Source: an uncultured Kiloniellaceae bacterium (GTDB lineage Bacteria; Pseudomonadota; Alphaproteobacteria; Kiloniellales; Kiloniellaceae). Taken from it: DNA of 64,000 nt. Positions within the stretch are counted from its first letter, which is position 1. Each line of letters starts with the position of its first letter. Shown in pieces: positions 1-64,000 of the stretch. A model generated the notes under the pieces. The model was given only the letters and a program-made list of their open reading frames with translations. It was not told the DNA's origin and ran no database searches. The stretch is taken from NCBI GenBank assembly GCA_947493695.1, contig CANLSF010000001.1:682001-746000 (forward strand), read 5' to 3'. The position numbers and the translations under genes are program-made.

Positions 1-2799
1 GGATACGCCGTTCGCGATATCGGAGAAGGTCGCAGTGCCTTTGTCGGCGGCGACCACCAGATAGGGATCGTCCGCATCGCGCCGAACCACGAAATCAGGC
101 GGCGTCAGATTGCCTGACTGCAGATTGTCGGTGATGTCTAGAAGCCCGCGGATAAAGGTCTTGTAGCACTCGATACCCTCGGCCAGAAAAGCTTCACGGC
201 CTTCTTCGGCAGCGGGAGGCTGCTTGACCACAAAACCACCCTTGGAGCCGACCGGCACAATCACGGCGTTTTTGACCTGCTGTGCTTTTACCAGACCGAG
301 GATTTCCGTCCGGAAGTCTTCCCGTCGGTCGGACCAGCGCAAGCCACCGCGTGCGACCATACCAAAGCGCAAATGAACGCCTTCGATTTTCGGGCTGTAG
401 ACGAAGATCTCCCGGAAGGGCCGTGGCAGAGGAAGCTCGTCGATATTGCGCGAGTCCAGTTTGATCGAAAGATAACTCTTCGGACCGCCATCCTCGTCGA
501 TCTGCGCGAAGTTGGTCCGCAAGGTGCATTCAATGCAGTTCAGGAAACGCCGTATGATACGGTCTTCATCCAGATTGCTGACCTGATCCAGGAGCACGCG
601 GATCTCTTCGACAATCTTCGCGGCGTCGGCATCCCGTTCCTCGTTGCTGCGCTCGTCACTGATATTCTGCGCGAAGCGGCACTGGAACAACTCAACAAGC
701 AGATGCGTAATCTTCGGGTTCCCTGCCAGGGTTTCTTCCATGTAACTCTGGCTAAAGGGGATCTGAGCCTGACGGAGATACTTGCAGTACGCCCGCAGGA
801 TCGTGATCTCGCGCGCTGTCAGGCCAGCCTTCAGAACCAGCCTGTTGAAACCGTCGTTTTCCATTTCACCACGCCAGACCTTGGCGAAGGCTTCGTGAAA
901 AGCACGCTTGATAGTTGGGATATCGATTTCATCGCCGTCCTGGGTCACCATCTGGAAATCGTGCAGCCAGACAGGGTTATCGGCCTTACCGGGATGGATG
1001 CTGTAGGGATTCTCGCTGATCACCTTCACGCCCATATTCTCCAACATCGGGAGAACATCGGAGAGCGGAACCGGCTGGTCAGCAATGTAGAGCTTGAAAT
1101 GCAGCCGGTGACCTTCGGCCTCCAGCGGACGGTATAGGTTCATGGAGAGGCCGCCGCTCTCGTTCGCCTCGTCAATGCGGGTGACGTCGAAAGCCGCGTC
1201 GTGTTCGCTGAAGTGGTCCTGATAACTCGCGGGAAAAGCCTTGGAGAAACGGCGCAGACTACTGATGCCGCGCTCCTCTCCCCGGTCCTCAATCAGCGCT
1301 TCTTCCAGCCTGTCCACCCAGGAACGGCCGGCTTCCGCAAGCTTATGTTCAAGCGAGGCATGGTCAACGTCGGGGATTTCGCCCCGGGTGGTTTTCACAA
1401 TGATATGCAAACGCGCCAGGGCTTCGTCCGTGAGATGCGTATAAAACGCGGATACTGTTCCCTTGAAGGCTTCGGCGACAATCGTCTGCATGCGCAGTCG
1501 CAAGGTACTGTCGTAGCGATCACGCGGCACATATACGAGACAGGACACAAAGCGCTCGAAGGGATCACGACGCAGGAAGAGTGCGATCCTCTGGCGTTCC
1601 TGCAGGTGCAACACACCCATCGCCGTATCGAAGAGCTCGTCTTCAGTGGACTGAAAGAGCTCATCCCGCGGATAGCTCTCGAGAATGTGGCTCAGTGCTT
1701 TGCCGTCGTGACTTCCGGGTGCAAAGCCCGAGCGTTCGATCAGACTGTCGACCTTCTTTTGCAACAAAGGGATATCGCGGGGTGAGCGCGAATAAGCCGC
1801 TGAGGTAAAAAGCCCGATGAAAAGGCGTTCGCCGACGACGTTGCCTTTCGCATCGTAGGTCTTGATCGCGACGGTATCCATATGCACTGCGCGGTGCACG
1901 CTGGAGCGGCTATTGGCCTTGGTGACCCGCAAAAGGTCTGATTTTTTGACGAAATCCTGGATTTCCGCAGGCAGGCTGCCAAGGTTCCGCAGACCATCGA
2001 AGACCTGGAACGCGATATCGCGCAGAACACCAAGGCCAACATCCTCAAGGACCTTGGAGACGGCCTTCTGACCTTTGCCTTCAAAGCGGTATTCGCGGTA
2101 TCCGAGATAGGTGAAGTGATCGTCGTTGAGCCACTTTAGAAAGGCGACGCCCTCTTTGATCTCGGCGTCCGGGATGGAGGGTGGGCTTTTCTCGAGATCA
2201 GAGATGATGTCAGCCATCCGGCCGCGCATGGACTGCCAGTCCTCGACCGCAAGGCGCACGTCCTGCAGCACCTTTTCGAGCCGGTCGCGGAATTCGACCT
2301 GTTGCTCGGCAGGCTGCTCGCTGATCTGAAGCTGCATGACCGATTCACGGCCTTCGCCTTCAATATCTTCAAACAGGGTCTTGAGCTTGCCTTTGCCGTC
2401 CCGCTCCACCCGGATCATCGGGTGAATAACCAAAAAGACTTCAGCTTCGAGCAAGCCGATGGCCGAGGTTACGGAGTCCACCAGGAACGGCATATCGTCA
2501 TTGATGATTTCGACAATGGTATGCGACGATTTCCAGCCGAATTCTTCGGGCCTGGGATTATAAACCCGGATCTTCGCTTCGCCCTTTTTGCGCTGCTGCG
2601 CCTGCCCCCAGAGCGACAGCGCTGCACCGTAAAGATTGTCCACCGACTCGCCGACAAGATCATCCGGAGCAACGTTGGCGTAAAGCTGCTTGATAAAGCG
2701 AACCGCATCATCTGCGCGTTTCGCGTCGAGACGTTTCACCGCACGCTTGCACAGCGTATCGATTATTTCCGATTTATGCTCTTCGGCATGAAGTGCCAT
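1..2799 (-). CDS. gdhZ: NAD-specific glutamate dehydrogenase, large type (N-terminal 933 residues)
   Basis: Oxidatively deaminates glutamate to 2-oxoglutarate and ammonia in the cytoplasm, linking amino-acid catabolism to the TCA cycle. The reverse strand is open from an ATG at 2799 to the left edge. The start is preceded by a GGGGGG tract, and the protein begins MALHAEEHKSEIIDTL. Family-typical signatures in order are NDDMPFLVDSV (about residue 100), FTYLGYREYRF (about 230), and the start of the catalytic domain, GGLRWSDRREDFRTE followed by KNAVIVPVGSKGGF (about 820-860). Members of this family run to about 1600 residues, so roughly 40% (the Rossmann domain and C-terminus) lies outside the window. 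No internal stop is seen. Forward ORFs overlapping this gene are shadows. The name gdhZ follows the Caulobacter enzyme. Confidence 0.95.
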   Translation of the reverse strand, partial: MALHAEEHKSEIIDTLCKRAVKRLDAKRADDAVRFIKQLYANVAPDDLVGESVDNLYGAALSLWGQAQQRKKGEAKIRVYNPRPEEFGWKSSHTIVEIINDDMPFLVDSVTSAIGLLEAEVFLVIHPMIRVERDGKGKLKTLFEDIEGEGRESVMQLQISEQPAEQQVEFRDRLEKVLQDVRLAVEDWQSMRGRMADIISDLEKSPPSIPDAEIKEGVAFLKWLNDDHFTYLGYREYRFEGKGQKAVSKVLEDVGLGVLRDIAFQVFDGLRNLGSLPAEIQDFVKKSDLLRVTKANSRSSVHRAVHMDTVAIKTYDAKGNVVGERLFIGLFTSAAYSRSPRDIPLLQKKVDSLIERSGFAPGSHDGKALSHILESYPRDELFQSTEDELFDTAMGVLHLQERQRIALFLRRDPFERFVSCLVYVPRDRYDSTLRLRMQTIVAEAFKGTVSAFYTHLTDEALARLHIIVKTTRGEIPDVDHASLEHKLAEAGRSWVDRLEEALIEDRGEERGISSLRRFSKAFPASYQDHFSEHDAAFDVTRIDEANESGGLSMNLYRPLEAEGHRLHFKLYIADQPVPLSDVLPMLENMGVKVISENPYSIHPGKADNPVWLHDFQMVTQDGDEIDIPTIKRAFHEAFAKVWRGEMENDGFNRLVLKAGLTAREITILRAYCKYLRQAQIPFSQSYMEETLAGNPKITHLLVELFQCRFAQNISDERSNEERDADAAKIVEEIRVLLDQVSNLDEDRIIRRFLNCIECTLRTNFAQIDEDGGPKSYLSIKLDSRNIDELPLPRPFREIFVYSPKIEGVHLRFGMVARGGLRWSDRREDFRTEILGLVKAQQVKNAVIVPVGSKGGFVVKQPPAAEEGREAFLAEGIECYKTFIRGLLDITDNLQSGNLTPPDFVVRRDADDPYLVVAADKGTATFSDIANGVS

Positions 2800-3197
2800 T
2801 TTCGCGATCCCCCCGGAATTCAGGCTGCTTACCCGCTATGCGGCCCATTGTTCGTATCACCTCATTTGAGGCTATAGCATTCTTTGGTTAATGGGGAGTA
2901 GCTATCGGAAGGAATTGAGTTTTATACAGAAAAATAGAGTCAAATTATTGTCAGATCCCAAGCGGCAAGCATCTGGACTGACGCCTCTGATCTCAACTCC
3001 CCCGAACAGGTTAAACCAGATATTAAACCTATTAGGGTTTACTCGAGGAATGTCTGAGACAGAGCATTGGGTTTGAATAAAGTCTCATTACTTCCAATGC
3101 TTTGACAGGCAATCACTCTCTCTAACTTCCCTAGACTGAGGATGCGGCAGGAGAGAGACATCACAGCGAAATCAGACGTTAAGCGGGCGAACCTGAT
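2800..3197. other. Intergenic region, divergent promoters expected
   Basis: AT-richer spacer between the divergent glutamate dehydrogenase gene and the small membrane-peptide gene. It must hold the promoters for both. A consensus -35 hexamer TTGACA lies at 3102-3107 on the forward strand with a poor -10 candidate (TAACTT, 3123-3128, 15-bp spacing). Short ORFs here (for example 2891-3076) have no ribosome site or recognisable product. Confidence 0.5.
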
Positions 3198-3368
3198 ATG
3201 AGCAACATTGAACCGAACGCGGGCTTTGAGCTTGCGGCAGCAGGCAATTCCGGGGGCAACCAAAAGCGATCCTGGGGGACAATTCTCTCCTCCATCATGG
3301 CTGTTGCAACCGGAACGGTGGTCGTGGGCCTGGGTCTCCTCTACCTTTTGGTTTCCGCGCCGCATTAG
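3198..3368 (+). CDS. Small single-helix membrane protein (56 aa), unknown
   Basis: I do not recognise this peptide. It starts at ATG 3198 and ends at TAG 3366-3368. A polar N-terminal third (MSNIEPNAGFELAAAG) is followed by QKRSW and then about 24 hydrophobic residues (about 28-53), ending SAPH. That pattern, positive residues before one helix, is typical of a one-pass small membrane protein. The Shine-Dalgarno match is weak (a GCGGGCG tract). A consensus-like TTGACA lies about 90 bp upstream. The opposite strand is also open here, so coding status is not certain; the clean hydrophobic helix is the main support. Confidence 0.5.
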   Translation: MSNIEPNAGFELAAAGNSGGNQKRSWGTILSSIMAVATGTVVVGLGLLYLLVSAPH

Positions 3369-3613
3369 GCGCTGTTGAGGACCAGAAAGTGACAAAAGAG
3401 CGATTGCTCTTGATGGAAAGGGTCAGGCGCACAAATGTTATGTTAGCACTATGATTAAAATAGACCTTTCGCTGGCGGGCGACTCCAGTGAAACATAACC
3501 GGAGTTGCTCACACGACGCAAAAAAGCTCGCTTACCTTGTAAAACTGGCAATAAGTTTCATGTCATAGGTGTTGTTACAATGCCTGTTCTATTAAATGTG
3601 TTAGTCTAAAGAC

Positions 3614-4138
3614 GTGAAAAACACGCAACAGGATGGAAAAGACCTGCGCTTTTCCGGCCGCCGTCTCAGCCAGAAGAGGACCCTGCAGGTCATTTATGGC
3701 GATGAGCCACTGCCCGCATCTGCGAACACAAAGTTGACGCGGATGCTGGACTATTGGCGATCACTCGCCACGGAAGGCAGGTTCCCGACGCGAAACGCAA
3801 TCGACCCGCTCTCAATTCCACAGCTTCTACCTTATATCCTGCTACTGGACGTCGAAAATGACGATTTTCGTTTCAGGCTTGTCGGCGAGGCCATCAACGC
3901 GCGCTATGGCGGACAAATAAAGGGCTACAGCCTGACCGAACTGCTCGACGGGCAGATTCTGGCCGAGACCCTGGATGAGCATACACGCTGCGTCGGCAGC
4001 ACGGCGCCTGTGTTTACCCGCAACACGATCAGCACCATCGACAGTGACGATAGAAAGCTCTATCAGCGACTGATCCTGCCCCTTTCGGACAACGGCACAG
4101 ACGTTCAGGCAATTGCCGGCGTCATGCATTTCGAATAG
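3614..4138 (+). CDS. PAS_5-family protein
   Basis: Begins at GTG 3614 (174 aa). It carries the alphaproteobacterial PAS_5 pattern: a YWRSL segment, then RNAIDPLSIPQLLPYILLLD (about residues 60-79), then a sheet segment around FRFRLVGEAINARYG, and a C-terminal RLILPLSDNG strand. PAS_5 proteins are small stand-alone PAS-like folds presumed to sense a small molecule or redox state; the ligand is unknown. There is no attached output domain, membrane segment or signal peptide. It is paralogous to the protein at 4561-5070, which has the same W...DP...P.LLP...L arrangement. No clear terminator follows. Confidence 0.75.
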   Translation: MKNTQQDGKDLRFSGRRLSQKRTLQVIYGDEPLPASANTKLTRMLDYWRSLATEGRFPTRNAIDPLSIPQLLPYILLLDVENDDFRFRLVGEAINARYGGQIKGYSLTELLDGQILAETLDEHTRCVGSTAPVFTRNTISTIDSDDRKLYQRLILPLSDNGTDVQAIAGVMHFE

Positions 4139-4560
4139 GGACGGCCGTCACGGGATCTGCCGGTCGTATCGAACGCGAAGAATGCCGGCACATGTCAACC
4201 TATCGACAGTTTCCGAGGCGCAATATGCAATCAAAGCAGGCACCACATACATCGCAACCTGACAATTTTTACGCGCAAAGACGAACACTATCCTACCGAG
4301 AAATTAGAACTTTTCAGGCAGCTTTCGTGATTTGGGCCTAGCTTTGAAAGGGTCATGGATTTAATCTAATTGGAATGTAAATTTTTTGGAAAGGTGGATT
4401 CTCTATTTTACAACTGACACTTAGCCATCGGCGATCTACGGCGGCAGTGTTGCGTACTGAGCCCGTATCGGCGGATTGAAATCGCAAAAAGACATTTTCG
4501 GTCGTCCGTTCTCGGAAGATGACCGTAAAGGTCGAGAGTAGAAAAATAAGGAAAGAAGCG
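4139..4560. other. Intergenic region, nothing identified
   Basis: About 420 bases between the two PAS_5 genes, AT-rich toward the right end. No terminator, RNA gene or recognisable operator was found. A longer start for the downstream gene (ATG 4519) would shorten it to 380 bases. Confidence 0.5.
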
Positions 4561-5070
4561 ATGTATTCCGTCACTGTCACAAGTGATACGGCGGAAAATC
4601 AGGTTTCGGATACGCTCCCGGAACAGGCGGAAGAACACCTGAAATGGGCGGTCCGCTATTGGGACGAACATCGAGGTCCCAGAGCCATGCCCGCGCGCAG
4701 CGATGTCGACCCCATGGATTTTCCCCGGCTGCTTCCGACAACGTATTTGCTGGAACGCATGCCAACACACGATTTCATCGTTCGTGTGGCCGGAACCCGC
4801 TTCCGAGAGGTCTACGGGCGTGAAGTCACGGGCGAATTGATCAGCACCTTCATCCCCACCGACTCAGGCCGTGATTTCCATTTGGACGTCGAGGTCTGCA
4901 CCAAACACATCGGGCCGGTGTTTCGCGAAGGCCGGGCATCCTGGCGGCCTTCGGGCGTTGCCACGCGCTTTCAACGGGTCCTGTTACCCCTGGGCAATCG
5001 CGACAGTTTCGTCGACCATCTGCTCGGTTTCGCGGTTTTCTTCGACGAGGACGGAACCCCCGAAATCTAG
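4561..5070 (+). CDS. PAS_5-family protein (second copy)
   Basis: Small PAS-like sensor-type protein, 169 aa from ATG 4561. This start is preferred over the in-frame ATG at 4519 because AAGGAAAG sits about 6-8 bases before it, whereas 4519 has no obvious ribosome site. Motifs parallel the upstream copy: WAVRYWDEHRG, then SDVDPMDFPRLLPTTYLLE, then FIVRVAGTRFREVYGREVTG. It has no output domain or signal peptide. Two adjacent, diverged copies suggest an old tandem duplication. Ligand and partner are unknown. Its 3' end faces the M24 gene on the other strand with a 13-base gap. Confidence 0.75.
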   Translation: MYSVTVTSDTAENQVSDTLPEQAEEHLKWAVRYWDEHRGPRAMPARSDVDPMDFPRLLPTTYLLERMPTHDFIVRVAGTRFREVYGREVTGELISTFIPTDSGRDFHLDVEVCTKHIGPVFREGRASWRPSGVATRFQRVLLPLGNRDSFVDHLLGFAVFFDEDGTPEI

Positions 5071-5083
5071 AACTGGCCGGTTT

Positions 5084-6307
5084 TCAGACCTCTGCAGCGA
5101 GAAACTCAGCCTCAAACGGAAAGCAGCTCATCAGCTCGATCCCGGTTTCCGTCACCAGCACCTGTTCTTCCAGCTTCACCCCTTCGCCACCGTCTTCATG
5201 ACCGATGTAGCTCTCGACTGAGAGGATCATATTGGGTTCGATGACACCGTCGTAGTTGGTCCTGGAATCATAATCGGCGTCCTGAACGATATAGGGATAT
5301 TCGCCGGTCAGGCCGGTGCCGTGCATCAGCAGATAGTAACGCCGTGCATAATAGGCCTTCGGAATAACCCAGGCCGCTTCCGTTATTTCGCGAAATGAGC
5401 GTCCCGGTTTGATCAGCGCCATATTGTGATGGATCTGCTCGTACGCCAGCCGGTAGAGCGTCTTCTGCGCCGGGCTCGGCACCCCATCCCCACAGAGGAA
5501 ACTCCGGGAAAAGTCAGCGTAGTAGCCATGCGGGCCAACCACATCCGTATCGTGCGCTATCAGATCTCCCGCCTGGAGGATCCGGGTCCCGCTTTCCTGA
5601 AACCAGGGATTCGTGCGCTCCCCGGAAGTCAGCAGCCGGGTTTCAATGTAGTCGGCATCATTCGCAATGACGTGTTTGTGCAGCACCGACCAGAGCTCGT
5701 TTTCGCTGATGCCCGGCCGGATGGCTTCGCGCAGCTTCCATTCGCCCGTCATGACACAGGCGATCGAGCGCTTGGAGCAGATGATTTCTTCAGGCGTTTT
5801 GATCGCGCGGGCCCGTTCGACCGCTTGCTGAGCATCTAGGATTTCGAACCCCAGGTCCTCCAGACACGCCACCGCACCCGCATCAATCCGCTCAAGGCCG
5901 ACGCGGTGTTCCCCAGGACAGTGCAGCCGCATCAGCTCGGCGATATCCTGCGCCCAGGCCTTCGCCGTATCCGCCAGCAAGGGTCCGCGCGCGACATAGG
6001 AAACCGTTTTGGAGATGCGGATCTCATCGATCGCCGGATTGTCTTTTTCGAGATGCTCGCAACCTTCGAATTCAAAGAGCACCACCGGCCCTTCCTGCGG
6101 CACAAAGACATAGCGCGCCGGATTGCGCAGCAGGAACGGAATCATGTTTCGTGCGCCTGTCGCGTAGCGCAGGTTATGGGGATCGTGTAGAACCAAGGCC
6201 GGCACGTCGAAGGTTTTCATGGTCCGACGCAGTCTTGCGAGACGTCCCAGGCGCAGTCGCTTCTCGTCAGGTGCAGCAGGCGCGTGAAATTCCATTGCGC
6301 AGCCCAT
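5084..6307 (-). CDS. M24-family metallohydrolase, DddP-like but lacking the DddP catalytic Asp
   Basis: 407 aa, pita-bread (M24) fold, cytoplasmic by lack of a signal. Metal ligands are visible: D253, D255 and D265 (in HDTDVVGPHGYYADFSRSF), H329 (LLMHGTGL), E365 (SVESY) and E380 (VKLEEQV). These are the six positions that bind the metals in DMSP lyase DddP, and the DddP tyrosine five residues before the His is also present (Y324). The residue six after the His, Asp in DddP (D377 in Ruegeria), is Gly335 here. It is therefore more likely a peptidase/hydrolase relative than a DMSP lyase. It lies 16 bases after the isocitrate-lyase-like gene and is probably cotranscribed with it. ATG 6307 has a close GGAGA; Met5 is an alternative start. 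Confidence 0.85.
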   Translation of the reverse strand: MGCAMEFHAPAAPDEKRLRLGRLARLRRTMKTFDVPALVLHDPHNLRYATGARNMIPFLLRNPARYVFVPQEGPVVLFEFEGCEHLEKDNPAIDEIRISKTVSYVARGPLLADTAKAWAQDIAELMRLHCPGEHRVGLERIDAGAVACLEDLGFEILDAQQAVERARAIKTPEEIICSKRSIACVMTGEWKLREAIRPGISENELWSVLHKHVIANDADYIETRLLTSGERTNPWFQESGTRILQAGDLIAHDTDVVGPHGYYADFSRSFLCGDGVPSPAQKTLYRLAYEQIHHNMALIKPGRSFREITEAAWVIPKAYYARRYYLLMHGTGLTGEYPYIVQDADYDSRTNYDGVIEPNMILSVESYIGHEDGGEGVKLEEQVLVTETGIELMSCFPFEAEFLAAEV

Positions 6308-6323
6308 AATCTCCGTGAGTTAT

Positions 6324-7199
6324 CTACTCCTCCCGCGCACCTGCGTAACGGGATTCCGCCTCGTAGTAAGCGTCGAAACCGACCAACCGCCGTAACTCCG
6401 CGAACTCCAGCACTTGAGACGCCGGATGCCGGCCCTCTTTCATCTCGGCCAGGGCATCGTTCATGGCCTTCATGGCGGCAGACATGAGCGTCAGCGGATA
6501 GGCCGCGATGCGGTAGCCGATATCCTGAAGCAGCGCCGGGGGCAGTATGGGCGTCGAACCGCCCTCGACCAGATTCGCCATATGGATGCCCGGCACCTCA
6601 CCGCAGACCCGGCGCATTTCTTCTTCCGTGCGCGGTGCTTCGACAAAAAGGATATCCGCGCCGATCTGGCCGAACTGCTGCGCCCGGGTGAGCGCTTCGT
6701 CCAGACCCTCGGTATGCCGGGCATCAGTACGCGCCAGGATCATGATATCCGCGCCTTCGTTGCGGGCATCGACCGCCGCCTCAATCCGGCTGTAAGCGGT
6801 CTCGCGATCAACCACCATCTTGCCCTTGGTGTGTCCGCAGCGTTTTGGCGCAACCTGATCTTCGATCATCACCGCAGCAAAGCCTGCCTGCGCGTAACCC
6901 TGGACCGTGCGTTTCACATTTAGAGCATTGCCGTAACCGGTATCGCCGTCACCGATGATCGGAATCGAGACCGCGTTGCAGATATCGCGCCCCTGCCCCA
7001 CCATCTCGCCGTAGGATATCAGGCCGGTATCAGGTGCACCGATCTTCGCCGCCGAAACCGCGAAACCGGACATGAAACTCAGTGGAAAACCCGCCTCTTC
7101 AATCAGGCGCGCGCTCAGCGCATCGAAACAACAGGGCATGACCTGCATCTCAGGTTTGGCCAGAATTTCTCTCAGGCGGGTGGCCGGGGATGTCTGCAT
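6324..7199 (-). CDS. Isocitrate lyase/PEP mutase superfamily C-C lyase or decarboxylase
   Basis: 291 aa from ATG 7199, which has AAGGAC upstream and gives the usual length of the single-barrel branch; an in-frame ATG at 7259 would add 20 residues. The catalytic loop KRCGH (Cys121) is present, as in 2-methylisocitrate and dimethylmalate lyases, and argues for C-C bond cleavage rather than phosphonomutase chemistry. Mg-site motifs are GDGDTGYG (about 82-90) and IEDQ, and ILARTDAR and FVEAPR follow. Related enzymes act on methylisocitrate, dimethylmalate or oxaloacetate; the substrate cannot be fixed from sequence. Divergent from the TRAP genes, upstream of the M24 gene at 5084-6307. Confidence 0.85.
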   Translation of the reverse strand: MQTSPATRLREILAKPEMQVMPCCFDALSARLIEEAGFPLSFMSGFAVSAAKIGAPDTGLISYGEMVGQGRDICNAVSIPIIGDGDTGYGNALNVKRTVQGYAQAGFAAVMIEDQVAPKRCGHTKGKMVVDRETAYSRIEAAVDARNEGADIMILARTDARHTEGLDEALTRAQQFGQIGADILFVEAPRTEEEMRRVCGEVPGIHMANLVEGGSTPILPPALLQDIGYRIAAYPLTLMSAAMKAMNDALAEMKEGRHPASQVLEFAELRRLVGFDAYYEAESRYAGAREE

Positions 7200-7266
7200 G
7201 TCGGGGTCCTTGGCTGAATGCTGGATCTGTCTCGGTTGTCCTGAAATTTCGCTAAGCACTTCGGTT

Positions 7267-7294
7267 GTTTCGTAAAATATTATTCTACCGAAAC
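7267..7294. promoter_or_regulatory. Inverted repeat GTTTCG-N16-CGAAAC, candidate operator
   Basis: Perfect 6-bp arms at 7267-7272 and 7289-7294 around an AT-rich 16-bp centre, in the divergent spacer between the lyase gene and dctP and closer to the lyase start. The symmetric layout and AT-rich core suggest a regulator site or a promoter with flanking arms. No cognate regulator is encoded next to it. Confidence 0.35.
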
Positions 7295-7325
7295 CATCTC
7301 CGCCTTATCGAATCCTTCTCTTTTT

Positions 7326-7372
7326 TTGACAGTCCCGCATAGGCTTGGCAAGCTAAGGTCAGTAAAACTGAC
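7326..7372 (+). promoter_or_regulatory. Candidate dctP promoter with overlapping operator
   Basis: A perfect -35 hexamer TTGACA lies at 7326-7331. It is followed near the expected start of transcription by a perfect inverted repeat GTCAGT-AAA-ACTGAC (7358-7372). The -10 element is poor (CAAGCT at 17-bp spacing), as is common for activated or regulated promoters. The site lies 124 bp before the dctP start codon. Confidence 0.4.
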
Positions 7373-7495
7373 TTTTCAGAGGTCGGTCATAACAGGGTCG
7401 GGAGCATCGCGCGCCCTCCGACACAATAATAGCGAGCCTGCACATAATCTTTTGCCGACACGGCGAAAAACGATGCGGCTCCAAGGGAGAATTAT

Positions 7496-8497
7496 ATGAG
7501 AAAATTCCTTTCAATGGCTGCAGCAGCCGCGGTTCTGAGTGGCGGAATGTCCCTGGCCCAGGCCGCCGATACGACACTGCGCATCACGCTGCAGCTTCCG
7601 CTCAAAAGCCATCTCGGGCAAAACCTTGTGTTCTTCAAGGAAGAAGTCGAGAAGAAATCCGGCGGCGACATCGAAGTTCAGATCTACGACTCCGCCCAGC
7701 TCTACAAAGATAAGCAGGTCCCGCAGGCCGTAGGCTCCGGTGCGATCGAGATGGGTGTCGCATCCCTGACCCGCTTCGTGGGCGACGTTCCCGCCGTGGA
7801 CATTTTCTATCAGCCCTTCATGTTCAATTCCGACGAGCTGATCCGCAAGGCAACGGCGAAAGGCAGCGCAGTGCGCGGCCCGCTGGACGACGCGATCCTG
7901 GCACAGACCGGCGCGCGCGTGCTGTGGTGGCAGGCTTATGGCAGTGCCGTCATGCTCTCCAAGGGCGGCGATGTATCGACCCCGGCTGCGGTGAACGAGA
8001 AGAAAGTCCGCGTGTTCGGCAAGACCCTGGGCGAGTTCATCAAATCCTGCGGCGGCGCCCCGACCCTGATTTCCGGCTCCGAGCAGTATCTCGCCTATCA
8101 GCGCGGGACCGTTGACGTCGGTATGACCGGGGTTTCGGGCGTGAAGTCGCGGAAGCTCTGGGACGTTATGGATACGATCACCAAAACCCAGCACGCCGAC
8201 ATCGAGTTTATCGTCGTGGTGAACGACAAGTTCTGGTCTGAACTGCCGGAAGGCCACCGCACGATCATCAGTGACGCCGCCGCAATGGCCGACGCCGCTG
8301 TGCGCGACAAAATCTCCGAGATCGAAGGCGCAGCCTATGCGGAATCCGTCAAGAACGGCATGACAATTGTCGAACCAAGCGCCGAGCAGATCAACGCCTG
8401 GCGCGAGTGCTCCAAGCCGGTCTACGACCAGTATGCCAACGACGCAGGCGAACTGGGCAAACTCGTCATGGACGCAGCCAACAAGCTGCAACAGTAA
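7496..8497 (+). CDS. dctP: TRAP transporter substrate-binding protein, DctP family
   Basis: 333 aa, periplasmic. The signal peptide MRKFLSMAAAAAVLSGGMSL ends at AQA, so the mature protein starts near residue 24 (ADTTLRITLQLP). A good ribosome site (GGGAGA) precedes ATG 7496. DctP-fold features include DSAQLYKDKQVPQAVGSGAIEMG and, in the second lobe, NEKKVRVFGKTLGEF, which holds the conserved arginine that usually binds the substrate carboxylate, then YQRGTVDVGMTG. The ligand is presumably an organic acid or related anion. First gene of dctP-dctQ-dctM, separated from dctQ by a stem-loop. Confidence 0.92.
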   Translation: MRKFLSMAAAAAVLSGGMSLAQAADTTLRITLQLPLKSHLGQNLVFFKEEVEKKSGGDIEVQIYDSAQLYKDKQVPQAVGSGAIEMGVASLTRFVGDVPAVDIFYQPFMFNSDELIRKATAKGSAVRGPLDDAILAQTGARVLWWQAYGSAVMLSKGGDVSTPAAVNEKKVRVFGKTLGEFIKSCGGAPTLISGSEQYLAYQRGTVDVGMTGVSGVKSRKLWDVMDTITKTQHADIEFIVVVNDKFWSELPEGHRTIISDAAAMADAAVRDKISEIEGAAYAESVKNGMTIVEPSAEQINAWRECSKPVYDQYANDAGELGKLVMDAANKLQQ

Positions 8498-8515
8498 GTC
8501 CTGTCAGGGAACGTA

Positions 8516-8549
8516 CTTCCGGGCGGCGGCATTCAAGGCCACCCGGAAG
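8516..8549 (+). other. Intercistronic stem-loop between dctP and dctQ
   Basis: Perfect arms CTTCCGGG (8516-8523) and CCCGGAAG (8542-8549) with a further GGC/GCC pairing inside. There is no following T-run, so it is not a canonical terminator. In binding-protein operons such hairpins commonly protect the upstream message and raise binding-protein output relative to the membrane subunits; that role here is inferred. Confidence 0.55.
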
Positions 8550-8625
8550 CGCGCGCCCTGTCTCGCGGTGCCCTGCCATAGTGAGCACCGCTCTCTCCAA
8601 AACATAATCGCAACAGGGGGCGTGA

Positions 8626-9162
8626 TTGCGCGCGATTGACTCCATCAGCATCTTTTTGGGCAATCTTGCTGCCTGGTTGTTTGTCGCGACCGGGGCAATG
8701 CTTACCTATGAAGTTATCGCCCGCTACGCGCTGAATGCGCCGACGATTTGGGCAGCCGAGCTCTCACAAATTCTAATGATTGCGGGGGTGTTCATGGCCC
8801 TGGGCGTCACCCTGCATCGCCGCCAGCACATCATGATTGAAGCCCTCTATGTGCGCTTCAATCCCCTCGGGCAGAAACTGGCCGACAGTCTGACCCTGCT
8901 GTTCATCGGGATCTTCGCCGCCGTGGTCTGCTACTGGGGTTTCGACATTGCCCTGGATTCCTATCTGAAAAACCGCTCCAGCGGCACCATGCTCAACATT
9001 CCGAACTGGTGGAGCGAAGCGCTGGTTCCTCTGGGTCTCGGCATCCTGTGTCTGCAATGCCTGGCGGAGCTGGTGCGGGTCTGGAAAGGATCTCGCCGGA
9101 CCGGATCCGGCTGGCGCAAACCGGGCAATCATGAAGGACATCTCGGCGAGGACGACGCGTGA
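8626..9162 (+). CDS. dctQ: TRAP transporter small membrane subunit, DctQ family
   Basis: 178 aa from TTG 8626, with AGGGGG six bases upstream; a GTG at 8622 leads to an immediate stop. Four hydrophobic segments are visible (about 7-28, 43-60, 83-106, 125-148). The family pattern YEVIARYALNAPTIWAAELS and the HRRQHIMIEALY loop after helix 2 are clear. It pairs with the large DctM subunit in the inner membrane. Its TGA overlaps the GTG of dctM by four bases (GTGA), implying translational coupling. The C-terminus is polar and slightly long. Confidence 0.9.
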   Translation: MRAIDSISIFLGNLAAWLFVATGAMLTYEVIARYALNAPTIWAAELSQILMIAGVFMALGVTLHRRQHIMIEALYVRFNPLGQKLADSLTLLFIGIFAAVVCYWGFDIALDSYLKNRSSGTMLNIPNWWSEALVPLGLGILCLQCLAELVRVWKGSRRTGSGWRKPGNHEGHLGEDDA

Positions 9163-10433
9163 CCACAATCCTGATCCTTGTTGCCCTCTTCTCACTCCTG
9201 CTCGCCGGCGTCCCGGTCGCCTTCGTGCTGGGCGGGCTGGGATTCATCCTGCTCGCCATCGGCGGGTTCTCGCCCCTGATGGTACCCCAGTCCCTGCTGG
9301 GCGGGCTGGACAACTTTATTCTGCTGTCGGTGCCCTTGTTCCTGCTGATGTCGAACGTGCTGCTGAAAGGCGGTGTCGGGCGCGATCTCTTTGCCGCGGT
9401 CCAGGCCTGGGTCGGCCACTGGCCGGGCGGACTGGCCGTGGCCACGGTCATCTCCTGCGGCCTCTTCGCGGCGATTTCCGGCAGCTCGGTCGCGACCGCG
9501 GCCACCATCGCTACCGTTGCTATTCCGGAGATGGAATCCCGCGGTTATCCCAGAAAGTTCGTGCTTGGTCTTCTGGCGGCCGGAGGCACGCTCGGCATCC
9601 TCATTCCGCCCTCAATCCCCTTGATCGTCTTCGGTTTTATCACCGAGGAATCGGTGATCAAGCTCTTCCTGGCAGGCATCGGCCCGGGTCTGATCCTGGT
9701 GGGCCTCTTCATTCTTTTCTCGATGGGCTACGCGATCTTTTCCGCCGACTATCAGAAATCGGAAAAAGCCTCCTGGCAGGTCCGCATGGCCGCCAGCAAG
9801 CGCGCCCTCCCCTCGGTCGCTCTGGCAACGCTGATCGTCTGGGGTATCTACTGGGGCATCTTCACACCGACTGAGGCCGCAGCCGTCGGCTTCACCGCAG
9901 CCCTGATCATCACCGCCTTCATTCTGCGTTCCCTCGACTGGGCCGGGTTCAAAGCCGCCGTAATCGACAGTATGGTGACCAGCGTCACGATCCTGATGAT
10001 CGTCGCGGGTGCAAAGATCTTCGGCAAGGCCATCACGCTTTACCGAATCCCGCAGGATATTTCGATGTTCATCGCCGGCAACTTCAATGAGGCCTGGCTC
10101 TTTATCCTGGCGGTTTCCATCCTGCTGGTGATCATGGGGTTCTTCCTGGAGGCCCTCTCCATGATGCTGATCATGGTGCCGGTTCTGGCGCCGTCGCTGA
10201 TTCCCCTGGGGATCGATCCCATCTGGTTCGGCATCTTTTTCGTGATCCTGATCGAGATTGCGCTGATTACGCCTCCCGTCGGTCTCAACCTCTATGTGAT
10301 ACAAGCCGTCGGAAAGGCCAGAATCGGCGAAGTCGCAGCGGGAGTCTGGCCGTTCCTTCTGCTTATGCTCTTCACTGTCCTGCTGTGTTATCTCTTCCCG
10401 GATCTTGTGCTCTATATTCCTTTCAAACTGTAA
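9159..10433 (+). CDS. dctM: TRAP transporter large membrane subunit, DctM family
   Basis: 424 aa, GTG start overlapping dctQ. Inner-membrane channel subunit driving Na+/H+-coupled uptake. Visible motifs: GVPVAFVLGGLGFILLAIGG at the N-terminus, GGLAVATVISCGLFAAISGS (about 88-107), GGTLGILIPPSIPLIVFG (about 140-157), and the late ITPPVGLNLYVI. About 12 hydrophobic segments; length is normal for the family. Followed by 100 bases to the M24 gene, without a clear terminator. Confidence 0.92.
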   Translation: MTTILILVALFSLLLAGVPVAFVLGGLGFILLAIGGFSPLMVPQSLLGGLDNFILLSVPLFLLMSNVLLKGGVGRDLFAAVQAWVGHWPGGLAVATVISCGLFAAISGSSVATAATIATVAIPEMESRGYPRKFVLGLLAAGGTLGILIPPSIPLIVFGFITEESVIKLFLAGIGPGLILVGLFILFSMGYAIFSADYQKSEKASWQVRMAASKRALPSVALATLIVWGIYWGIFTPTEAAAVGFTAALIITAFILRSLDWAGFKAAVIDSMVTSVTILMIVAGAKIFGKAITLYRIPQDISMFIAGNFNEAWLFILAVSILLVIMGFFLEALSMMLIMVPVLAPSLIPLGIDPIWFGIFFVILIEIALITPPVGLNLYVIQAVGKARIGEVAAGVWPFLLLMLFTVLLCYLFPDLVLYIPFKL

Positions 10434-10533
10434 CGCCACCGGGCCGCTGAAACCCGGACCGACGTCTGGGCGGGTATTTCCGGGTGTTCGCTGACTAACA
10501 AGTTGCAATCAAAGAGGAATTGCTCGACAAATA

Positions 10534-11766
10534 GTGTCGGAACCTGTGCCACAATATCATGGTCGTAGGCTTATGAGCGGATCGAGTGTTTTGTACGAGT
10601 TGCGTCCGGCGCCGGAGCGGGGCTTCCCGGAATCTGAGTTCGCGTCACGGCTGGAGGCCGCTCAGCGGCTTATGTCAGCGCAACGCATGAGCGCGCTGCT
10701 GCTGTCCACCGAGCCTGAGGTCCGTTATTTTTCGGGCTTTCTGACACAGTTCTGGCAAAGTCCGACCCGGCCCTGGTTCCTTGTGATTCCAGCGAAAGGC
10801 AAACCGATCGCAATCATTCCGGCCATCGGTGCCGACGTGATGGCACGGACCTGGATCGAGGACATCCGCACCTGGTCTTCGCCTCGTCCGGAGGACGACG
10901 GAGTTACGCTGCTGACCACGGCCTTGCGCGACGCTGCTGGAACAACCGGCAGGATCGGCGTTCCCATGGGACCGGAAACGCACCTGCGCATGCCGCTGGC
11001 CGATTTCGACAAGATCCGCAATGGACTGCACGGAAACGACTTTGTCGATGCAACCGGCATCCTGCGCAGCCTGCGCATGGTCAAGTCAGAGATCGAGATC
11101 GACAAAATCCAGCACATCTGCGGCGTTGCTTCCAGCGCCTTCGAAGCGCTGCCGGAATTGCTTTCTGAAGAACAGACCGAGATTGAGGCCTTCAAGACCT
11201 TCAAGACCGAACTCCTGCACCGGGGGGCTGACGACGTGCCCTATCTGGTCGGTGGTGCCGGTCAGAACGGATACGACGACATCATCTCACCCCCATCAAA
11301 CCGTCGCTTTCAGCAGCAGGATCTGCTGATTCTCGACACAGGCGCGGTCTTCGACGGGTACTTCTGTGACTTCGACCGCAACTTCTCATTCGGCAAAGCC
11401 ACCGACGAAGTACGCCGTGCTTACGATACGGTCTATGCGGCAACTCAGGCCGGCTTCCGTGCAGCGCGCCCCGGTGCCACCACCAGTGACCTCTTCAGGG
11501 CCATGTGGCGGGTGCTGGAGGAAGGCGGCGCACTGGGCAACGATGTCGGGCGCCTCGGTCATGGTCTCGGAATGCAGCTGACCGAATGGCCCTCAAACAC
11601 GGCGACCGACGGCACTCTGCTGGTGCCCAACATGGTGCTTACCCTGGAACCGGGCATGGCCTTTGCGCCCGGCAAGCTCATGGTGCATGAAGAAAACATC
11701 GTCATTCGGGACGGCGGTGCCGAGTGGCTGACCCGCAGGGCGCCTGCGGAACTGCCTGAAATATAG
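10534..11766 (+). CDS. M24-family Xaa-Pro dipeptidase/creatinase-like hydrolase
   Basis: 410 aa, cytoplasmic. The full M24 metal set is visible: D268 (LILDTG), D279 (FCDFDRNF), H343 (RLGHGLG), E372 (TLEPGM) and E386/E387 (VHEEN). Canonical metal spacing suggests a working di-metal hydrolase such as an Xaa-Pro dipeptidase or a creatinase-like amidohydrolase; the substrate is unknown. The annotated GTG 10534 has GAGGAA about 15 bases away, so ATG 10573 (MSGSSVLYELRP) is a reasonable alternative start. It lies between the TRAP genes and a racemase-like gene in the same direction and may act on the TRAP-imported compound. It does not resemble ectoine hydrolase near the His motif. Confidence 0.85.
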   Translation: MSEPVPQYHGRRLMSGSSVLYELRPAPERGFPESEFASRLEAAQRLMSAQRMSALLLSTEPEVRYFSGFLTQFWQSPTRPWFLVIPAKGKPIAIIPAIGADVMARTWIEDIRTWSSPRPEDDGVTLLTTALRDAAGTTGRIGVPMGPETHLRMPLADFDKIRNGLHGNDFVDATGILRSLRMVKSEIEIDKIQHICGVASSAFEALPELLSEEQTEIEAFKTFKTELLHRGADDVPYLVGGAGQNGYDDIISPPSNRRFQQQDLLILDTGAVFDGYFCDFDRNFSFGKATDEVRRAYDTVYAATQAGFRAARPGATTSDLFRAMWRVLEEGGALGNDVGRLGHGLGMQLTEWPSNTATDGTLLVPNMVLTLEPGMAFAPGKLMVHEENIVIRDGGAEWLTRRAPAELPEI

Positions 11767-11833
11767 TGCGCTAAAGGGCGAGAGTCTGCGAGTATCGTCG
11801 CCAGACCCTCATTAAAGCGGGAGGTTTCGAGAC

Positions 11834-12646
11834 ATGACTGCATTGGATTACGCGCATGCACCCGCCACGGGGTTGCCGTTCGATATCGATCCCGGCCTCG
11901 GCCACCGCGCCAAACTGGGCCTGATTGTCCTGGAGACCGACCAGACCATCGAGCAGGAGTTCCGCAGTCTGCTGGACCTGGACGGCGTCGCGTTGTTCCA
12001 CAGCCGCATCCCCAGCGACCCTGAAGTCACCGCCGAGACCCTTGCGCAGATGGAGGCCGACCTGCCTACCGCCGCAAGGCTGCTGCCCGGCGCAGTGGGC
12101 CTGGATGTGGTAGGTTACGGCTGTACGTCAGGCACGACCATTATCGGCGAGGAAAAAGTCGCGGCCGCGGTCAAAACGGGCCTGCAGGCAAACGCAAATA
12201 CTGGCTCCAACCAAACTTCGGTCACCAATCCCCTCACGGCGGTCAAGACGTCGCTGCGCGCGCTGGAGGCCACCTCAATTGGCTTTGTCACGCCCTACCT
12301 GCCCGAGGTCACCGGCGCCATGCGTGGGCATCTGGAGCAACAGGGTTTTAAGATCCCGGAGATCGCGTCCTTCAATCAGAGTGAGGAAGACATCGTTGCG
12401 CGCATTGCGCCGGCCTCAATCCTGGATGCAATCATCTCGGTCGGGCGGAACGACGTTTGCGATGCAGTCTTTGTTTCCTGCACGAACCTGCGGGTGCTTG
12501 GCGTGATTGAGGAGGCAGAGGCGGAGCTTGGGAAAGCTGTGATCTCGAGCAATCTGGCACTGGCATGGCACATGCTGCGCCTCGCCGGCGTTGCAGAGAG
12601 TCTGCCCGGTCGTGGCAAGCTCTTCTCCAGAACACTGCCTTCCTAA
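11834..12646 (+). CDS. Asp/Glu racemase / maleate isomerase / arylmalonate decarboxylase family enzyme
   Basis: 270 aa, ATG 11834 with GGGAGG about ten bases upstream. Two family cysteines sit in the expected loops: Cys97 in VGYGCTSGT and Cys216 in FVSCTNLR. Both are needed in racemases and maleate cis-trans isomerases, whereas arylmalonate decarboxylases keep only one, so isomerase/racemase chemistry is favoured. Also visible are ANTGSNQTSVTNPLTAV and IGFVTPYLPEV, typical of the maleate-isomerase-like branch. Probably the last gene of the TRAP transcription unit. Its end overlaps azlD on the opposite strand by four bases. Confidence 0.85.
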   Translation: MTALDYAHAPATGLPFDIDPGLGHRAKLGLIVLETDQTIEQEFRSLLDLDGVALFHSRIPSDPEVTAETLAQMEADLPTAARLLPGAVGLDVVGYGCTSGTTIIGEEKVAAAVKTGLQANANTGSNQTSVTNPLTAVKTSLRALEATSIGFVTPYLPEVTGAMRGHLEQQGFKIPEIASFNQSEEDIVARIAPASILDAIISVGRNDVCDAVFVSCTNLRVLGVIEEAEAELGKAVISSNLALAWHMLRLAGVAESLPGRGKLFSRTLPS

Positions 12647-12939
12647 GCCAGCAACGCCCGCAGCACGACAACCGTCGCCAGGCCCGCGGCAACACTCATC
12701 ATCAGCGACGCGCGAAGCGCCACCAGGCCTGCAACCAGGATCGCCAGCGCCTCGGCACTGCCGTTGGTGAAAATCGAGGGCGCAACCAGCGCCGTCAGAA
12801 TAGCCGTCGGGACAGCGGAAAGAGCCGCCTTCGCGCGGTGATGAATCTCACCGAATCTGGACAGGATCACGTGGCCGCCGATGCGCGTAAGATAGGTGAC
12901 GCAGGCACAGGCAAGGATGAGCGCGACCGTATTATGCAT
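12643..12939 (-). CDS. azlD: Branched-chain amino-acid exporter small subunit, AzlD family
   Basis: 98 aa, inner membrane, about four hydrophobic segments. Family pattern: CVTYLTRIGGHVIL near the N-terminus, then ALSAVPTAILTALVAPSIF. AzlD works with AzlC; the pair exports branched-chain or related amino acids in characterised systems. The start overlaps the end of azlC by eight bases, a typical two-gene operon. No ribosome site beyond the one inside azlC is needed. Confidence 0.88.
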   Translation of the reverse strand: MHNTVALILACACVTYLTRIGGHVILSRFGEIHHRAKAALSAVPTAILTALVAPSIFTNGSAEALAILVAGLVALRASLMMSVAAGLATVVVLRALLA

Positions 12940-13657
12940 TCTTCTGCTCCAACTGCCCTAATTCGTCTGATTCAGGACGGCTGAGAACCGCAGCGACCAC
13001 CAGACCGGCAAGTCCGCCCAGTGTGATGTGCCAGGGGGTTCCAATCGTAAAATACACCGCCAGAGACACAACGCCGCTGACCACCAGAACCGGCAGAAAA
13101 CTCGGGCGCTTATGAAATCCGACGACCAGGCCGGTGAAGTAGAGCGGCAGAATGAAGTCGACACCGTATCTCTCGACATTTTCAATCAGCGAGCCGAATA
13201 AGGCGCCAAGACTGCTCGTGACGATCCAGGTGACATAGACAGTGGCCGCATAGGCGAAGTAATAGGTCGGACGCAATCCGCTGCGCGCCGCACGTGCTTC
13301 CGAAGCCGCATACTGGGGGTCGACCAGAAAGAAAAACGCCAACGCCTTCTGCGGGCCCGAAAAGTTCCCCATACTTCTGCCAATCGCGGCCGAGTACAAA
13401 ACATGCCGGAAGTTGATTGCGAAAACCGACAGCACCACGGACCAGGCCGGGACACCCTGTCCCAGGAGCTCGACCATCACGTACTGGCTGGCGACCGCGT
13501 AGATTGTGAGACAGGCCAACAGCATTTCCTGGAAGCTCAAGCCCTGCTCAATCGCAACAGCACCAAACACCGCTGAAAATGGCGCGACAGCAACAAGAAC
13601 AGGCGCGGCGTCTTTTACGCCATCGCTTATTTCGGCAAAACGGCTTATCTCGGACAT
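12932..13657 (-). CDS. azlC: Branched-chain amino-acid exporter large subunit, AzlC family
   Basis: 241 aa, ATG 13657. Family signature: GVKDAAPVLVAVAPFSAVFG, then the ASQYVMVELLGQG segment and INFRHVLYSAAIGRSM. Several hydrophobic helices are visible and the length is normal. It forms the two-component exporter with AzlD. It is transcribed away from the XRE-cupin regulator across a 112-bp spacer packed with inverted repeats, which suggests local regulation by that protein. Confidence 0.9.
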   Translation of the reverse strand: MSEISRFAEISDGVKDAAPVLVAVAPFSAVFGAVAIEQGLSFQEMLLACLTIYAVASQYVMVELLGQGVPAWSVVLSVFAINFRHVLYSAAIGRSMGNFSGPQKALAFFFLVDPQYAASEARAARSGLRPTYYFAYAATVYVTWIVTSSLGALFGSLIENVERYGVDFILPLYFTGLVVGFHKRPSFLPVLVVSGVVSLAVYFTIGTPWHITLGGLAGLVVAAVLSRPESDELGQLEQKNA

Positions 13658-13672
13658 GAATCTCTACTCAAT

Positions 13673-13742
13673 CGAACAATGTTCGTTATAATGAACAATA
13701 AGAATACGTTCGTCAAATCGAACGATCGACATTATAACGAAC
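13673..13742. promoter_or_regulatory. Cluster of CGAAC/GTTCG inverted repeats (XRE operator array)
   Basis: Within 70 bp of the azlC/regulator spacer: CGAACA-A-TGTTCG (13673-13685); CGTTCG-N6-CGAACG (13707-13724); and a 12-bp pair GTTCGTTATAAT (13681-13692) with its exact complement ATTATAACGAAC (13731-13742). The half-site GTTCG/CGAAC therefore recurs at least six times. Placement between divergent azlC and the XRE-cupin gene makes it the probable binding region for that regulator, controlling both transcripts. Confidence 0.7.
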
Positions 13743-13769
13743 ACCAATGTGCCGAGCGGGGGTGGCTGA

Positions 13770-14318
13770 ATGACACCGATTACCCTGATCGCCAGGGCGA
13801 TACAGAAAGAACGAAGCCGTGCGGACATGAGTCTCTCGGCCCTGGCCTCCAAAGCGGGTCTGGCAAAATCCACCCTGTCGCAATTGGAAGCGGGCCAGGG
13901 AAACCCGAGCGTAGAAACCCTCTGGGCAATTGCCTCCGCCCTGGATATTCCCTTCAGCTTCCTCTTCGAAGCCCCACAGCCCGAGGTCACGATCATCAGA
14001 GCGGACGAAGGCGTGCAGCTCTCCTCCGAAGACTCAGAGATGTCTGCAACCCTGCTTGCGAACTGTCCTCCGACCAGCAGAAGAGACCTCTACCGCATGC
14101 AACTGCATAAAGGATCGGTCAGGCGGTCCGGACCGCATCCACAGGGTACGATTGAGCATGCATTCATCGCGAGCGGGCGCGTTCGGTTAGGACCGGCCGG
14201 CAGCAGCGAGGAACTTGGTCCCGCCGATTACTTTCGTTATCCGGCGGACGTCGACCACGCCTATGAAGCCCTGACGGACCAGGCCATGCTTATGCTCGTG
14301 ATCGAGAGTCCACGCTGA
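13770..14318 (+). CDS. XRE-family transcriptional regulator with C-terminal cupin
   Basis: 182 aa, ATG 13770 with GGGGGTGG upstream. The N-terminal helix-turn-helix (about residues 5-65) includes MSLSALASKAGLAKSTLSQ and LEAGQGNPSVETLWAIA. The C-terminal cupin (about 95-180) has HPQGTIEHAFIASGRVRLG and ADYFRYPADVDHAYEAL, the usual small-molecule pocket. Such proteins normally sense an amino acid or polyamine. Adjacent to and divergent from azlCD, so the effector may be a branched-chain or other amino acid (inference). Probably binds the GTTCG repeats upstream and may regulate itself. Confidence 0.88.
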   Translation: MTPITLIARAIQKERSRADMSLSALASKAGLAKSTLSQLEAGQGNPSVETLWAIASALDIPFSFLFEAPQPEVTIIRADEGVQLSSEDSEMSATLLANCPPTSRRDLYRMQLHKGSVRRSGPHPQGTIEHAFIASGRVRLGPAGSSEELGPADYFRYPADVDHAYEALTDQAMLMLVIESPR

Positions 14319-14414
14319 AGGATGCGCCACAGACACCGCTGCGCCGCCGGTAAGGCCGACCGGCCTTGAGTAAGGCCTAAGTCATTGACTTTTTTTCGGG
14401 AAAAGAAGGAAACA

Positions 14415-14489
14415 TGGAGCGGGCGATGAGATTCGAACTCACGACCCTAACCTTGGCAAGGTTATGCTCTACCCCTGAGCTACGCCCGC
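14415..14489 (-). tRNA. tRNA-Gly (anticodon GCC)
   Basis: Reverse strand reads GCGGGCG acceptor arm, a D-arm GCTC...GAGC, anticodon stem TAACC/GGTTA around the loop TTGCCAA (anticodon GCC), a T-arm with GTTCGAATC, and the paired CGCCCGC. This is followed by discriminator T and an encoded CCA (14415-14417). All stems pair. An apparent in-frame extension of the next forward gene runs through this tRNA antisense and is not coding. Confidence 0.97.
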
Positions 14490-14719
14490 ATCATCATGTT
14501 CGGCGGCGGAGATACCGCCTTTCCGCGGGCAATGCAAGCCCCAGCTCTCCGATTTTTTTATTTTTCTTTTCCACACAGGCTCTGCCGCTTCAAAGACATA
14601 ACCCGATTTGCCGCAGCGATGCTGCACTTCGGGCTTGCGGGAGGCGCATTTCGAACGTTATCAGGCTATGCAAGATCGCGACACTGCACAGCCCTCAGAG
14701 TTATACTGGAAAGACCCCC

Positions 14720-15265
14720 ATGTCGGACAGCGAACAGAAAGACCCCCTCCCCACAAGCCCGCAGCAGCTTTTCGACTGTTTCAGGGAATTGGACATTGAG
14801 ACCCGCACCGTCGAGCACGCGCCGGTCTTTACGGTGGAAGAAGCCAAGTCGGTCCGGGACGACCTGCCGGGCGGCCACAGCAAGAACCTCTTCCTGCGCA
14901 ACAAGAAGGGCGAGATGTGGCTGGTCACCTGTTTCGAAGACCGCAAAATCGATCTCAAGGCGCTCGGCACCGCCCTGGGGGCCGGACGCATCTCCTTCGG
15001 CTCCGCGGATCGCCTGCGCGCTCACCTGGGGGTAGAACCAGGCGCCGTCACACCTTTTGCGGTGATCAACGACCGAGAGGCAAAGGTGCAGTTCGTTCTG
15101 GACCAGGGCATGCTGAATAGCGATCCCCTGAACTTCCACCCCCTGGTCAACAGCATGACAACCGCGATTGCACCTGCGGACCTGATCAAATTCCTTGAGG
15201 CACAAGATCATGCGCCCAGGCTCATTGACCTGGAAGCGGTCGAGTCACAGGACACAGCAAGCTGA
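14720..15265 (+). CDS. Prolyl-tRNA editing protein (YbaK/ProX-type deacylase)
   Basis: 181 aa from ATG 14720; the reading frame is open further upstream but crosses the tRNA. Clears mischarged aminoacyl-tRNA(Pro), typically Ala-tRNA(Pro), in trans. Family features: VEHAPVFTVEEAKSV (about 32-46), GGHSKNLFLRNKKG with the conserved catalytic-region lysine (about 51-64), GRISFGSADRL, and GAVTPFAVINDREAKVQFVL. Length is typical of the free-standing PrdX/ProX branch. GGAAAG is a weak ribosome site. Monocistronic by spacing. Confidence 0.9.
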   Translation: MSDSEQKDPLPTSPQQLFDCFRELDIETRTVEHAPVFTVEEAKSVRDDLPGGHSKNLFLRNKKGEMWLVTCFEDRKIDLKALGTALGAGRISFGSADRLRAHLGVEPGAVTPFAVINDREAKVQFVLDQGMLNSDPLNFHPLVNSMTTAIAPADLIKFLEAQDHAPRLIDLEAVESQDTAS

Positions 15266-15486
15266 CTCAGCCGATGGTCGCAGAACCTCTTGACGCTTCG
15301 CCATATGCCGCAGAATTGCTGGTTGTAACGGCTTGCTTTCCTTGACCAGAGCCGCCATGTAAATTGCGATTGCACAGAAATACGGCAGTCGGAGAGCGCG
15401 ATTTGTATTCTTCCCTGGGTAGGGATCAGACTCTAAATCGGCTGCAGCCAACAGTACTCAGGCAAATGTTGCGCCGGAGACCTTGA

Positions 15487-16437
<951 letters not shown>

Positions 16438-16604
16438 CACGGAAGTGTTCGAATAAAACTGCCTGCGCCTGGGCACTTCGGCTTTAGGCACTGGCTTTTC
16501 TGGGACGGAAGCGTGAAGGGAACGATAAAGCGCGCCATGAGCAACACGACGTCAGAGATCATGCATCCCTTGAAGGTGCACAGGCTTGAGGCCGGGGTGG
16601 CAGA

Positions 16605-17300
16605 ATGAACCGCTCCATGTTCACGTCGTCGTTCGACGATTTGCCGGCTGAGATTCCTGTGTTTCCCTTGTCCGGTGTGTTGTTGTTGCCGGGTGGTCAC
16701 CTGCCCCTGAACATCTTCGAACCCCGTTACCTCGCAATGATCGACTCAGCGCTTAAGGGCGACCGCATCATAGGTATGGTGCAACCGAGTGAAGAGGACA
16801 GCTCCAATACGCCTCTTCAGGCCCCGCCGCCGGACCAACCGCAACTCTACGGAACCGGTTGCGCCGGCCGGATCAACGCCTTCAGCGAAACCGAAGATGG
16901 CCGCTATCTTATCACGCTGGCAGGTGTGATCCGCTTCGAAATTTCCTCTGAACTGGAGATCGAAAAAGGGTTCCGGCGGGTCGCAGCGAACTATCAGCGC
17001 TTCAAAGAGGACCTCGTCCCCGCCGAGGTGAGCATAGACCGCGAACATCTGCTTGAAACCCTGCGCGGCTATTTCACGTCGCAGGGAATACAGGGTGATT
17101 GGGAAGCGATCGGCCAAACCGACGACGAACACCTCGTGACATCTCTGGCGATGATCTGTCCCTTCGCGGCCTCGGAAAAACAGCTTTTGCTGGAAGCCGG
17201 CACTTTGCAGGAGCGCACCGAAACGCTGACCAAGATCATGGAAATGGCGATCCACCAGCCGGGCGCCGACAAGTCCAGCAGCGGTTTCTCAACGCACTAA
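16605..17300 (+). CDS. LON substrate-binding domain protein
   Basis: 231 aa stand-alone LON N-terminal domain with no ATPase or protease part. Motifs: DLPAEIPVFPLSGVLLLPGG (about 8-27), LPLNIFEPRYLAMIDSAL, then YGTGCAGRINAFSETEDGRY. Function unresolved; the domain binds substrates in Lon protease. Usually found beside thioredoxin/YbbN and Trm112 genes in alphaproteobacteria, but here Trm112 is about 6 kb away, beyond the glucuronide genes. Confidence 0.9.
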   Translation: MNRSMFTSSFDDLPAEIPVFPLSGVLLLPGGHLPLNIFEPRYLAMIDSALKGDRIIGMVQPSEEDSSNTPLQAPPPDQPQLYGTGCAGRINAFSETEDGRYLITLAGVIRFEISSELEIEKGFRRVAANYQRFKEDLVPAEVSIDREHLLETLRGYFTSQGIQGDWEAIGQTDDEHLVTSLAMICPFAASEKQLLLEAGTLQERTETLTKIMEMAIHQPGADKSSSGFSTH

Positions 17301-17347
17301 GGAAGACCCGCTCTGTGGACGGATTGTAATCCTCTGGTCCGGAACGG

Positions 17348-18088
17348 CTAGCCTGCCGAAACGGCGGGCGAATAGAGATAACCGTCAAATTCGGGATCAC
17401 CCACGTCCGAGAGTTCGAGCAGCGTAAGCCTGACATTTTCGAGATGCTGCCACATCGACTGTCGCGCGCCTTCGACGTCGCGGTGTCGCAAGGCCTCAAG
17501 AATCACAGCATGGTCGTTGAGCCACTTTCCCCTGTAGCTGAAATCGAAGATCCGGCCATGCAACCGGTCCCACATGGGGTTGGCTTCGCGTTTTGACCAG
17601 AGACTCTCCACCTGATCGACCAGCACACTGTTTTGCGTGGCCTCGGCGATCAGGCGGTGGAACTGCCGGTCGGCATTATAGTCTTCGACCTTGTTCTCGA
17701 TCGCCTGACGTTCAAGTTCCAGAGTTTCCCGCAGATTTACGATGTCGGCTTTGGTGACCGTCGTGGCGGCAAAACCGGCGATGCTGCTTTCCAGCAACTG
17801 ACGGGCCTGCAGCAATTCAAAGGGACCGAAGTCGACGCGTGAGATCCGCGAATGTGCTTGGCTGGCGTCGGTCACATAACTGCCGGAGCCTTTGCGAACG
17901 TCAAGATAACCTTCGATTTCCAGCATGATGAAGGCTTCACGCACAAGAGAACGGCTGATTCCCATTTCTACCGAGATTTGACGCTCAGTCGGAAACTTAT
18001 CACCGGGCTGAAAGGCTTCGCGGCCGATGCGCTCGATCAACGCTTGCGCAACTTCCTGATAGCGGCGTTTGGTGGGTCCTTCGCTCAC
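17348..18088 (-). CDS. uxuR: GntR/FadR-type regulator, UxuR-like
   Basis: 246 aa. N-terminal winged helix (about 8-75): PGDKFPTERQISVEMGISRS, then LVREAFIMLEIEGYLDVRKG. C-terminal FCD effector domain. Long stretches match my memory of E. coli UxuR, including GPFELLQARQLLESSIAGFA, the NPMWDRLH region, MWQHLENVRLTLLE and EFDGYL near the end. UxuR represses glucuronate genes and responds to a hexuronate-pathway intermediate. Its start overlaps uidA's stop by four bases; it is the last gene of dctP-uidA-uxuR. Two boxes resembling UxuR/FadR-class sites lie in the divergent promoter at 21104-21138. Confidence 0.88.
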   Translation of the reverse strand: MSEGPTKRRYQEVAQALIERIGREAFQPGDKFPTERQISVEMGISRSLVREAFIMLEIEGYLDVRKGSGSYVTDASQAHSRISRVDFGPFELLQARQLLESSIAGFAATTVTKADIVNLRETLELERQAIENKVEDYNADRQFHRLIAEATQNSVLVDQVESLWSKREANPMWDRLHGRIFDFSYRGKWLNDHAVILEALRHRDVEGARQSMWQHLENVRLTLLELSDVGDPEFDGYLYSPAVSAG

Positions 18089-19950
18089 AGCCCCTCCCCT
18101 TCAACCGCCGCCCGCGTGTCAGCTTGTGCAGCGGACTCCGCGCTGGCGATCTCCCGATAATAAGCGGCGAGAATATGGAAGGCTTCTTTTTTCGTGACCT
18201 TGTCAGCGGCGATCAGGCCTTTGTGATTATACCCGAGCTGAAACATGTTCTGCCGGCGCTCGACCCGGAAATCGTAGAGGATCCAGGGAGACATGCCTTT
18301 CACGTAGTCGAGTTCGCGCAGGGTCGCGATCTGTTTCCGGTAAACCTCCGACATATAGTTCTCGCTGAAGAGCCCGCTGGCCGGGCCCTGTTTAGCAATC
18401 ACGCCATCCGCGCCGGTCTCGCTGATCACGACCGGTCGGTCGGGTCTGGAGTTCGCACCGATTTCGGCGAGGTCCTCGAAATTCTCTTCATACCAGCCGT
18501 AGTATTCATTCAGGCCGATCACATCGATATGGGCCGCCAGCCGGTCCTCGATACGGTTTCTTGAATGATTGACCAGACAGGCGGCGGAGGTCAGACGCGT
18601 AGGATCTGCCGCTTTCGCAGTCTCCGCCAGAGAGCGCATGAAGGCCAGCCGCGCATCCGTGTCAGGGTTTTCGTTGCCCACGGACCAGATAATCACGCTG
18701 GCACGGTTGCGATCACGCCGGATCAGCTCCAGTAACTGGTTTTCCGCATCCCGGTAGGTAGCCGGATTGGCGAAGTCGATCGCCCAGTAGACCGGCACTT
18801 CTTCCCAAAGCAGCAAGCCCAGTTCATCCGCGAGCTCAGCCGCCCGTTCATGATGGGGATAGTGGGCGAGCCGCAGAAAGTTACAGCCGAGCTCCTTTGC
18901 ATGCGCAAAGCGCCGCCTCAGGTCTTCGTCGTTTGTCACCTTGCCCAGTGCGGCGTCGTCCTCATGCACCGAGATGCCGCGTAGAAACAGCGGCGCGCCG
19001 TTCAGCAGAATCTCCGTTCCCCGGCGCTCGATCTGCCGAAAACCGACCCGGTCCGTGACACAGTCGTCGCCCAGGGTCGCGATGACGTCATAGAGATGCG
19101 GTCTCTCGGGGGACCAGAGTTCCGGTGTAACCTCCAGAACAACACTGCCGTTGCCGTCCGCACCGATAGGAATCTCGGCAGTCACATCGAGCTCAGGGAT
19201 TTGCACCTTCGCAAGATGACCCAGTGAGGCTGGAAGATCAGCGGCACGATCTGCCTCGACGGTGACAGAGATCTTTCCATAGCTCCCGTCCGGCACCAGC
19301 TGCACCGACAATCCGCGAATACAGGCGCGCGGCGTCTCGTAAAGGGCGACCTCCCGATAAAGGCCGCCGTAGTTGAACCAGTCTGTGTTGCGCATGGGCA
19401 CCCGGTCGCGGGTGCGCGCGTTGTTCACGCAGGCCATCAGCCAGTTGCGCCCCTCGCGCAGCTGGCCGGTCAGTTCCACACAGAAGGGCGTCGAGGCACC
19501 GTAGTGGTTGCCCAGAAAGACACCGTTCAGAAAAATCTTGCAGTCATAGGCGGCGGCGCCGATCCGTAAGAACTGTCGTTTTCCGGCATCTAGCGTTCCG
19601 ATATCGAGGGGACGTGTGTACCAGGCGCTGCCTTCAAAAAAGTACCACTTCTCTTTCAAGACCGCCCAGTTGGAGGGAACCGGGACCGTCTCGCCCATGT
19701 AGGGGTCGTAGTCCCAGGGTTCCGTCCGGGCTTCGGGCGGCATTGGCTGCATCTCGAACCACTTCTGGCGCAATCCGGTGTCCAGAAGATCGACGCAGAA
19801 ATTCCAATCGCCATCCAGGCTACGCGATGCCCGGCCGCCCGTGAAAAGCAGCGTTTCATGGTTCAGGTTCTGCCTGTTGAAGGGGACGTCGTAGTCCTCG
19901 TCATGCAGCGCCTGAAGCGCATTCTCCGCCATATCCGAGCGTTCGAGCAT
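18085..19950 (-). CDS. uidA: Beta-glucuronidase (GH2)
   Basis: 621 aa, cytoplasmic (no signal peptide). Hydrolyses beta-D-glucuronides to glucuronate and an aglycone. GH2 layout: sugar-binding N-domain (about 40-205), immunoglobulin-like domain (about 205-310), TIM barrel (about 310-605). Catalytic residues: acid/base E427 in SVGNENPDT and nucleophile E511 in VISETGADG. The N-x-K motif that recognises the glucuronate carboxylate is present as N575-H576-K577-G578 (E. coli NKKG). NEYYGWY is also shared with UidA. GGAG lies about ten bases before ATG 19950. Follows dctP by 36 bases. Confidence 0.92.
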   Translation of the reverse strand: MLERSDMAENALQALHDEDYDVPFNRQNLNHETLLFTGGRASRSLDGDWNFCVDLLDTGLRQKWFEMQPMPPEARTEPWDYDPYMGETVPVPSNWAVLKEKWYFFEGSAWYTRPLDIGTLDAGKRQFLRIGAAAYDCKIFLNGVFLGNHYGASTPFCVELTGQLREGRNWLMACVNNARTRDRVPMRNTDWFNYGGLYREVALYETPRACIRGLSVQLVPDGSYGKISVTVEADRAADLPASLGHLAKVQIPELDVTAEIPIGADGNGSVVLEVTPELWSPERPHLYDVIATLGDDCVTDRVGFRQIERRGTEILLNGAPLFLRGISVHEDDAALGKVTNDEDLRRRFAHAKELGCNFLRLAHYPHHERAAELADELGLLLWEEVPVYWAIDFANPATYRDAENQLLELIRRDRNRASVIIWSVGNENPDTDARLAFMRSLAETAKAADPTRLTSAACLVNHSRNRIEDRLAAHIDVIGLNEYYGWYEENFEDLAEIGANSRPDRPVVISETGADGVIAKQGPASGLFSENYMSEVYRKQIATLRELDYVKGMSPWILYDFRVERRQNMFQLGYNHKGLIAADKVTKKEAFHILAAYYREIASAESAAQADTRAAVEGEGL

Positions 19951-19986
19951 CGGCAGGGTCTCCAGCCGTGTAGTTTAACCGGACGC

Positions 19987-20964
19987 TTATTGCGCCTTGG
20001 CTTTAATGCGTGCGATCAGGTCAGCGACGACCTTGGACTTCGCCGCGGCTTCTTCGTGCATCGGCAAAACAGCCTCGATGAAGGGGCCTTTTTCCACTTC
20101 GATGAACTTCACGCCCAGGTCCGCCTTGGCCTGCTCAACCGCCGCGGCGCTCATGGCGTCCCACTGCTCACGATGAAACAGCATCGAGTCTTTCGCGGCC
20201 TGGCGCATCGCCGACTGGTGCTCGGCGCTCAGATCGCCCCAGGTCGTGGTCGAGATCATGACAACCGACGGGATCATGGTGTGGCCATCATCTGAATAGA
20301 CTTTGGAGACCTCGCCGTGACGCGCACTGGTCAGGGCCATCGGATTGTTTTCCGCGCCGTCGACCACACCCTGCTGCAGGGCGCTGTAGAGCTCACCCCA
20401 GGCAATCGGGGTCGGGTTACCGCCCAGAAGCTCGACCATCCGGATAGCCGAAGGGCTTGGCTGAACCCGGATCTTCATGCCTTTCAGGTCGGCAGGCGAA
20501 CGGATCTCCTTGTTGGCGTAAAAAGAGCGGGCACCTTCGATGTAATAGGTCAGGCCGATAAAGCCCTTGTCGGCCGAGGCGGCCAGAATGTCGTCACCGA
20601 TTTCGCTGCTCAGAACATCGAAGTAATGATCTGCGCTGGTGAAGATATAAGGCAGGTTCAGGGCGCCGTAGGATTCTTCGAAGGCTTCCAGTTCGGAAGC
20701 GTTCGAGCGCGCCATATCCAGCGAACCGTTCTGCATCAGCTCCATAGATTCACGCTGCGTGCCAAGCTGCGCGTTGGCGTAGATCCGGACCTTGAGATCG
20801 CCGTTGGTCAGCTCGTTCACCCGCTTTGCCATGAATTCCATGGACTTATGCAGTGGGTGATCTTCAGGGTTGTTATGGTTCAAACGCAGAGTCTTTGCTT
20901 CAGCGCTCACGCTGAGAGCCAGCATGCCGGCCGCAGCCAGCATCGTGATCTTGGAAAATTTCAT
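19987..20964 (-). CDS. dctP: TRAP transporter substrate-binding protein of the glucuronide cassette
   Basis: 325 aa periplasmic DctP-fold protein. Signal peptide MKFSKITMLAAAGMLALSVS ends at AEA; mature N-terminus KTLRLNHNNPEDHPLHKSME. Later motifs: GTQRESMELMQNGSLDMARS, LKGMKIRVQPSP with the carboxylate-binding arginine, and LQQGVVDGAENN. Linkage to uidA and uxuR suggests a glucuronide, glucuronate or other uronate ligand. Unusually, it is transcribed away from its membrane subunits dctQM, with the putative UxuR operators between. Confidence 0.92.
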   Translation of the reverse strand: MKFSKITMLAAAGMLALSVSAEAKTLRLNHNNPEDHPLHKSMEFMAKRVNELTNGDLKVRIYANAQLGTQRESMELMQNGSLDMARSNASELEAFEESYGALNLPYIFTSADHYFDVLSSEIGDDILAASADKGFIGLTYYIEGARSFYANKEIRSPADLKGMKIRVQPSPSAIRMVELLGGNPTPIAWGELYSALQQGVVDGAENNPMALTSARHGEVSKVYSDDGHTMIPSVVMISTTTWGDLSAEHQSAMRQAAKDSMLFHREQWDAMSAAAVEQAKADLGVKFIEVEKGPFIEAVLPMHEEAAAKSKVVADLIARIKAKAQ

Positions 20965-21103
20965 TATCTCTTCCTCCCATGTGACGGCGTTATTTCACAC
21001 CCGATTCCACCTGCCGTGAGACCTTGGCGGAAACCGCGTGCAACAGTGACGTGCGGTCGGCTCATCGACCGTGATTTTTAAAACTGATCGCCCAATTCGT
21101 AAT

Positions 21104-21138
21104 TTCAGTCAACCATTTTCAAAATTGGTTGACCAAAA
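21104..21138. promoter_or_regulatory. Two UxuR/FadR-class operator boxes in inverted orientation
   Basis: Box 1, AATTGGTTGACCAAAA (21123-21138), has the palindrome TTGGT-TG-ACCAA (21125-21136), close to the TTGGTATACCAA core recalled for enterobacterial UxuR/ExuR. Box 2 on the other strand shares TGGTTGAC (complement of 21108-21115) but has a degenerate second half. The two centres are about 20 bp apart, roughly two helical turns. The site lies between dctP (-) and dctQ (+), where one repressor could control both transcripts. Confidence 0.7.
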
Positions 21139-21247
21139 AGGCGATGTAGGGCAGTAGGACAGGAGTGCCCGACGAAGAAAGGGCAGAAAAATGCGCACGC
21201 CACCGATCCCCTCGGCTATGCGTGCTTCGATGTTGGGAGGAAAAGGC

Positions 21248-21772
21248 ATGGACCGCGTAACGCGTGTCGTAGATGCCGTATTGCGGCTGGTGATCGTTTC
21301 GGCCTTCGCGGTCCTCGTGGTCTGCGTAATCTGGCAGGTCTTTTCACGCTATGTGCTCGGCACCCCCAGCACCGTGACGGACGAAATGGCACGCTTCCTC
21401 TTCATCTGGGTCGCTTTGCTGGGCGGCGCCTATACCCTGGGGCAGCGGCGGCATCTTGCCATCGATCTGCTGCCCTCGGTGACGTCGGGTTCGACGCGCT
21501 TCGCCGTGAACACAGCGATCCTTGCCGCGATCGCAATCTTTGCCGCTGTCGTCATGCTTTACGGCGGGATCAATCTGGTGTCCCGCACCTTGGCGACCGG
21601 ACAGGTTTCGCCCGCGCTGCGGCTGCCCATGGGGCTGATCTACATTGCCATTCCCTTGTCGGGCGCCGGGATCCTCTACTACTGCCTGACATTCCTGCGC
21701 GATCTGATTGCGAGCGGACGCGGACCCAATGAACGCACCGAGGCCGCTCCCCTCGGCGGACCTTTGGACTAG
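21248..21772 (+). CDS. dctQ: TRAP transporter small membrane subunit, DctQ family (glucuronide cassette)
   Basis: 174 aa from ATG 21248, chosen because GGGAGG lies eight bases upstream; the in-frame ATG at 21191 has no such site. Four hydrophobic segments; family pattern WQVFSRYVLGTPSTVTDEMA and GQRRHLAIDLL. Partner of DctM immediately downstream (nine-base gap) and of the divergent DctP. The polar C-terminal tail (about 150-174) is not membrane-embedded. Confidence 0.9.
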   Translation: MDRVTRVVDAVLRLVIVSAFAVLVVCVIWQVFSRYVLGTPSTVTDEMARFLFIWVALLGGAYTLGQRRHLAIDLLPSVTSGSTRFAVNTAILAAIAIFAAVVMLYGGINLVSRTLATGQVSPALRLPMGLIYIAIPLSGAGILYYCLTFLRDLIASGRGPNERTEAAPLGGPLD

Positions 21773-21781
21773 GAGCCCAGC

Positions 21782-23083
21782 ATGGACGTTCAATCGGTCG
21801 CCGTTCTCTTCGGGTCTTTCGTACTGCTGATGGTTCTGGGCGTGCCAATCGCCTTTGCCATCGGTCTCTCGGCCTTTGCCACCTTCCTGCTCTTCATGTC
21901 CTTCGAACAGTCCGTCTATATCGTCGCACAGCAGGTTGCCTCCGGTCTCGACAGCTTCACGCTCCTGGCAATTCCCTTCTTCATCCTGGCAGGCAATATC
22001 ATGAACCGGGGCGGGATCGCCCTGCGCCTGATCGAATTCGCCAAGGTGCTGGGGGGACGTTTGCCCGGTGCGCTGGCGCATTGCAATGTCATCGCCAACA
22101 TGATGTTCGGTTCAATCTCCGGCTCGGCAGTCGCTTCCGCCGCTGCGGTCGGCGGCGTCATGGCCCCGCTGCAAAAGAAAGAAGGCTACGATCCGGCATT
22201 TTCGACCGCGGTCAATGTCGCCTCCTGCCCGACCGGTCTGCTCATCCCGCCCAGCTCGACCTTTATCGTCTTCTCCCTTATCACCAACGGCACATCGGTC
22301 GCCGCCCTTTTCGTGGCAGGCTATGTGCCCGGCATTCTCATGGGCCTCTCGTTGATGCTGGTCGCAGGCGTAATCGCCAAGCGCCGCGGCTATCCCCTTG
22401 CGCCCCGTCCATCGATGAAGGAGGTGGCTGAAAAAACCCTGGCCGCAATGTTGCCGCTTGGATTGATCGTCATCGTCATGGGCGGCATCGTCGGTGGAAT
22501 CTTCACCGCGACCGAGGCCTCGGCAGTCGCAGTCGTATACACCCTCATCCTGGCAATGGTCTGGTACCGCGAGATCTCCTGGCGGGATCTTCCCTCCATT
22601 ATCCTGGAAAGCGCAGTGACAACCGCCATCGTGCTTCTGATGATCGGCTGCTCGATTGCGATGTCGAAGGCCATGGCCTTTGCCGATATTCCCTATTCCA
22701 TCTCGGACGCCCTGCTCGCCCTGTCGGATAATCCGCTGGTGCTACTGCTGATCATCAATCTTGCGCTGCTGGTGGTCGGCACCTTCATGGACATGACACC
22801 GGCACTGCTGATCTTCACGCCGATCTTCCTGCCGGTCGTCGGTGACCTGGGCATGGACCCGGTCCATTTCGGCGTGATGATGACCTTCAACCTCTGTATC
22901 GGCATCTGCACACCGCCGGTGGGATCCGCTCTCTTCGTCGGTTGCTCGGTGGGACACGTAAAGATCGGGCAGGTGATAAAACCCATGCTGCCCTTCTACG
23001 CCGTTCTGGTCGCACTTCTCTTGATCGTGACCTATGTGCCGTCGCTCAGCCTCTTCCTGCCGCGTTTGCTGCTCGGCTACTAA
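21782..23083 (+). CDS. dctM: TRAP transporter large membrane subunit, DctM family (glucuronide cassette)
   Basis: 433 aa, ATG 21782 with AGGAG in good position. Inner-membrane transport subunit. Motifs: GVPIAFAIGLSAFATFLLF, LAHCNVIANMMFGSISGSAV, CPTGLLIPPSSTFIVFSL and GICTPPVGSALFVG. Multiple membrane helices, normal length. No isomerase or kinase for glucuronate (uxaC, uxuA, uxuB, kdgK) follows, so the rest of the pathway must be elsewhere. Confidence 0.92.
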   Translation: MDVQSVAVLFGSFVLLMVLGVPIAFAIGLSAFATFLLFMSFEQSVYIVAQQVASGLDSFTLLAIPFFILAGNIMNRGGIALRLIEFAKVLGGRLPGALAHCNVIANMMFGSISGSAVASAAAVGGVMAPLQKKEGYDPAFSTAVNVASCPTGLLIPPSSTFIVFSLITNGTSVAALFVAGYVPGILMGLSLMLVAGVIAKRRGYPLAPRPSMKEVAEKTLAAMLPLGLIVIVMGGIVGGIFTATEASAVAVVYTLILAMVWYREISWRDLPSIILESAVTTAIVLLMIGCSIAMSKAMAFADIPYSISDALLALSDNPLVLLLIINLALLVVGTFMDMTPALLIFTPIFLPVVGDLGMDPVHFGVMMTFNLCIGICTPPVGSALFVGCSVGHVKIGQVIKPMLPFYAVLVALLLIVTYVPSLSLFLPRLLLGY

Positions 23084-23265
23084 ACCCGAACGGCGGCAGC
23101 GACGAGCGGAACAGCCTGTGGTTGGCGAAGGACGAGCTGTCGCAGCAGCCTTTCCGGCCTTGGCGGCGCGGGGCTTTGTCGCGTAAAGTCAGAGTGTGAA
23201 CCTGGCTCTTATGGCGCCGGGTAAGACCGTCAGATTCTGCACGACATCACTAGAGGCAAAAGAGA

Positions 23266-23454
23266 ATGACCGAGTCCACCGCCCGGCTGGATCCCAAACT
23301 ACTGGAGATCCTGGTTTGCCCGATGACCAAGAGTCCGCTGGAATACGATGCGAAAGCGCAGGAGCTGATCAGCCGGCAGGCGCAGCTCGCCTATCCGATC
23401 CGGGACGGCATCCCGATCATGCTGGCCGACGAAGCCCGCGCGCTCGACGACTAA
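23266..23454 (+). CDS. Trm112-family small protein (UPF0434/YcaR type)
   Basis: 62 aa from ATG 23266. Family signature: [20 protein letters not shown], then [18 protein letters not shown]. In this bacterial branch only one Cys of the former zinc knuckle remains (CP at about 18). Eukaryotic Trm112 is a methyltransferase partner; the bacterial role is uncertain. Followed after 45 bases by the DUF971 gene, a common pairing. Confidence 0.92.
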
Positions 23455-23499
23455 CGCGGTGACATCCTCCTTCACTCCCAGCGAAAGCCTTCCAACATC

Positions 23500-23889
23500 A
23501 TGATCGAAGAACAGTCTTCTCAGAATCTCGAGACCAAGCACTGGCCCAGCGAGATCCGCTACATCTCCGAAGACAAGCGTCTGGAGATCGACTTCGACAA
23601 CGGGAAGGCCTTTTCCTACAGCGCGGAACTCTTGCGGGTCGAGAGCCCCTCGGCAGAGGTCCAAGGACATGGGCCCGGTCAGAAACAGACTCTGCCCGGC
23701 CGCCGGCACGTGGGCATCATGGCGGTCGAGCCGGTCGGCAACTACGCGGTCAAGATCAAGTTCGACGACCTGCATGATACCGGCATCTTCTCCTGGCAAT
23801 ACCTCTACAAGCTTGGCGAGGAACAGGACGAGATCTGGGCGGCTTATCTCAGCGAACTTGAGAAAAAGGGCCTGTCGCGCGACCCCTGA
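23500..23889 (+). CDS. DUF971 / gamma-butyrobetaine hydroxylase N-terminal-like protein
   Basis: 129 aa. DUF971 features: WPSEIRYISEDKRLEIDFDN, FSYSAELLRVESPSAEVQGH and the C-terminal VGNYAVKIKFDDLHDTGIFS-W-YLY. This small domain forms the N-terminus of some oxygenases and also exists alone, where Fe-S or partner-binding roles have been proposed. No oxygenase domain is attached. Sits in the ancestral LON-Trm112-DUF971 neighbourhood. Confidence 0.88.
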   Translation: MIEEQSSQNLETKHWPSEIRYISEDKRLEIDFDNGKAFSYSAELLRVESPSAEVQGHGPGQKQTLPGRRHVGIMAVEPVGNYAVKIKFDDLHDTGIFSWQYLYKLGEEQDEIWAAYLSELEKKGLSRDP

Positions 23890-24093
23890 CGTCTGCGCAC
23901 TTCACCCCGCAGCCCACTCCCCTGATGACTGCGTCAAAAAAATTTCTCCGTGCCGCTTGCAGGCAAACGCCAAGCGATTGCGGGAAAGTCGTGTGTCCGC
24001 ATTGCTGCAGACTGCTCTTCTGAAATTATGGCGAATCCCGGGCGCGTTGAATCCCTGCGCTTCGGTTTCCGCTCATGGATTTGGAGGTGCGAT

Positions 24094-25347
24094 GTGTTGA
24101 CGTCCCGGACATCCTGGATCGACGCGCAGGCGAGAGCCCGGCGCATGATCGAAGACACCCGCGCGACACTGGATTTCGCCAAACTGCGCAGCTATCGCCT
24201 GGAACGGGTTCGCGCAGAACTGCGCCGCCGGGATTACAGCGGCTGTGTGCTCTTCGACCCCCTTAACCTGCGCTATGCCACCGACAGCCGCAACATGGCG
24301 GTCTGGACCCTGCACAACGCGGTGCGCTACGCCTACATCGCGACCGAGGGCTCGGTGGTCCTGTTCGACTTCCATAACTGCGAGCATCTCTCGGACCATC
24401 TGAACCTGATCGACGAGACCCGCCCGGCAACGGCCTGGTCTTACTTTGCCGCGGGACCAAGAAAGCGCGAACGCGCGCAGGCCTGGGCAGCGGAAATCAC
24501 GGATCTGGTCACGGTCCATGGCGGCGGCAACAGGCGTCTCGCGATCGACAGCTGCAATCCGGAGGGCTACCGGGCGCTTGCCGAGCTTGGTGTCGAGGTC
24601 TTCGACGCCCAGGAGGTCCTGGAACAGGCGCGCAGCATTAAATCTCCCGAAGAACTGGCCTGCATGCGGGCCTCGGTCGCGACCGCCGAAGCCGCCATGA
24701 CCAAGATGTACGAAGCGCTCGAACCTGGCATGACCGAAAATCAGCTCTGGGCCATCATGAACGAGGTCAACGCGGCCATGGACGGCGAATGGATCGAGAC
24801 CCGTCTGCTGGCATCCGGCAAGCGCTGTAACCCCTGGTTCCAGGAGAGTGGTGACGCGGTGATCCGGTCGGGTGACCTGGTCTCCTTCGACACCGATCTG
24901 GTCGGCCCCTTCGGCTATTGCTCGGACATCTCGCGCAGCTTCATCTGCGGCAAGCCCAACGATGAACAGCGTCGTCTCTACCGCCTGGCGCTGGAACAGA
25001 TACAGACCAACATGGAACTTCTGCGCCCCGGTTTGAGCTTTCGCGAACTGGCGGAGATCGCCTGGAAGATGCCCGCCTCCTGCCTGCCCAACCGCTACTC
25101 AGTGGTGGTGCACGGCGTCGGCCTCTGCGATGAATACCCCAGCTGCGTCTACCTGGAGGACTTCGAAACCGGCGGCTACGACGGTCATTTCGAAGCCGGC
25201 ATGACCGTCTGTGTGGAGAGCTACATGGGCGAGGAAGGCGGCAGCATCGGCGTGAAGCTGGAACAACAGGTCCTGATCACCGAAACCGGCATCAAAGAAA
25301 TCTCAAGCTTCCCCTTCGAGGAAAAGCTGCTGAACAGGGAGATTTAA
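24094..25347 (+). CDS. dddP: DMSP lyase DddP (M24-like)
   Basis: Cleaves dimethylsulfoniopropionate to dimethyl sulfide and acrylate. The start is GTG 24094 (or TTG 24097) because GGAGG lies at 24083-24087; an ORF extension to 23950 is not favoured. The 417-aa protein has all DddP positions I recall from the Ruegeria enzyme at matching spacing: D266, D268, D278, H340, E375 and E390 as metal ligands, Tyr335 five before the His, and the catalytic Asp346 six after it (VHGVGLCDEYP). IETRLLASG and NPWFQESG are also DddP-like. No acrylate genes (acuI, acuR) are adjacent. A peptidase relative remains possible until assayed. Confidence 0.82.
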   Translation: MLTSRTSWIDAQARARRMIEDTRATLDFAKLRSYRLERVRAELRRRDYSGCVLFDPLNLRYATDSRNMAVWTLHNAVRYAYIATEGSVVLFDFHNCEHLSDHLNLIDETRPATAWSYFAAGPRKRERAQAWAAEITDLVTVHGGGNRRLAIDSCNPEGYRALAELGVEVFDAQEVLEQARSIKSPEELACMRASVATAEAAMTKMYEALEPGMTENQLWAIMNEVNAAMDGEWIETRLLASGKRCNPWFQESGDAVIRSGDLVSFDTDLVGPFGYCSDISRSFICGKPNDEQRRLYRLALEQIQTNMELLRPGLSFRELAEIAWKMPASCLPNRYSVVVHGVGLCDEYPSCVYLEDFETGGYDGHFEAGMTVCVESYMGEEGGSIGVKLEQQVLITETGIKEISSFPFEEKLLNREI

Positions 25348-25402
25348 AAAAGGCGAGCACGACTGCCAGCCTAGTGTCGGTTGCACCGATAAATGCAATA
25401 TA

Positions 25403-26242
25403 TTACTTGCAGACTCCGCGGCTTGAGTAAGCAATATACCAGAGACCATCGCATTTCGAACTTACATAACTTTCAACCCTGGGCATAGGTTCGTTCATCA
25501 TAATGCGCACGTGCAACGGTGGTTTGTTCTCAATGGCGAGACCGTCGTAGAACTGCCGAGCGGCCTCGTCATCCTGCTCCACCTTGAAGTAATAATCTTT
25601 GAGCCCAGGCCTAATGCCGACGACCTCTCCGACCCAGGTATCTTTTCGATGGATATACCCCATCGGCAGAACAACGGACAGATCGCCGACGTATACCGTT
25701 TCCCCTGCCGCAACCGTAAATTCAATCCGCCGTGTCGGCGAGAAGCGTGAAATAATCCAATGTGGATTGCCAACGGCGTTCCACACATAGCGGTAGGTCC
25801 CTGGCTCCACGGCAACCGCATAGAAGCTGTTTGTTTCCGAACTGTATTCGATCTTTTTAGCCGTATCCCATCCGCTCTCACCCTTGAGCACCCGGCCACT
25901 GTAAGGCGTTTCGAGAGGTTGTGTGGTGTAATAAATACTGATCGCCTTGTACTCTAGGTCGCTTGAAGCAACGAACTCTCCACGCATCAAGACGATGGCC
26001 TTCTTAGAAAGGTCGAGGGCGCCATCCTTCTTCTGACGGGCGATTTGTGATCCGCCATCACTGCTCTTTTCGTATTTCTCTGTTTTCTGGAAATAGAGTT
26101 TGGCTTCAGGTCCCTCTAAGGGTCGCTGTGAGACACAACCAACGACAAGCAAGCCGACAACGGAGAGGGCAACTAGGCGCCCGATCAAACGAGCAAAAGA
26201 TCCGCAACCACCGTCAGCTGCATTGATACACAGTGTTGTCAT
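25403..26242 (-). CDS. Putative lipoprotein, unknown function
   Basis: 279 aa from ATG 26242, chosen because this start gives the same leader as the gene at 28088-28843; the frame extends nine codons further. The N-terminus has MTTLCINAADGGCG, a hydrophobic stretch and a lipobox-like VVGC near residue 36, so membrane anchoring is likely. The body (about 70-270) looks beta-rich, with segments such as VEPGTYRYVWNA and FTVAAGETVYVGDLSV. I do not recognise a named family. Last gene of a four-gene lipoprotein group on this strand. Confidence 0.7.
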   Translation of the reverse strand: MTTLCINAADGGCGSFARLIGRLVALSVVGLLVVGCVSQRPLEGPEAKLYFQKTEKYEKSSDGGSQIARQKKDGALDLSKKAIVLMRGEFVASSDLEYKAISIYYTTQPLETPYSGRVLKGESGWDTAKKIEYSSETNSFYAVAVEPGTYRYVWNAVGNPHWIISRFSPTRRIEFTVAAGETVYVGDLSVVLPMGYIHRKDTWVGEVVGIRPGLKDYYFKVEQDDEAARQFYDGLAIENKPPLHVRIMMNEPMPRVESYVSSKCDGLWYIAYSSRGVCK

Positions 26243-26338
26243 ACTAACTCTCACTCCTCGCACACCCAATCAGAACCAGACGCTTTGAAATTTGCGATGA
26301 ATCGCACCTAACCTGGACTTGATTGACGATCCCACAGA

Positions 26339-26905
26339 TCAGAGCAACTGGATCGAGGCCATGATTTTCTCCGCCTCTTCAGCATAGGCGTCGAAGTAAT
26401 GCACGTCCGTGCCCCAGTAAGAAATCGCCTGAAGCTTCTCATCAACAACTGCAGCCAAAACGGATTGACGCATGTGCAGGCCAGTGCGTGTCGTAAAGGT
26501 CAACTCGAACCGGAAGCCATCCACCGAACCGAATTTTGCCGGACGAAGATTCATCGCCTCGACGCTCTCGCCACCGTTCTTCGTCGTGGAACTGACAAAG
26601 AGCTCCTGTACATCCGTAGCCTTCATATCTGACCGGAACTTTGGAAACTCGACAGTGCGCCGCTCAAAAAGAGCCTGATCGTTGGCAATATCGTGCCAAA
26701 ACTCGATGACGTTCAGACCAACCCCATCCGCGGTCCACTGTTCCGAGATTGACGGGAAAGAAAGATTGTTCAGTCCATTCCATTTCTCGGTCGGTTGAAC
26801 ACTGTAAGCACTGCCAAACGTTTGCACCTCGGGCGGCACCTCCCTGATATGCGTGCAGCTGGCTAAAATCAGCAGGAAGGGAATGAAGAGAAGACTGGGT
26901 CTCAT
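26339..26905 (-). CDS. Putative lipoprotein, unknown function
   Basis: 188 aa. Short lipoprotein signal MRPSLLFIPFLLILASC, modified Cys at position 17. The mature part contains WNGLNNLSFPSISEQWTADG and a C-terminal FDAYAEEAEKIMASI helix. It resembles small envelope proteins of unknown role. Lies 13 bases after the M48 protease gene, so the two are probably cotranscribed; 96 bases then separate it from the next lipoprotein gene. Confidence 0.72.
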   Translation of the reverse strand: MRPSLLFIPFLLILASCTHIREVPPEVQTFGSAYSVQPTEKWNGLNNLSFPSISEQWTADGVGLNVIEFWHDIANDQALFERRTVEFPKFRSDMKATDVQELFVSSTTKNGGESVEAMNLRPAKFGSVDGFRFELTFTTRTGLHMRQSVLAAVVDEKLQAISYWGTDVHYFDAYAEEAEKIMASIQLL

Positions 26906-26918
26906 AGCGGTTCTGGCC

Positions 26919-28091
26919 TCATTTGAGTTGGCTTATGTAGTCGCGGATAATCAGTTGATCATCAGCATCCGGTTTCATAAGCAGATACTGTTCGAAGGCG
27001 CTCGCGGCCTCCGAATTGCTACCTTGTGACCATTTCACAAGTGCGAAAGAGCGATGCAGTTCCGGCGGATAATTGTCATTTTCGACAGCGCGATTATAGA
27101 CTTCAATCGCATTTTCGAGATCTCCTTCCGCGCTACGTCTGCGCAAAAGCTCGCCTTTGGCAAACAAGAGATCGCCTGCAGTAGGGTCACGCTTCAGGAG
27201 GCGTTCCACAAGAACAAGGCCCCGGCCAAAATCGGCAACTTTGATTTCCTGTGCCAGCCATTCAGGACGAAAGCGCTTTGTGACATTCAGAAACCGCTCC
27301 TCGCCGAGTTCGAGACCTTCGGAAAGTTCGCCGAGTTCCGCGACTTTCTTCTCGAGCACCTCCTGGCGATCTTCACTTTGCGGATGCGTTGAGGTAAAGA
27401 AACTGCGCTTTGGTCCATCCGAAGCTTCCTTCTCCGCAATCAGAAACTCCCAGATCCGTGGAGCCTCGCGCGGGTCGTAGCCGGCCGCAGTCAGCCGGTC
27501 GAACCCCAGGTCGTCAGCTTCCCGTTCCTGATCTCGGGAAAACCCATAGATACTGTCGAGGGTTGCCAAGGCTGCCAAACTGCCGAGTGGCGCCACCCCA
27601 ACCATCGCTGTCGCGAGCTGAAAGAAGACAAGCCCATCAGTTTTCTCACGCAGATCCCGCCAGCGCTGCACCGAATGTCTTTGCCGGTAGTGCGCTAATT
27701 CGTGAGAAAGCACGTTCGCTAACTGTGCCTCGTTCTCTACCCGCAACAACAGACCGGTCCAGACATGCATCGCACCGTTTGGTGACATGCTCGCATTGAA
27801 TCCTGCCGCATTGACCACATAGACACGGATGTCCGGGCAATACTCGGGTTCAAGCTTGCACACAATTCCCGTGACGTAAGCGTTCAGCTCCGGATCGATG
27901 ACCACTTTACCGGAGGTTCGCAGCTTTTGCTCAGCGCGCTCGACCTGCATCCATAAGCCGGCTTCGTCGGTATCGATGGCTGGCCTCTCTCCGGGCTCAA
28001 TAGGCTTTACGTCGCCATGATTTGCACAAGCCGAGAGAACTAAACCGACGATCAGCAGAGAGCTGAGAGCTTTTACATCGAGCATCATCAA
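26919..28091 (-). CDS. M48-family metalloprotease lipoprotein with TPR-like tail
   Basis: 390 aa. Lipobox LVLSAC with Cys22. Zinc protease motif H130-E131-x-x-H134 in NVLSHELAHYRQRH and the third ligand E191 within DQEREADDLGFDRL. The C-terminal third (about 255-385) is helical and repeat-like (LLKRDPTAGDLLFAKGELL). This matches BepA/LoiP-type envelope quality-control proteases, which degrade or help assemble outer-membrane proteins. The start overlaps the upstream lipoprotein stop by four bases. Confidence 0.88.
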   Translation of the reverse strand: MMMLDVKALSSLLIVGLVLSACANHGDVKPIEPGERPAIDTDEAGLWMQVERAEQKLRTSGKVVIDPELNAYVTGIVCKLEPEYCPDIRVYVVNAAGFNASMSPNGAMHVWTGLLLRVENEAQLANVLSHELAHYRQRHSVQRWRDLREKTDGLVFFQLATAMVGVAPLGSLAALATLDSIYGFSRDQEREADDLGFDRLTAAGYDPREAPRIWEFLIAEKEASDGPKRSFFTSTHPQSEDRQEVLEKKVAELGELSEGLELGEERFLNVTKRFRPEWLAQEIKVADFGRGLVLVERLLKRDPTAGDLLFAKGELLRRRSAEGDLENAIEVYNRAVENDNYPPELHRSFALVKWSQGSNSEAASAFEQYLLMKPDADDQLIIRDYISQLK

Positions 28092-28843
28092 AGAGGTGCT
28101 GGACCGAGAAGCTGCTTTATCGCCAGAAGCGACCCTTCCTTGGTCCTGAGATCTCCCTCTTTGCTGAACAAACCATTGAACCAGACAATGTGCCCGGTTT
28201 TCATGTTCACCAGAGAAACATATCCCGTCTGCTGTCCGCCATGCACACCCGCCCCCAGCAGGGCAAACACAACGTTGGCCGCAACCCGGCCGGCACTTGA
28301 GAAACTATCCCGGAGATGGATAAAGACGATGTAATCGGCTTCGTATCTCTCACGGAGCGGTTTGATAGAGTCACCCAGCGTCCAGTCGAACTTGTCCTTT
28401 TTGGTCGGCAGATTAAAGGCGGGCAGCCCTTTATGGAACCGAATGGACGTCCCTACAGCTTCATGCAGCTTTAAGATCTGACCCTCCGCAAGGCTGTCGG
28501 GCCCAATGGAACTGATCTCTTCATAACCGACAATGGTCACCGATTTCTCACCCAGCACCTCGGCAAGGGAAGTCTCGAAGTGTCCCTTGGCTCGCTCGGT
28601 CCACTCCGCATTCGCCTCCAGCAATCCACCCGCCGTCAGGACGGAAATCTCGATGTCCGGTGTCATGATCAGAACGGTTGGGGATGTCCCCGGGTTCGGT
28701 GGGTCGATCGTAGAAGAAATGCCGGTTTGCGCCGCACAGCCGGAAATAAACAGTCCGGCAAGCAATACGGCAAATAGACGCCAGATCGAAATTACAGAAG
28801 AAGCGCAGCCGCCATCAGCGGCACGAATACCCGAAGTTGTCAT
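28088..28843 (-). CDS. Putative lipoprotein, unknown function (first gene of group)
   Basis: 251 aa. N-terminus MTTSGIRAADGGCASS, then a hydrophobic stretch to a lipobox-like ISGC near residue 35. The pattern MTT..I.AADGGC and the bases before it closely match the lipoprotein gene at 25403-26242, although the mature parts differ. The mature domain has ADYIVFIHLRDSFSSAGRVA and GYVSLVNMKTGHIVWFNGLF, suggesting a nucleotide-free alpha/beta envelope protein. Family not identified. Probably leads the M48 operon. Confidence 0.72.
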   Translation of the reverse strand: MTTSGIRAADGGCASSVISIWRLFAVLLAGLFISGCAAQTGISSTIDPPNPGTSPTVLIMTPDIEISVLTAGGLLEANAEWTERAKGHFETSLAEVLGEKSVTIVGYEEISSIGPDSLAEGQILKLHEAVGTSIRFHKGLPAFNLPTKKDKFDWTLGDSIKPLRERYEADYIVFIHLRDSFSSAGRVAANVVFALLGAGVHGGQQTGYVSLVNMKTGHIVWFNGLFSKEGDLRTKEGSLLAIKQLLGPAPL

Positions 28844-29120
28844 TTAAATCCCCATTCCTCGCATGCTTGTAGAAGCATAGAGCAGAAGAAATCGAATAGG
28901 CAACTGATTAACCATAGATTTTTGCGAAATTGACACCAAGACGATAGGAAGTAATCGCTCAGCAACTCAGGGCTTAAACTGACAACCCAATTGAATATGT
29001 CGTGCAAGCGGGATCGTTAAGATTGTTTGACGCAAGTCTTCGAATAAACAGAGGCCCTGGATGCTTTTCGCGCAGAAGCTGCGCCTTCGGGCGCGCAGCA
29101 GAGCTCAGGAATCCGAGCGG

Positions 29121-29852
29121 TTACTCCCCAGCCGGGAACACCGTCACTGCCTGCCCTTCGGTCAGACTGTCGAGGGCCGGGCTCCAGCCTTCGGGGCAAG
29201 GCGACTGCGCGACCGTTCCGGGCAAGCTCCGCCGGCAGGCCAGTCCCAGTTCCACGCTTTCCTTACCCAGCGCCAGGAAATCGTTGTCGAAGGGGATGGT
29301 CCCGGCCGCGAAGGGTTCCGTGCGATAGATACGCTCCATCAGGTAGAGGGCATTCTGGCCCGCAATCACCCGAAGCAAGACCACCTCGCCGAAACCGCTG
29401 GCGCTGTTGCGGCTGCAGGCCACCGCCCGGAAGGCGGACGGCAGGCCGTTGATCGGCTCGGGCTTGATCGAGGTGGTGGAAATCGAATCGCAGGCCTGAT
29501 CGTAACCTGATGTGACACGCTCAAGGAACGCGCCAGGGTCCTGCCCTCCCAGCTTGGAAAAGAGCTGCGCCGCGATCATTTCCCGCCAGTCGTTACTTGT
29601 TTGTCCCCTTGGCGTCCAGGCCGCGAAGTCGACCGGCATCCCCTCCACCCGGGCAGCCGCAGTCCAGCCCGCCGGCAGTCCGCCGATATAGACCTCGCCG
29701 CCACCGCCCTGCAGAACCACAGAATCGCCCTGCTCCTGGGCATTCACACGACACGCACTCATGATCAGAATCATGAGGACAAACGCCGCATAAAGCCCGG
29801 ATCCATCGAACCCCCGGATCGTTCCCTCCTTTGAAATCACGCCGTCCCCCAA
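29121..29852 (-). CDS. Putative secreted protein or lipoprotein, unknown
   Basis: 243 aa with an N-terminal hydrophobic segment (about 18-33) ending MSACRVNAQ; either signal peptidase I (after VNA) or II (at Cys34) could process it. The mature protein has several cysteines (ACDS, VACSR, ACRR, SPCPEGW) that could form periplasmic disulfides. No family recognised. It starts two bases after the end of the UbiH-family gene, so it is probably translated from the same message. Confidence 0.65.
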   Translation of the reverse strand: MGDGVISKEGTIRGFDGSGLYAAFVLMILIMSACRVNAQEQGDSVVLQGGGGEVYIGGLPAGWTAAARVEGMPVDFAAWTPRGQTSNDWREMIAAQLFSKLGGQDPGAFLERVTSGYDQACDSISTTSIKPEPINGLPSAFRAVACSRNSASGFGEVVLLRVIAGQNALYLMERIYRTEPFAAGTIPFDNDFLALGKESVELGLACRRSLPGTVAQSPCPEGWSPALDSLTEGQAVTVFPAGE

Positions 29853-29853
29853 A

Positions 29854-31161
29854 TCAAAGAGGCCGCCCCTGAACCAGTCGCGGCAGGTCTCCCACCAGGC
29901 CCATGGCGTGGTTCATGAAAAAGCGCTTGAGGCCGGGCATGCGGTTGACCGCCGCCAGGCCGACATCGCGTGCCAGCCGGACCGGCGGCAGGTCATTCGA
30001 AAACAACCGGTTCAGACCGTCCGTGGTCGCAATCAGCGCTATATTGTCGAACCGCCGCCAGCGCTCGTAACGCTCGAGAACCTGAGGCGCGCCGATGTCC
30101 AGTCCCAGGCGACGGGCGTCGACGATGCATTCTGAAAGCGCGGCCACGTCCTTGAGCCCCAGATTAAAACCCTGTCCCGAGATCGGGTGAATTGCATGGG
30201 CCGCATCGCCGATCAGCGCGAGCCGGTGATCGCTGTAGCGCTCCGCATGCATCATCGACAGGGGATAGGACCAGCGCTTGCCCGGAAGGCTCAAAGCCCC
30301 GAGCGAATCGCCGAAGCGACGGTGCAGCTGTTCGGAAAAGGCCGCATCGTCCAGCGCCAGCATTTGGGGGGTCAGATCGCGGGCTTCGGTCCATACCAGT
30401 GAAGAACGGTATTCGCCCTCCTCACCGTCGACCATCGGCAGGAGGGCAAAAGGCCCGGCAGGCAGGAAATGCTCGTGCGCCACACCATCATGGGGCCGTT
30501 CGTGATGCACTGTGCCGACGATGCCGCACTGGGCATAGTCCCAATTGGTCGAACGAATGCCTGCCTCCTGCCGGAGCATCGAGTTCCGCCCGTCGGCCGC
30601 GATCACCAACTCTGCGGTCAGCAGCTGGCCATCGTCCAGAACCGCCTCCACCCGGCTTGCATCAGGCGTGCCGGCAGCGCCGCGCTTCAGGCTTGCCAGA
30701 CTGTTGGGCGCAAAGGCGGTCAGGGTGGGCAGCGTCGCCAGGTGCGCCTGAAAGGCCACGCGGGTTTGCCGGTTCTCAACGATGTAGCCCATGGGCTCGC
30801 CGGAGACATCGTTGTGGTCATAATGCAGAAACAGCCGCGAGGTCGCGCGGCCGATCTTGCCGTCGGAGACCCTGATATCCAGGATCGGCTGCGCCGCGGC
30901 GGCCATCTTTGGCCAGACACCGATGGCGTTGAGCATCTGTTGTGAGCCCCGCGCCAAGGCCGAGGAACGTCCGTCAAAAGGTGCGGAGATCATCTTGGCC
31001 GGGTCTTCACGATCAACCACAGCGACCGAAACCCCTGCGCTGGCCAGCGCGGAGGCCATCGAAAGCCCCGCCAGTCCGCCTCCGACCACCAGGACTTCAA
31101 ATTCCTGGCTCGCGGTCCCCGAAGCTGTCGAAGTCATCCTTGCCACGTTCTTCTCCGCCAT
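29854..31161 (-). CDS. UbiH/UbiF/VisC-family FAD-dependent ubiquinone hydroxylase
   Basis: 435 aa from ATG 31161; the open frame continues to 31347 but the extra 62 residues do not look like the family, which is usually 390-430 aa. FAD-binding motifs: EVLVVGGGLAGLSMASALAS at the N-terminus, ELVIAADGRNS (DG motif), and GDAAHAIHPISGQGFNLGLK (GD motif). Uses O2 to hydroxylate a ring position in ubiquinone synthesis. Which ring carbon (UbiH, UbiF, UbiI or UbiL role) cannot be decided here. Contrasts with the O2-independent ubiTUV genes at 60.0-62.6 kb. Confidence 0.88.
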   Translation of the reverse strand: MAEKNVARMTSTASGTASQEFEVLVVGGGLAGLSMASALASAGVSVAVVDREDPAKMISAPFDGRSSALARGSQQMLNAIGVWPKMAAAAQPILDIRVSDGKIGRATSRLFLHYDHNDVSGEPMGYIVENRQTRVAFQAHLATLPTLTAFAPNSLASLKRGAAGTPDASRVEAVLDDGQLLTAELVIAADGRNSMLRQEAGIRSTNWDYAQCGIVGTVHHERPHDGVAHEHFLPAGPFALLPMVDGEEGEYRSSLVWTEARDLTPQMLALDDAAFSEQLHRRFGDSLGALSLPGKRWSYPLSMMHAERYSDHRLALIGDAAHAIHPISGQGFNLGLKDVAALSECIVDARRLGLDIGAPQVLERYERWRRFDNIALIATTDGLNRLFSNDLPPVRLARDVGLAAVNRMPGLKRFFMNHAMGLVGDLPRLVQGRPL

Positions 31162-31970
<809 letters not shown>

Positions 31971-31982
31971 GAGGCCCTTTCG

Positions 31983-33362
31983 ATGAAACTCTTTTCACTC
32001 CCCACTCCGGGGCGCAAACTTCTGGTTCTGGCCGGCCTTGCCGCCTCGACCACGCTGATCCTGAGCAATGCGGCACAGGCTGCAGTCTCGGAAGAAACCG
32101 CGTTCATTTTCAACACCTTTTCCTTCCTGATCCACGGCGCGCTTGTCATGTGGATGGCCGCTGGTTTCGCTATGCTGGAATCCGGCCTCGTACGGTCCAA
32201 GAACACCGCTGCGATCTGCCTGAAGAACATCGCGCTCTACTCCTTTGCCGGTATCGCTTTCTACCTGATCGGCTACAACCTGATGTACACGGATGTGGCT
32301 GAAGGCGGATACATCGGCTCCTTCGCACTTTTCTACAATTCGAGCGAAGCTGAATTGGCCCTGCTCGGTGCAGAAGAGGCAACGGACGCGCTTATCAGCG
32401 GTGCCAACGGCGCCGGTTACTCGGTGATGTCCGACTGGTTCTTCCAGATGGTGTTCGTCGCCACGACCGCGTCGATCGTCTCAGGCACATTGGCCGAGCG
32501 GATCAAAGTCTGGCCTTTCATGATCTTCGTCATCGTCCTCTCCGCCTTCATCTATCCGATCCAGGCTTCCTGGACCTGGGGTGGCGGCTGGCTGGCGGCG
32601 GCTGGCTTCTCAGATTTCGCCGGCTCGACGATTGTTCACTCCGTAGGTGGCTGGGCCGCTCTTGCAGGCGCAATTGTTCTGGGCGCCCGTCGGGGCAAGT
32701 TCGGCGCGGACGGCAGGATCAATCCTCTGCCGGGTGCAAATCTGCCACTGGCAACCCTGGGGACTTTCATCCTGTGGCTCGGCTGGTTCGGCTTTAACGG
32801 CGGCTCACAGCTAGCCCTGGGCTCGGCCCTGGACGCAATCGCTATTGCCATTGTCTACGTCAACACCACCATGGCAGCCGCCGCGGGTGTCGTCGTGGCC
32901 ATGATCCTGACCCAGATCCTCTACAAGAAAATGGATCTGACCATGACCCTGAACGGAGCGCTGGCCGGTCTGGTTTCCATCACTGCAGGCCCCGACGTGC
33001 AGAACCACGTCTACGCCCTGATCATCGGCGGCGTCGGTGGCGCCATTGTGGTCTTCGCGGTTCCAATGCTCGATAAGCTGAAAATCGACGATGTGGTCGG
33101 CGCGATCCCCGTCCACCTTTGCGCCGGTATCTGGGGCACGATCTGTGTCGCCATTTTCGGTGGTGCGAGCCTTGGCACTCAGCTGCTGGGTATCGTCGCG
33201 ATCGGCGCGTTTGTCTTCGGCACCAGCCTGATCGTCTGGTTTGCCCTGAAGGCAGCCATGGGTATCCGGGTCTCCGAGGAGGAAGAGGAAATCGGCCTCG
33301 ACAAGGCGGAGCTTGGTCTGGAAGCCTATCCTGAATTCGGTCAGGGCTCCCAGTCCTTTTAA
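31983..33362 (+). CDS. amtB: Ammonium transporter AmtB
   Basis: 459 aa. Signal-like N-terminus ending NAAQA, then about 11 membrane helices. Conserved pore features: the Phe-rich gate region, MLESGLVRSKN, the twin histidines in STIVHSVGG (about 218) and GAIPVHLCAG (about 376), and GTFILWLGWFGFNGGS. Imports ammonium; blocked by de-uridylylated GlnK. The acidic C-terminal tail (SEEEEEIGLD) is longer than in E. coli. A strong terminator follows at 33402-33431. Confidence 0.96.
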   Translation: MKLFSLPTPGRKLLVLAGLAASTTLILSNAAQAAVSEETAFIFNTFSFLIHGALVMWMAAGFAMLESGLVRSKNTAAICLKNIALYSFAGIAFYLIGYNLMYTDVAEGGYIGSFALFYNSSEAELALLGAEEATDALISGANGAGYSVMSDWFFQMVFVATTASIVSGTLAERIKVWPFMIFVIVLSAFIYPIQASWTWGGGWLAAAGFSDFAGSTIVHSVGGWAALAGAIVLGARRGKFGADGRINPLPGANLPLATLGTFILWLGWFGFNGGSQLALGSALDAIAIAIVYVNTTMAAAAGVVVAMILTQILYKKMDLTMTLNGALAGLVSITAGPDVQNHVYALIIGGVGGAIVVFAVPMLDKLKIDDVVGAIPVHLCAGIWGTICVAIFGGASLGTQLLGIVAIGAFVFGTSLIVWFALKAAMGIRVSEEEEEIGLDKAELGLEAYPEFGQGSQSF

Positions 33363-33401
33363 ATCAGTTGCGATAGTCTGGATCTTCCAGCTAAACAACT
33401 C

Positions 33402-33431
33402 GGCCCGGTGGTTTCCCCACCGGGCCTTTTT
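33402..33431 (+). terminator. Rho-independent terminator of glnK-amtB
   Basis: Perfect 10-bp stem GGCCCGGTGG / CCACCGGGCC with a five-base loop, followed by TTTTT. Begins 39 bases after the amtB stop. Confidence 0.92.
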
Positions 33432-33534
33432 CTTATCCGACAGGCCGTGCTTGCCACGCCAATTCCCGGGTGGTTAGATTCCGGCACTTCTGTTGACCTC
33501 AACAGACCCTCCTCAAACATCGGAAACTTCCAAC

Positions 33535-34740
33535 GTGATAGACCGCCAGAACCTGCAGGCTTTTCACCCCTTCTCACGCTTGCGCAGTCTTTTGGAGGAT
33601 ATACCGGCAGGGCCGGCGCCGCTGGGCGCGTCTTCACCGCTTGCGTTGTCTATCGGAGAACCCAAAGGCCAGCCGCCCGCCTTCGTTGCCGAGGAAATCG
33701 CGGCCAATGCCGCCGACTGGTCGCGCTATCCGCCGAGCCGGGGCAGTCAGGCCTACCTGGAAGCCTGCGGCGACTGGCTTCAGCGGCGCTATGAGATTTC
33801 GACAGGTATCATCGACCCGGAACGCCACATTCTGGCCCTGCCCGGAACACGCGAAGGCCTGTTCTTCGCGACCATGGCAACGGTTCCGCAAACCACCACC
33901 ACCGGCGACGCCCCACCGGTGGTTCTGATCCCGAATCCTTTCTACCATGTGTACGCCGGGGCCGCCGTGGCTGCAGGTGCAGAGCCGGTATTTCTGCCGA
34001 CCTCCAGCGAAACCGGCTTCCTGCCGGATTACAAAGCCGTTCCGGAAGAAATTCTGGCACGTACAGTGCTTTGCATCCTTTGTTCGCCCGCCAATCCGCA
34101 GGGTGCGGCGGCAAACCGGCGTCAGTTGGCGGAATTGCTGACCCTGGCCCGAAAGCACGATTTTGTCGTCGCCTTCGATGAATGCTATGCGGAAATCTAC
34201 ACACGTACACCTCCTGCGGGTGCGCTGGACGTCGTAGACCAACTGGGTGGTTCGCTCGACAACATCCTGGTGTTCCATTCGCTTTCGAAACGATCGAATG
34301 CCGCAGGCCTGCGGTGCGGTTTTGTGGTCGGTGACGAGAAACTGATCACCGCCCTCAATGCAATCATGCTGGTGGGCGGCGCCGGCGTACCCATTCCGGT
34401 TCTGGCCGCCGGCACCCGGCTCTGGCGTGACGACGAGCATGTTGAGGCCATCCGCGCGTTTTATCAGACCAACTTCGAGATCGCTCAACAGGTTCTGGGC
34501 AACAGATTCGGCTTTAACATTCCCGACGGCGGCTTTTTCCTCTGGCTCGACGTGGGCGACGGAGAAGAGGCTGCAAAGAAACTCTGGCAGGAAGCAGGTA
34601 TTCGAGTCCTTCCAGGGGCATATATGTCTGTTGAGGACGCCGAAGGTCATAATCCAGGCGCAAAGTATATTAGAATAGCGCTGGTTTTCGATGCTGAGGT
34701 CACAAAAGCTGCACTTGGCCGCATTGCTGAGATCTTGTAG
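33535..34740 (+). CDS. dapC: PLP-dependent aminotransferase, succinyldiaminopimelate type (DapC)
   Basis: 401 aa from GTG 33535, the start that fits family length; a TTG at 33493 is in frame. Class I/II aminotransferase fold. Substrate-loop region LSIGEPKGQPPAF, RYPPSRGSQAYLEAC, nucleotide-loop LALPGTREGLF, NPFYHVYAG, the SPANPQG motif, FDECYAEIY, and the PLP-binding lysine in FHSLSKRSNAAGLRCGF. This signature is shared by DapC-like N-succinyl-LL-diaminopimelate aminotransferases of lysine/peptidoglycan synthesis. Related LL-DAP or aspartate aminotransferase roles are possible. Next to ftsK, as in other alphaproteobacteria. Confidence 0.82.
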   Translation: MIDRQNLQAFHPFSRLRSLLEDIPAGPAPLGASSPLALSIGEPKGQPPAFVAEEIAANAADWSRYPPSRGSQAYLEACGDWLQRRYEISTGIIDPERHILALPGTREGLFFATMATVPQTTTTGDAPPVVLIPNPFYHVYAGAAVAAGAEPVFLPTSSETGFLPDYKAVPEEILARTVLCILCSPANPQGAAANRRQLAELLTLARKHDFVVAFDECYAEIYTRTPPAGALDVVDQLGGSLDNILVFHSLSKRSNAAGLRCGFVVGDEKLITALNAIMLVGGAGVPIPVLAAGTRLWRDDEHVEAIRAFYQTNFEIAQQVLGNRFGFNIPDGGFFLWLDVGDGEEAAKKLWQEAGIRVLPGAYMSVEDAEGHNPGAKYIRIALVFDAEVTKAALGRIAEIL

Positions 34741-34781
34741 ACCCTTCGAAGAGAACGCAGCTTTTCATAAAAACCGCTTTT

Positions 34782-34815
34782 AACTGGCATTAGCCGAGCG
34801 AATTCGGCAGTTTTG
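34782..34815 (+). terminator. Possible weak terminator after dapC
   Basis: Interrupted hairpin with AACT...AGTT outer and GCCGA/TCGGC inner pairing, followed by TTTTG. Position between dapC and ftsK is right, but the stem is imperfect and the T-run short. Confidence 0.3.
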
Positions 34816-34891
34816 TAACAAAGACTCAATGCTTTAGAGTTTGACTCTACTCTAAGATGGCAAAGATTCGCGAAAGGGAACAAACCCGAAG

Positions 34892-37279
34892 ATGGCAGCA
34901 AGAGACAGCGCAATCAGTCGATCGGGCCGGGATGAACGGCCACGGTTTCTGCCGGAAGGCAGCGGCGACTTCATGCGCCGGCGTCTTGTAGAGGCGCTCG
35001 GTCTGATTCTGCTCGCGATTGCCCTGGCGGCATTAGCCGCCCTGCTGACCTTCAATCCAATGGATCCCTCGCCCAACCATGCCACCGATGGTCCGGTGAC
35101 AAACCTTCTGGGCAGACCGGGCGCAAGCATCGTCGGCACCCTGCTGCCACTTCTGGGTTTGAGCTGCTTCCTGGTCACACCGGTTCTGGGCGGCTGGTCC
35201 TGGCGGCTGATGCGTGACCATAGCCTGCCGCACTGGTGGTTGCGTCTGGGTGCCCTCGTGGCCGGAATCATCATTTTCGCCGCCGGTCTCGCAGTTCTGC
35301 CCCAACCCGATGGCTGGCTGGTTGAGAACGCCGGTCTGGGCGGGATTTTGGGTGGTATCATCCTGACCACCTTCTCCCAGCTGATCGGCGTGGCAGACTG
35401 GATTATTGCCATCATTGCCCTGCTTCTGGGTGGCGCTGCCCTGATCTACGCAATGGGCTTGAGACGGCAGGAATGGGCTGCGATGCGTCACAGTCTCTCC
35501 GGTTTCGCGGACAACTTCGCGCGCCGTGACGGTGCTGACGAGCCCCATGATTCCCTGGAAACCGCCGTCAGCCGCCCCAAAACGCCCCGCCGGAAAGCTC
35601 AGCGCAGCAAGGAACGCATCGAACCGAGCCTGGGGGACGAAGGCAGGCCACTCTCCAAGGCGGTGGTCGAGACCGAAGAGGATCTCAATTTCGTCGCGCC
35701 CCGCAAATCGCGTCCGAAACCCGGAAAACGCGCTCAGGAGGCCCAGCAGCCCAAGCTTTTTGGCAGCAACGGCGACTATGAACTTCCACCGCTTACCCTG
35801 CTGGCGCCGACGCCGGCATCTGCTCAGGACGCCGTACAGACCCGCGACGCCCTGAAGAAAAATGCAGCGATGCTGGAAACCGTGCTGCAGGATTTCGGTG
35901 TGCGCGGAGAGATCGTAAAGGTCCGGCCGGGCCCGGTGGTCACCCGATACGAGCTGGAACCTGCGCCAGGCACAAAAACCAGCCGGGTTGTTGGTCTGGC
36001 CGACGATATCGCGCGTTCGATGAGCGCCATCTCCGTGCGCGTCGCGGTCGTGCCCGGCTCCAGTGTGATCGGCATCGAACTGCCCAACGCCGTGCGGGAA
36101 ACCGTCTATCTGCGCGAACTGCTGGGTTCGGAGGTCTTCGATCGGGCCGGTGGCAAGCTCCCGATGATCCTGGGCAAGGATATCGGCGGCAATCCAACCA
36201 TCGCCGACCTCGCCCGCATGCCGCACCTTCTCATGGCCGGCACCACCGGCTCCGGTAAATCCGTGGCCGTGAACTCCATGATCCTGTCGCTGCTGTTCCG
36301 GTTCACCCCGGATCAATGCAAGTTCATCATGATCGACCCCAAGATGCTGGAACTTTCGGTCTACGACGACATTCCGCATCTGCTCGCACCCGTGGTGACC
36401 GAGCCGAAAAAAGCCGTTGTGGCTCTCAAGTGGACCGTCCGGGAGATGGAAGAGCGCTACCGGAACATGTCGCGCCTCGGGGTGAGAAACATCGACGGCT
36501 ACAACAGCCGGATGGAAGAAGCCCAGAAAAAGGGCGAAATCCTGACCCGCAAGGTCCAGACCGGCTTCGATCCAGACACCGGCCAGCCGATCCACGAAGA
36601 ACAGCCTTTCGACACCGAGCCCCTGCCCTTCATCGTCGTTGTGGTCGACGAGATGGCCGATCTGATGCTGGTCGCGGGCAAGGACATCGAAGGCGCCGTC
36701 CAGCGATTGGCGCAGATGGCGCGTGCCGCGGGAATTCACTTGATCATGGCGACGCAGCGGCCTTCGGTGGACGTGATTACCGGCACGATCAAGGCGAACT
36801 TCCCGACCCGGATCAGCTTTCACGTGACCTCGAAGATCGACAGCCGGACCATTCTGGGCGAACAGGGCGCTGAACAATTGCTGGGCCAGGGCGACATGCT
36901 CTACATGGGCCAGGGCGGCAGGATTGCGCGTGTTCACGGACCGCTGGTGACCGATCAGGAGGTGGAAGATGTCGTTGCCTGCTTGAAACGACAGGGGCAG
37001 CCTTCCTACATCGAGTCTGTAACCGAGGATGAAGAACCCTCGTTCGACGGTATGGATAGCCCCGGCGGCGGCAACAGCGGCGATGAGCTTTATGATCAGG
37101 CCATCGCCATTGTCGCGCAGCACCGCAAGGCTTCAACGAGCTTTATCCAGCGCCAACTGCAGATCGGCTATAACCGGGCGGCGCGGATTATTGAAAAGAT
37201 GGAAGCGGAAGGCGTCGTCAGCCCGGCAAATCACGTTGGAAAACGCGAGGTTCTCGCCCCAGGCGGACACGATGATTAA
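34892..37279 (+). CDS. ftsK: DNA translocase FtsK
   Basis: 795 aa. N-terminal domain with about four membrane helices (about 30-190), a short charged linker (about 210-300), then alpha/beta motor: [20 protein letters not shown], Walker A GTTGSGKS (about 450), Walker [12 protein letters not shown], and [21 protein letters not shown]-terminal gamma winged helix (about 730-790: [19 protein letters not shown]) reads KOPS. Couples chromosome dimer resolution to septation. Starts at ATG 34892 with a weak ribosome site. Followed directly by lolA. Confidence 0.96.
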
Positions 37280-37282
37280 AGA

Positions 37283-38071
37283 ATGAAAACTTGGCTCAAA
37301 GCTGCGGTTGTGTCCGGACTTGCCGTCTCGACCGCCGGGTTCGGATTGCCGGCGATTGCCCAGAACAGCGCAACACGGAATGCGGCTGAACAGACACCCG
37401 AAGCGGCAGATGACCTCGCCCGGCCGCCCGGGCTGGAACCGGCAATCAACTGGTCCGGCCCCCGGACCCTCAGCAACGGTGAACCTGCCCTTCAAAGCGC
37501 AGCCCTTTCACCGGATGACAGTGCCGCCGTCGCGCGGGTCGAACGCTACCTGAACAGCCTGAAGTCGGTTCATGCCCGCTTCATTCAGGTTTCGACCAAC
37601 GGCTCCTTCGCCGAGGGTGAGGTACATATCAAGCGCCCCGGCAAGATGCGGTTTCAGTACGATGATCCGCATCCGGCGCTCCTGATCGCGAACGGATTGA
37701 CCCTGCTGTACTACGATCGCGAGCTGAAACAGGCGACCTTTCTGCCGCTCTGGGAAACGCCGCTCTGGTTCCTGATCCGCGAAAAGGTCGAACTGACCGA
37801 CGACATCGAAATCGTCGATGTCGTTCAGGACGCGGGTGTACTTTCGATGGTGCTGAAAGACTCTTCGAACGGCGATGTCGGGCGCATTACCCTGACCTTC
37901 AGCGATAAACCGTTACGCCTGCACAAATGGGAAGTCCTCGACGCACAGGGAATTTCGACCCAGGTTTCGCTCTTCAATGCCCAGTACGACGTTCCAATCG
38001 AAACTTCGGTCTTCGAATACGACGATCTGGAGATCGATACCCCTGGCGTAGGCGACAATCGCGGGCGTTAA
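37283..38071 (+). CDS. lolA: Outer-membrane lipoprotein carrier LolA
   Basis: 262 aa periplasmic protein. Signal peptide MKTWLKAAVVSGLAVSTAGF...AIA, then a poorly conserved 60-residue stretch, then the LolA fold: ARFIQVSTNGSFAEGEVHIK, RPGKMRFQYDDPHPALLIAN and LRLHKWEVLDAQG. Ferries lipoproteins from LolCDE to the outer membrane. Three bases after ftsK, likely coexpressed. Slightly longer than E. coli LolA because of the N-terminal stretch. 3' end overlaps the convergent hydroxylase gene by four bases. Confidence 0.92.
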   Translation: MKTWLKAAVVSGLAVSTAGFGLPAIAQNSATRNAAEQTPEAADDLARPPGLEPAINWSGPRTLSNGEPALQSAALSPDDSAAVARVERYLNSLKSVHARFIQVSTNGSFAEGEVHIKRPGKMRFQYDDPHPALLIANGLTLLYYDRELKQATFLPLWETPLWFLIREKVELTDDIEIVDVVQDAGVLSMVLKDSSNGDVGRITLTFSDKPLRLHKWEVLDAQGISTQVSLFNAQYDVPIETSVFEYDDLEIDTPGVGDNRGR

Positions 38072-38907
38072 GAGGAAATCTGCTTTTCAGCGGCTGAAGC
38101 GCTGCGCCTGCCGATAAAGGGCCGGACCAGCAGGCTGAAAAAGCGGCGCTCCTCGGTCTGTTCGACGCCGATCGGCATATCCGGCCAGCGTTCGGTCTTG
38201 GAACTCGACCCAAACAGCCGGTCCCAGAAGCTGAAGATCGTGCCGTAGTTCGAGTCCGTATCCCGCCTGATTGCATGATGATGCACCCAGTGAATTGAGG
38301 GGGTGATGATCAGACGTGACAGCAGTCGCTCTGTCGTCGGGCGTAGTTTCAGGTTCGAGTGCTGGAACAAAGCGCACAGAAGCACCAGAATCTCGAAGAC
38401 AATCACGGAGAAAAAGGGAATTCCGAGCAGGAGTATGACGCCCGCCCGTGCGGCGGCCGACAGCAGGACCTCGCCAAAATGGAAGCGAAGAGCCGTGGAG
38501 GTATCGAGAAAGCGATCAAGATGATGAACCTCGTGGAACCGCCAGAGAAACTGAATTTCATGGTTCGCGCGATGCCACCAGTAGATCAGGCAGTCGAGGA
38601 TCATCAGATCGATCACTAGGCCGCCGAGACCGGACCACCAGTCAGGACGCCATTCCAGCGCGTGGGTTGACGCCCAAAGCGTCAGCGGAATGACGACCAG
38701 CGGCGCCAGGCCGACATTGGCAAGCCAGAGACCCAGGTTACGACCAACCCTCGACCAGGCGCCCAAAGGCCTCGCGCCCTGCGATGAAGCAGGCTCGGGA
38801 CGCTCCCGCGCTGCCGGTTTCCAGCGTTCCGCCAGGAAAAAGAGGGCAAACCATGCCAGAACGATGATGGCTTTCCAGTCCAGGATAGAGGATTGCAGTG
38901 CTTCCAT
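38068..38907 (-). CDS. Fatty acid hydroxylase / sterol desaturase family membrane protein
   Basis: 279 aa from ATG 38907; an ATG at 38952 is in frame but lacks a ribosome site, and GGAGG lies between the two. Di-iron histidine clusters: WWHRANHE, RFHEVHHLD and SIHWVHHHAIRRDTDSNYG. Several membrane helices. Family members hydroxylate or desaturate lipids using O2; the substrate here (sterol-like, hopanoid, fatty acid or carotenoid) is unknown. Convergent with lolA; not obviously in an operon. Confidence 0.85.
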   Translation of the reverse strand: MEALQSSILDWKAIIVLAWFALFFLAERWKPAARERPEPASSQGARPLGAWSRVGRNLGLWLANVGLAPLVVIPLTLWASTHALEWRPDWWSGLGGLVIDLMILDCLIYWWHRANHEIQFLWRFHEVHHLDRFLDTSTALRFHFGEVLLSAAARAGVILLLGIPFFSVIVFEILVLLCALFQHSNLKLRPTTERLLSRLIITPSIHWVHHHAIRRDTDSNYGTIFSFWDRLFGSSSKTERWPDMPIGVEQTEERRFFSLLVRPFIGRRSASAAEKQISS

Positions 38908-39040
38908 GCCCTTTAGGTATTCCTCCCGTCCCGATCCCGCAAGTGGAGCCATAGGAAAGAGCCCTCAAAGAACCTTCACGCTTGTTTGATCCTTCCGCCT
39001 CCCCCTTGCCTTCAGCAGCCGACGCGCTAAGCTACATCTC

Positions 39041-39832
39041 ATGACACATTCTCCCTATGCACCTCTTATCGGTGTGCCTGCCTGCGTTCGCGAATACGAT
39101 GGCAAGAGCTTCCATACGGTCGGCGACAAGTATGTTCGGGCCATCTCGCTGGCGACCGGCGGTCTGCCCGTCATGCTGCCCTCCCTTGGCGAACTGATCG
39201 ACATCCCACAGGCTGTGGCGCGGCTCGATGGCCTGCTGGTGACAGGCAGCCCCTCCAACGTCCATCCGGATCGCTACGGCGTCGCCCCGACGCCGGAAGC
39301 CGAACCCCATGACCTGGAGCGCGATGCCACCACTCTGCCGCTGATCCGCGAAGCGATCCGCCAGGGCTTGCCGCTCTTTGCGATCTGCCGCGGCATGCAG
39401 GAATTGAACGTCGCATTCGGTGGCACGCTGCACGCCCGCGTCCATGAAATGCCTGAGAAATTCGATCACCGCCAGCCACGGCACGACGACCCGGACGTCC
39501 AGTATGGTCCCCGGCACCCTGCGCACCTGGTCGAGGGCGGACTGCTCCACAGCCTGCTCGGTGAAACCGAAATCACCATCAATTCCCTGCACTGGCAGGC
39601 GGTAGATCGCCTGGGTGAGGGTTTGAGCCTCGAAGCGCTGGCCCATGACGACACAGTCGAGGCCATCAAAGTCGACGGCGCCAAGGATTTCGCATTGGGG
39701 GTCCAATGGCACCCCGAGTACAAGGTTATGGATAATCCGGAGTCGGTGAAGCTCTTCGAGGCCTTCGGAAAAGCAGCCCAGGCCCGTGCCATTGCCCGGG
39801 CGGCAGGGTCGTTGAAGGCCCTATCCGCATAG
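39041..39832 (+). CDS. Class I glutamine amidotransferase-like gamma-glutamyl hydrolase (PuuD-like)
   Basis: 263 aa. GATase1 hydrolase: GLLVTGSPSNVHPDRYG, nucleophile Cys in LFAICRGMQELNVAFGG, and the His-Glu of GVQWHPEY. The family includes gamma-glutamyl-GABA hydrolase of putrescine catabolism. No other putrescine genes are near, so the exact substrate is open. Cytoplasmic, own promoter by spacing. Confidence 0.85.
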   Translation: MTHSPYAPLIGVPACVREYDGKSFHTVGDKYVRAISLATGGLPVMLPSLGELIDIPQAVARLDGLLVTGSPSNVHPDRYGVAPTPEAEPHDLERDATTLPLIREAIRQGLPLFAICRGMQELNVAFGGTLHARVHEMPEKFDHRQPRHDDPDVQYGPRHPAHLVEGGLLHSLLGETEITINSLHWQAVDRLGEGLSLEALAHDDTVEAIKVDGAKDFALGVQWHPEYKVMDNPESVKLFEAFGKAAQARAIARAAGSLKALSA

Positions 39833-40106
39833 AATCTGACTAAAAGAGCCTGACAGGCAAACACGATAGAAAATTTCTATTAAGGTACCGGCGCGATTTC
39901 GCGCTTTGAACGCTGCCTCTGCTGTGTATGGTTGGTCCAACGCACGAAATTAGAGGAAAAACAGGCAGTTCTTCAAATTCGGCGCCTGGCGCGCCGCCTG
40001 CCCATGTAATCGAAAATGCGCCGAAAGTCCGTGATTTCAGAGCAATGCATGACTGCTCTGCATCTAAAGCGGGGCGGTTTTGCACAGGATGCATAGCAAC
40101 AGACAA

Positions 40107-40134
40107 TTGTAAGTTCAGAAATGTGACCTATCTA
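40107..40134 (+). promoter_or_regulatory. Candidate promoter of the small RNA
   Basis: TTGTAA (40107-40112), 16-bp spacer, TATCTA (40129-40134), which would start transcription near 40141. Only a moderate match to the housekeeping consensus. Confidence 0.35.
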
Positions 40135-40140
40135 TTAATC

Positions 40141-40267
40141 TAAGACCGCAGCCAATACGGCACGCGGCCAGAATGGAAAGACATAGCTCCCCCCTATAGT
40201 CTTTCCAATCTCTGCGAAGAACTGGAACGCCCGGATCTCCCCCCGACCGGGCGTTCCTTTATTTTTT
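40141..40267 (+). ncRNA. Candidate trans-acting small RNA with two C-rich hairpin loops
   Basis: Hairpin 1 (40175-40206) pairs GGAAAGAC-ATAG with CTAT-A-GTCTTTCC around a CTCCCCC loop. Hairpin 2 (40224-40257) pairs GGAACGCCCGG with CCGGGCGTTCC around a loop containing CTCCCCCC, followed by TTTATTTTTT, a strong Rho-independent terminator. No ORF leads into it. C-rich loops complementary to Shine-Dalgarno sequences are the hallmark of several alphaproteobacterial sRNA families, so translation control of multiple mRNAs is a reasonable guess. 5' end is inferred. Confidence 0.6.
40224..40267 (+). terminator. Rho-independent terminator (3' hairpin of the small RNA)
   Basis: 11-bp perfect stem GGAACGCCCGG / CCGGGCGTTCC, 12-base loop, then TTTATTTTTT. 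Confidence 0.9.
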
Positions 40268-40600
40268 CAAAGCCTTAATCAACAGTATTACTTTCCGGTG
40301 TGATTTCCGAAGCCACTGGATTCTTCAGTCTTCACCAGGATACTTGACGGATCGGCACGCGGAGCTCCAAACATTTGACTCTTGGAGCGTTCGGACAGCC
40401 ACAAAGCCTCTCTCATCACGTTCGACACGCTTAATGCATTCCAATCCGAATGACTTTGATCTAGCTTCGGATCGAAGCAATCCTAGAAGCGTGGTCATTT
40501 CGGAAGCGAAACGACAACCTGCGGAGAATTCCCGCTGGCAGTCTTTTTCATTCCGGATCTGCAACAAAACCATCGCCACTCAAAAACCTCGGGAGCAAAC

Positions 40601-41395
40601 ATGTCCGTCCGCCTGATTACCTGGAACGTCAACTCTCTGCGCCAACGCCTGGACCACCTGGCGCGCATCACCGAGGAACAGTCGCCGCAGGTCGTCTGCC
40701 TGCAGGAAACCAAGGTTCAGAACGACGACTTCCCCCTCGAAGCCATAAAGGCCATGGGTTATGAACACCTGAGTATCCATGGCCAAAAGAGTTACAACGG
40801 GGTCGCGATCCTGTCCCGCCTGCCCTTCGAGGCTGAGGACCGGAAAGTATGGTGCGAGAAGGACGACTGCCGGCATGCCAGCGTCACCGTCGCCGGTGGC
40901 CTCGAGATTCACAATTTTTACGTGCCCTCAGGCGGTAATGTTCCGGACCCGGAACAAAATGACAAGTTTGCACATAAGCTGCAGTTTCTGACCGAGATGG
41001 CCGACTGGGCCAAAAGCGATAAAATTTCCAAACGCAATGCGGTTCTGGTTGGCGATATGAACGTCGCCCCTTTCGAGCAGGATGTGTGGAATCACAAACG
41101 CTTAGTGAAGTCGGTCGGGCACACACCGGTCGAGACCGAGCATATGCTCGCACTCCATGCAGCCGGAGACCTCGTGGACGTCGGAAGACACTTCGTTCCG
41201 CTTTCGGAACCTTTATACAGCTGGTGGGGTTACCGCTTTAAAGAATCCTTCGCGCGGGATTACGGTTGGCGCTTGGACCACGTCCTGGCTTCGCCCGCGC
41301 TGTCGCCGTCGATTACCGCGATGCAGATCCTGCGCGACAGCCGCTCGTGGGAAAAGCCGTCCGATCACGTGCCCATCATGGTGGATATCGATTAA
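40601..41395 (+). CDS. xthA: Exodeoxyribonuclease III
   Basis: 264 aa AP endonuclease / 3'-5' exonuclease for base-excision repair. EEP-fold motifs: ITWNVNSLRQRL, VVCLQETKVQ (metal Glu), YNGVAILSR, NFYVPSGG, VLVGDMNVAP (Asp-x-Asn), YGWRLDHVL, and the final SDHVPIMVD (Asp-His). Normal length. Monocistronic; 32 bases separate it from a convergent methyltransferase gene. Confidence 0.95.
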   Translation: MSVRLITWNVNSLRQRLDHLARITEEQSPQVVCLQETKVQNDDFPLEAIKAMGYEHLSIHGQKSYNGVAILSRLPFEAEDRKVWCEKDDCRHASVTVAGGLEIHNFYVPSGGNVPDPEQNDKFAHKLQFLTEMADWAKSDKISKRNAVLVGDMNVAPFEQDVWNHKRLVKSVGHTPVETEHMLALHAAGDLVDVGRHFVPLSEPLYSWWGYRFKESFARDYGWRLDHVLASPALSPSITAMQILRDSRSWEKPSDHVPIMVDID

Positions 41396-41427
41396 CGCGA
41401 AACGACCCGCTAAAGCCAATATCTGGT

Positions 41428-41925
41428 TCAGGAGGCCGCACCGGCCCGGTACATATGGTAGCGGCCAGGCCGAACATCCTCGGGAAGTTCCAGGACTTCG
41501 GCGCCTGGAAATGCAGTCTCCTGGTCCGAAATAATGATTCCGCCAGGGGCAAGAAGGTCAGGAAGAAAGCCCGCAATATAGCGGCCTATTTCGGCATTGC
41601 GGGCCTGATCCCCAGTGCCGATGTCCGAATGAATCAGCCGGACCTGCCCCCGGAAACGTTCCACCGCCGCCGGTAAGGTCTCTGAGAGATCGCCGAGAAA
41701 GAGGTGGTCATCGTCTGGAATACAGTCGGGATGTGCGGCGACCTTGCGCTCAAAGACAAAAATCTCGCACTCGGGGCAGATCTCGCGGATATGGTCGTAG
41801 GTACGGCCGTTGCCCAGGCCCAGCTCAAGGACAGGTCCTTTCAGACCCCGTACAAGGTCAATACCCTGCTGCAGGCAGGCGCGCTGCGCTTGCAGGCGCC
41901 GGATTACGCTATCTAAGCGGCTCAT
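41428..41925 (-). CDS. Small class I SAM-dependent methyltransferase
   Basis: 165 aa. SAM motif I PVLELGLGNGRTYDH (about 31-45), acidic motif II FVFERK, GDLSETLP, and IHSDIGTGD. Looks like the short Rhizobiales/Rhodospirillales S-adenosylmethionine methyltransferase family (Pfam Methyltransf_17 by recollection). Substrate unknown. Same strand as the cNMP-binding gene, 99 bases away. Confidence 0.78.
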   Translation of the reverse strand: MSRLDSVIRRLQAQRACLQQGIDLVRGLKGPVLELGLGNGRTYDHIREICPECEIFVFERKVAAHPDCIPDDDHLFLGDLSETLPAAVERFRGQVRLIHSDIGTGDQARNAEIGRYIAGFLPDLLAPGGIIISDQETAFPGAEVLELPEDVRPGRYHMYRAGAAS

Positions 41926-42024
41926 TTACATTCCTGTTGTTCAAAGCCCGATTTGTTTTCGTCAAATGCGCGAAAACGTAAATCAGCTCATATTTTCATA
42001 GATTTAGAGAGAAGCGTCCTGCTG

Positions 42025-42477
42025 CTAGGCGTTTCCGGCCCGCGCCGCCATCAGCTGCGCTGTGGTCGCCTCAAGACGGTGTGCAAGAACACGCATGACC
42101 TCGACCCCCATCTCCGGAAAGTCCGTGACCATCCGGAAAAAGAGATCCTTGGTCACTTTCAGGGTTATCAGATCGCTCTCCGCTTTTACGGTTGCGGTTC
42201 TGGGAACATCGCAAAGAATCGCAATTTCACCAATGATGTCATTACGTTCCATGGTCGCGACGGTCAGGGGGCCATCAGGCGTATCGACCTGCACGTTCGC
42301 GGTACCGTCGATCAGAATATAGGCGGCATCACCCGGATCGCCCTGGCTACAGAGCACTTGTCCAGGCTTGAACATCATCCTTTCGCTGGCAAAGGCCATC
42401 AGCTTCAGCTTCGCCGGTTCCACATTGGCGAAAAGCGGAATGTTTCGAAGGATTTCAACTTCCTGCTCGATGCTCAT
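42025..42477 (-). CDS. Cyclic nucleotide-binding domain protein
   Basis: 150 aa, one CRP-like cNMP-binding beta barrel (about 10-125) with no DNA-binding helix-turn-helix. Visible: IPLFANVEPAKLKLMAFASE, FKPGQVLCSQGDPGDAAYIL, and the phosphate cassette region IIGEIAILCDVPRTATV, which retains the Glu and Arg typical of cyclic-nucleotide sites. Upstream on the same strand is the large unusual ABC transporter, so it might sense a signal for that system; direct evidence is lacking. Confidence 0.85.
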   Translation of the reverse strand: MSIEQEVEILRNIPLFANVEPAKLKLMAFASERMMFKPGQVLCSQGDPGDAAYILIDGTANVQVDTPDGPLTVATMERNDIIGEIAILCDVPRTATVKAESDLITLKVTKDLFFRMVTDFPEMGVEVMRVLAHRLEATTAQLMAARAGNA

Positions 42478-42549
42478 CTTAGCGTTCCTATGTTTCGGCT
42501 AGTTCGGATCAGGTATTGAAGAAATCGCTTCGAGGTTTCGTCAATACAT

Positions 42550-42637
42550 GTGAATCCGAGCTAATTCATAAAGCTGGAGCAGACTCACAAGGGCGAAAGG
42601 TCGCCATTGGCGATTCCGTCTATATCTGATCTGCTCC
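42550..42637 (+). repeat. 88-bp palindromic intergenic repeat, copy A
   Basis: Aligns without gaps to copy B at 45522-45609; I count 63 identical positions of 88. Starts GTGAATCCG. The right two thirds begin GGAGCAGA and end TCTGCTCC, a perfect terminal inverted repeat with an internal GGTCGCC/GGCGA segment, so the RNA or DNA could form a long hairpin. Lies between the cNMP-binding and ABC transporter genes. Confidence 0.75.
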
Positions 42638-42727
42638 GATGCCTCACCTAATACAAAATGGTTATCTTTCGCTCTTTCCACCAGTCACGACTTTGCGCGC
42701 ACGCCGAGAGGCCTGTTCACTGCGTCC

Positions 42728-45448
42728 CTATTCAGCCGCCAGCAGCTCGCTGAGCGCCGATCCGGGCTGGGTCAGCTCCGCAAAGCTTCCCTGTTCCGCC
42801 ACCCTGCCGGCGCGCATCACCAGGACATGGTCGAAGTGTTCGGCAGCCTTGGGGTGCTGAAGAGTCCAGACGACGCCCTTGCCGCGGCGCTGGTTCAGAA
42901 CGGTCTCCAGCAGGCTTGTCTGCGTGGAACTATCCATTCCAGCGGCGGCCTCGTTAACGATCAGCACATCCGGTTGTTTCAGAAGACAGCGCGCAAACCC
43001 GAGTTTCTGGCGCTGAACAATGGAAAGCCTTGCCCCTGCGATGCCGACATTGAAGTCCAGACCCGCCTCGATTACCCGCTGCCGCAGCCCCAGTTCGTCC
43101 AGCAGTTCGGACATGACCCGGCCAATGGTCTCCGCCGCCTGAGCCTGGCCATAGGCCAAACGCCCGAAAAGGATGTTGTCCTGCAGGGACGCCGCCGCGT
43201 TGTAGGATTCGGGCCGATAGAAAGCTACCGCACCAGGGTCCTTATCCATCAATAGCTCTGAAAAGCGCTGGCGTCCCTCGACCAGCCGTGCCTCGGCCTC
43301 GGGATCGATCAGACCCAGACGATGGCGTTCCTCGACATATTTGAACGGCAGATTGAGCAGCAGCCCCTGATCTGTCTCGCTTAGCGCGGCCCGACCGGAT
43401 TTCTCGCCGCGTGCGATAAGGGTCGTGAACTCCGGCAGATCGTCCGCTTCGATAAAACTGAACTGCTCGAAGAAAGGATGGCCGGAAGGCAGGTCCGCGA
43501 AGATTTCAACCATCGTCTTGGCAATGCTGTAGCCCATGTCGAGCAGCAGGTCCGTCAGCCCCTTCTCGCTCAACACCTGCAGCATCAGCGGGTTCTGCGC
43601 CAGAACATCTGTCGCATAGACCGGATTGGTCGGCGTCCCGAACAGCAGGTTTTCCGCCAGCGTTGCATTCCTGTTGTAGGCACTGGGGTCGAAGCGCACC
43701 ACCAGGTCCTCGGCATCCTCGGAAGCAAGTCGGTCGGACAAGGCCGAGCGTGCAAGCAGAATGCTCTGCGCCACCTCGGCATGCGCATCGGCATCGATCG
43801 TTCCACTGAGCCCGAGCCGGTAAATATCCTCTTCCAGCCCAACGTCCTTCAGGATCCGGATCATATGGTCGTTGATTTCATCCGGCCCTGAGGCACCGGC
43901 AGCGGCATACTCCACCCAGTCGGCATCGAAATCCAATGCCGTGTTACCGGATCTCAAGGCCTCCGCCTTATCGGCAGCCCTTGTTGCCTTCCCCGCCTCG
44001 TCATACACCGCATCGCGCAAAGGCCGGTGTTTCAGACCGAAAAGCAGGTTATCGCGCACAGAAACCGGGAAGAAGTAGGTATTGGGACCGATGTAAGAGA
44101 TGCGGCGCCCGGTAACCGCCGAGGGCAAAGCCTGCAAATTTCTGCCGCCGAGCTTGACGCTGCCTGCGGTCGGCGCAATCAGCCCTGACAGCATCATGCT
44201 CAGATGGTCCTTGCCACTGCCGCTCGGGCCGACAATCGCAACATGGTTCGTGACATCGCAATCGAAGCTGACGCCCTCGACCAGATTGGTGTTGTTTTCG
44301 TCTTCCAGGGTAACGGAATTGACCTCTATGCGGCCGGAAAGCGTCGGTCCGCTGTCCTGATCCGGGTCCTGCAGCTCGGGATCGATGATCATGGCCGGCT
44401 GGAACTGGTCAATCACCTGATCGTATTTGATCTGCACGTCATTGCGCCGCTGGTCCCAGTCGATCAGCTCCTTGATCGGGCCCGGCAGGTCCTTGTAGGC
44501 CGCAATCACCGCGACCAGCGCACCGACGTCCAGGCGACCACTGATCACGAGCACACCGCCCGCCGAATAGAAGATGAAGGGCGTGAACTGGGAAAGCAGG
44601 TTGTTCAGGAATTTGACGAAGAATTTGCGCTGGAAGATCTCGAAACGGATCTTGTAGATCTCACCCAGGCGCTTGGTCATGTCCGCACGTTCGTAGTTCG
44701 TCGTATCGTGCGCCTGGATTTCCACCGCACCGTCGACGATCTCTGCCACCCGGCCTGCCAGCTTGCGCGCCGTAAGCTGCCGTTGCCGCCCCAGATCCAG
44801 GATCCGCTTGCGCAGCTTGGGGATCAGGACCGCCTGGAACAAAACGATCCCGGCAGCCACCAGACCCAGCCAGATGTTCTGAACCATGATGAAGAGCATG
44901 GCGGTGAGCGCCTGCCCACCCAAAAAGGCAGGCGTTACAAAGGCATCGCCGATAAATCCACCAAGCGGCTCGACCTCGTCCTTGATCATGGTCGCGACTT
45001 CGGCCTGCTTCACACGCCGAATGAAAGGGATCGGGAAACGCAGAACCCGGTCGGTCAGCTCGAAGCGCAAACGCCGCAGCATGCGCTCGCCGAGCTGTCC
45101 CTTGAAGGTATTGATGAAGAACTTGAAGCCGCCATTGACCATCACCAGCGCCAGGAACACGACACAGAGTGCGAGCAGATAGCTGTAAGGATCTAGTGCG
45201 AAGCCCTCGAACAGCGTGCCGTCGTTCCCCAACCCGAAAAGGCCTTCGAGGGAAAAGAGCGAGCGCTGCTGTTCCTCGCCCGCTTTTCCAATCAGGTCGT
45301 AACCGTCAATTATGCCTTCATTGACGATCTGCTTGGGAAGATTGAGCGATAAAAAATAGAACGGCAGAGATATCACCACCAGCAGGAGGATACCGACCTG
45401 CTCGCGCCGGCTGTGACGCCAGATGTATTTGAAGAGGTTGCGTTCCAT
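42728..45448 (-). CDS. Atypical ABC transporter, fused membrane and ATPase domains with expanded nucleotide domain
   Basis: 906 aa from ATG 45448 (MERNLFKYIWRHS); the frame extends 23 codons further. N-terminal exporter-type membrane domain with about six helices (about 10-330). Walker A is GPSGSGKD (about 405), with Asp in place of Ser/Thr. The signature ARLSIVQRQ and Walker B LIVNEAAAGMD lie about 400 residues later, where about 100 is normal, with Asn replacing the Walker B Asp; the catalytic Glu and switch His (TLQH) remain. The insertion contains three related segments ending DNLLFG, ENLLFG and DNILFG (about 465, 600, 757), each followed by a GL-containing helix. Substrate unknown; glycan genes are adjacent. 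Confidence 0.85.
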   Translation of the reverse strand: MERNLFKYIWRHSRREQVGILLLVVISLPFYFLSLNLPKQIVNEGIIDGYDLIGKAGEEQQRSLFSLEGLFGLGNDGTLFEGFALDPYSYLLALCVVFLALVMVNGGFKFFINTFKGQLGERMLRRLRFELTDRVLRFPIPFIRRVKQAEVATMIKDEVEPLGGFIGDAFVTPAFLGGQALTAMLFIMVQNIWLGLVAAGIVLFQAVLIPKLRKRILDLGRQRQLTARKLAGRVAEIVDGAVEIQAHDTTNYERADMTKRLGEIYKIRFEIFQRKFFVKFLNNLLSQFTPFIFYSAGGVLVISGRLDVGALVAVIAAYKDLPGPIKELIDWDQRRNDVQIKYDQVIDQFQPAMIIDPELQDPDQDSGPTLSGRIEVNSVTLEDENNTNLVEGVSFDCDVTNHVAIVGPSGSGKDHLSMMLSGLIAPTAGSVKLGGRNLQALPSAVTGRRISYIGPNTYFFPVSVRDNLLFGLKHRPLRDAVYDEAGKATRAADKAEALRSGNTALDFDADWVEYAAAGASGPDEINDHMIRILKDVGLEEDIYRLGLSGTIDADAHAEVAQSILLARSALSDRLASEDAEDLVVRFDPSAYNRNATLAENLLFGTPTNPVYATDVLAQNPLMLQVLSEKGLTDLLLDMGYSIAKTMVEIFADLPSGHPFFEQFSFIEADDLPEFTTLIARGEKSGRAALSETDQGLLLNLPFKYVEERHRLGLIDPEAEARLVEGRQRFSELLMDKDPGAVAFYRPESYNAAASLQDNILFGRLAYGQAQAAETIGRVMSELLDELGLRQRVIEAGLDFNVGIAGARLSIVQRQKLGFARCLLKQPDVLIVNEAAAGMDSSTQTSLLETVLNQRRGKGVVWTLQHPKAAEHFDHVLVMRAGRVAEQGSFAELTQPGSALSELLAAE

Positions 45449-45952
45449 ATAACGGGATCGACTGCTTTCGCCTAGATCGGATCTTATTTTGACGGAACCG
45501 GGTCGTGGTTTCTCCAAAAACGTGAATCCGTTCTACATCAAATAGTTAGAGCATATTCACAAGCTCGACAGATCACTTTTGGCGAGTCTATCTGAACTTG
45601 ATCTGCTCTAGGGTCTCGGATTCCCCGAATCCCCGACCTTAAACGATGACATTATAACGGTAAACACTGGCTGTATGATCCCTTTGAATCGCGGCATTCA
45701 TCACCAGAACCGCCGTGCCGGTCATATTATGGTGAACTCCCTTCACGTTTTTCGCGGAAGTGGTGCAAAATGATCTGGGCACCCCCAAGTTTTTGCGTTC
45801 AGGATCCGTTTTAAACCGGTCACGCAGTGCGGCAAATCGCCAAAACCTGATTATGCACACTGGTTGACACAGCAATACTGTGCAATTATCGCCGCCGAAA
45901 TGTGACAGGCTGGCTTGAAATTGAAGTCCGCAGGGGAACGAGAGAAGAGTTA
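45449..45952. other. Intergenic region with repeat copy B
   Basis: About 500 bases between the divergent ABC transporter and glycosyltransferase genes. Apart from repeat copy B (45522-45609) nothing was identified; a reverse ORF at 45639-46055 overlaps the glycosyltransferase start and looks like a shadow. Confidence 0.5.
45522..45609 (+). repeat. 88-bp palindromic intergenic repeat, copy B
   Basis: Same orientation as copy A and 2972 bp from it. Begins GTGAATCCG; terminal inverted repeat TAGAGCA / TGCTCTA (extending just past the aligned block); central TTTTGGCGA. Together the copies bracket the ABC transporter gene and its upstream region. Confidence 0.75.
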
Positions 45953-47200
45953 ATGGCCCAAAGCCCGCGCGACACGCGCGTTCTGATCTACAGCCACGAC
46001 AGCTTTGGGCTCGGACATCTGAGACGCTGCCGTGAAATCGCCCACACACTGGCAAAGGCCGAAGAAAATCTTTCGGTCCTGATCCTTTCCGGCTCGCCGA
46101 TCATCGGAAACTACGGTTTCTCGTCGCGCGTCGATTTCGTCCGGATTCCGGGCGTGATCAAGCTGCGCGACGGCGACTACACCTCCTTGAGCCTGCGCAT
46201 CGATATCAGCGACACACTTGCGATCCGCTCGTCGATTATCGAACATACCGCCAAGGTCTATGACCCGGACATCTTCATCGTCGACAAGGAGCCACTCGGC
46301 CTGCGCGGCGAAGTCAAATCGACCCTGAAGATGCTGAAAGCCCGCGGCACACCCTGCGTTCTGGGGCTGCGCGACGTTATGGACGAGCCGGACCTTCTGG
46401 CCCCGGAATGGGAGCGCAAAGGCGTCGAGCCGGCCTTGCGCAACTATTACGACGACATCTGGATCTACGGTCTGCCTCAGATCTGCGATCCGCTGGAAGG
46501 CATCGACCTGCCCCCCTCCGTGCACCGCAAGGTCACCTATACCGGTTATCTGCGCCGCAGCACGACCGAGGACGCGCCGCAGCCCAAGCTCGAGAAGATC
46601 AAGGAACCTTTCCTGCTGGTCACGGTGGGCGGCGGCGGCGACGGCGAAGCCATCATCGACTGGGTTCTGCGCGCCTACGAAACCGACCCCGATCTGCCAC
46701 ACCCGGCCTTAATCGTACTTGGGCCTTTCATGGGCTCCGAACTGCAGAGCGAGTTCATTGAGCGGGTGAACCGGCTCGATAACGTCGAGGCCATCACCTT
46801 TGATGCGCAGTTGGAGGCCTTTGTAAAACGCGCCTTGGCCGTGGTCGGTATGGGTGGATACAACACCTTCTGTGAAATCCTCTCCTTCGATAAGCGTGCC
46901 TTGATCGTTCCGCGTACGGAACCACGCCTGGAACAGTTTATCCGCGCCTCCCGGGCGCAGGACCTCGGTTTGCTGACCATGTTAACCGACGATGGCGAGC
47001 GCAGCCCGGCGACTATGGCGACGGCCCTGCGCAATCTGCCGCAGCAGCGCCTGCCCTCGGAGACTGTCGTGCCTGGTCTGCTGGACGGACGGGACAATGT
47101 GGTCAAGTTGACCAAACAATGGGTGTCCCGGCGCCAGACGGGCCTCGTCTCCTCCCTCGAAGACGACAGCGAAGACATTATGGTGCCCGGCGGATCGTAA
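45953..47200 (+). CDS. MurG-like glycosyltransferase (GT28 fold)
   Basis: 415 aa from ATG 45953 (MAQSPRDTRVLIYSHD), preferred over the GTG at 45902 because GAGAGAAG precedes it. N-domain FGLGHLRRCREIAHTLAKAE; C-domain glycine-rich LLVTVGGGGDGEAII and VVGMGGYNTFCEILSF, the nucleotide-sugar site of MurG/GT28 enzymes, followed by ALIVPRTEPRLEQFIRA. Cytoplasmic, transfers a sugar to an unknown acceptor. Related to the two paralogues at 49703 and 51492. Confidence 0.85.
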   Translation: MAQSPRDTRVLIYSHDSFGLGHLRRCREIAHTLAKAEENLSVLILSGSPIIGNYGFSSRVDFVRIPGVIKLRDGDYTSLSLRIDISDTLAIRSSIIEHTAKVYDPDIFIVDKEPLGLRGEVKSTLKMLKARGTPCVLGLRDVMDEPDLLAPEWERKGVEPALRNYYDDIWIYGLPQICDPLEGIDLPPSVHRKVTYTGYLRRSTTEDAPQPKLEKIKEPFLLVTVGGGGDGEAIIDWVLRAYETDPDLPHPALIVLGPFMGSELQSEFIERVNRLDNVEAITFDAQLEAFVKRALAVVGMGGYNTFCEILSFDKRALIVPRTEPRLEQFIRASRAQDLGLLTMLTDDGERSPATMATALRNLPQQRLPSETVVPGLLDGRDNVVKLTKQWVSRRQTGLVSSLEDDSEDIMVPGGS

Positions 47201-47288
47201 ACCGCACCTGCAGCTTGGACGCACAGTCGCGTCTCGTGCGAAATCAGCCTCTCACTTGCGCTTCATGGGTCATGAGTCCCAGGTATTT

Positions 47289-48533
47289 ATGAAACCAAGC
47301 ATTGCCGTCATTTTAAAAGGCTATCCGCGCCTGTCGGAAACCTTCATTGCCCAGGAACTGCGCGCGCTGGAGCAGCGTGGCCTTAACCTGCATTTCTTCT
47401 CTCTGCGCCATCCCACTGATACCTCCGTCCATCCGGTTCACCGAGAGATCACCGCGCCGGTCACCTATCTGCCGGAATACCTGCACAACGAACCGGCCCG
47501 CGTCTGGCGCGCCTGGCGGGCCGCCGCGAAGCTGCCCGGCTACAAGAAGTCCCGCGCCGCCTTCCTGCGCGACTTGGTCCGCGACCTGACCCCCAACCGA
47601 ATCCGCCGCTTTGGACAGGCTTGCGTTCTGGCGACCGAGCTGCCGGGTGCGATCACCCAGCTTTACGCCCATTTCCTTCACACACCGGCCTCCGTTACAC
47701 GTTACGCCGCGCTGATGACCGGCCTGCCCTGGTCCGCCTCCGCCCACGCCAAGGACATCTGGACCACGCCGGAATGGGAAAAACGTGAAAAACTGGCGGA
47801 ACTGTCATGGCTGGTGACCTGCACCGAGGTTGGCCGGGATCATCTGGCCAGTCTCGCCCCGCAGCCGGAAAAAGTCGGCCTGGTTTATCACGGACTCGAT
47901 TTCTCCCGCTTTTCCAACAATGAAGGCCAGGGTTCCGTCGAGGAAACAGCCTCGAACCGCAACGGCAGCGATGCTGCGGCCCCGGTCATTCTGCTCTCCG
48001 TAGGGCGGGCGGTGGAAAAGAAGGGCTACGACGACCTCCTGAATGCGCTGACCCGGCTGCCAAAAGACCTGCAGTGGCGATTGGTTCATATCGGAGGCGG
48101 CAAGCTGAAGGAAAAACTGCGAACACTCGGCCAGGAACTGGGGATCGACGACCGAATCGAGTGGCTCGGCGCGCAGCCCCAGGAAGTCGTTCTTGAGAAC
48201 TACCGCAAGGCGGACCTCTTCGTCCTGGCCAGCCGGATCGGGGGCGACGGGGATCGCGACGGCCTGCCCAACGTCCTGATGGAAGCGCAAAGTCAGGCCA
48301 TCGCCTGTGTTTCCACGGCGGTTTCGGCTATTCCCGAGTTGATCCGCGATGGGGAAACCGGTCTTCTGGTTCCGCCGGAAAATCCCACCGAACTGGCAAG
48401 CGCTCTTCAGAGTCTGATCACGGACCCAACCCGGCGCGCGGAGCTCGCAAACGCAGGCTGCAAGCGGGTCAGAAGTGAATTCGGCATGGAAAGCGGCATC
48501 GATGCGCTTGTGTCCCGTTTCGAGCAAACATAG
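47289..48533 (+). CDS. GT4-family glycosyltransferase
   Basis: 414 aa from ATG 47289 (MKPSIAVILKGYPRLSETFI); an earlier ATG at 47256 is in frame but lacks a better ribosome site. N-domain typical of capsule/exopolysaccharide GT4 enzymes (YPRLSETFIAQELRALE). C-domain: SVGRAVEKKGYDDLLNAL, HIGGGKLKEKL, and the nucleotide-sugar EX7E-like DGLPNVLMEAQSQAI. GT-B fold. Donor and acceptor unknown. Second gene of the glycan cluster. Confidence 0.88.
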   Translation: MKPSIAVILKGYPRLSETFIAQELRALEQRGLNLHFFSLRHPTDTSVHPVHREITAPVTYLPEYLHNEPARVWRAWRAAAKLPGYKKSRAAFLRDLVRDLTPNRIRRFGQACVLATELPGAITQLYAHFLHTPASVTRYAALMTGLPWSASAHAKDIWTTPEWEKREKLAELSWLVTCTEVGRDHLASLAPQPEKVGLVYHGLDFSRFSNNEGQGSVEETASNRNGSDAAAPVILLSVGRAVEKKGYDDLLNALTRLPKDLQWRLVHIGGGKLKEKLRTLGQELGIDDRIEWLGAQPQEVVLENYRKADLFVLASRIGGDGDRDGLPNVLMEAQSQAIACVSTAVSAIPELIRDGETGLLVPPENPTELASALQSLITDPTRRAELANAGCKRVRSEFGMESGIDALVSRFEQT

Positions 48534-48548
48534 GGTCTGTGGATACTC

Positions 48549-49706
48549 ATGCGTATCGCCTTCTATGCGCCTATGAAGCCGCCCGACCATCCGGTGCCCT
48601 CCGGCGACCGGCATATGGCGCGGCTGTTTCTTCAGGCCTTTGAAGAGGCCGGACACCAGGTTGAACTCGCCTGCCGCCTGCGCAGCCGTGAGCCCAAGGG
48701 CGACCCGCAACGTCAGGACCGGCTGAAACGCCTGGGAGACCGTCTCGCCGAGCGGCTTCTGCGGCATTACCGCGCCAGGCCGTCCGCGGAACGGCCACAG
48801 GTCTGGTTCACCTATCATCTCTATTACAAAGCCCCGGATTGGGTCGGCCCCAAAGTGGCCCGGGAACTGGGGATTCCCTACCTCGTCGCCGAGGCCTCCG
48901 TTGCCTACAAGCGCGCGGACGGCCCCTGGGACGCCGGACACCGCGCCATACTGGCGGCCCTCGCGCAGAGCGCTGCCGTGGTCACGGTCAATCCGCATGA
49001 TGCCGCCTGTCTGCCCGACGGCATTACGCTGGAAGCCATCAAACCTTTCCTGGACACTCGCCCTTTCCGGCAAACCGCCGAGCAAACTGCACCTGCGCGC
49101 AAAGCGCTGGCGCAAAGCCAAGATCTGGACCCGGATCAGCCCTGGCTGCTGGCGGTCGCCATGATGCGGCAAGGTGACAAACTGGCGTCTTACCGGCTGC
49201 TTGCGCAGGCGCTCGCGCCCTTGCAGGACCGGCCCTGGCAGCTTTTGATCGTGGGTGACGGCCCGGCCAGAAAGGATGTCGAAGCGGCCTTTGCGCAGAT
49301 TGCGCCAGAGCGTCTGCGCTATCTGGGCGAGCGCGCCCCCGAAGCCCTCCTGGAAATCTATGCCGCTGGTGATCTTTTCGTCTGGCCTGCAGTGAATGAG
49401 GCTTATGGCATGGCGCTTCTCGAAGCCCAGTCGCTTGGTGTACCGGTCATCGCCGCAAGAACCGGCGGCGTGCCTGCCGTTATCAAGGATGGAACCACCG
49501 GCCTGCTGACCCCGCCCGAAGATGCCGTTGCCTTCAGGGAGGCCATCACAACCCTGCTCGATCAGCCCGGGAAGCGCCGCGAAATGGCCAGCGCCGCCAT
49601 CGAAAAATCCACCCGCGAGCACGACCTTTCGAGCGCCTCCAGGGAACTGGACGCCATTCTGCAACGTGCCTTGCGCAGCGAAGCCGTCAGGGAGAACGCA
49701 GGGTGA
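48549..49706 (+). CDS. GT4-family glycosyltransferase
   Basis: 385 aa, ATG 48549. GT-B fold: N-terminal MRIAFYAPMKPPDHPVPSGD, central WLLAVAMMRQGDKLASYRLL, donor site NEAYGMALLEAQSLGVPVIA with the conserved Glu pair, and GTTGLLTPPEDAVAFREAI. Overlaps the next gene by four bases (GTGA). Probably adds a sugar to the same glycan as its neighbours. Confidence 0.87.
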   Translation: MRIAFYAPMKPPDHPVPSGDRHMARLFLQAFEEAGHQVELACRLRSREPKGDPQRQDRLKRLGDRLAERLLRHYRARPSAERPQVWFTYHLYYKAPDWVGPKVARELGIPYLVAEASVAYKRADGPWDAGHRAILAALAQSAAVVTVNPHDAACLPDGITLEAIKPFLDTRPFRQTAEQTAPARKALAQSQDLDPDQPWLLAVAMMRQGDKLASYRLLAQALAPLQDRPWQLLIVGDGPARKDVEAAFAQIAPERLRYLGERAPEALLEIYAAGDLFVWPAVNEAYGMALLEAQSLGVPVIAARTGGVPAVIKDGTTGLLTPPEDAVAFREAITTLLDQPGKRREMASAAIEKSTREHDLSSASRELDAILQRALRSEAVRENAG

Positions 49707-50896
49707 GCAGAGACCGCCGGACAGACGTCCTTTTCTACGTTCAGCATCTGCTGGGCATCGGCCATCAGAAGCGTGCCGCAACCCTGGCCCGCGCCATGGA
49801 GCGTCAAGGCCTGAACGTCACCTTCGTCTCCGGCGGAATGCCCGTACCGGGCCTGGATACCGGCACGGCGAAGTTCGTGCAGCTGCCGCCCCTGCGCGCC
49901 GAGGACATCCACTTCCGCCGGCTGGTCAATGATCAGGGCCTGGAAGCCGACGATGCCTTCAAGGCGATGCGGCGCGATCAGTTACTCAGTCTTTTCGAAG
50001 CCGAGCGGCCCCGCGCGCTCTTGATCGAGATGTTCCCCTTCGGCCGCCGTCAGATGCGCTTCGAACTGCGCCCCCTTCTCGAAGCCGCCCGGGCCACCGC
50101 CCCGCGCCCGCTGATCCTTTCCTCCGTCCGCGACATCCTGGTCGAACCGCCCAAGCAGGAACGCATCGTTGAGATGATCGACTGGATACAGCGGGTGTTC
50201 GACCACGCCCTGGTGCACGGCGACCCCAATCTCATCCCCTTCGACGAGACCTTCCCGCCTCTGCAGGAAATTGCCGATCAGGTTGTCTATACAGGTTATG
50301 TGGTTGATGAATCGGTGGATCAGCCCCCCCATCCCCAAGACGGGATCGATGAGATCCTGGTCTCGACCGGCGGTGGCGCGGTCAGCGAAGCCCTGGTGAC
50401 GGCCGCGCTGGCCGCCAGCCGACAATTGCCGGAAAATCTGGCTCAATTGCGTGACTGCCGCTGGCGCATTCTGATCGGCCACAGCCTGCCCGAGGCGGAG
50501 TTTCAGGCATTCCAGGCCCAAACCCCGGAGAACGTCATCCTGCAGCGGGCCCGTCCGGATTTCACCTCGTTGTTGCCTAATTGCCGCATCTCGATCAGCC
50601 AGGGCGGTTACAACACCGTCATGGAAGTCCTGCGTGCCGGTTGCCCCAGGGTAATCGTACCCTATTCGGGAGGCCTGGAGACCGAGCAGACCCTGCGCGC
50701 GCGCCTGCTGGCCGAGCGGGGTGCCCTGACCCTGCTGGAAGAACAAAGCCTGACCGCGGAGAGCCTCTTGCAGGCGGTCAGCACTGAGTTCGCGCGCAGC
50801 AAGGCCTCCAGCCTCGATCTGAATACCGATGGCGCCGCCCATACCGCCGAGCAGATTCAGACCCTTATATCCCGCCACGAAGAGGCACAGGCGTGA
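49703..50896 (+). CDS. MurG-like glycosyltransferase paralogue 1
   Basis: 397 aa, GTG start overlapping the previous stop. N-domain DVLFYVQHLLGIGHQKRAAT, FVSGGMPVPGLD and the strongly conserved EMFPFGRRQMRFEL; C-domain STGGGAVSEALV and SISQGGYNTVMEVLRAGCPR. About half of the N-terminal residues are shared by eye with the gene at 51492-52691. GT28-type transferase with unknown donor. Ends with another 4-base overlap. Confidence 0.86.
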   Translation: MSRDRRTDVLFYVQHLLGIGHQKRAATLARAMERQGLNVTFVSGGMPVPGLDTGTAKFVQLPPLRAEDIHFRRLVNDQGLEADDAFKAMRRDQLLSLFEAERPRALLIEMFPFGRRQMRFELRPLLEAARATAPRPLILSSVRDILVEPPKQERIVEMIDWIQRVFDHALVHGDPNLIPFDETFPPLQEIADQVVYTGYVVDESVDQPPHPQDGIDEILVSTGGGAVSEALVTAALAASRQLPENLAQLRDCRWRILIGHSLPEAEFQAFQAQTPENVILQRARPDFTSLLPNCRISISQGGYNTVMEVLRAGCPRVIVPYSGGLETEQTLRARLLAERGALTLLEEQSLTAESLLQAVSTEFARSKASSLDLNTDGAAHTAEQIQTLISRHEEAQA

Positions 50897-51495
50897 CCCT
50901 CCTCTTCATGATCCGTCATGGCGTGACAGCCTGGAACAAAGAAGGCCGCATTCAGGGACAAAGCGATATCGGTCTCTCCGACCAGGCGCGCGCGGAAATT
51001 CCCGCTTGGCATCTGCCCGATGAAGCGCTGGGTGCACGCTGGCTGACCAGCCCCCTGATCCGCGCCCGCGACACCGCTGCCCTGCTGGGTCATCCTGATG
51101 CGCAGATCGATGACCGCCTGCGGGAAATGCATTGGGGTGACTGGGAGGGCCAGCGCCTGGCCGATCTGCGCCGGGAGCTGGGCGAAGAAATGACCCGGAA
51201 TGAAGATCAGGGCCTGGATCTGCGCCCGCCCGGCGGCGAGAGCCCGCGAGAGGTTCAGGCCCGCCTCCAGCCCTTGCTTGCCGAACTCGGGCAGGATGAT
51301 GGGCATATTACCGCGGTCAGCCACAAGGGCGTCATCCGGGCGCTCTATGCGCGTGCCAGCGGCTGGAACATGTTGGGAAAACCACCGGTCAAACTCCGCG
51401 ACGGCTGTTGTCACGCCTTTCGGCTATCATCTGACGGAACAGCCGCGTTAGAAGAGCTCAACATTCCCATGCTTGCCAGGGTGCGCCATAGATGA
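50893..51495 (+). CDS. Histidine phosphatase superfamily protein
   Basis: 200 aa. RHG catalytic motif near the N-terminus (FMIRHGVTAWNKEGRIQGQS) with nucleophile His9, second His in AVSHKGVIRALYA, and the acid loop EMHWGDWEG. Dephosphorylates a small metabolite or glycan precursor; not an obvious phosphoglycerate mutase. Sandwiched, with 4-base overlaps on both sides, between the two GT paralogues, so it probably acts in their pathway. Confidence 0.9.
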   Translation: MTLLFMIRHGVTAWNKEGRIQGQSDIGLSDQARAEIPAWHLPDEALGARWLTSPLIRARDTAALLGHPDAQIDDRLREMHWGDWEGQRLADLRRELGEEMTRNEDQGLDLRPPGGESPREVQARLQPLLAELGQDDGHITAVSHKGVIRALYARASGWNMLGKPPVKLRDGCCHAFRLSSDGTAALEELNIPMLARVRHR

Positions 51496-52691
51496 CCGTC
51501 CCGTCGAACTCTTCCGAACGCGCCGATGTTCTTTTCTACGTCCAGCACCTGCTGGGGATCGGGCATCTGCGCCGGGCCAGTGTTCTGGCGCGCGCCATGG
51601 ACCGGGCCGGCCTGCGGGTGGTCTTCGTTTCCGGAGGCATGCCGGTGCCGGGTACCGATGTTGGCGGCTGCGAATTTGTCCAACTCCCACCTCTGCGCAC
51701 CCTTGATGAGAGCTTTAGCGCTCTGGTCGATGCAGAGGGTTGGGAACTGGACGATCAGGGCAAGGCAGCACGCCGCAACCAGCTGCTAAGCCTGCTGGAA
51801 ACACACAAGCCGCGCGTGCTGCTCTTTGAGATGTTTCCTTTCGGACGCCGGCAGATGCGGTTCGAGCTCCTGCCGCTGCTCGATGCCGCCAAGGCTTCGG
51901 ATCAGCCACCACAGATTCTCTGCTCCCTGCGCGAAATCCTGACCACCCACAAAAAGCCCGGCAAGACCGAGTGGATACTGGAAGCCGTCGAACGCTACTT
52001 CGATCAGGTTCTGGTCCACGGCGATCCGGCTTTCGTCACCCTTGAGCAGTCCTTTCCCGCGACAGAGTCCTTTCGCGACAAGATCCGCTACACAGGTTAC
52101 GTGGTCGAGACCGCTCATGCTCCAGGCGCCACAAGCAACAAGCATGACGGCGAAGTTCTGGTGTCCGCCGGGGGTGGCGCCGTTGCGGCCCCATTGATCG
52201 AGGCTGCGATCTCCGCGCGCCCGCTCACCTCGGTATCGGATGTGCCCTGGCGCCTGCTTGCAGGTATGAACCTGCCCGAAGCGAGTTTCCAGAAGCTGCA
52301 ACAGCTCTGTGGCGAAGGCATCACCCTGGAGCGGGCCCGCCCGGATTTCACGGAACTTCTGTCCAGGGCGCGGCTTTCCATCAGTCAGGCCGGTTACAAC
52401 ACCATCATGGATATCCTGGCTGCCGAGGTTCCCGCGGTCCTGGTGCCGTTCGCGGCGACCTCGCAGACCGAACAGGCCCTGCGCGCCCGGCTGCTGGCCG
52501 ATCGCGGTGCCGCGGTGGTGCTGACGGAAGACAAGCTGAACGCCAACAGCCTGGCCGCTGCGGTTGAGCAGGCTCTGGCGCCTGCGCAGAAGGCACAGCT
52601 TTTCGATAAACTGGATATTACCGGCGCTGAACGCACCGCTGCGCTGGTCCGCGCATTGGCCGACGACCCGGAAAGCGGTGCTGTCTCATGA
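51492..52691 (+). CDS. MurG-like glycosyltransferase paralogue 2
   Basis: 399 aa, ATG overlapping the phosphatase stop (ATGA). Same architecture as the gene at 49703: DVLFYVQHLLGIGHLRRASV, EMFPFGRRQMRFELLPLLD, SAGGGAVAAPLI and SISQAGYNTIMDILAAEVPA. A tandem duplicate separated by the phosphatase gene; the pair may add successive sugars. No membrane anchor. Confidence 0.86.
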   Translation: MTVPSNSSERADVLFYVQHLLGIGHLRRASVLARAMDRAGLRVVFVSGGMPVPGTDVGGCEFVQLPPLRTLDESFSALVDAEGWELDDQGKAARRNQLLSLLETHKPRVLLFEMFPFGRRQMRFELLPLLDAAKASDQPPQILCSLREILTTHKKPGKTEWILEAVERYFDQVLVHGDPAFVTLEQSFPATESFRDKIRYTGYVVETAHAPGATSNKHDGEVLVSAGGGAVAAPLIEAAISARPLTSVSDVPWRLLAGMNLPEASFQKLQQLCGEGITLERARPDFTELLSRARLSISQAGYNTIMDILAAEVPAVLVPFAATSQTEQALRARLLADRGAAVVLTEDKLNANSLAAAVEQALAPAQKAQLFDKLDITGAERTAALVRALADDPESGAVS

Positions 52692-53518
52692 CCGGATGGG
52701 ACGCCCTCGCCAATGAGCTGGACTTATGGCAGGACGCCGGGAAAACGGCCGACTTCTGGTGGCGCGATGACGACGCGGTCGCACCGACGGCCGCCCTGGA
52801 GCGTCTGCTGGATTTATCTCGCACCCATTCCGCCGGTCTTGGATTGGCCGTAATCCCGGAGCGATGCGAAACGGGTCTGGCAGCGGCCCTGCGTGATGCT
52901 GCGCGCGACAACGCCGCCGAGATCGCAGTTCTGCAGCACGGTATCGCCCATGAAAACACTGCCCCGGCCGGCGAAAAGAAGACCGAACTCAGCAGCGCAG
53001 CACCGACGCATGAGACACGTGAAAGGCTGATAGCAGGACGGAATCGGCTTTCCGGCCTTTTTGGCGCGCAGTTCCAAGCGATCATTGTGCCTCCGTGGAA
53101 CCGGATCGCGCCGGAGCTCGCCGCTGCGCTTCCCTCCTGCGGTTTCAGCGGTCTTTCAACCTATAAGGCGCGCACCCAGCCGGAAGCGGCGCCGGGACTT
53201 CTGCAGATCAACACGCACGTCGATCTCTTGCGCTGGAAGCCCGAGCGGGGATTTCTGGGCGAAAGCGAGACCCTGACCCTGCTGCAGATGCACCTTCAGG
53301 CCAGGCGCGAAAACAGGGCCGATGCTGGGGAGCCTACCGGGATCCTGACCCACCATCTGGTGCACGACGAAGCGACCTGGGACTTTCTGGATCGTCTTCT
53401 GACCTGGCTGAAGCGTCACCCGGCAACAAAGTTCCTTGCACCTTCAGAGGCCTTTTCACATTCTGAAGATACGAACAGGGACAAAAACCAAAAAGCGGCG
53501 AGGAAAGACCGGGCGTGA
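52688..53518 (+). CDS. Polysaccharide deacetylase-like protein
   Basis: 276 aa, cytoplasmic by lack of a signal. NodB-like features: WWRDDDAV (catalytic/metal Asp), LQHGIAHEN (the His-x-x-x-His metal pair), and VPPWNRIAPELAAAL, equivalent to the R-x-P-W loop. The family removes acetyl groups from carbohydrates; active-site loops look intact although the protein is short. Overlaps neighbours by four bases on both sides, so it belongs to the glycan operon. Confidence 0.75.
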   Translation: MTGWDALANELDLWQDAGKTADFWWRDDDAVAPTAALERLLDLSRTHSAGLGLAVIPERCETGLAAALRDAARDNAAEIAVLQHGIAHENTAPAGEKKTELSSAAPTHETRERLIAGRNRLSGLFGAQFQAIIVPPWNRIAPELAAALPSCGFSGLSTYKARTQPEAAPGLLQINTHVDLLRWKPERGFLGESETLTLLQMHLQARRENRADAGEPTGILTHHLVHDEATWDFLDRLLTWLKRHPATKFLAPSEAFSHSEDTNRDKNQKAARKDRA

Positions 53519-54096
53519 CCCGTTATCGTTACCCCCTTAAATCGGTCATTGGCGACTACGCACGCGCCACGGCAGGATTGGTCATCGCCTTCGGGCTGCT
53601 TCTGACCGGCGCATTGCCCTGGTTTGTCACCGCGATCATGGCGGCACTGGCTGTCCTCTTCAGCCTCTTTGCGCTGCGCACCCTGAAACGCCAGTACCTC
53701 GAGGTTTCCCTGGATGACCAGGGCGTTGCGACCCTGATCAGACCCGGTCGCCCAGAGGCCTCCAGAGGCTATTTCCCCCGCTACCTGGCTTGGCATGAAC
53801 TTAGCGAGGTCAAACTGCGATACTTCGGCAGCCGCCGGAATCATGCGAAGGAAGGCGCCGGTGGTGGGTTCATGCAACTCACCCTCTCCGGAAGGTCAGC
53901 CTCGCCGTCGGGCGGCAGCGGCAAAAAAACCACCATGTCCTTTGAGTCCTCGCTGGAGGGATTTCCCACACTCGTGCGTCGGGCTGCGGCCGCTGCACGT
54001 AGAGGGGAATTGAACATCGATGCGACGACGGCGGGTAACCTCTTGCCTCTCGGAATTGATATCGACGCGGACGCCGCAGGAGGCGCGGAAACGTGA
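53515..54096 (+). CDS. Two-helix membrane protein, unknown
   Basis: 193 aa. Two adjacent membrane helices (about 20-62: GLVIAFGLLLTGALPW and TAIMAALAVLFSLFAL), then a soluble domain with VSLDDQGVATLIRP and WHELSEVKLRYFGS, reminiscent of bacterial PH-like domains on membrane proteins. No known family assigned. GTG start overlaps the deacetylase gene by four bases; end of the glycan operon unless the small ORF that follows is real. Confidence 0.72.
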   Translation: MTRYRYPLKSVIGDYARATAGLVIAFGLLLTGALPWFVTAIMAALAVLFSLFALRTLKRQYLEVSLDDQGVATLIRPGRPEASRGYFPRYLAWHELSEVKLRYFGSRRNHAKEGAGGGFMQLTLSGRSASPSGGSGKKTTMSFESSLEGFPTLVRRAAAAARRGELNIDATTAGNLLPLGIDIDADAAGGAET

Positions 54097-54284
54097 CATA
54101 CGCGTCCAAGCCGGTCAGCGGTTTAAGAGCCGAAGTGACGACAGGTCCCTGTTGGGATAGTCTGCGCTTGCGGCTCGCCGCCATGGGGTGTGTGGTTGCT
54201 GAGTCGGATTGTCACTTGTTTCTCAGGGGCGATCAGACTCTAACGTCCGGGAGGAAGATACGAATTGGGGGAATGCGACGTTGA
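54093..54284 (+). CDS. Possible 63-aa ORF bridging two operons
   Basis: Starts GTG 54093 in a GTGA overlap with the preceding stop and ends TGA 54282-54284 in a TTGA overlap with the TTG start chosen for the ABC ATPase. The double coupling is suggestive. Codon use is poor for this genome (TTA, AGA, CTA, ATA, CGA, GGA) and the peptide (MTYASKPVSGLRAEV...) is unlike any family I know. May be chance. Confidence 0.3.
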   Translation: MTYASKPVSGLRAEVTTGPCWDSLRLRLAAMGCVVAESDCHLFLRGDQTLTSGRKIRIGGMRR

Positions 54285-56206
54285 GTGACCTGGACCAGGC
54301 CTCGAATACTGATCTCCTGCGGGTCCAGGATCTGCGGATTTCCTTTTCCCTGCCGGAAGGCAAGCTGGACGCCGTGCGCGGTGTCTCCTTCAACATCGCT
54401 CGTGGTTCGACAGTCGCGCTGGTGGGGGAATCCGGCTCGGGCAAATCCGTGGTCAGTCAGGCAATCATGGGAATTCTGCCCAAGTCCGCGCAGATCGAGG
54501 GTGGCCAGATCCTCTTTGCGGACCCGGCCAATGGCGGTGCGGTCATAGACATCGCCGCATTGCAGCCCGATAGCGCCGCCATGCGCGACATCCGCGGCAG
54601 CCGCATCTCGATCGTGTTTCAGGAACCCATGACCTCCCTCTCGGCGGTCCATACTGTGGGCAATCAGATCGGTGAAGCCCTGCACCTGCACCAGAAGGTC
54701 AGCGGGCCCCAGGGGCGCGAAATGGTGATCGACATCCTGCGTCTGGTCGGCTTTCCCAACCCGGCCCGCGCCTACGACACTTATCCCTTCGAGCTTTCAG
54801 GCGGTTTGCGCCAACGTGCGGTCATCGCCATGGCCCTGGTCTGCCGCCCGGCCCTGCTGATCGCCGACGAGCCCACCACCGCACTGGACGTCACGATCCA
54901 GGCCCAGATCCTCAAGCTGATCAAAGACCTGCAGACCGAACTCAAGATGTCGGTCCTGATGATCACCCATGACCTGGGGGTCGTCGCCAATGTCGCCGAT
55001 CAGGTCGTGGTCATGTACCACGGCGAGGTGATGGAACGGGGTGATCTGAACGACATCTACGGCAATCCCGGCCATCCTTATCTCAAGGCCCTGCTGCACG
55101 CGGTGCCTCGCTTCGATATGAAGCCGGGCGAGCGCCTGCAGCCGATCCGCGAGATCACACATGACAGCGGCGTCAATCTGGGCGACGGCATGAAGCCCTG
55201 GCCCGACGATCCCAACGAGCCGCCCCTGCTGCGGGTCGAGCATATCTCCAAGACCTACAACACCCGCAAGGGCGGCTTTTTCGGCCCCAGCGAGGACACT
55301 TCGGTCCTGGCGGTCGACGATGTGAGTTTTGCGGTTAAACGGGGCGAATGCCTGGGTCTGGTCGGCGAGAGCGGTTGCGGAAAGACCACGCTGTCAAAAA
55401 TCATCATGCGGGCCGCCACGGCGGACGAAGGCAACATCGTCTTTAACGACCGGGGCAACGCCACGGACGTGCTGGCTCTGCAAGGGAAGGACCTGGTCGA
55501 CTTCCGCACCCGGATCCAGTTCGTGTTTCAGGATCCCTTCTCTTCGCTGAACCCACGCATGACCGTGTTCGAGCTGATCAGCGAACCCCTGATCATCCAT
55601 GGCATGAGCGACGCAGCCGAACGTGCCGAATTGGTCAAGGAACTGATGCGCGTGGTCGGCCTCGACGTGCGCTACCTCAAGCGCTACCCCCACAGCTTCT
55701 CCGGTGGACAGCGCCAGCGCATCGGTATTGCCCGGGCTCTGGCGCTGAAGCCGGATCTTCTGATCTGCGACGAGCCGGTTTCCGCCCTGGACGTGTCGAT
55801 CCAGGCCCAGGTTCTGAACCTGCTGAAGGATCTGCAAGCCTCCCTCGGGCTGACTTACATTTTCATCAGCCACAACCTGGCCGTGGTCGACTACATCGCG
55901 GACCGGATCGCGGTGATGTGCCGGGGCCGTCTGGTTGAGCTGGCCCCCAGGGAACTGCTGTTCCGCGCCCCGACCCATCCCTACACGCAGGCGCTGCTGA
56001 CTGCCGTACCGGAGCCGGACCCGGCGCATAGGCTCGATCTTACAGCGCTTATGGAAGGCCGGGCCTCGAACCCGGAAACCTGGCCTCATCCCTTCACCAT
56101 CGACGGACGGAACAAACTGGGCATGGTCGATCTGGGTGACGGGCACTTCGTGCGGGCACAGGCTTCATCAAACGATGAACTCCGCAGCGCGGCGGCGGGG
56201 GCGTAA
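54281..56206 (+). CDS. ABC importer ATPase with two fused nucleotide domains (Opp/Dpp D-F type)
   Basis: 641 aa from TTG 54281, with TGGGGGAA upstream; an in-frame start at 54209 is less likely. First ATPase (about 10-270): [35 protein letters not shown]. Second (about 320-600): [35 protein letters not shown]. Fused OppD-OppF layout like YejF and GsiA. Powers the two permeases downstream. No binding protein is adjacent. Confidence 0.92.
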
Positions 56207-56208
56207 AG

Positions 56209-57207
56209 ATGCTGGGCTATACCGTTCGCCGCATCCTCACGATGATCCCCACTCTGTTGGCGATCAGTTTCATCATCTTCGTGATCATCCAGCTGCCGCC
56301 GGGCGACTTTCTGGAGACCGAAATCGCCGAGATGCAGGCCCAGGGCGAGGCGGTCGATCCGGCAAAGATCGAGTACCTGCGCCGGGAATACGGCCTGGAC
56401 AAGCCTTTCCTGGAGCAGTACGCGGTCTGGGTTTTCGGACTGGTGCAGGGAGACCTCGGCTTTTCCTTCGAACATCAGCTTCCGGTCAACGAAGTTATCG
56501 GCGATCGCATGTGGCTGACCTTCGTGGTCGCCCTGGCCACCATCCTCTTCACCTACGCCGTTGCCTTTCCCATTGGCATCTATTCGGCGGTGCGGCAGTA
56601 CAGCGTCGGCGACTACGTCCTGACCTTCATCGGCTTCCTGGGCCTAGCGACCCCGAATTTCCTGCTCGCCCTGGTCTTGCTCTATTTCGCCAATCTCTGG
56701 TTCGGCACCTCCATCGGCGGTCTGATGGATCCGAAATACGTCGACCACCCCTGGACCTGGAGCAAGGTGAGTTCGATCCTGGAGCACCTCTGGATCCCGG
56801 TCATCGTGATCGGCACCTCGGGCACCGCTGCCATGATCCGGCGTCTGCGCGCCAACCTGCTGGACGAACTGCAGAAACAGTACGTGATCACAGCCCGCGC
56901 CAAGGGTTTGTCGCCCTTGAAGGTCCTGCTGAAGTACCCGCTGCGCATGGCGGTGAACCCCTTCATCGCGGATATCGGCAACGTCCTGCCGCAGCTGATT
57001 TCCGGCGCGGTTCTGGTATCGGTCGTGCTCAGCCTGGAGACCACCGGGCCCATGCTGGTCCGGGCCCTGCAGAGCCAGGACATGTATCTCGCCGGCTCCT
57101 TCCTGATGTTTGAGGCCAGTCTTGTGGTGATCGGCGTCTTTATCTCGGATCTGGCGCTCGCGGTGCTGGATCCCCGTATCCGGCTCGCCGGAGGGGCCAC
57201 GAAATGA
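56209..57207 (+). CDS. ABC importer permease, DppB/OppB type
   Basis: 332 aa, about six helices. N-terminal MLGYTVRRILTMIPTLLAIS, YLRREYGLDKPFLEQYAVWV, GDLGFSFEHQLPVNEVIGDR, and the cytoplasmic coupling loop QYVITARAKGLSPLKVLLKY. Begins two bases after the ATPase gene and overlaps the next permease by four bases. Confidence 0.92.
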   Translation: MLGYTVRRILTMIPTLLAISFIIFVIIQLPPGDFLETEIAEMQAQGEAVDPAKIEYLRREYGLDKPFLEQYAVWVFGLVQGDLGFSFEHQLPVNEVIGDRMWLTFVVALATILFTYAVAFPIGIYSAVRQYSVGDYVLTFIGFLGLATPNFLLALVLLYFANLWFGTSIGGLMDPKYVDHPWTWSKVSSILEHLWIPVIVIGTSGTAAMIRRLRANLLDELQKQYVITARAKGLSPLKVLLKYPLRMAVNPFIADIGNVLPQLISGAVLVSVVLSLETTGPMLVRALQSQDMYLAGSFLMFEASLVVIGVFISDLALAVLDPRIRLAGGATK

Positions 57208-58397
57208 GCGATCAGACCCTGCCGCCCCGAAACTCAGAACCTCCGCAGGACAATGGCGGCCACTACGTCAATCCGGCGCCCTTCGATCCACAATCCGTTG
57301 CCGCGCTCACACCCGAGCAGGAACGCTACTACATGGCCTCGCAGTGGCGGATCATGTGGTGGAAATTCAAACGCCACAAACTGGCGGTCTACTCCGGCGT
57401 CGTGCTGATCATGATGTATTTCGTGGCGGCGTTCTGCGAAATCTTTGCGCCCTACAACCTGCACAGCCGCCATATCGACTACATCCATGCGCCGCCCCAG
57501 GGAATCCATCTCTTTCACGAAGGCGAGTTCGTCGGGCCCTTTGTCTACGGCTACGACTACCGGCTCAACATGGAGAATCTGCGGCGCGAATACACGCCGA
57601 ACCCGGAAAAGGTCGAGAAGCTGAGGTTTTTCTGCAGCGGTGAGAGCTATAAGTTCTGGGGTCTGATCGAGGGTGATTTTCATCTGGTCTGCGCGGCCGA
57701 GAACGGCACCGCCTTTTTCTGGGGCACGGATCGTCTGGGACGGGACCTTCTGAGCCGCATCTTCTATGGATCGCGGATCTCCCTGACCATCGGCCTGATC
57801 GGCGTGGCCATCAGCTTCATCCTCGGCACCATCATCGGCGGCATCGCCGGTTACTACGGCGGCTGGGTCGACAACATCGTTCAGCGCGCCATCGAGATCT
57901 TCAAGTCCTTCCCCGAATTACCGCTCTTTATGACCCTCTCGGCATTGCTGCCGGTCAGCTGGAGTCCGATAGGTGTCTTCTTCGGAATATCCGTGATCCT
58001 TGGCCTGCTGGATTGGCCCGGGCTGGCCCGTGCGGTGCGTTCCAAGCTGCTCAGCCTGCGGGAAGAGGATTTTTGCACCGCGGCCCAACTGATGGGGGCC
58101 TCCCCCAAACGGGTGATCGGAAAGCATCTGCTGCCCAGTTTCGCCAGCCACCTGATCGCCTCGGCCACACTCGCGATCCCGACCATGATCCTGGGCGAGA
58201 CCGCCCTGTCGTTTCTCGGCCTCGGCCTTCGTCCGCCGATCACCTCCTGGGGTGTCCTGCTGAACGAAGCCCAGAACATCAACGTGGTCGCCCTCTATCC
58301 CTGGCTGATGCTGCCGGTCCAGCCGGTCATCCTGGTGATCCTGGCCTTCAACTTCCTGGGCGACGGCCTGCGCGACGCAGCGGATCCTTATAAATAA
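57204..58397 (+). CDS. ABC importer permease, DppC/OppC type with enlarged periplasmic loop
   Basis: 397 aa, about 100 longer than E. coli DppC. The extra length is a periplasmic segment (about 90-175) between helix 1 and the conserved FFWGTDRLGRDLLSRIFYGS. Coupling loop EEDFCTAAQLMGASPKRVIG; C-terminal FNFLGDGLRDAADPYK. Enlarged loops like this occur in oligosaccharide-type members of the peptide/nickel family, so the substrate may be a peptide or an oligosaccharide. Confidence 0.9.
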   Translation: MSDQTLPPRNSEPPQDNGGHYVNPAPFDPQSVAALTPEQERYYMASQWRIMWWKFKRHKLAVYSGVVLIMMYFVAAFCEIFAPYNLHSRHIDYIHAPPQGIHLFHEGEFVGPFVYGYDYRLNMENLRREYTPNPEKVEKLRFFCSGESYKFWGLIEGDFHLVCAAENGTAFFWGTDRLGRDLLSRIFYGSRISLTIGLIGVAISFILGTIIGGIAGYYGGWVDNIVQRAIEIFKSFPELPLFMTLSALLPVSWSPIGVFFGISVILGLLDWPGLARAVRSKLLSLREEDFCTAAQLMGASPKRVIGKHLLPSFASHLIASATLAIPTMILGETALSFLGLGLRPPITSWGVLLNEAQNINVVALYPWLMLPVQPVILVILAFNFLGDGLRDAADPYK

Positions 58398-58439
58398 GGT
58401 TCACGCGGTCACCACCAGCGAATTGAAGCAAGCACTCTT

Positions 58440-59174
58440 TTAAAACGGCGGCGGCGCAGGAGCCGCAGGAATCGCTCCCGCGGCAGCTATCGGCAAGTTG
58501 TAACATTCTGTATTCAGGCGCCGCATAGGGACATAACCTAGTCCGGGGTTTGCGCCGAATTCAGTAATCCAGTTTTCTGCATCACCCGTGTTGCGAAAGC
58601 CTATGTGACCCAAATTGGGATCCATTATACTCGTAGATCCGTCGGCATTCACAATCGCACCGATCGTATGAGCGGAACCGGAAGGTTTTGTGAAATGCAA
58701 CATCATGTACACTGGTCCGCCAGCATCATGTACCTCCGCGAAACGTCCTGCAAACGTGGCGAGGTGATCCCATTCGCCTTGGCCTACGAACCTGAAGTTA
58801 TATTTGATAACTTCGACGTAAGCGCGCTGCACAAAGTCCTTGTGAGCTCTAACAGCCAGCCATTCCGTGTCCGCCGGCGCAAGCCCACGGGTGACGCCCC
58901 AGGTTTTAGCACTGGTGACGGACTTGGCGACCGCTTCTGTCGCTTTTTGTCGTGCCATGAGGAAACGAAGTGCGACGACTGCCGGATCAGTGCCAATCCA
59001 ACGCCAAAAATCACTGCCGTCGCTAATTGACTTAAACCAATGAATGGTTAGTGCCAGACACCACCCTCCGCTGGTGAGTGCATCTCCACCAAGTCGAGCA
59101 TCGTCAGCCTGACAATAGTCACCAATTACAACACCATTATGCTTTTCAATGAGCCTTAGAGAAATTGTTTGCAT
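58440..59174 (-). CDS. YopT-like papain-fold cysteine protease (C58 type)
   Basis: 244 aa; ATG 59174 preceded by GAGGTGGG. Probable triad: Cys39 in SGGWCLALTIHWF, His169 in SGSAHTIGAIVN, Asp185 in SIMDPNLGHIGF. Cys-His and His-Asp distances (130 and 16) are close to those recalled for YopT (119 and 16). C58 enzymes are mostly effectors or toxins that cleave host or target proteins. No secretion signal or delivery domain is visible; the C-terminus is proline-rich. The gene and its upstream spacer are noticeably AT-richer than neighbours, suggesting transfer. Function unproven. Confidence 0.65.
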   Translation of the reverse strand: MQTISLRLIEKHNGVVIGDYCQADDARLGGDALTSGGWCLALTIHWFKSISDGSDFWRWIGTDPAVVALRFLMARQKATEAVAKSVTSAKTWGVTRGLAPADTEWLAVRAHKDFVQRAYVEVIKYNFRFVGQGEWDHLATFAGRFAEVHDAGGPVYMMLHFTKPSGSAHTIGAIVNADGSTSIMDPNLGHIGFRNTGDAENWITEFGANPGLGYVPMRRLNTECYNLPIAAAGAIPAAPAPPPF

Positions 59175-59334
59175 TTAAAGCACCCACCTCAAAAAAAAGA
59201 GCGTTGATATTACAAAAATATACCACAGGTTGCTTTTTCAGACCAATTGATTACCCGCGCATCAATTGCTGTCCCTTGCCAGCCGCGGTAAGTTGAGTCT
59301 GGCATTCTGCCAGCCTTTCTTTGGAACAGATATT

Positions 59335-59859
59335 TTGACCCGAATTCCCACACTCGAAACGAAGCGGCTGATCCTGCGCGCCCCACAGGACAGCGATACA
59401 GCCGCCTACCAGAAGTTCTATGCGGACGCGGAGGCGTCAAAGTTCTACGGCGGTCCGAAGACGCCCTTGGATGCCTGGAACAAACTCGCCCGGGATCTGG
59501 GGCATTGGGGCCTGCGCGGTTATGGCATGTGGGTTATTGAGGAACGCGAGAGCGGCACAGTCATCGGCGGGTGTGGACTGCTCTGGCCGAACGGCTGGCC
59601 ACGCCCGGAATTGACCTGGTGGATCGCTGCAGAAGCCCGGCAAAAAGGTTTTGCCAAGGAAGCCTCCCGCGCCGCGATAGACTTCGGTTATGACGTGCTG
59701 AAGTGGGATCTTGTCCAAACGCACATGAACGACGCGAACCTGGCTGCAAAAGCACTGGTTCTGTCTCTCGGTGGCGAGGTTTTTGCCCGCGAAACCTTCC
59801 CCGACGGCCTGAGCCGCGACGTCTACAAACTGCCGCGGGCCATCGCCTCGTCCCACTAA
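59335..59859 (+). CDS. GNAT N-acetyltransferase, RimJ/RimL type
   Basis: About 174 aa from TTG 59335 (LTRIPTLETKRLILRAP, the usual family start); a TTG at 59266 is in frame. Motifs: ETKRLILRAP, VIGGCGLLWPNGWPRPELTW, ARQKGFAKEASRAAIDFGY (acetyl-CoA loop), and NLAAKALVLSLGGEV. Acetylates an unknown amino group. Divergent from the protease gene. Confidence 0.85.
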   Translation: MTRIPTLETKRLILRAPQDSDTAAYQKFYADAEASKFYGGPKTPLDAWNKLARDLGHWGLRGYGMWVIEERESGTVIGGCGLLWPNGWPRPELTWWIAAEARQKGFAKEASRAAIDFGYDVLKWDLVQTHMNDANLAAKALVLSLGGEVFARETFPDGLSRDVYKLPRAIASSH

Positions 59860-59944
59860 AGCCAGCGTGGACACGACGTCATTCCGACGGGGATGCAGGC
59901 CGGTGCAGGCCCGCTTTCCTGCGGCCTTCTGGCACAGCTCGGGA

Positions 59945-59958
59945 TTGATGTGGATCAA
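59945..59958. promoter_or_regulatory. FNR/FixK box upstream of ubiTUV
   Basis: TTGAT-GTGG-ATCAA, a perfect match to the FNR/Anr/FixK consensus TTGAT-N4-ATCAA. It lies 76 bp before the ubiT start codon, compatible with a class II activator site. Explains low-oxygen control of the anaerobic ubiquinone genes. Confidence 0.82.
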
Positions 59959-60034
59959 TAGACGCACTGCACGGCCTTGCTATTCAGATTGCAGGTAACC
60001 ACTCCGGTTCCCCTTAGAAACAGTCTGAAATTAA

Positions 60035-60721
60035 ATGCTGGATTTCCGTTCGCCACCGCAGCTCAGCGGTGCATTTGTGGCGGGTCTGCCGCTCCACCTC
60101 TTGCCGACCCACCCCATCGCCTGGTTCTTGCAACGCACAGCCGCCGCTTTCTGCCGATTACACCCGGGTGTCCCGGAGCGACTGTCAGACTACGCAGGTC
60201 GCCGCCTCTACTTGGATCCCGGTGATCTGCCGATCGCGTTCATCCTGACCCTGACCAGCGACACGCCCCGGATTACCGTCGTCACCGAACAAGCATCTTC
60301 GACGGAAAACCTCGACGCGAGCGTGAGGGGCACCCTCGCCAATCTCACCGCGTTGCTGGAAGGGGAAGTCGACGGAGATGCGCTCTTCTTCTCCAGACAC
60401 CTGCAGATCACCGGCGACATGGAGCTGGTGCTGGCCTTGCGCAATGCGCTCGATGATGCCCAGGTCGATCTGCGCGAGGTCATTGGCGAAACCTTCGGGC
60501 GCGCCGCACCCTTTGGACAGACGGCTCTGAACGCCGCACTTGGCGTAACCGCGCAGCTGGACCATGGCGTGTCGCTGGTCAGTCGTGCGGTGACGGCAAC
60601 AACTCAGGAACAGCTGGAGCGCCAGACCGCAGAGATCGAGAAACTGCGCGCAGAGGTCCGGGAGCTGCGCGGACAGCGGCGCCGAACAGGCACACGGCAT
60701 CAAAGAGAGAGTGCATCATGA
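60035..60721 (+). CDS. ubiT: Ubiquinone synthesis accessory protein UbiT (SCP2 domain)
   Basis: 228 aa. SCP2-like lipid-binding domain (about 30-150: LPTHPIAWFLQRTAAAFCRL, GDALFFSRHLQITGDMELVL) followed by a charged coiled coil (about 175-220: RQTAEIEKLRAEVRELRGQR). In O2-independent ubiquinone synthesis UbiT is thought to hold the lipid intermediate for UbiU-UbiV. Overlaps ubiU by four bases. Confidence 0.9.
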   Translation: MLDFRSPPQLSGAFVAGLPLHLLPTHPIAWFLQRTAAAFCRLHPGVPERLSDYAGRRLYLDPGDLPIAFILTLTSDTPRITVVTEQASSTENLDASVRGTLANLTALLEGEVDGDALFFSRHLQITGDMELVLALRNALDDAQVDLREVIGETFGRAAPFGQTALNAALGVTAQLDHGVSLVSRAVTATTQEQLERQTAEIEKLRAEVRELRGQRRRTGTRHQRESAS

Positions 60722-61710
60722 CCTTGCCACGACTGGAGCTGGTCTGTCCGGCAGGCACGCCGTCGGCGCTGGAAGCCGCGGTCGATGCCGGTGCCGATAC
60801 CGTCTATCTCGGGTTTCGGGACGCCACCAACGCCCGAAACTTCCCCGGCCTCAATTTCAGCCGGAAGGAACTCGAGACCTCTCTGAACTATGCGCACACG
60901 CGCGGCAGCAAGGTCTACCTTGCGATCAACAGCTTTCCACAGGCCGGTAACGAAGCCCCCTGGCGTCAGGCGGTGGACGATGCGGCCAGACTGGGAGTCG
61001 ACGCCATCATCGTCTCGGATATCGGTGTCCTCGACTACGCAACGCAGACCCATCCCGATCTGCGGCGTCACCTCTCCGTCCAGGCCTCGGCAGCGCATCC
61101 CCTGGCCCTCGCATACTATCACCGCAACTTCGGCATCACCCGGGCGGTCCTGCCACGTGTTCTCACGGTTCCTCAGATCAAGGAGATCACTGCGACCGCG
61201 CCGGTTGAGACGGAAGTCTTCGTCTACGGCGGCATGTGTCCGATGGCCGAGGGCCGCTGCGCCCTCTCCTCCTACGCGACGGGTCGGTCTCCCAACACCG
61301 CCGGTGTCTGCTCGCCCGCCAGCCATGTCCGCTATGTCCCCGAAGGAGAACGGGTCCAGGTGCGTCTTGGCGACTTCACCATCAACCGCTTTGAACCGGG
61401 TGAAGCGTCGGGATATCCCACGCTCTGCAAGGGACGCTTCAAAGTGCGCGACCACGCCAGCTACCTCTTCGAGGATCCGGTCAGCCTTGATGCGAGACCA
61501 CTGATCCCCGAATTGGCGGCCGCGGGGGTGAAAGCCCTGAAGATCGAAGGCCGCCAGCGGGGCCGCGCCTACATTGCACAGGTGGTCAGCGCTCTGCGTC
61601 AGGCCGTGGAAGATGCTGCGGCAGGCCGCGCTCCGGATACCGCCTCCCTGGCTTCACTCAGCGAAGGTGGCCGGGGCACCGGTGGCGCTTACAGAAAGGA
61701 CTGGCGATGA
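60718..61710 (+). CDS. ubiU: O2-independent ubiquinone hydroxylation protein UbiU (U32 family)
   Basis: 330 aa. U32 fold: LVCPAGTPSALEAAVDAGAD, YLGFRDATNARNF. Four cluster cysteines C174, C181, C198 and C237; spacing equals that recalled for E. coli UbiU (C169, C176, C193, C232), each shifted by five. Binds 4Fe-4S and acts with UbiV in hydroxylation without O2. 4-base overlaps with both neighbours. Confidence 0.94.
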   Translation: MTLPRLELVCPAGTPSALEAAVDAGADTVYLGFRDATNARNFPGLNFSRKELETSLNYAHTRGSKVYLAINSFPQAGNEAPWRQAVDDAARLGVDAIIVSDIGVLDYATQTHPDLRRHLSVQASAAHPLALAYYHRNFGITRAVLPRVLTVPQIKEITATAPVETEVFVYGGMCPMAEGRCALSSYATGRSPNTAGVCSPASHVRYVPEGERVQVRLGDFTINRFEPGEASGYPTLCKGRFKVRDHASYLFEDPVSLDARPLIPELAAAGVKALKIEGRQRGRAYIAQVVSALRQAVEDAAAGRAPDTASLASLSEGGRGTGGAYRKDWR

Positions 61711-62594
61711 ACGCGCTCTTGACCCTGGGCCCCCTGCTCTATCACTGGCCAACGGATGACTGGCGCGATTTCTATTTCCGTATCGCCGACGAAGCCCCGG
61801 TCGCAAGCGTCTGCCTTGGCGAGGTCGTCTGCCCCAAGCGCGCGCCTTTTACCTTTCCACATTACGAAGAGGTTATCGATCGCCTTCAGGCGGCGGGCAA
61901 GGAAGTGGTGCTCTCGACCCCCGCTCTGATCACCGACCAGCGCGATCTAGCGCTCGTGAAGGATGCGGTCGAGCTGGGTGTCGGACTGGTCGAAGCCAAC
62001 GACGTCGCCGCGCTGCCGCTGCTCACCGGCAGGCCTCACGTGATCGGGCCCTACATCAACCTCTACAATGAATCCACGCTTGCCCGCTTTGCCGTCGATG
62101 GTGCTGTCCGTGCGACGTTACCCATTGAGCTTCCCGCCGCTTCCATCGCCAGACTGGCCGAAGACGAGGCAATGGAGATCGAAGTTCAGGTCTTCGGACG
62201 CTGGTCGCTCGCCATATCGGCCCGCTGCTACCACGCCCGCGCTTACGGGCGCACCAAGGACGGCTGCCTCTATGCCTGTGGGGCAGACCGGGACGGCTTA
62301 TCGGTCGAAACCCTGGATGACGAGGCGTTCCTGGTGGTGAACGGCGTACAGACCCAATCCGCCTCCTACGGCTGCCTTGTGGCAGAACTCGATAGCTTAA
62401 GGGCCTTTGGCGTCCGCCGTTTCCGCCTCGCGCCGCAGGACGTGGATATGGTCGAGGTCGCCAAGCTCTTTAAAGAGCGTCTGGATGGCCGGGTCGACAG
62501 CGAGGAAGCCACCCGAGCCCTGGCACAGCTCTCAGGAGGCATCGCGCTCTCCAACGGCTTCTTTCATGGCCGCGAGGGGGCGGAGTTCGTCTAG
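61707..62594 (+). CDS. ubiV: O2-independent ubiquinone hydroxylation protein UbiV (U32 family)
   Basis: 295 aa. Cluster cysteines C42 (GEVVCPKR), C174, C187 and C191 (ISARCYHARAYG, KDGCLYACG); the last three keep the 13- and 4-residue spacing of E. coli UbiV. Partner of UbiU in a heterodimer with two 4Fe-4S clusters. End of ubiTUV. Confidence 0.94.
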   Translation: MNALLTLGPLLYHWPTDDWRDFYFRIADEAPVASVCLGEVVCPKRAPFTFPHYEEVIDRLQAAGKEVVLSTPALITDQRDLALVKDAVELGVGLVEANDVAALPLLTGRPHVIGPYINLYNESTLARFAVDGAVRATLPIELPAASIARLAEDEAMEIEVQVFGRWSLAISARCYHARAYGRTKDGCLYACGADRDGLSVETLDDEAFLVVNGVQTQSASYGCLVAELDSLRAFGVRRFRLAPQDVDMVEVAKLFKERLDGRVDSEEATRALAQLSGGIALSNGFFHGREGAEFV

Positions 62595-62833
62595 ACCAGA
62601 CCTGCTCCAAACAGCGGAAAGCCGACTAGACGCATGGACAGCTGATTGACCTTGCTCCGCCGGATCGGGTACTCACAGACATGCGCCTGCCAGAGCCCCC
62701 GCGCCGCGCAGAGTCCGCTTGAGTTGCCTCAATCCCCCGCCTCCTGGAACTGGAAAATGACCTTGCGAGCAGAGTTTTATTGGGATTACCGCACCAGAGC
62801 GATGAATCTCCGGGCCGGACAAGGTGGAAAGAG

Positions 62834-63718
62834 GTGAAGGATTCCGATCTCTTCGGTATCTGGTTACGGGTCGGCGCAACGCTCTTCTTCACCCTGATGC
62901 TTGTCTGCGTAAAGCTGACGGCTGACGCTGTTCCAACCGGACAGGTGGTGTTTTACCGCAGCGCCGTCGCGCTCATCCCGCTGGTCATCTTCCTCTGGTG
63001 GAGTGGCGATTTTCCGGGGGGCCTGAAGACCCGGCGCCCCTTTCGCCACATCCTGCGCTGTCTGCTGGGCTGCACGGCGATGTTTACGTCCTTCGCCTCA
63101 CTGAAGTACCTGCCGATCGCCGAGGCTACGGTCATCGGCTATCTCACACCTGTTATCACCGTGCTTCTGGCAAAATGGCTGCTGCAGGAGCAGGTCACAC
63201 CGGCCCGTTGGATCAGCGTTGGTATCGGTTTTTCCGGTGTGCTGATCCTGGTTCTGCCCGATTTGCTGGGGATCTCACCGGATAGCGCTTATCTGACCGG
63301 GGTGCTGCTGGGCCTGCTGACCGCCGTCCTCACCGCGGGCGCGAAGATCCAGATACGGTCTTTGGCGCAGACGGAAAATGCCGGCGCGATCGCCTTTTAT
63401 TTCGCCCTGACCTGCGCTGTGGCGGGCGGCGCAACGCTGCTCGGTGGATGGGCAAACGTCACGCCTCTCCAGTTTGCCCTGCTTTGCGGCTCGGGCATTG
63501 CCGGTGGGATCGCTCATATCCTGATGACCCTGGGCTACAAGTACTGCGATGCCTCCAGGCTGGCCGGACTGGAGTATCTCTCCCTGATTTTCGCGGTCAC
63601 GGCAGACGCTGTGCTGTTCGGGATTGTACCCGGTATCGCTTTCTATATCTGCGCAACTATGATCCTCGCCGCTGCCTTCCTGGTTATATTCCGGGATCGG
63701 AGAATGAAACCCTCCTGA
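62834..63718 (+). CDS. EamA/DMT-family membrane transporter
   Basis: About 294 aa from GTG 62834 (VKDSDLFGIWLRVGATLFF), with GGAAAG just upstream; a TTG at 62780 is in frame. Ten hydrophobic segments in two EamA repeats: VVFYRSAVALIPLVIFLWW and, in the second half, SRLAGLEYLSLIFAVTADAV. Likely exports or imports a metabolite; substrate unknown. Independent of ubiTUV by a 240-base gap. Confidence 0.86.
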   Translation: MKDSDLFGIWLRVGATLFFTLMLVCVKLTADAVPTGQVVFYRSAVALIPLVIFLWWSGDFPGGLKTRRPFRHILRCLLGCTAMFTSFASLKYLPIAEATVIGYLTPVITVLLAKWLLQEQVTPARWISVGIGFSGVLILVLPDLLGISPDSAYLTGVLLGLLTAVLTAGAKIQIRSLAQTENAGAIAFYFALTCAVAGGATLLGGWANVTPLQFALLCGSGIAGGIAHILMTLGYKYCDASRLAGLEYLSLIFAVTADAVLFGIVPGIAFYICATMILAAAFLVIFRDRRMKPS

Positions 63719-63873
63719 GAAAACCAAGACACGAGCGTAACGAACTATGAGGGTTCGAATTCGGTGAGAATTGACTTTATGCTGCACGCTGCAGAGCGCG
63801 GCAGCATTGGAGGAAAGCTCCCAGGACTCTGGGTCAGCTCCTCATTGTACGAACAGATTCATGGACAAAACCT

Positions 63874-64000
63874 GTGCCCTATTCCGCTAAGGTCTTTAAG
63901 CAGTTGGGCGAGCCGGATGGCCTGATTGGGCGTTTGATCCTCAAGTGGCTCAACCGGGTCAATCGCGGCATGAACCGGCTGACCCGACGCCTCCTCGATC
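63874..64000 (+). CDS. Probable SAM-dependent methyltransferase (5' fragment)
   Basis: Open frame to the right edge from GTG 63874 (or TTG 63904). The peptide includes GLIGRLILKWLNRVNRGMNR, the arginine-rich amphipathic start often seen in class I methyltransferases of this group. Ribosome site weak; SAM motifs would lie outside the window. Identity tentative. Confidence 0.42.
   Translation, partial: MPYSAKVFKQLGEPDGLIGRLILKWLNRVNRGMNRLTRRLLD

What the first reader, a model, noticed from the sequence alone, without database searches (positions are those of the whole stretch)
42728..45448. ABC transporter with a threefold-expanded nucleotide domain and swapped Mg-site residues
Seen: Walker A GPSGSGKD (Asp for Ser/Thr), Walker B LIVNE (Asn for Asp), degenerate signature LSIVQ, no Q-loop glutamine, and about 400 residues between Walker A and signature instead of about 100. 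The insertion contains three related units (PNTYFF..SVRDNLLFG, PSAYN..TLAENLLFG, PESYN..SLQDNILFG), each followed by a GL-helix, as if the helical/Q-loop subdomain had been triplicated. Known: Walker A Ser/Thr and Walker B Asp are the Mg2+ ligands. Inference: an acid moved from Walker B to Walker A, or the domain binds but barely hydrolyses ATP. The catalytic Glu and switch His are kept, and the reading frame is intact.
Basis: partly seen in the sequence, partly recalled or inferred. Interest (0 to 1): 0.8.

Follow-up and report, generated by a model that had tools for sequence, protein, structure and literature searches.

The report
Retired ABC motor tied to cyclic-nucleotide sensor
A widespread bacterial membrane protein that looks like an ATP-driven pump has lost its ATP-burning residues, carries a built-in repeat in its motor domain, and is almost always encoded close to (or fused with) a sensor for cyclic nucleotides such as cAMP, which suggests that a signal molecule rather than ATP now controls it.

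Summary
The window's 906-aa ABC exporter has about 400 residues between Walker A and signature (104-109 in 7 same-genome exporters measured) and swapped Walker A/B residues. It is no oddity: all 156 distinct homologues gathered share the insertion. Its three heads are related to each other and to the normal Q-loop segment above all column-shuffled controls; full triplication of the helical subdomain is only partly supported. The acid swap is family-wide: 139 of 156 keep exactly one acid between the two positions. But this also holds where the Walker A lysine is lost (52 of 62), no member keeps more than 4 of 6 catalytic residues, and the adenine-stacking position is aromatic in none. So this looks like a pseudo-ATPase family, not a rewired Mg site. 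What is kept is a cyclic-nucleotide-binding partner: a gene just downstream in 135 and fused in 14 of 156, with nearly invariant phosphate-binding residues. The membrane domain is better conserved than the motor, and its nearest relatives include stand-alone membrane halves without an ATPase domain. Best reading: an ABC-fold membrane protein whose motor became a non-hydrolytic relay controlled by a cyclic nucleotide. Ligand, docking, gating and substrate are inferred, not shown.

The parts
42728..45448 (-). ABC-exporter-like pseudo-transporter, 906 aa
   Evidence: translation; Pfam ABC_membrane 90-316 and ABC_tran 391-503; AF2 mean pLDDT 89.2
44369..45448 (-). Transmembrane domain (residues 1-360)
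   Evidence: residues 87-360 mean pairwise identity 0.57 over the 115-row alignment vs 0.36 for the nucleotide-domain N-lobe
44297..44302 (-). A-loop position: Asp383-Glu384 where canonical exporters have an aromatic residue
   Evidence: position 383 aligns with the canonical Tyr: D 116, E 31, aromatic 0 of 156; 8 of 156 have an aromatic one residue earlier, at 382
44207..44230 (-). Walker A GPSGSGKD (residues 407-414), Asp at the Ser/Thr position
   Evidence: position 414: E 63, D 57, S 15 of 156; letters checked
43721..44110 (-). Unit 1 (residues 447-576): Q-loop-type head at the canonical place plus first extra helices
   Evidence: hhalign vs canonical segment 66.0 (shuffle max 25.6); predicted elements
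43241..43720 (-). Unit 2 (residues 577-736): inserted head PSAYNRNATLAENLLFG plus helical region
   Evidence: head2-head3 score 66.9 vs shuffle max 15.0; residues 570-746 folded alone pLDDT 93.5, no significant PDB match
42977..43240 (-). Unit 3 (residues 737-824): head PESYNAAASLQDNILFG leading into the signature helix
   Evidence: hhalign vs canonical 133 (shuffle max 20.2)
43013..43027 (-). Degenerate signature LSIVQ (residues 808-812)
42950..42964 (-). Walker B LIVNE (residues 829-833), Asn for Asp
   Evidence: position 832: N 102, D 31, S 11 of 156
42854..42856 (-). Switch His865 position; His here, Arg in most homologues
   Evidence: R 99, H 6 of 156
42025..42477 (-). Cyclic-nucleotide-binding partner, 150 aa, downstream on the same strand
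   Evidence: Pfam cNMP_binding E 1.3e-18; separate gene within 615 nt in 135 and fused in 14 of 156 homologues
42190..42231 (-). Phosphate-binding cassette of the partner (GEIAILCDVPRTAT)
   Evidence: Gly 149, Glu/Asp 147, Arg 148 of 149 partners; letters checked
41428..41925 (-). Methyltransf_17 gene further downstream; relatives in 19 of 88 loci
   Evidence: Pfam E 1.9e-53
45902..47200 (+). Divergent glycosyltransferase (GT28-C-like); its ORF cluster occurs in 50 of 88 loci, 121 of 128 ORFs upstream

Best explanation
The protein belongs to a family of ABC-exporter-fold membrane proteins whose nucleotide-binding domains have become pseudo-ATPases and whose control input is a cyclic nucleotide. 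The partner CNBD protein (a separate gene here, a C-terminal domain in some relatives) binds cAMP or cGMP, docks on the enlarged pseudo-ATPase domain, and changes how the two pseudo-ATPase domains sit against each other; the well-conserved intracellular part of the membrane domain passes this on, so that the membrane part opens, flips or permits passage of a substrate without an ATP hydrolysis cycle. Shown: loss of catalytic residues across the family, constant insertion with repeated heads, near-universal linkage or fusion to an intact-looking CNBD, well-conserved membrane domain, existence of close relatives of the membrane domain without an ATPase domain. Inferred: that cyclic nucleotide is bound, that the CNBD docks on the insertion, that the protein is a homodimer, the gating step, and a substrate (a glycan or glycolipid, from the neighbouring glycosyltransferases, is a weak guess).
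For: Of six catalytic positions (Lys, Ser/Thr, Gln, Asp, Glu, His) no homologue keeps more than 4; 24 of 156 keep none; the residue aligned with the A-loop aromatic is aromatic in 0 of 156. CNBD gene downstream on the same strand in 135 (gap -4 to 615 nt, median 28) and fused in 14 of 156; of the other 7, L038 has a broken CNBD match beside it, L156's downstream stretch is partly N, L155 truly lacks it, and L151, L181, L182, L183 have a membrane domain that the family profile scores marginally or not at all. CNBD ligand residues near invariant: Gly 149, Glu/Asp 147, Arg 148 of 149, whereas mean pairwise identity over 115 rows is 0.31 for the H-loop and 0.43 for Walker A; it is 0.57 for membrane residues 87-360 and 0.79 for 154-168. 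Stand-alone membrane halves (11 frames of 323-425 codons in 10 of 142 genomes) score 137-314 bits with the family's membrane profile (8, the other 3), canonical same-genome exporters at most 39.5 (2 of 8 detected); the reverse search at E<=1e-10 returns only frames of 323-425 or 876-1386 codons, none of usual exporter length. Class III cyclase in 42 of 43 genomes with the family and 48 of 99 without (recounted 91; Fisher p 1e-9); the one family genome of that sample without a cyclase, G164, is the one whose locus L155 lacks the CNBD.
Against: No biochemical evidence. Walker A Lys is kept in 94 of 156 and Walker B Glu in 79 of 156, so ATP binding is not excluded; 4 members have GKS and DE; 8 have an aromatic one residue before the A-loop position. 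The signature stretch is not the least conserved part (0.55). In at least five of the 156 with this kind of nucleotide domain no CNBD was found. CNBD docking was not modelled. Unit 2 alone matched no solved structure.
Confidence: 0.55

Rival explanations
1. The domain still binds ATP (perhaps with a metal held by the Walker A acid) but does not hydrolyse it; ATP is a structural cofactor or energy sensor, and the CNBD modulates this.
For: Walker A Lys kept in 94 of 156; exactly one acid kept in 139 of 156 and correlated evolution LR 18.4.
Against: The one-acid rule holds without the Lys (52 of 62); the A-loop position is D or E in 147 of 156 and never aromatic; independent-pairs test not significant.
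Confidence: 0.2
2. It is the degenerate half of a heterodimer; a canonical ABC half-transporter elsewhere, or a stand-alone membrane half, pairs with it and ATP is hydrolysed at one site only or not at all.
For: Heterodimers with one degenerate site are established (PMC7756269, passages seen). All 10 genomes with a stand-alone membrane half also have the family (hypergeometric 2.9e-6 ignoring descent).
Against: Partner halves are usually encoded side by side (recalled); in the window's genome the next ABC_membrane frame on the same contig is over 600 kb away. Only 10 of 43 family genomes, not the window's, have a stand-alone half, and these halves have no ATPase domain. Conserved neighbours of other loci were clustered but not all annotated; one cluster in 11 of 88 loci is an ABC ATPase of importer type by its look.
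Confidence: 0.15
3. One reading: a rewired but working ATPase in which the Mg-binding acid moved from Walker B to Walker A.
For: Family-wide swap (114 of 156 acid only at Walker A, 25 Asp only at Walker B).
Against: Loss of Lys, Gln, Glu, His and the A-loop aromatic in many or all relatives that keep the swap.
Confidence: 0.05
4. A decaying gene family without present function.
For: Motifs degrade.
Against: No stop inside any match listed; membrane domain and repeat heads well conserved; CNBD linkage kept.
Confidence: 0.02

Closest known systems
Type IV (exporter-type) ABC transporters such as MsbA, TmrAB, PCAT1
   Same: Exporter membrane domain followed by a nucleotide-binding domain; of the 50 Foldseek rows shown the highest target-normalised TM-score is PaMsbA 9bd6_A, 0.64; Pfam ABC_membrane and ABC_tran over cut-off
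   Different: Catalytic residues lost family-wide, about 300 extra residues with repeated Q-loop-like heads, CNBD partner
Heterodimeric exporters with one degenerate site (TM287/288, TmrAB, TAP; PMC7756269, passages seen)
   Same: Degenerate catalytic residues in one half
   Different: Here no exporter half is encoded nearby in the window's genome and all 156 members examined are degenerate
CFTR and SUR (recalled; ABC proteins that became a channel or a channel regulator)
   Same: ABC fold reused for gating rather than pumping, controlled by a signal pathway
   Different: Those still use ATP (recalled); here a cyclic-nucleotide-binding domain is the conserved input
CNBD proteins of the CRP/CNG superfamily (Pfam PF00027)
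   Same: Partner has the phosphate-binding cassette G-E-x-A ... R-T-A
   Different: Pfam finds no other domain in the 150-aa partner; genetically tied to an ABC-fold protein
NHLM bacteriocin exporters with a cyclic-nucleotide-binding accessory (NCBIfam TIGR03796, TIGR03896)
   Same: The ABC's best NCBIfam hit is TIGR03796; TIGR03896 is the partner's second hit
   Different: Scores far below the cut-offs (157 vs 853 bits; 42 vs 161)

Membership tests
ATP-hydrolysing ABC transporter | Walker A GxxGxGK[ST] | tested here: not met
   GPSGSGKD; D/E at the last position in 120 of 156
ATP-hydrolysing ABC transporter | Walker B Asp and catalytic Glu | tested here: not met
   Asn-Glu here; Asp in 31, Glu in 79 of 156
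ATP-hydrolysing ABC transporter | Signature LSGGQ, Q-loop Gln, switch His | tested here: not met
   LSIVQ and Pro here, His kept here; Gln 41, His 6 of 156
ATP-hydrolysing ABC transporter | A-loop aromatic | tested here: not met
   Asp383; aromatic at 383 in 0 of 156
ATP-hydrolysing ABC transporter | ATPase activity | not testable with these tools
   needs purified protein
Type IV ABC exporter fold | ABC_membrane domain with exporter fold | tested here: met
   Pfam PF00664 60.9 bits over 28; Foldseek hits to exporters, best E 3.7e-19
Heterodimeric exporter with one canonical site | Partner half-transporter encoded beside it | tested here: not met
   in the window's genome the next ABC_membrane frame on the contig is over 600 kb away; not tested in the other genomes
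Cyclic-nucleotide-binding domain (partner gene) | PF00027 domain with intact phosphate-binding cassette | tested here: met
   E 1.3e-18; cassette residues 147-149 of 149
Cyclic-nucleotide-binding domain (partner gene) | Binding of cAMP or cGMP | not testable with these tools
   needs binding assay
Triplicated helical subdomain | Three homologous heads | tested here: met
   0 of 40 shuffles reach any head pair or any head vs canonical
Triplicated helical subdomain | Whole units superposable | tested here: inconclusive
   tail2-tail3 not related by profile; unit 2 alone no PDB match; no coordinates to superpose

The most novel reading that the evidence does not exclude
ABC exporters gave rise, chiefly in Alphaproteobacteria, to a lineage that threw out ATP as its fuel: a cyclic-nucleotide-gated ABC-fold channel or facilitator (pseudo-ABC plus CNBD), together with a sister lineage of naked membrane halves that lost the ATPase domain altogether and may pair with it.
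Probability: 0.3. Interest if true: 0.9.

Novelty: new variant of a known kind. Interest (0 to 1): 0.72.

Why it matters
ABC proteins are defined by ATP-driven work. A large conserved family in which the ATPase residues are lost, while the membrane part and a cyclic-nucleotide sensor are kept, would be a bacterial counterpart of the CFTR/SUR conversion and a direct test of what an ABC membrane domain can do without its motor. The paired changes at Walker A and Walker B are also a natural experiment on the metal site of P-loop proteins, including a row that looks switched back (Rhodovibrio L090: Ser with Asp).

Tried and rejected
Literature: nine searches of the held PMC library (listings and abstract starts only, plus passages of PMC7756269) gave no paper on this family; this says nothing about papers not held. 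One-acid pattern: strong in counts, but the independent-pairs test is not significant (median p 0.5, 5 pairs on starred branches); the dependent-evolution test was my own script on a quick tree of the membrane domain with midpoint root. Fold search of unit 2: negative. A first neighbour count gave the CNBD in only 40 of 88 loci, probably because overlapping ORFs displaced it; the profile search replaces it (149 of 156). Modelling the CNBD docked on the ABC was considered and dropped: the tool gives no coordinates, and CNBD-only rows aligned to the wrong end. PDB sequences related to the insertion: one weak, chance-like hit, CpcN, E 0.007. In the phylum-wide sample all 31 hits of 398 genomes lie in the window's own class (how many of the 398 lie outside it is not shown), so the betaproteobacterial members rest on record titles of metagenome-assembled genomes.
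Full report
What is there. The minus-strand frame window:42728-45448 codes for 906 residues: an exporter-type membrane domain (1-360) and a nucleotide-binding domain split by an insertion. The ATG at 45448 is the likely start, because homologues start at the same place. The distance from Walker A to the signature is about 401 residues; my pattern could measure 7 of 12 other exporters of the genome, at 104-109. The genome has ABC_membrane matches in 13 frames, of which only the window's exceeds 900 codons.

It is a family. A search with the insertion (residues 477-806) hit 47 of 58 related genomes, 131 of 385 genomes of the class and 31 of 398 of the phylum, all 31 in the class. A scan of named genomes found 502 encoding stretches, of which the best 80 were returned: Kiloniellaceae, Pelagibius, Kiloniella, Reyranella, Dongia, Enhydrobacter and others, and metagenome-assembled genomes labelled Betaproteobacteria, which form one branch on the tree (13 rows). 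The nearest named relatives are Denitrobaculum tricleocarpae (91%) and Pelagibius sp. Alg239-R121 (87%). From 187 loci I obtained 156 distinct proteins. The long spacing is present in all 156 (368-474 residues).

The catalytic site. Over the 156: Walker A last residue E 63, D 57, S 15, others 21; Walker A Lys 94; Q-loop Gln 41; Walker B Asp position N 102, D 31, S 11, others 12; catalytic Glu 79; switch His 6 (Arg 99). The residue aligned with the A-loop aromatic, which stacks on adenine in canonical exporters, is D or E in 147 and aromatic in none; 8 have an aromatic one residue earlier. Counting Lys, Ser/Thr, Gln, Asp, Glu and His, the best members keep 4 of 6 (L158, L176, L177, L179) and 24 keep none. 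On a tree of the membrane domain (115 rows; 81, 22, 5 and 7) the two traits need at least 9 and 13 changes; the independent-pairs test is not significant, while a likelihood test of dependent change gives LR 18.4, p 0.001. The rule holds in 87 of 94 with the Lys and 52 of 62 without it, so it is not tied to an intact phosphate-binding loop; an electrostatic or structural pair, or a bound metal without ATP chemistry, explains it better (inference).

The repeats. Family profiles of the three heads match each other (27.7, 31.6, 66.9; best of 40 column shuffles 19.5, 14.9, 15.0) and each matches the Q-to-signature stretch of 10 canonical exporters of the genome (64.9, 31.5, 29.4; shuffle maxima 17.9, 15.4, 20.1). 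Tails of units 1 and 2 are related (39.5 vs 13.9); tail 1 to tail 3 is marginal (20.7 vs 18.1) and tail 2 to tail 3 is not supported. AlphaFold2 with 115 sequences gives mean pLDDT 89.2, with blocks of 87-98 from residue 371 to the end, and in each unit the order strand, helix, short strand, helix, GL-helix, long helix, with further elements between them in units 1 and 2. Residues 570-746 folded alone are confident (93.5) but have no significant match among solved structures.

The partner. Downstream lies a 150-aa CNBD protein (42025-42477, minus strand). A profile search finds it on the same strand downstream in 135 and as a C-terminal domain of the ABC protein in 14 of 156, the domain confirmed by Pfam in 6 of 6 fused proteins tested. 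Gaps run from -4 to 615 nt, median 28. Of the 7 without it, L038 has a broken match beside it, L156 has masked sequence, L155 lacks it, and L151, L181, L182, L183 have the same nucleotide domain and insertion but a membrane domain that the family profile scores at 10.6-11.6 bits or does not list. The CNBD's ligand residues are near invariant (Gly 149, Glu/Asp 147, Arg 148 of 149). A class III cyclase gene is found in 42 of 43 genomes with the family and 48 of 99 without in the same sample (recounted in 91; Fisher). The exception, G164 (2.0 Mb), is the genome whose locus L155 lacks the CNBD. This fits, but it is one case, and genome size and descent confound the association.

The membrane part without a motor. 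A search with residues 1-360 at E<=1e-12 in 142 class genomes found, besides family members, 11 frames of 323-425 codons in 10 genomes that hold only the membrane domain (a twelfth short frame, in G195, is a 62%-identical family copy whose insertion lies on another contig). All 11 score 137-314 bits with the family's membrane profile, against at most 39.5 for canonical exporters. In a 43-row tree with 8 of the 11, they group with the family against 8 canonical rows of one genome (99/97), seven outside the family clade and one (L191) inside it; long branches make details unsure. A reverse search with one of them returns only frames of 323-425 or 876-1386 codons. No ABC_tran domain was found in 10 neighbours; a motif search in the 11 loci found one candidate, on the opposite strand in L197. 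All 10 genomes also carry the family.

How it most likely works. Judged by conservation, ATP hydrolysis is not what selection has kept; the membrane domain, the repeat heads and the cyclic-nucleotide pocket are. I therefore read the enlarged pseudo-ATPase domain as a docking and relay platform for the CNBD protein, and the membrane domain as a gate or flippase controlled by cyclic nucleotide. Fusion and adjacency are shown; docking, ligand, gating and substrate are inference. Neighbouring glycosyltransferases (cluster in 50 of 88 loci) make a glycan or glycolipid a possible substrate, no more.

Known or new. It belongs to the exporter fold class but fails the sequence tests of an ATP-hydrolysing ABC transporter. 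Degenerate sites are well known in one half of heterodimers (PMC7756269, passages seen). A family degenerate throughout and tied to a CNBD was not found in nine searches of the held library (listed under tried and rejected). I call it a new variant of a known kind.

Noticed in passing
L191-L201: Stand-alone ABC exporter membrane domains (11 frames of 323-425 codons) without an ATPase domain, close kin of this family's membrane domain; a possible new group of motorless ABC proteins.
   Followed up: partly
L151, L181, L182, L183, L186: Relatives with the same nucleotide domain and insertion but a membrane domain that the family profile scores marginally or not at all, and no CNBD found; strongly degenerate motifs.
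   Followed up: partly
L090 (Rhodovibrio sodomensis) 3037-5751: A member placed among acid-swapped proteins that has Ser at Walker A and Asp at Walker B, as if both changes reverted together.
   Followed up: no
G164, locus L155: A 2.0 Mb genome given as 100% complete that keeps the pseudo-ABC but has neither the CNBD gene beside it nor a detected class III cyclase.
   Followed up: partly
window 60035-62594: SCP2-domain gene followed by two Peptidase_U32 genes, which recalls the UbiT-UbiU-UbiV set for oxygen-independent ubiquinone synthesis (recalled name).
   Followed up: no
window 45902-52691: Run of glycosyltransferase genes (two group 1, three GT28-C-like) with a histidine phosphatase gene, divergent from the ABC gene.
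   Followed up: partly
window 54209-58397: Oligopeptide-type ABC importer genes with a fused double ATPase (GsiA-like) and two permeases.
   Followed up: no
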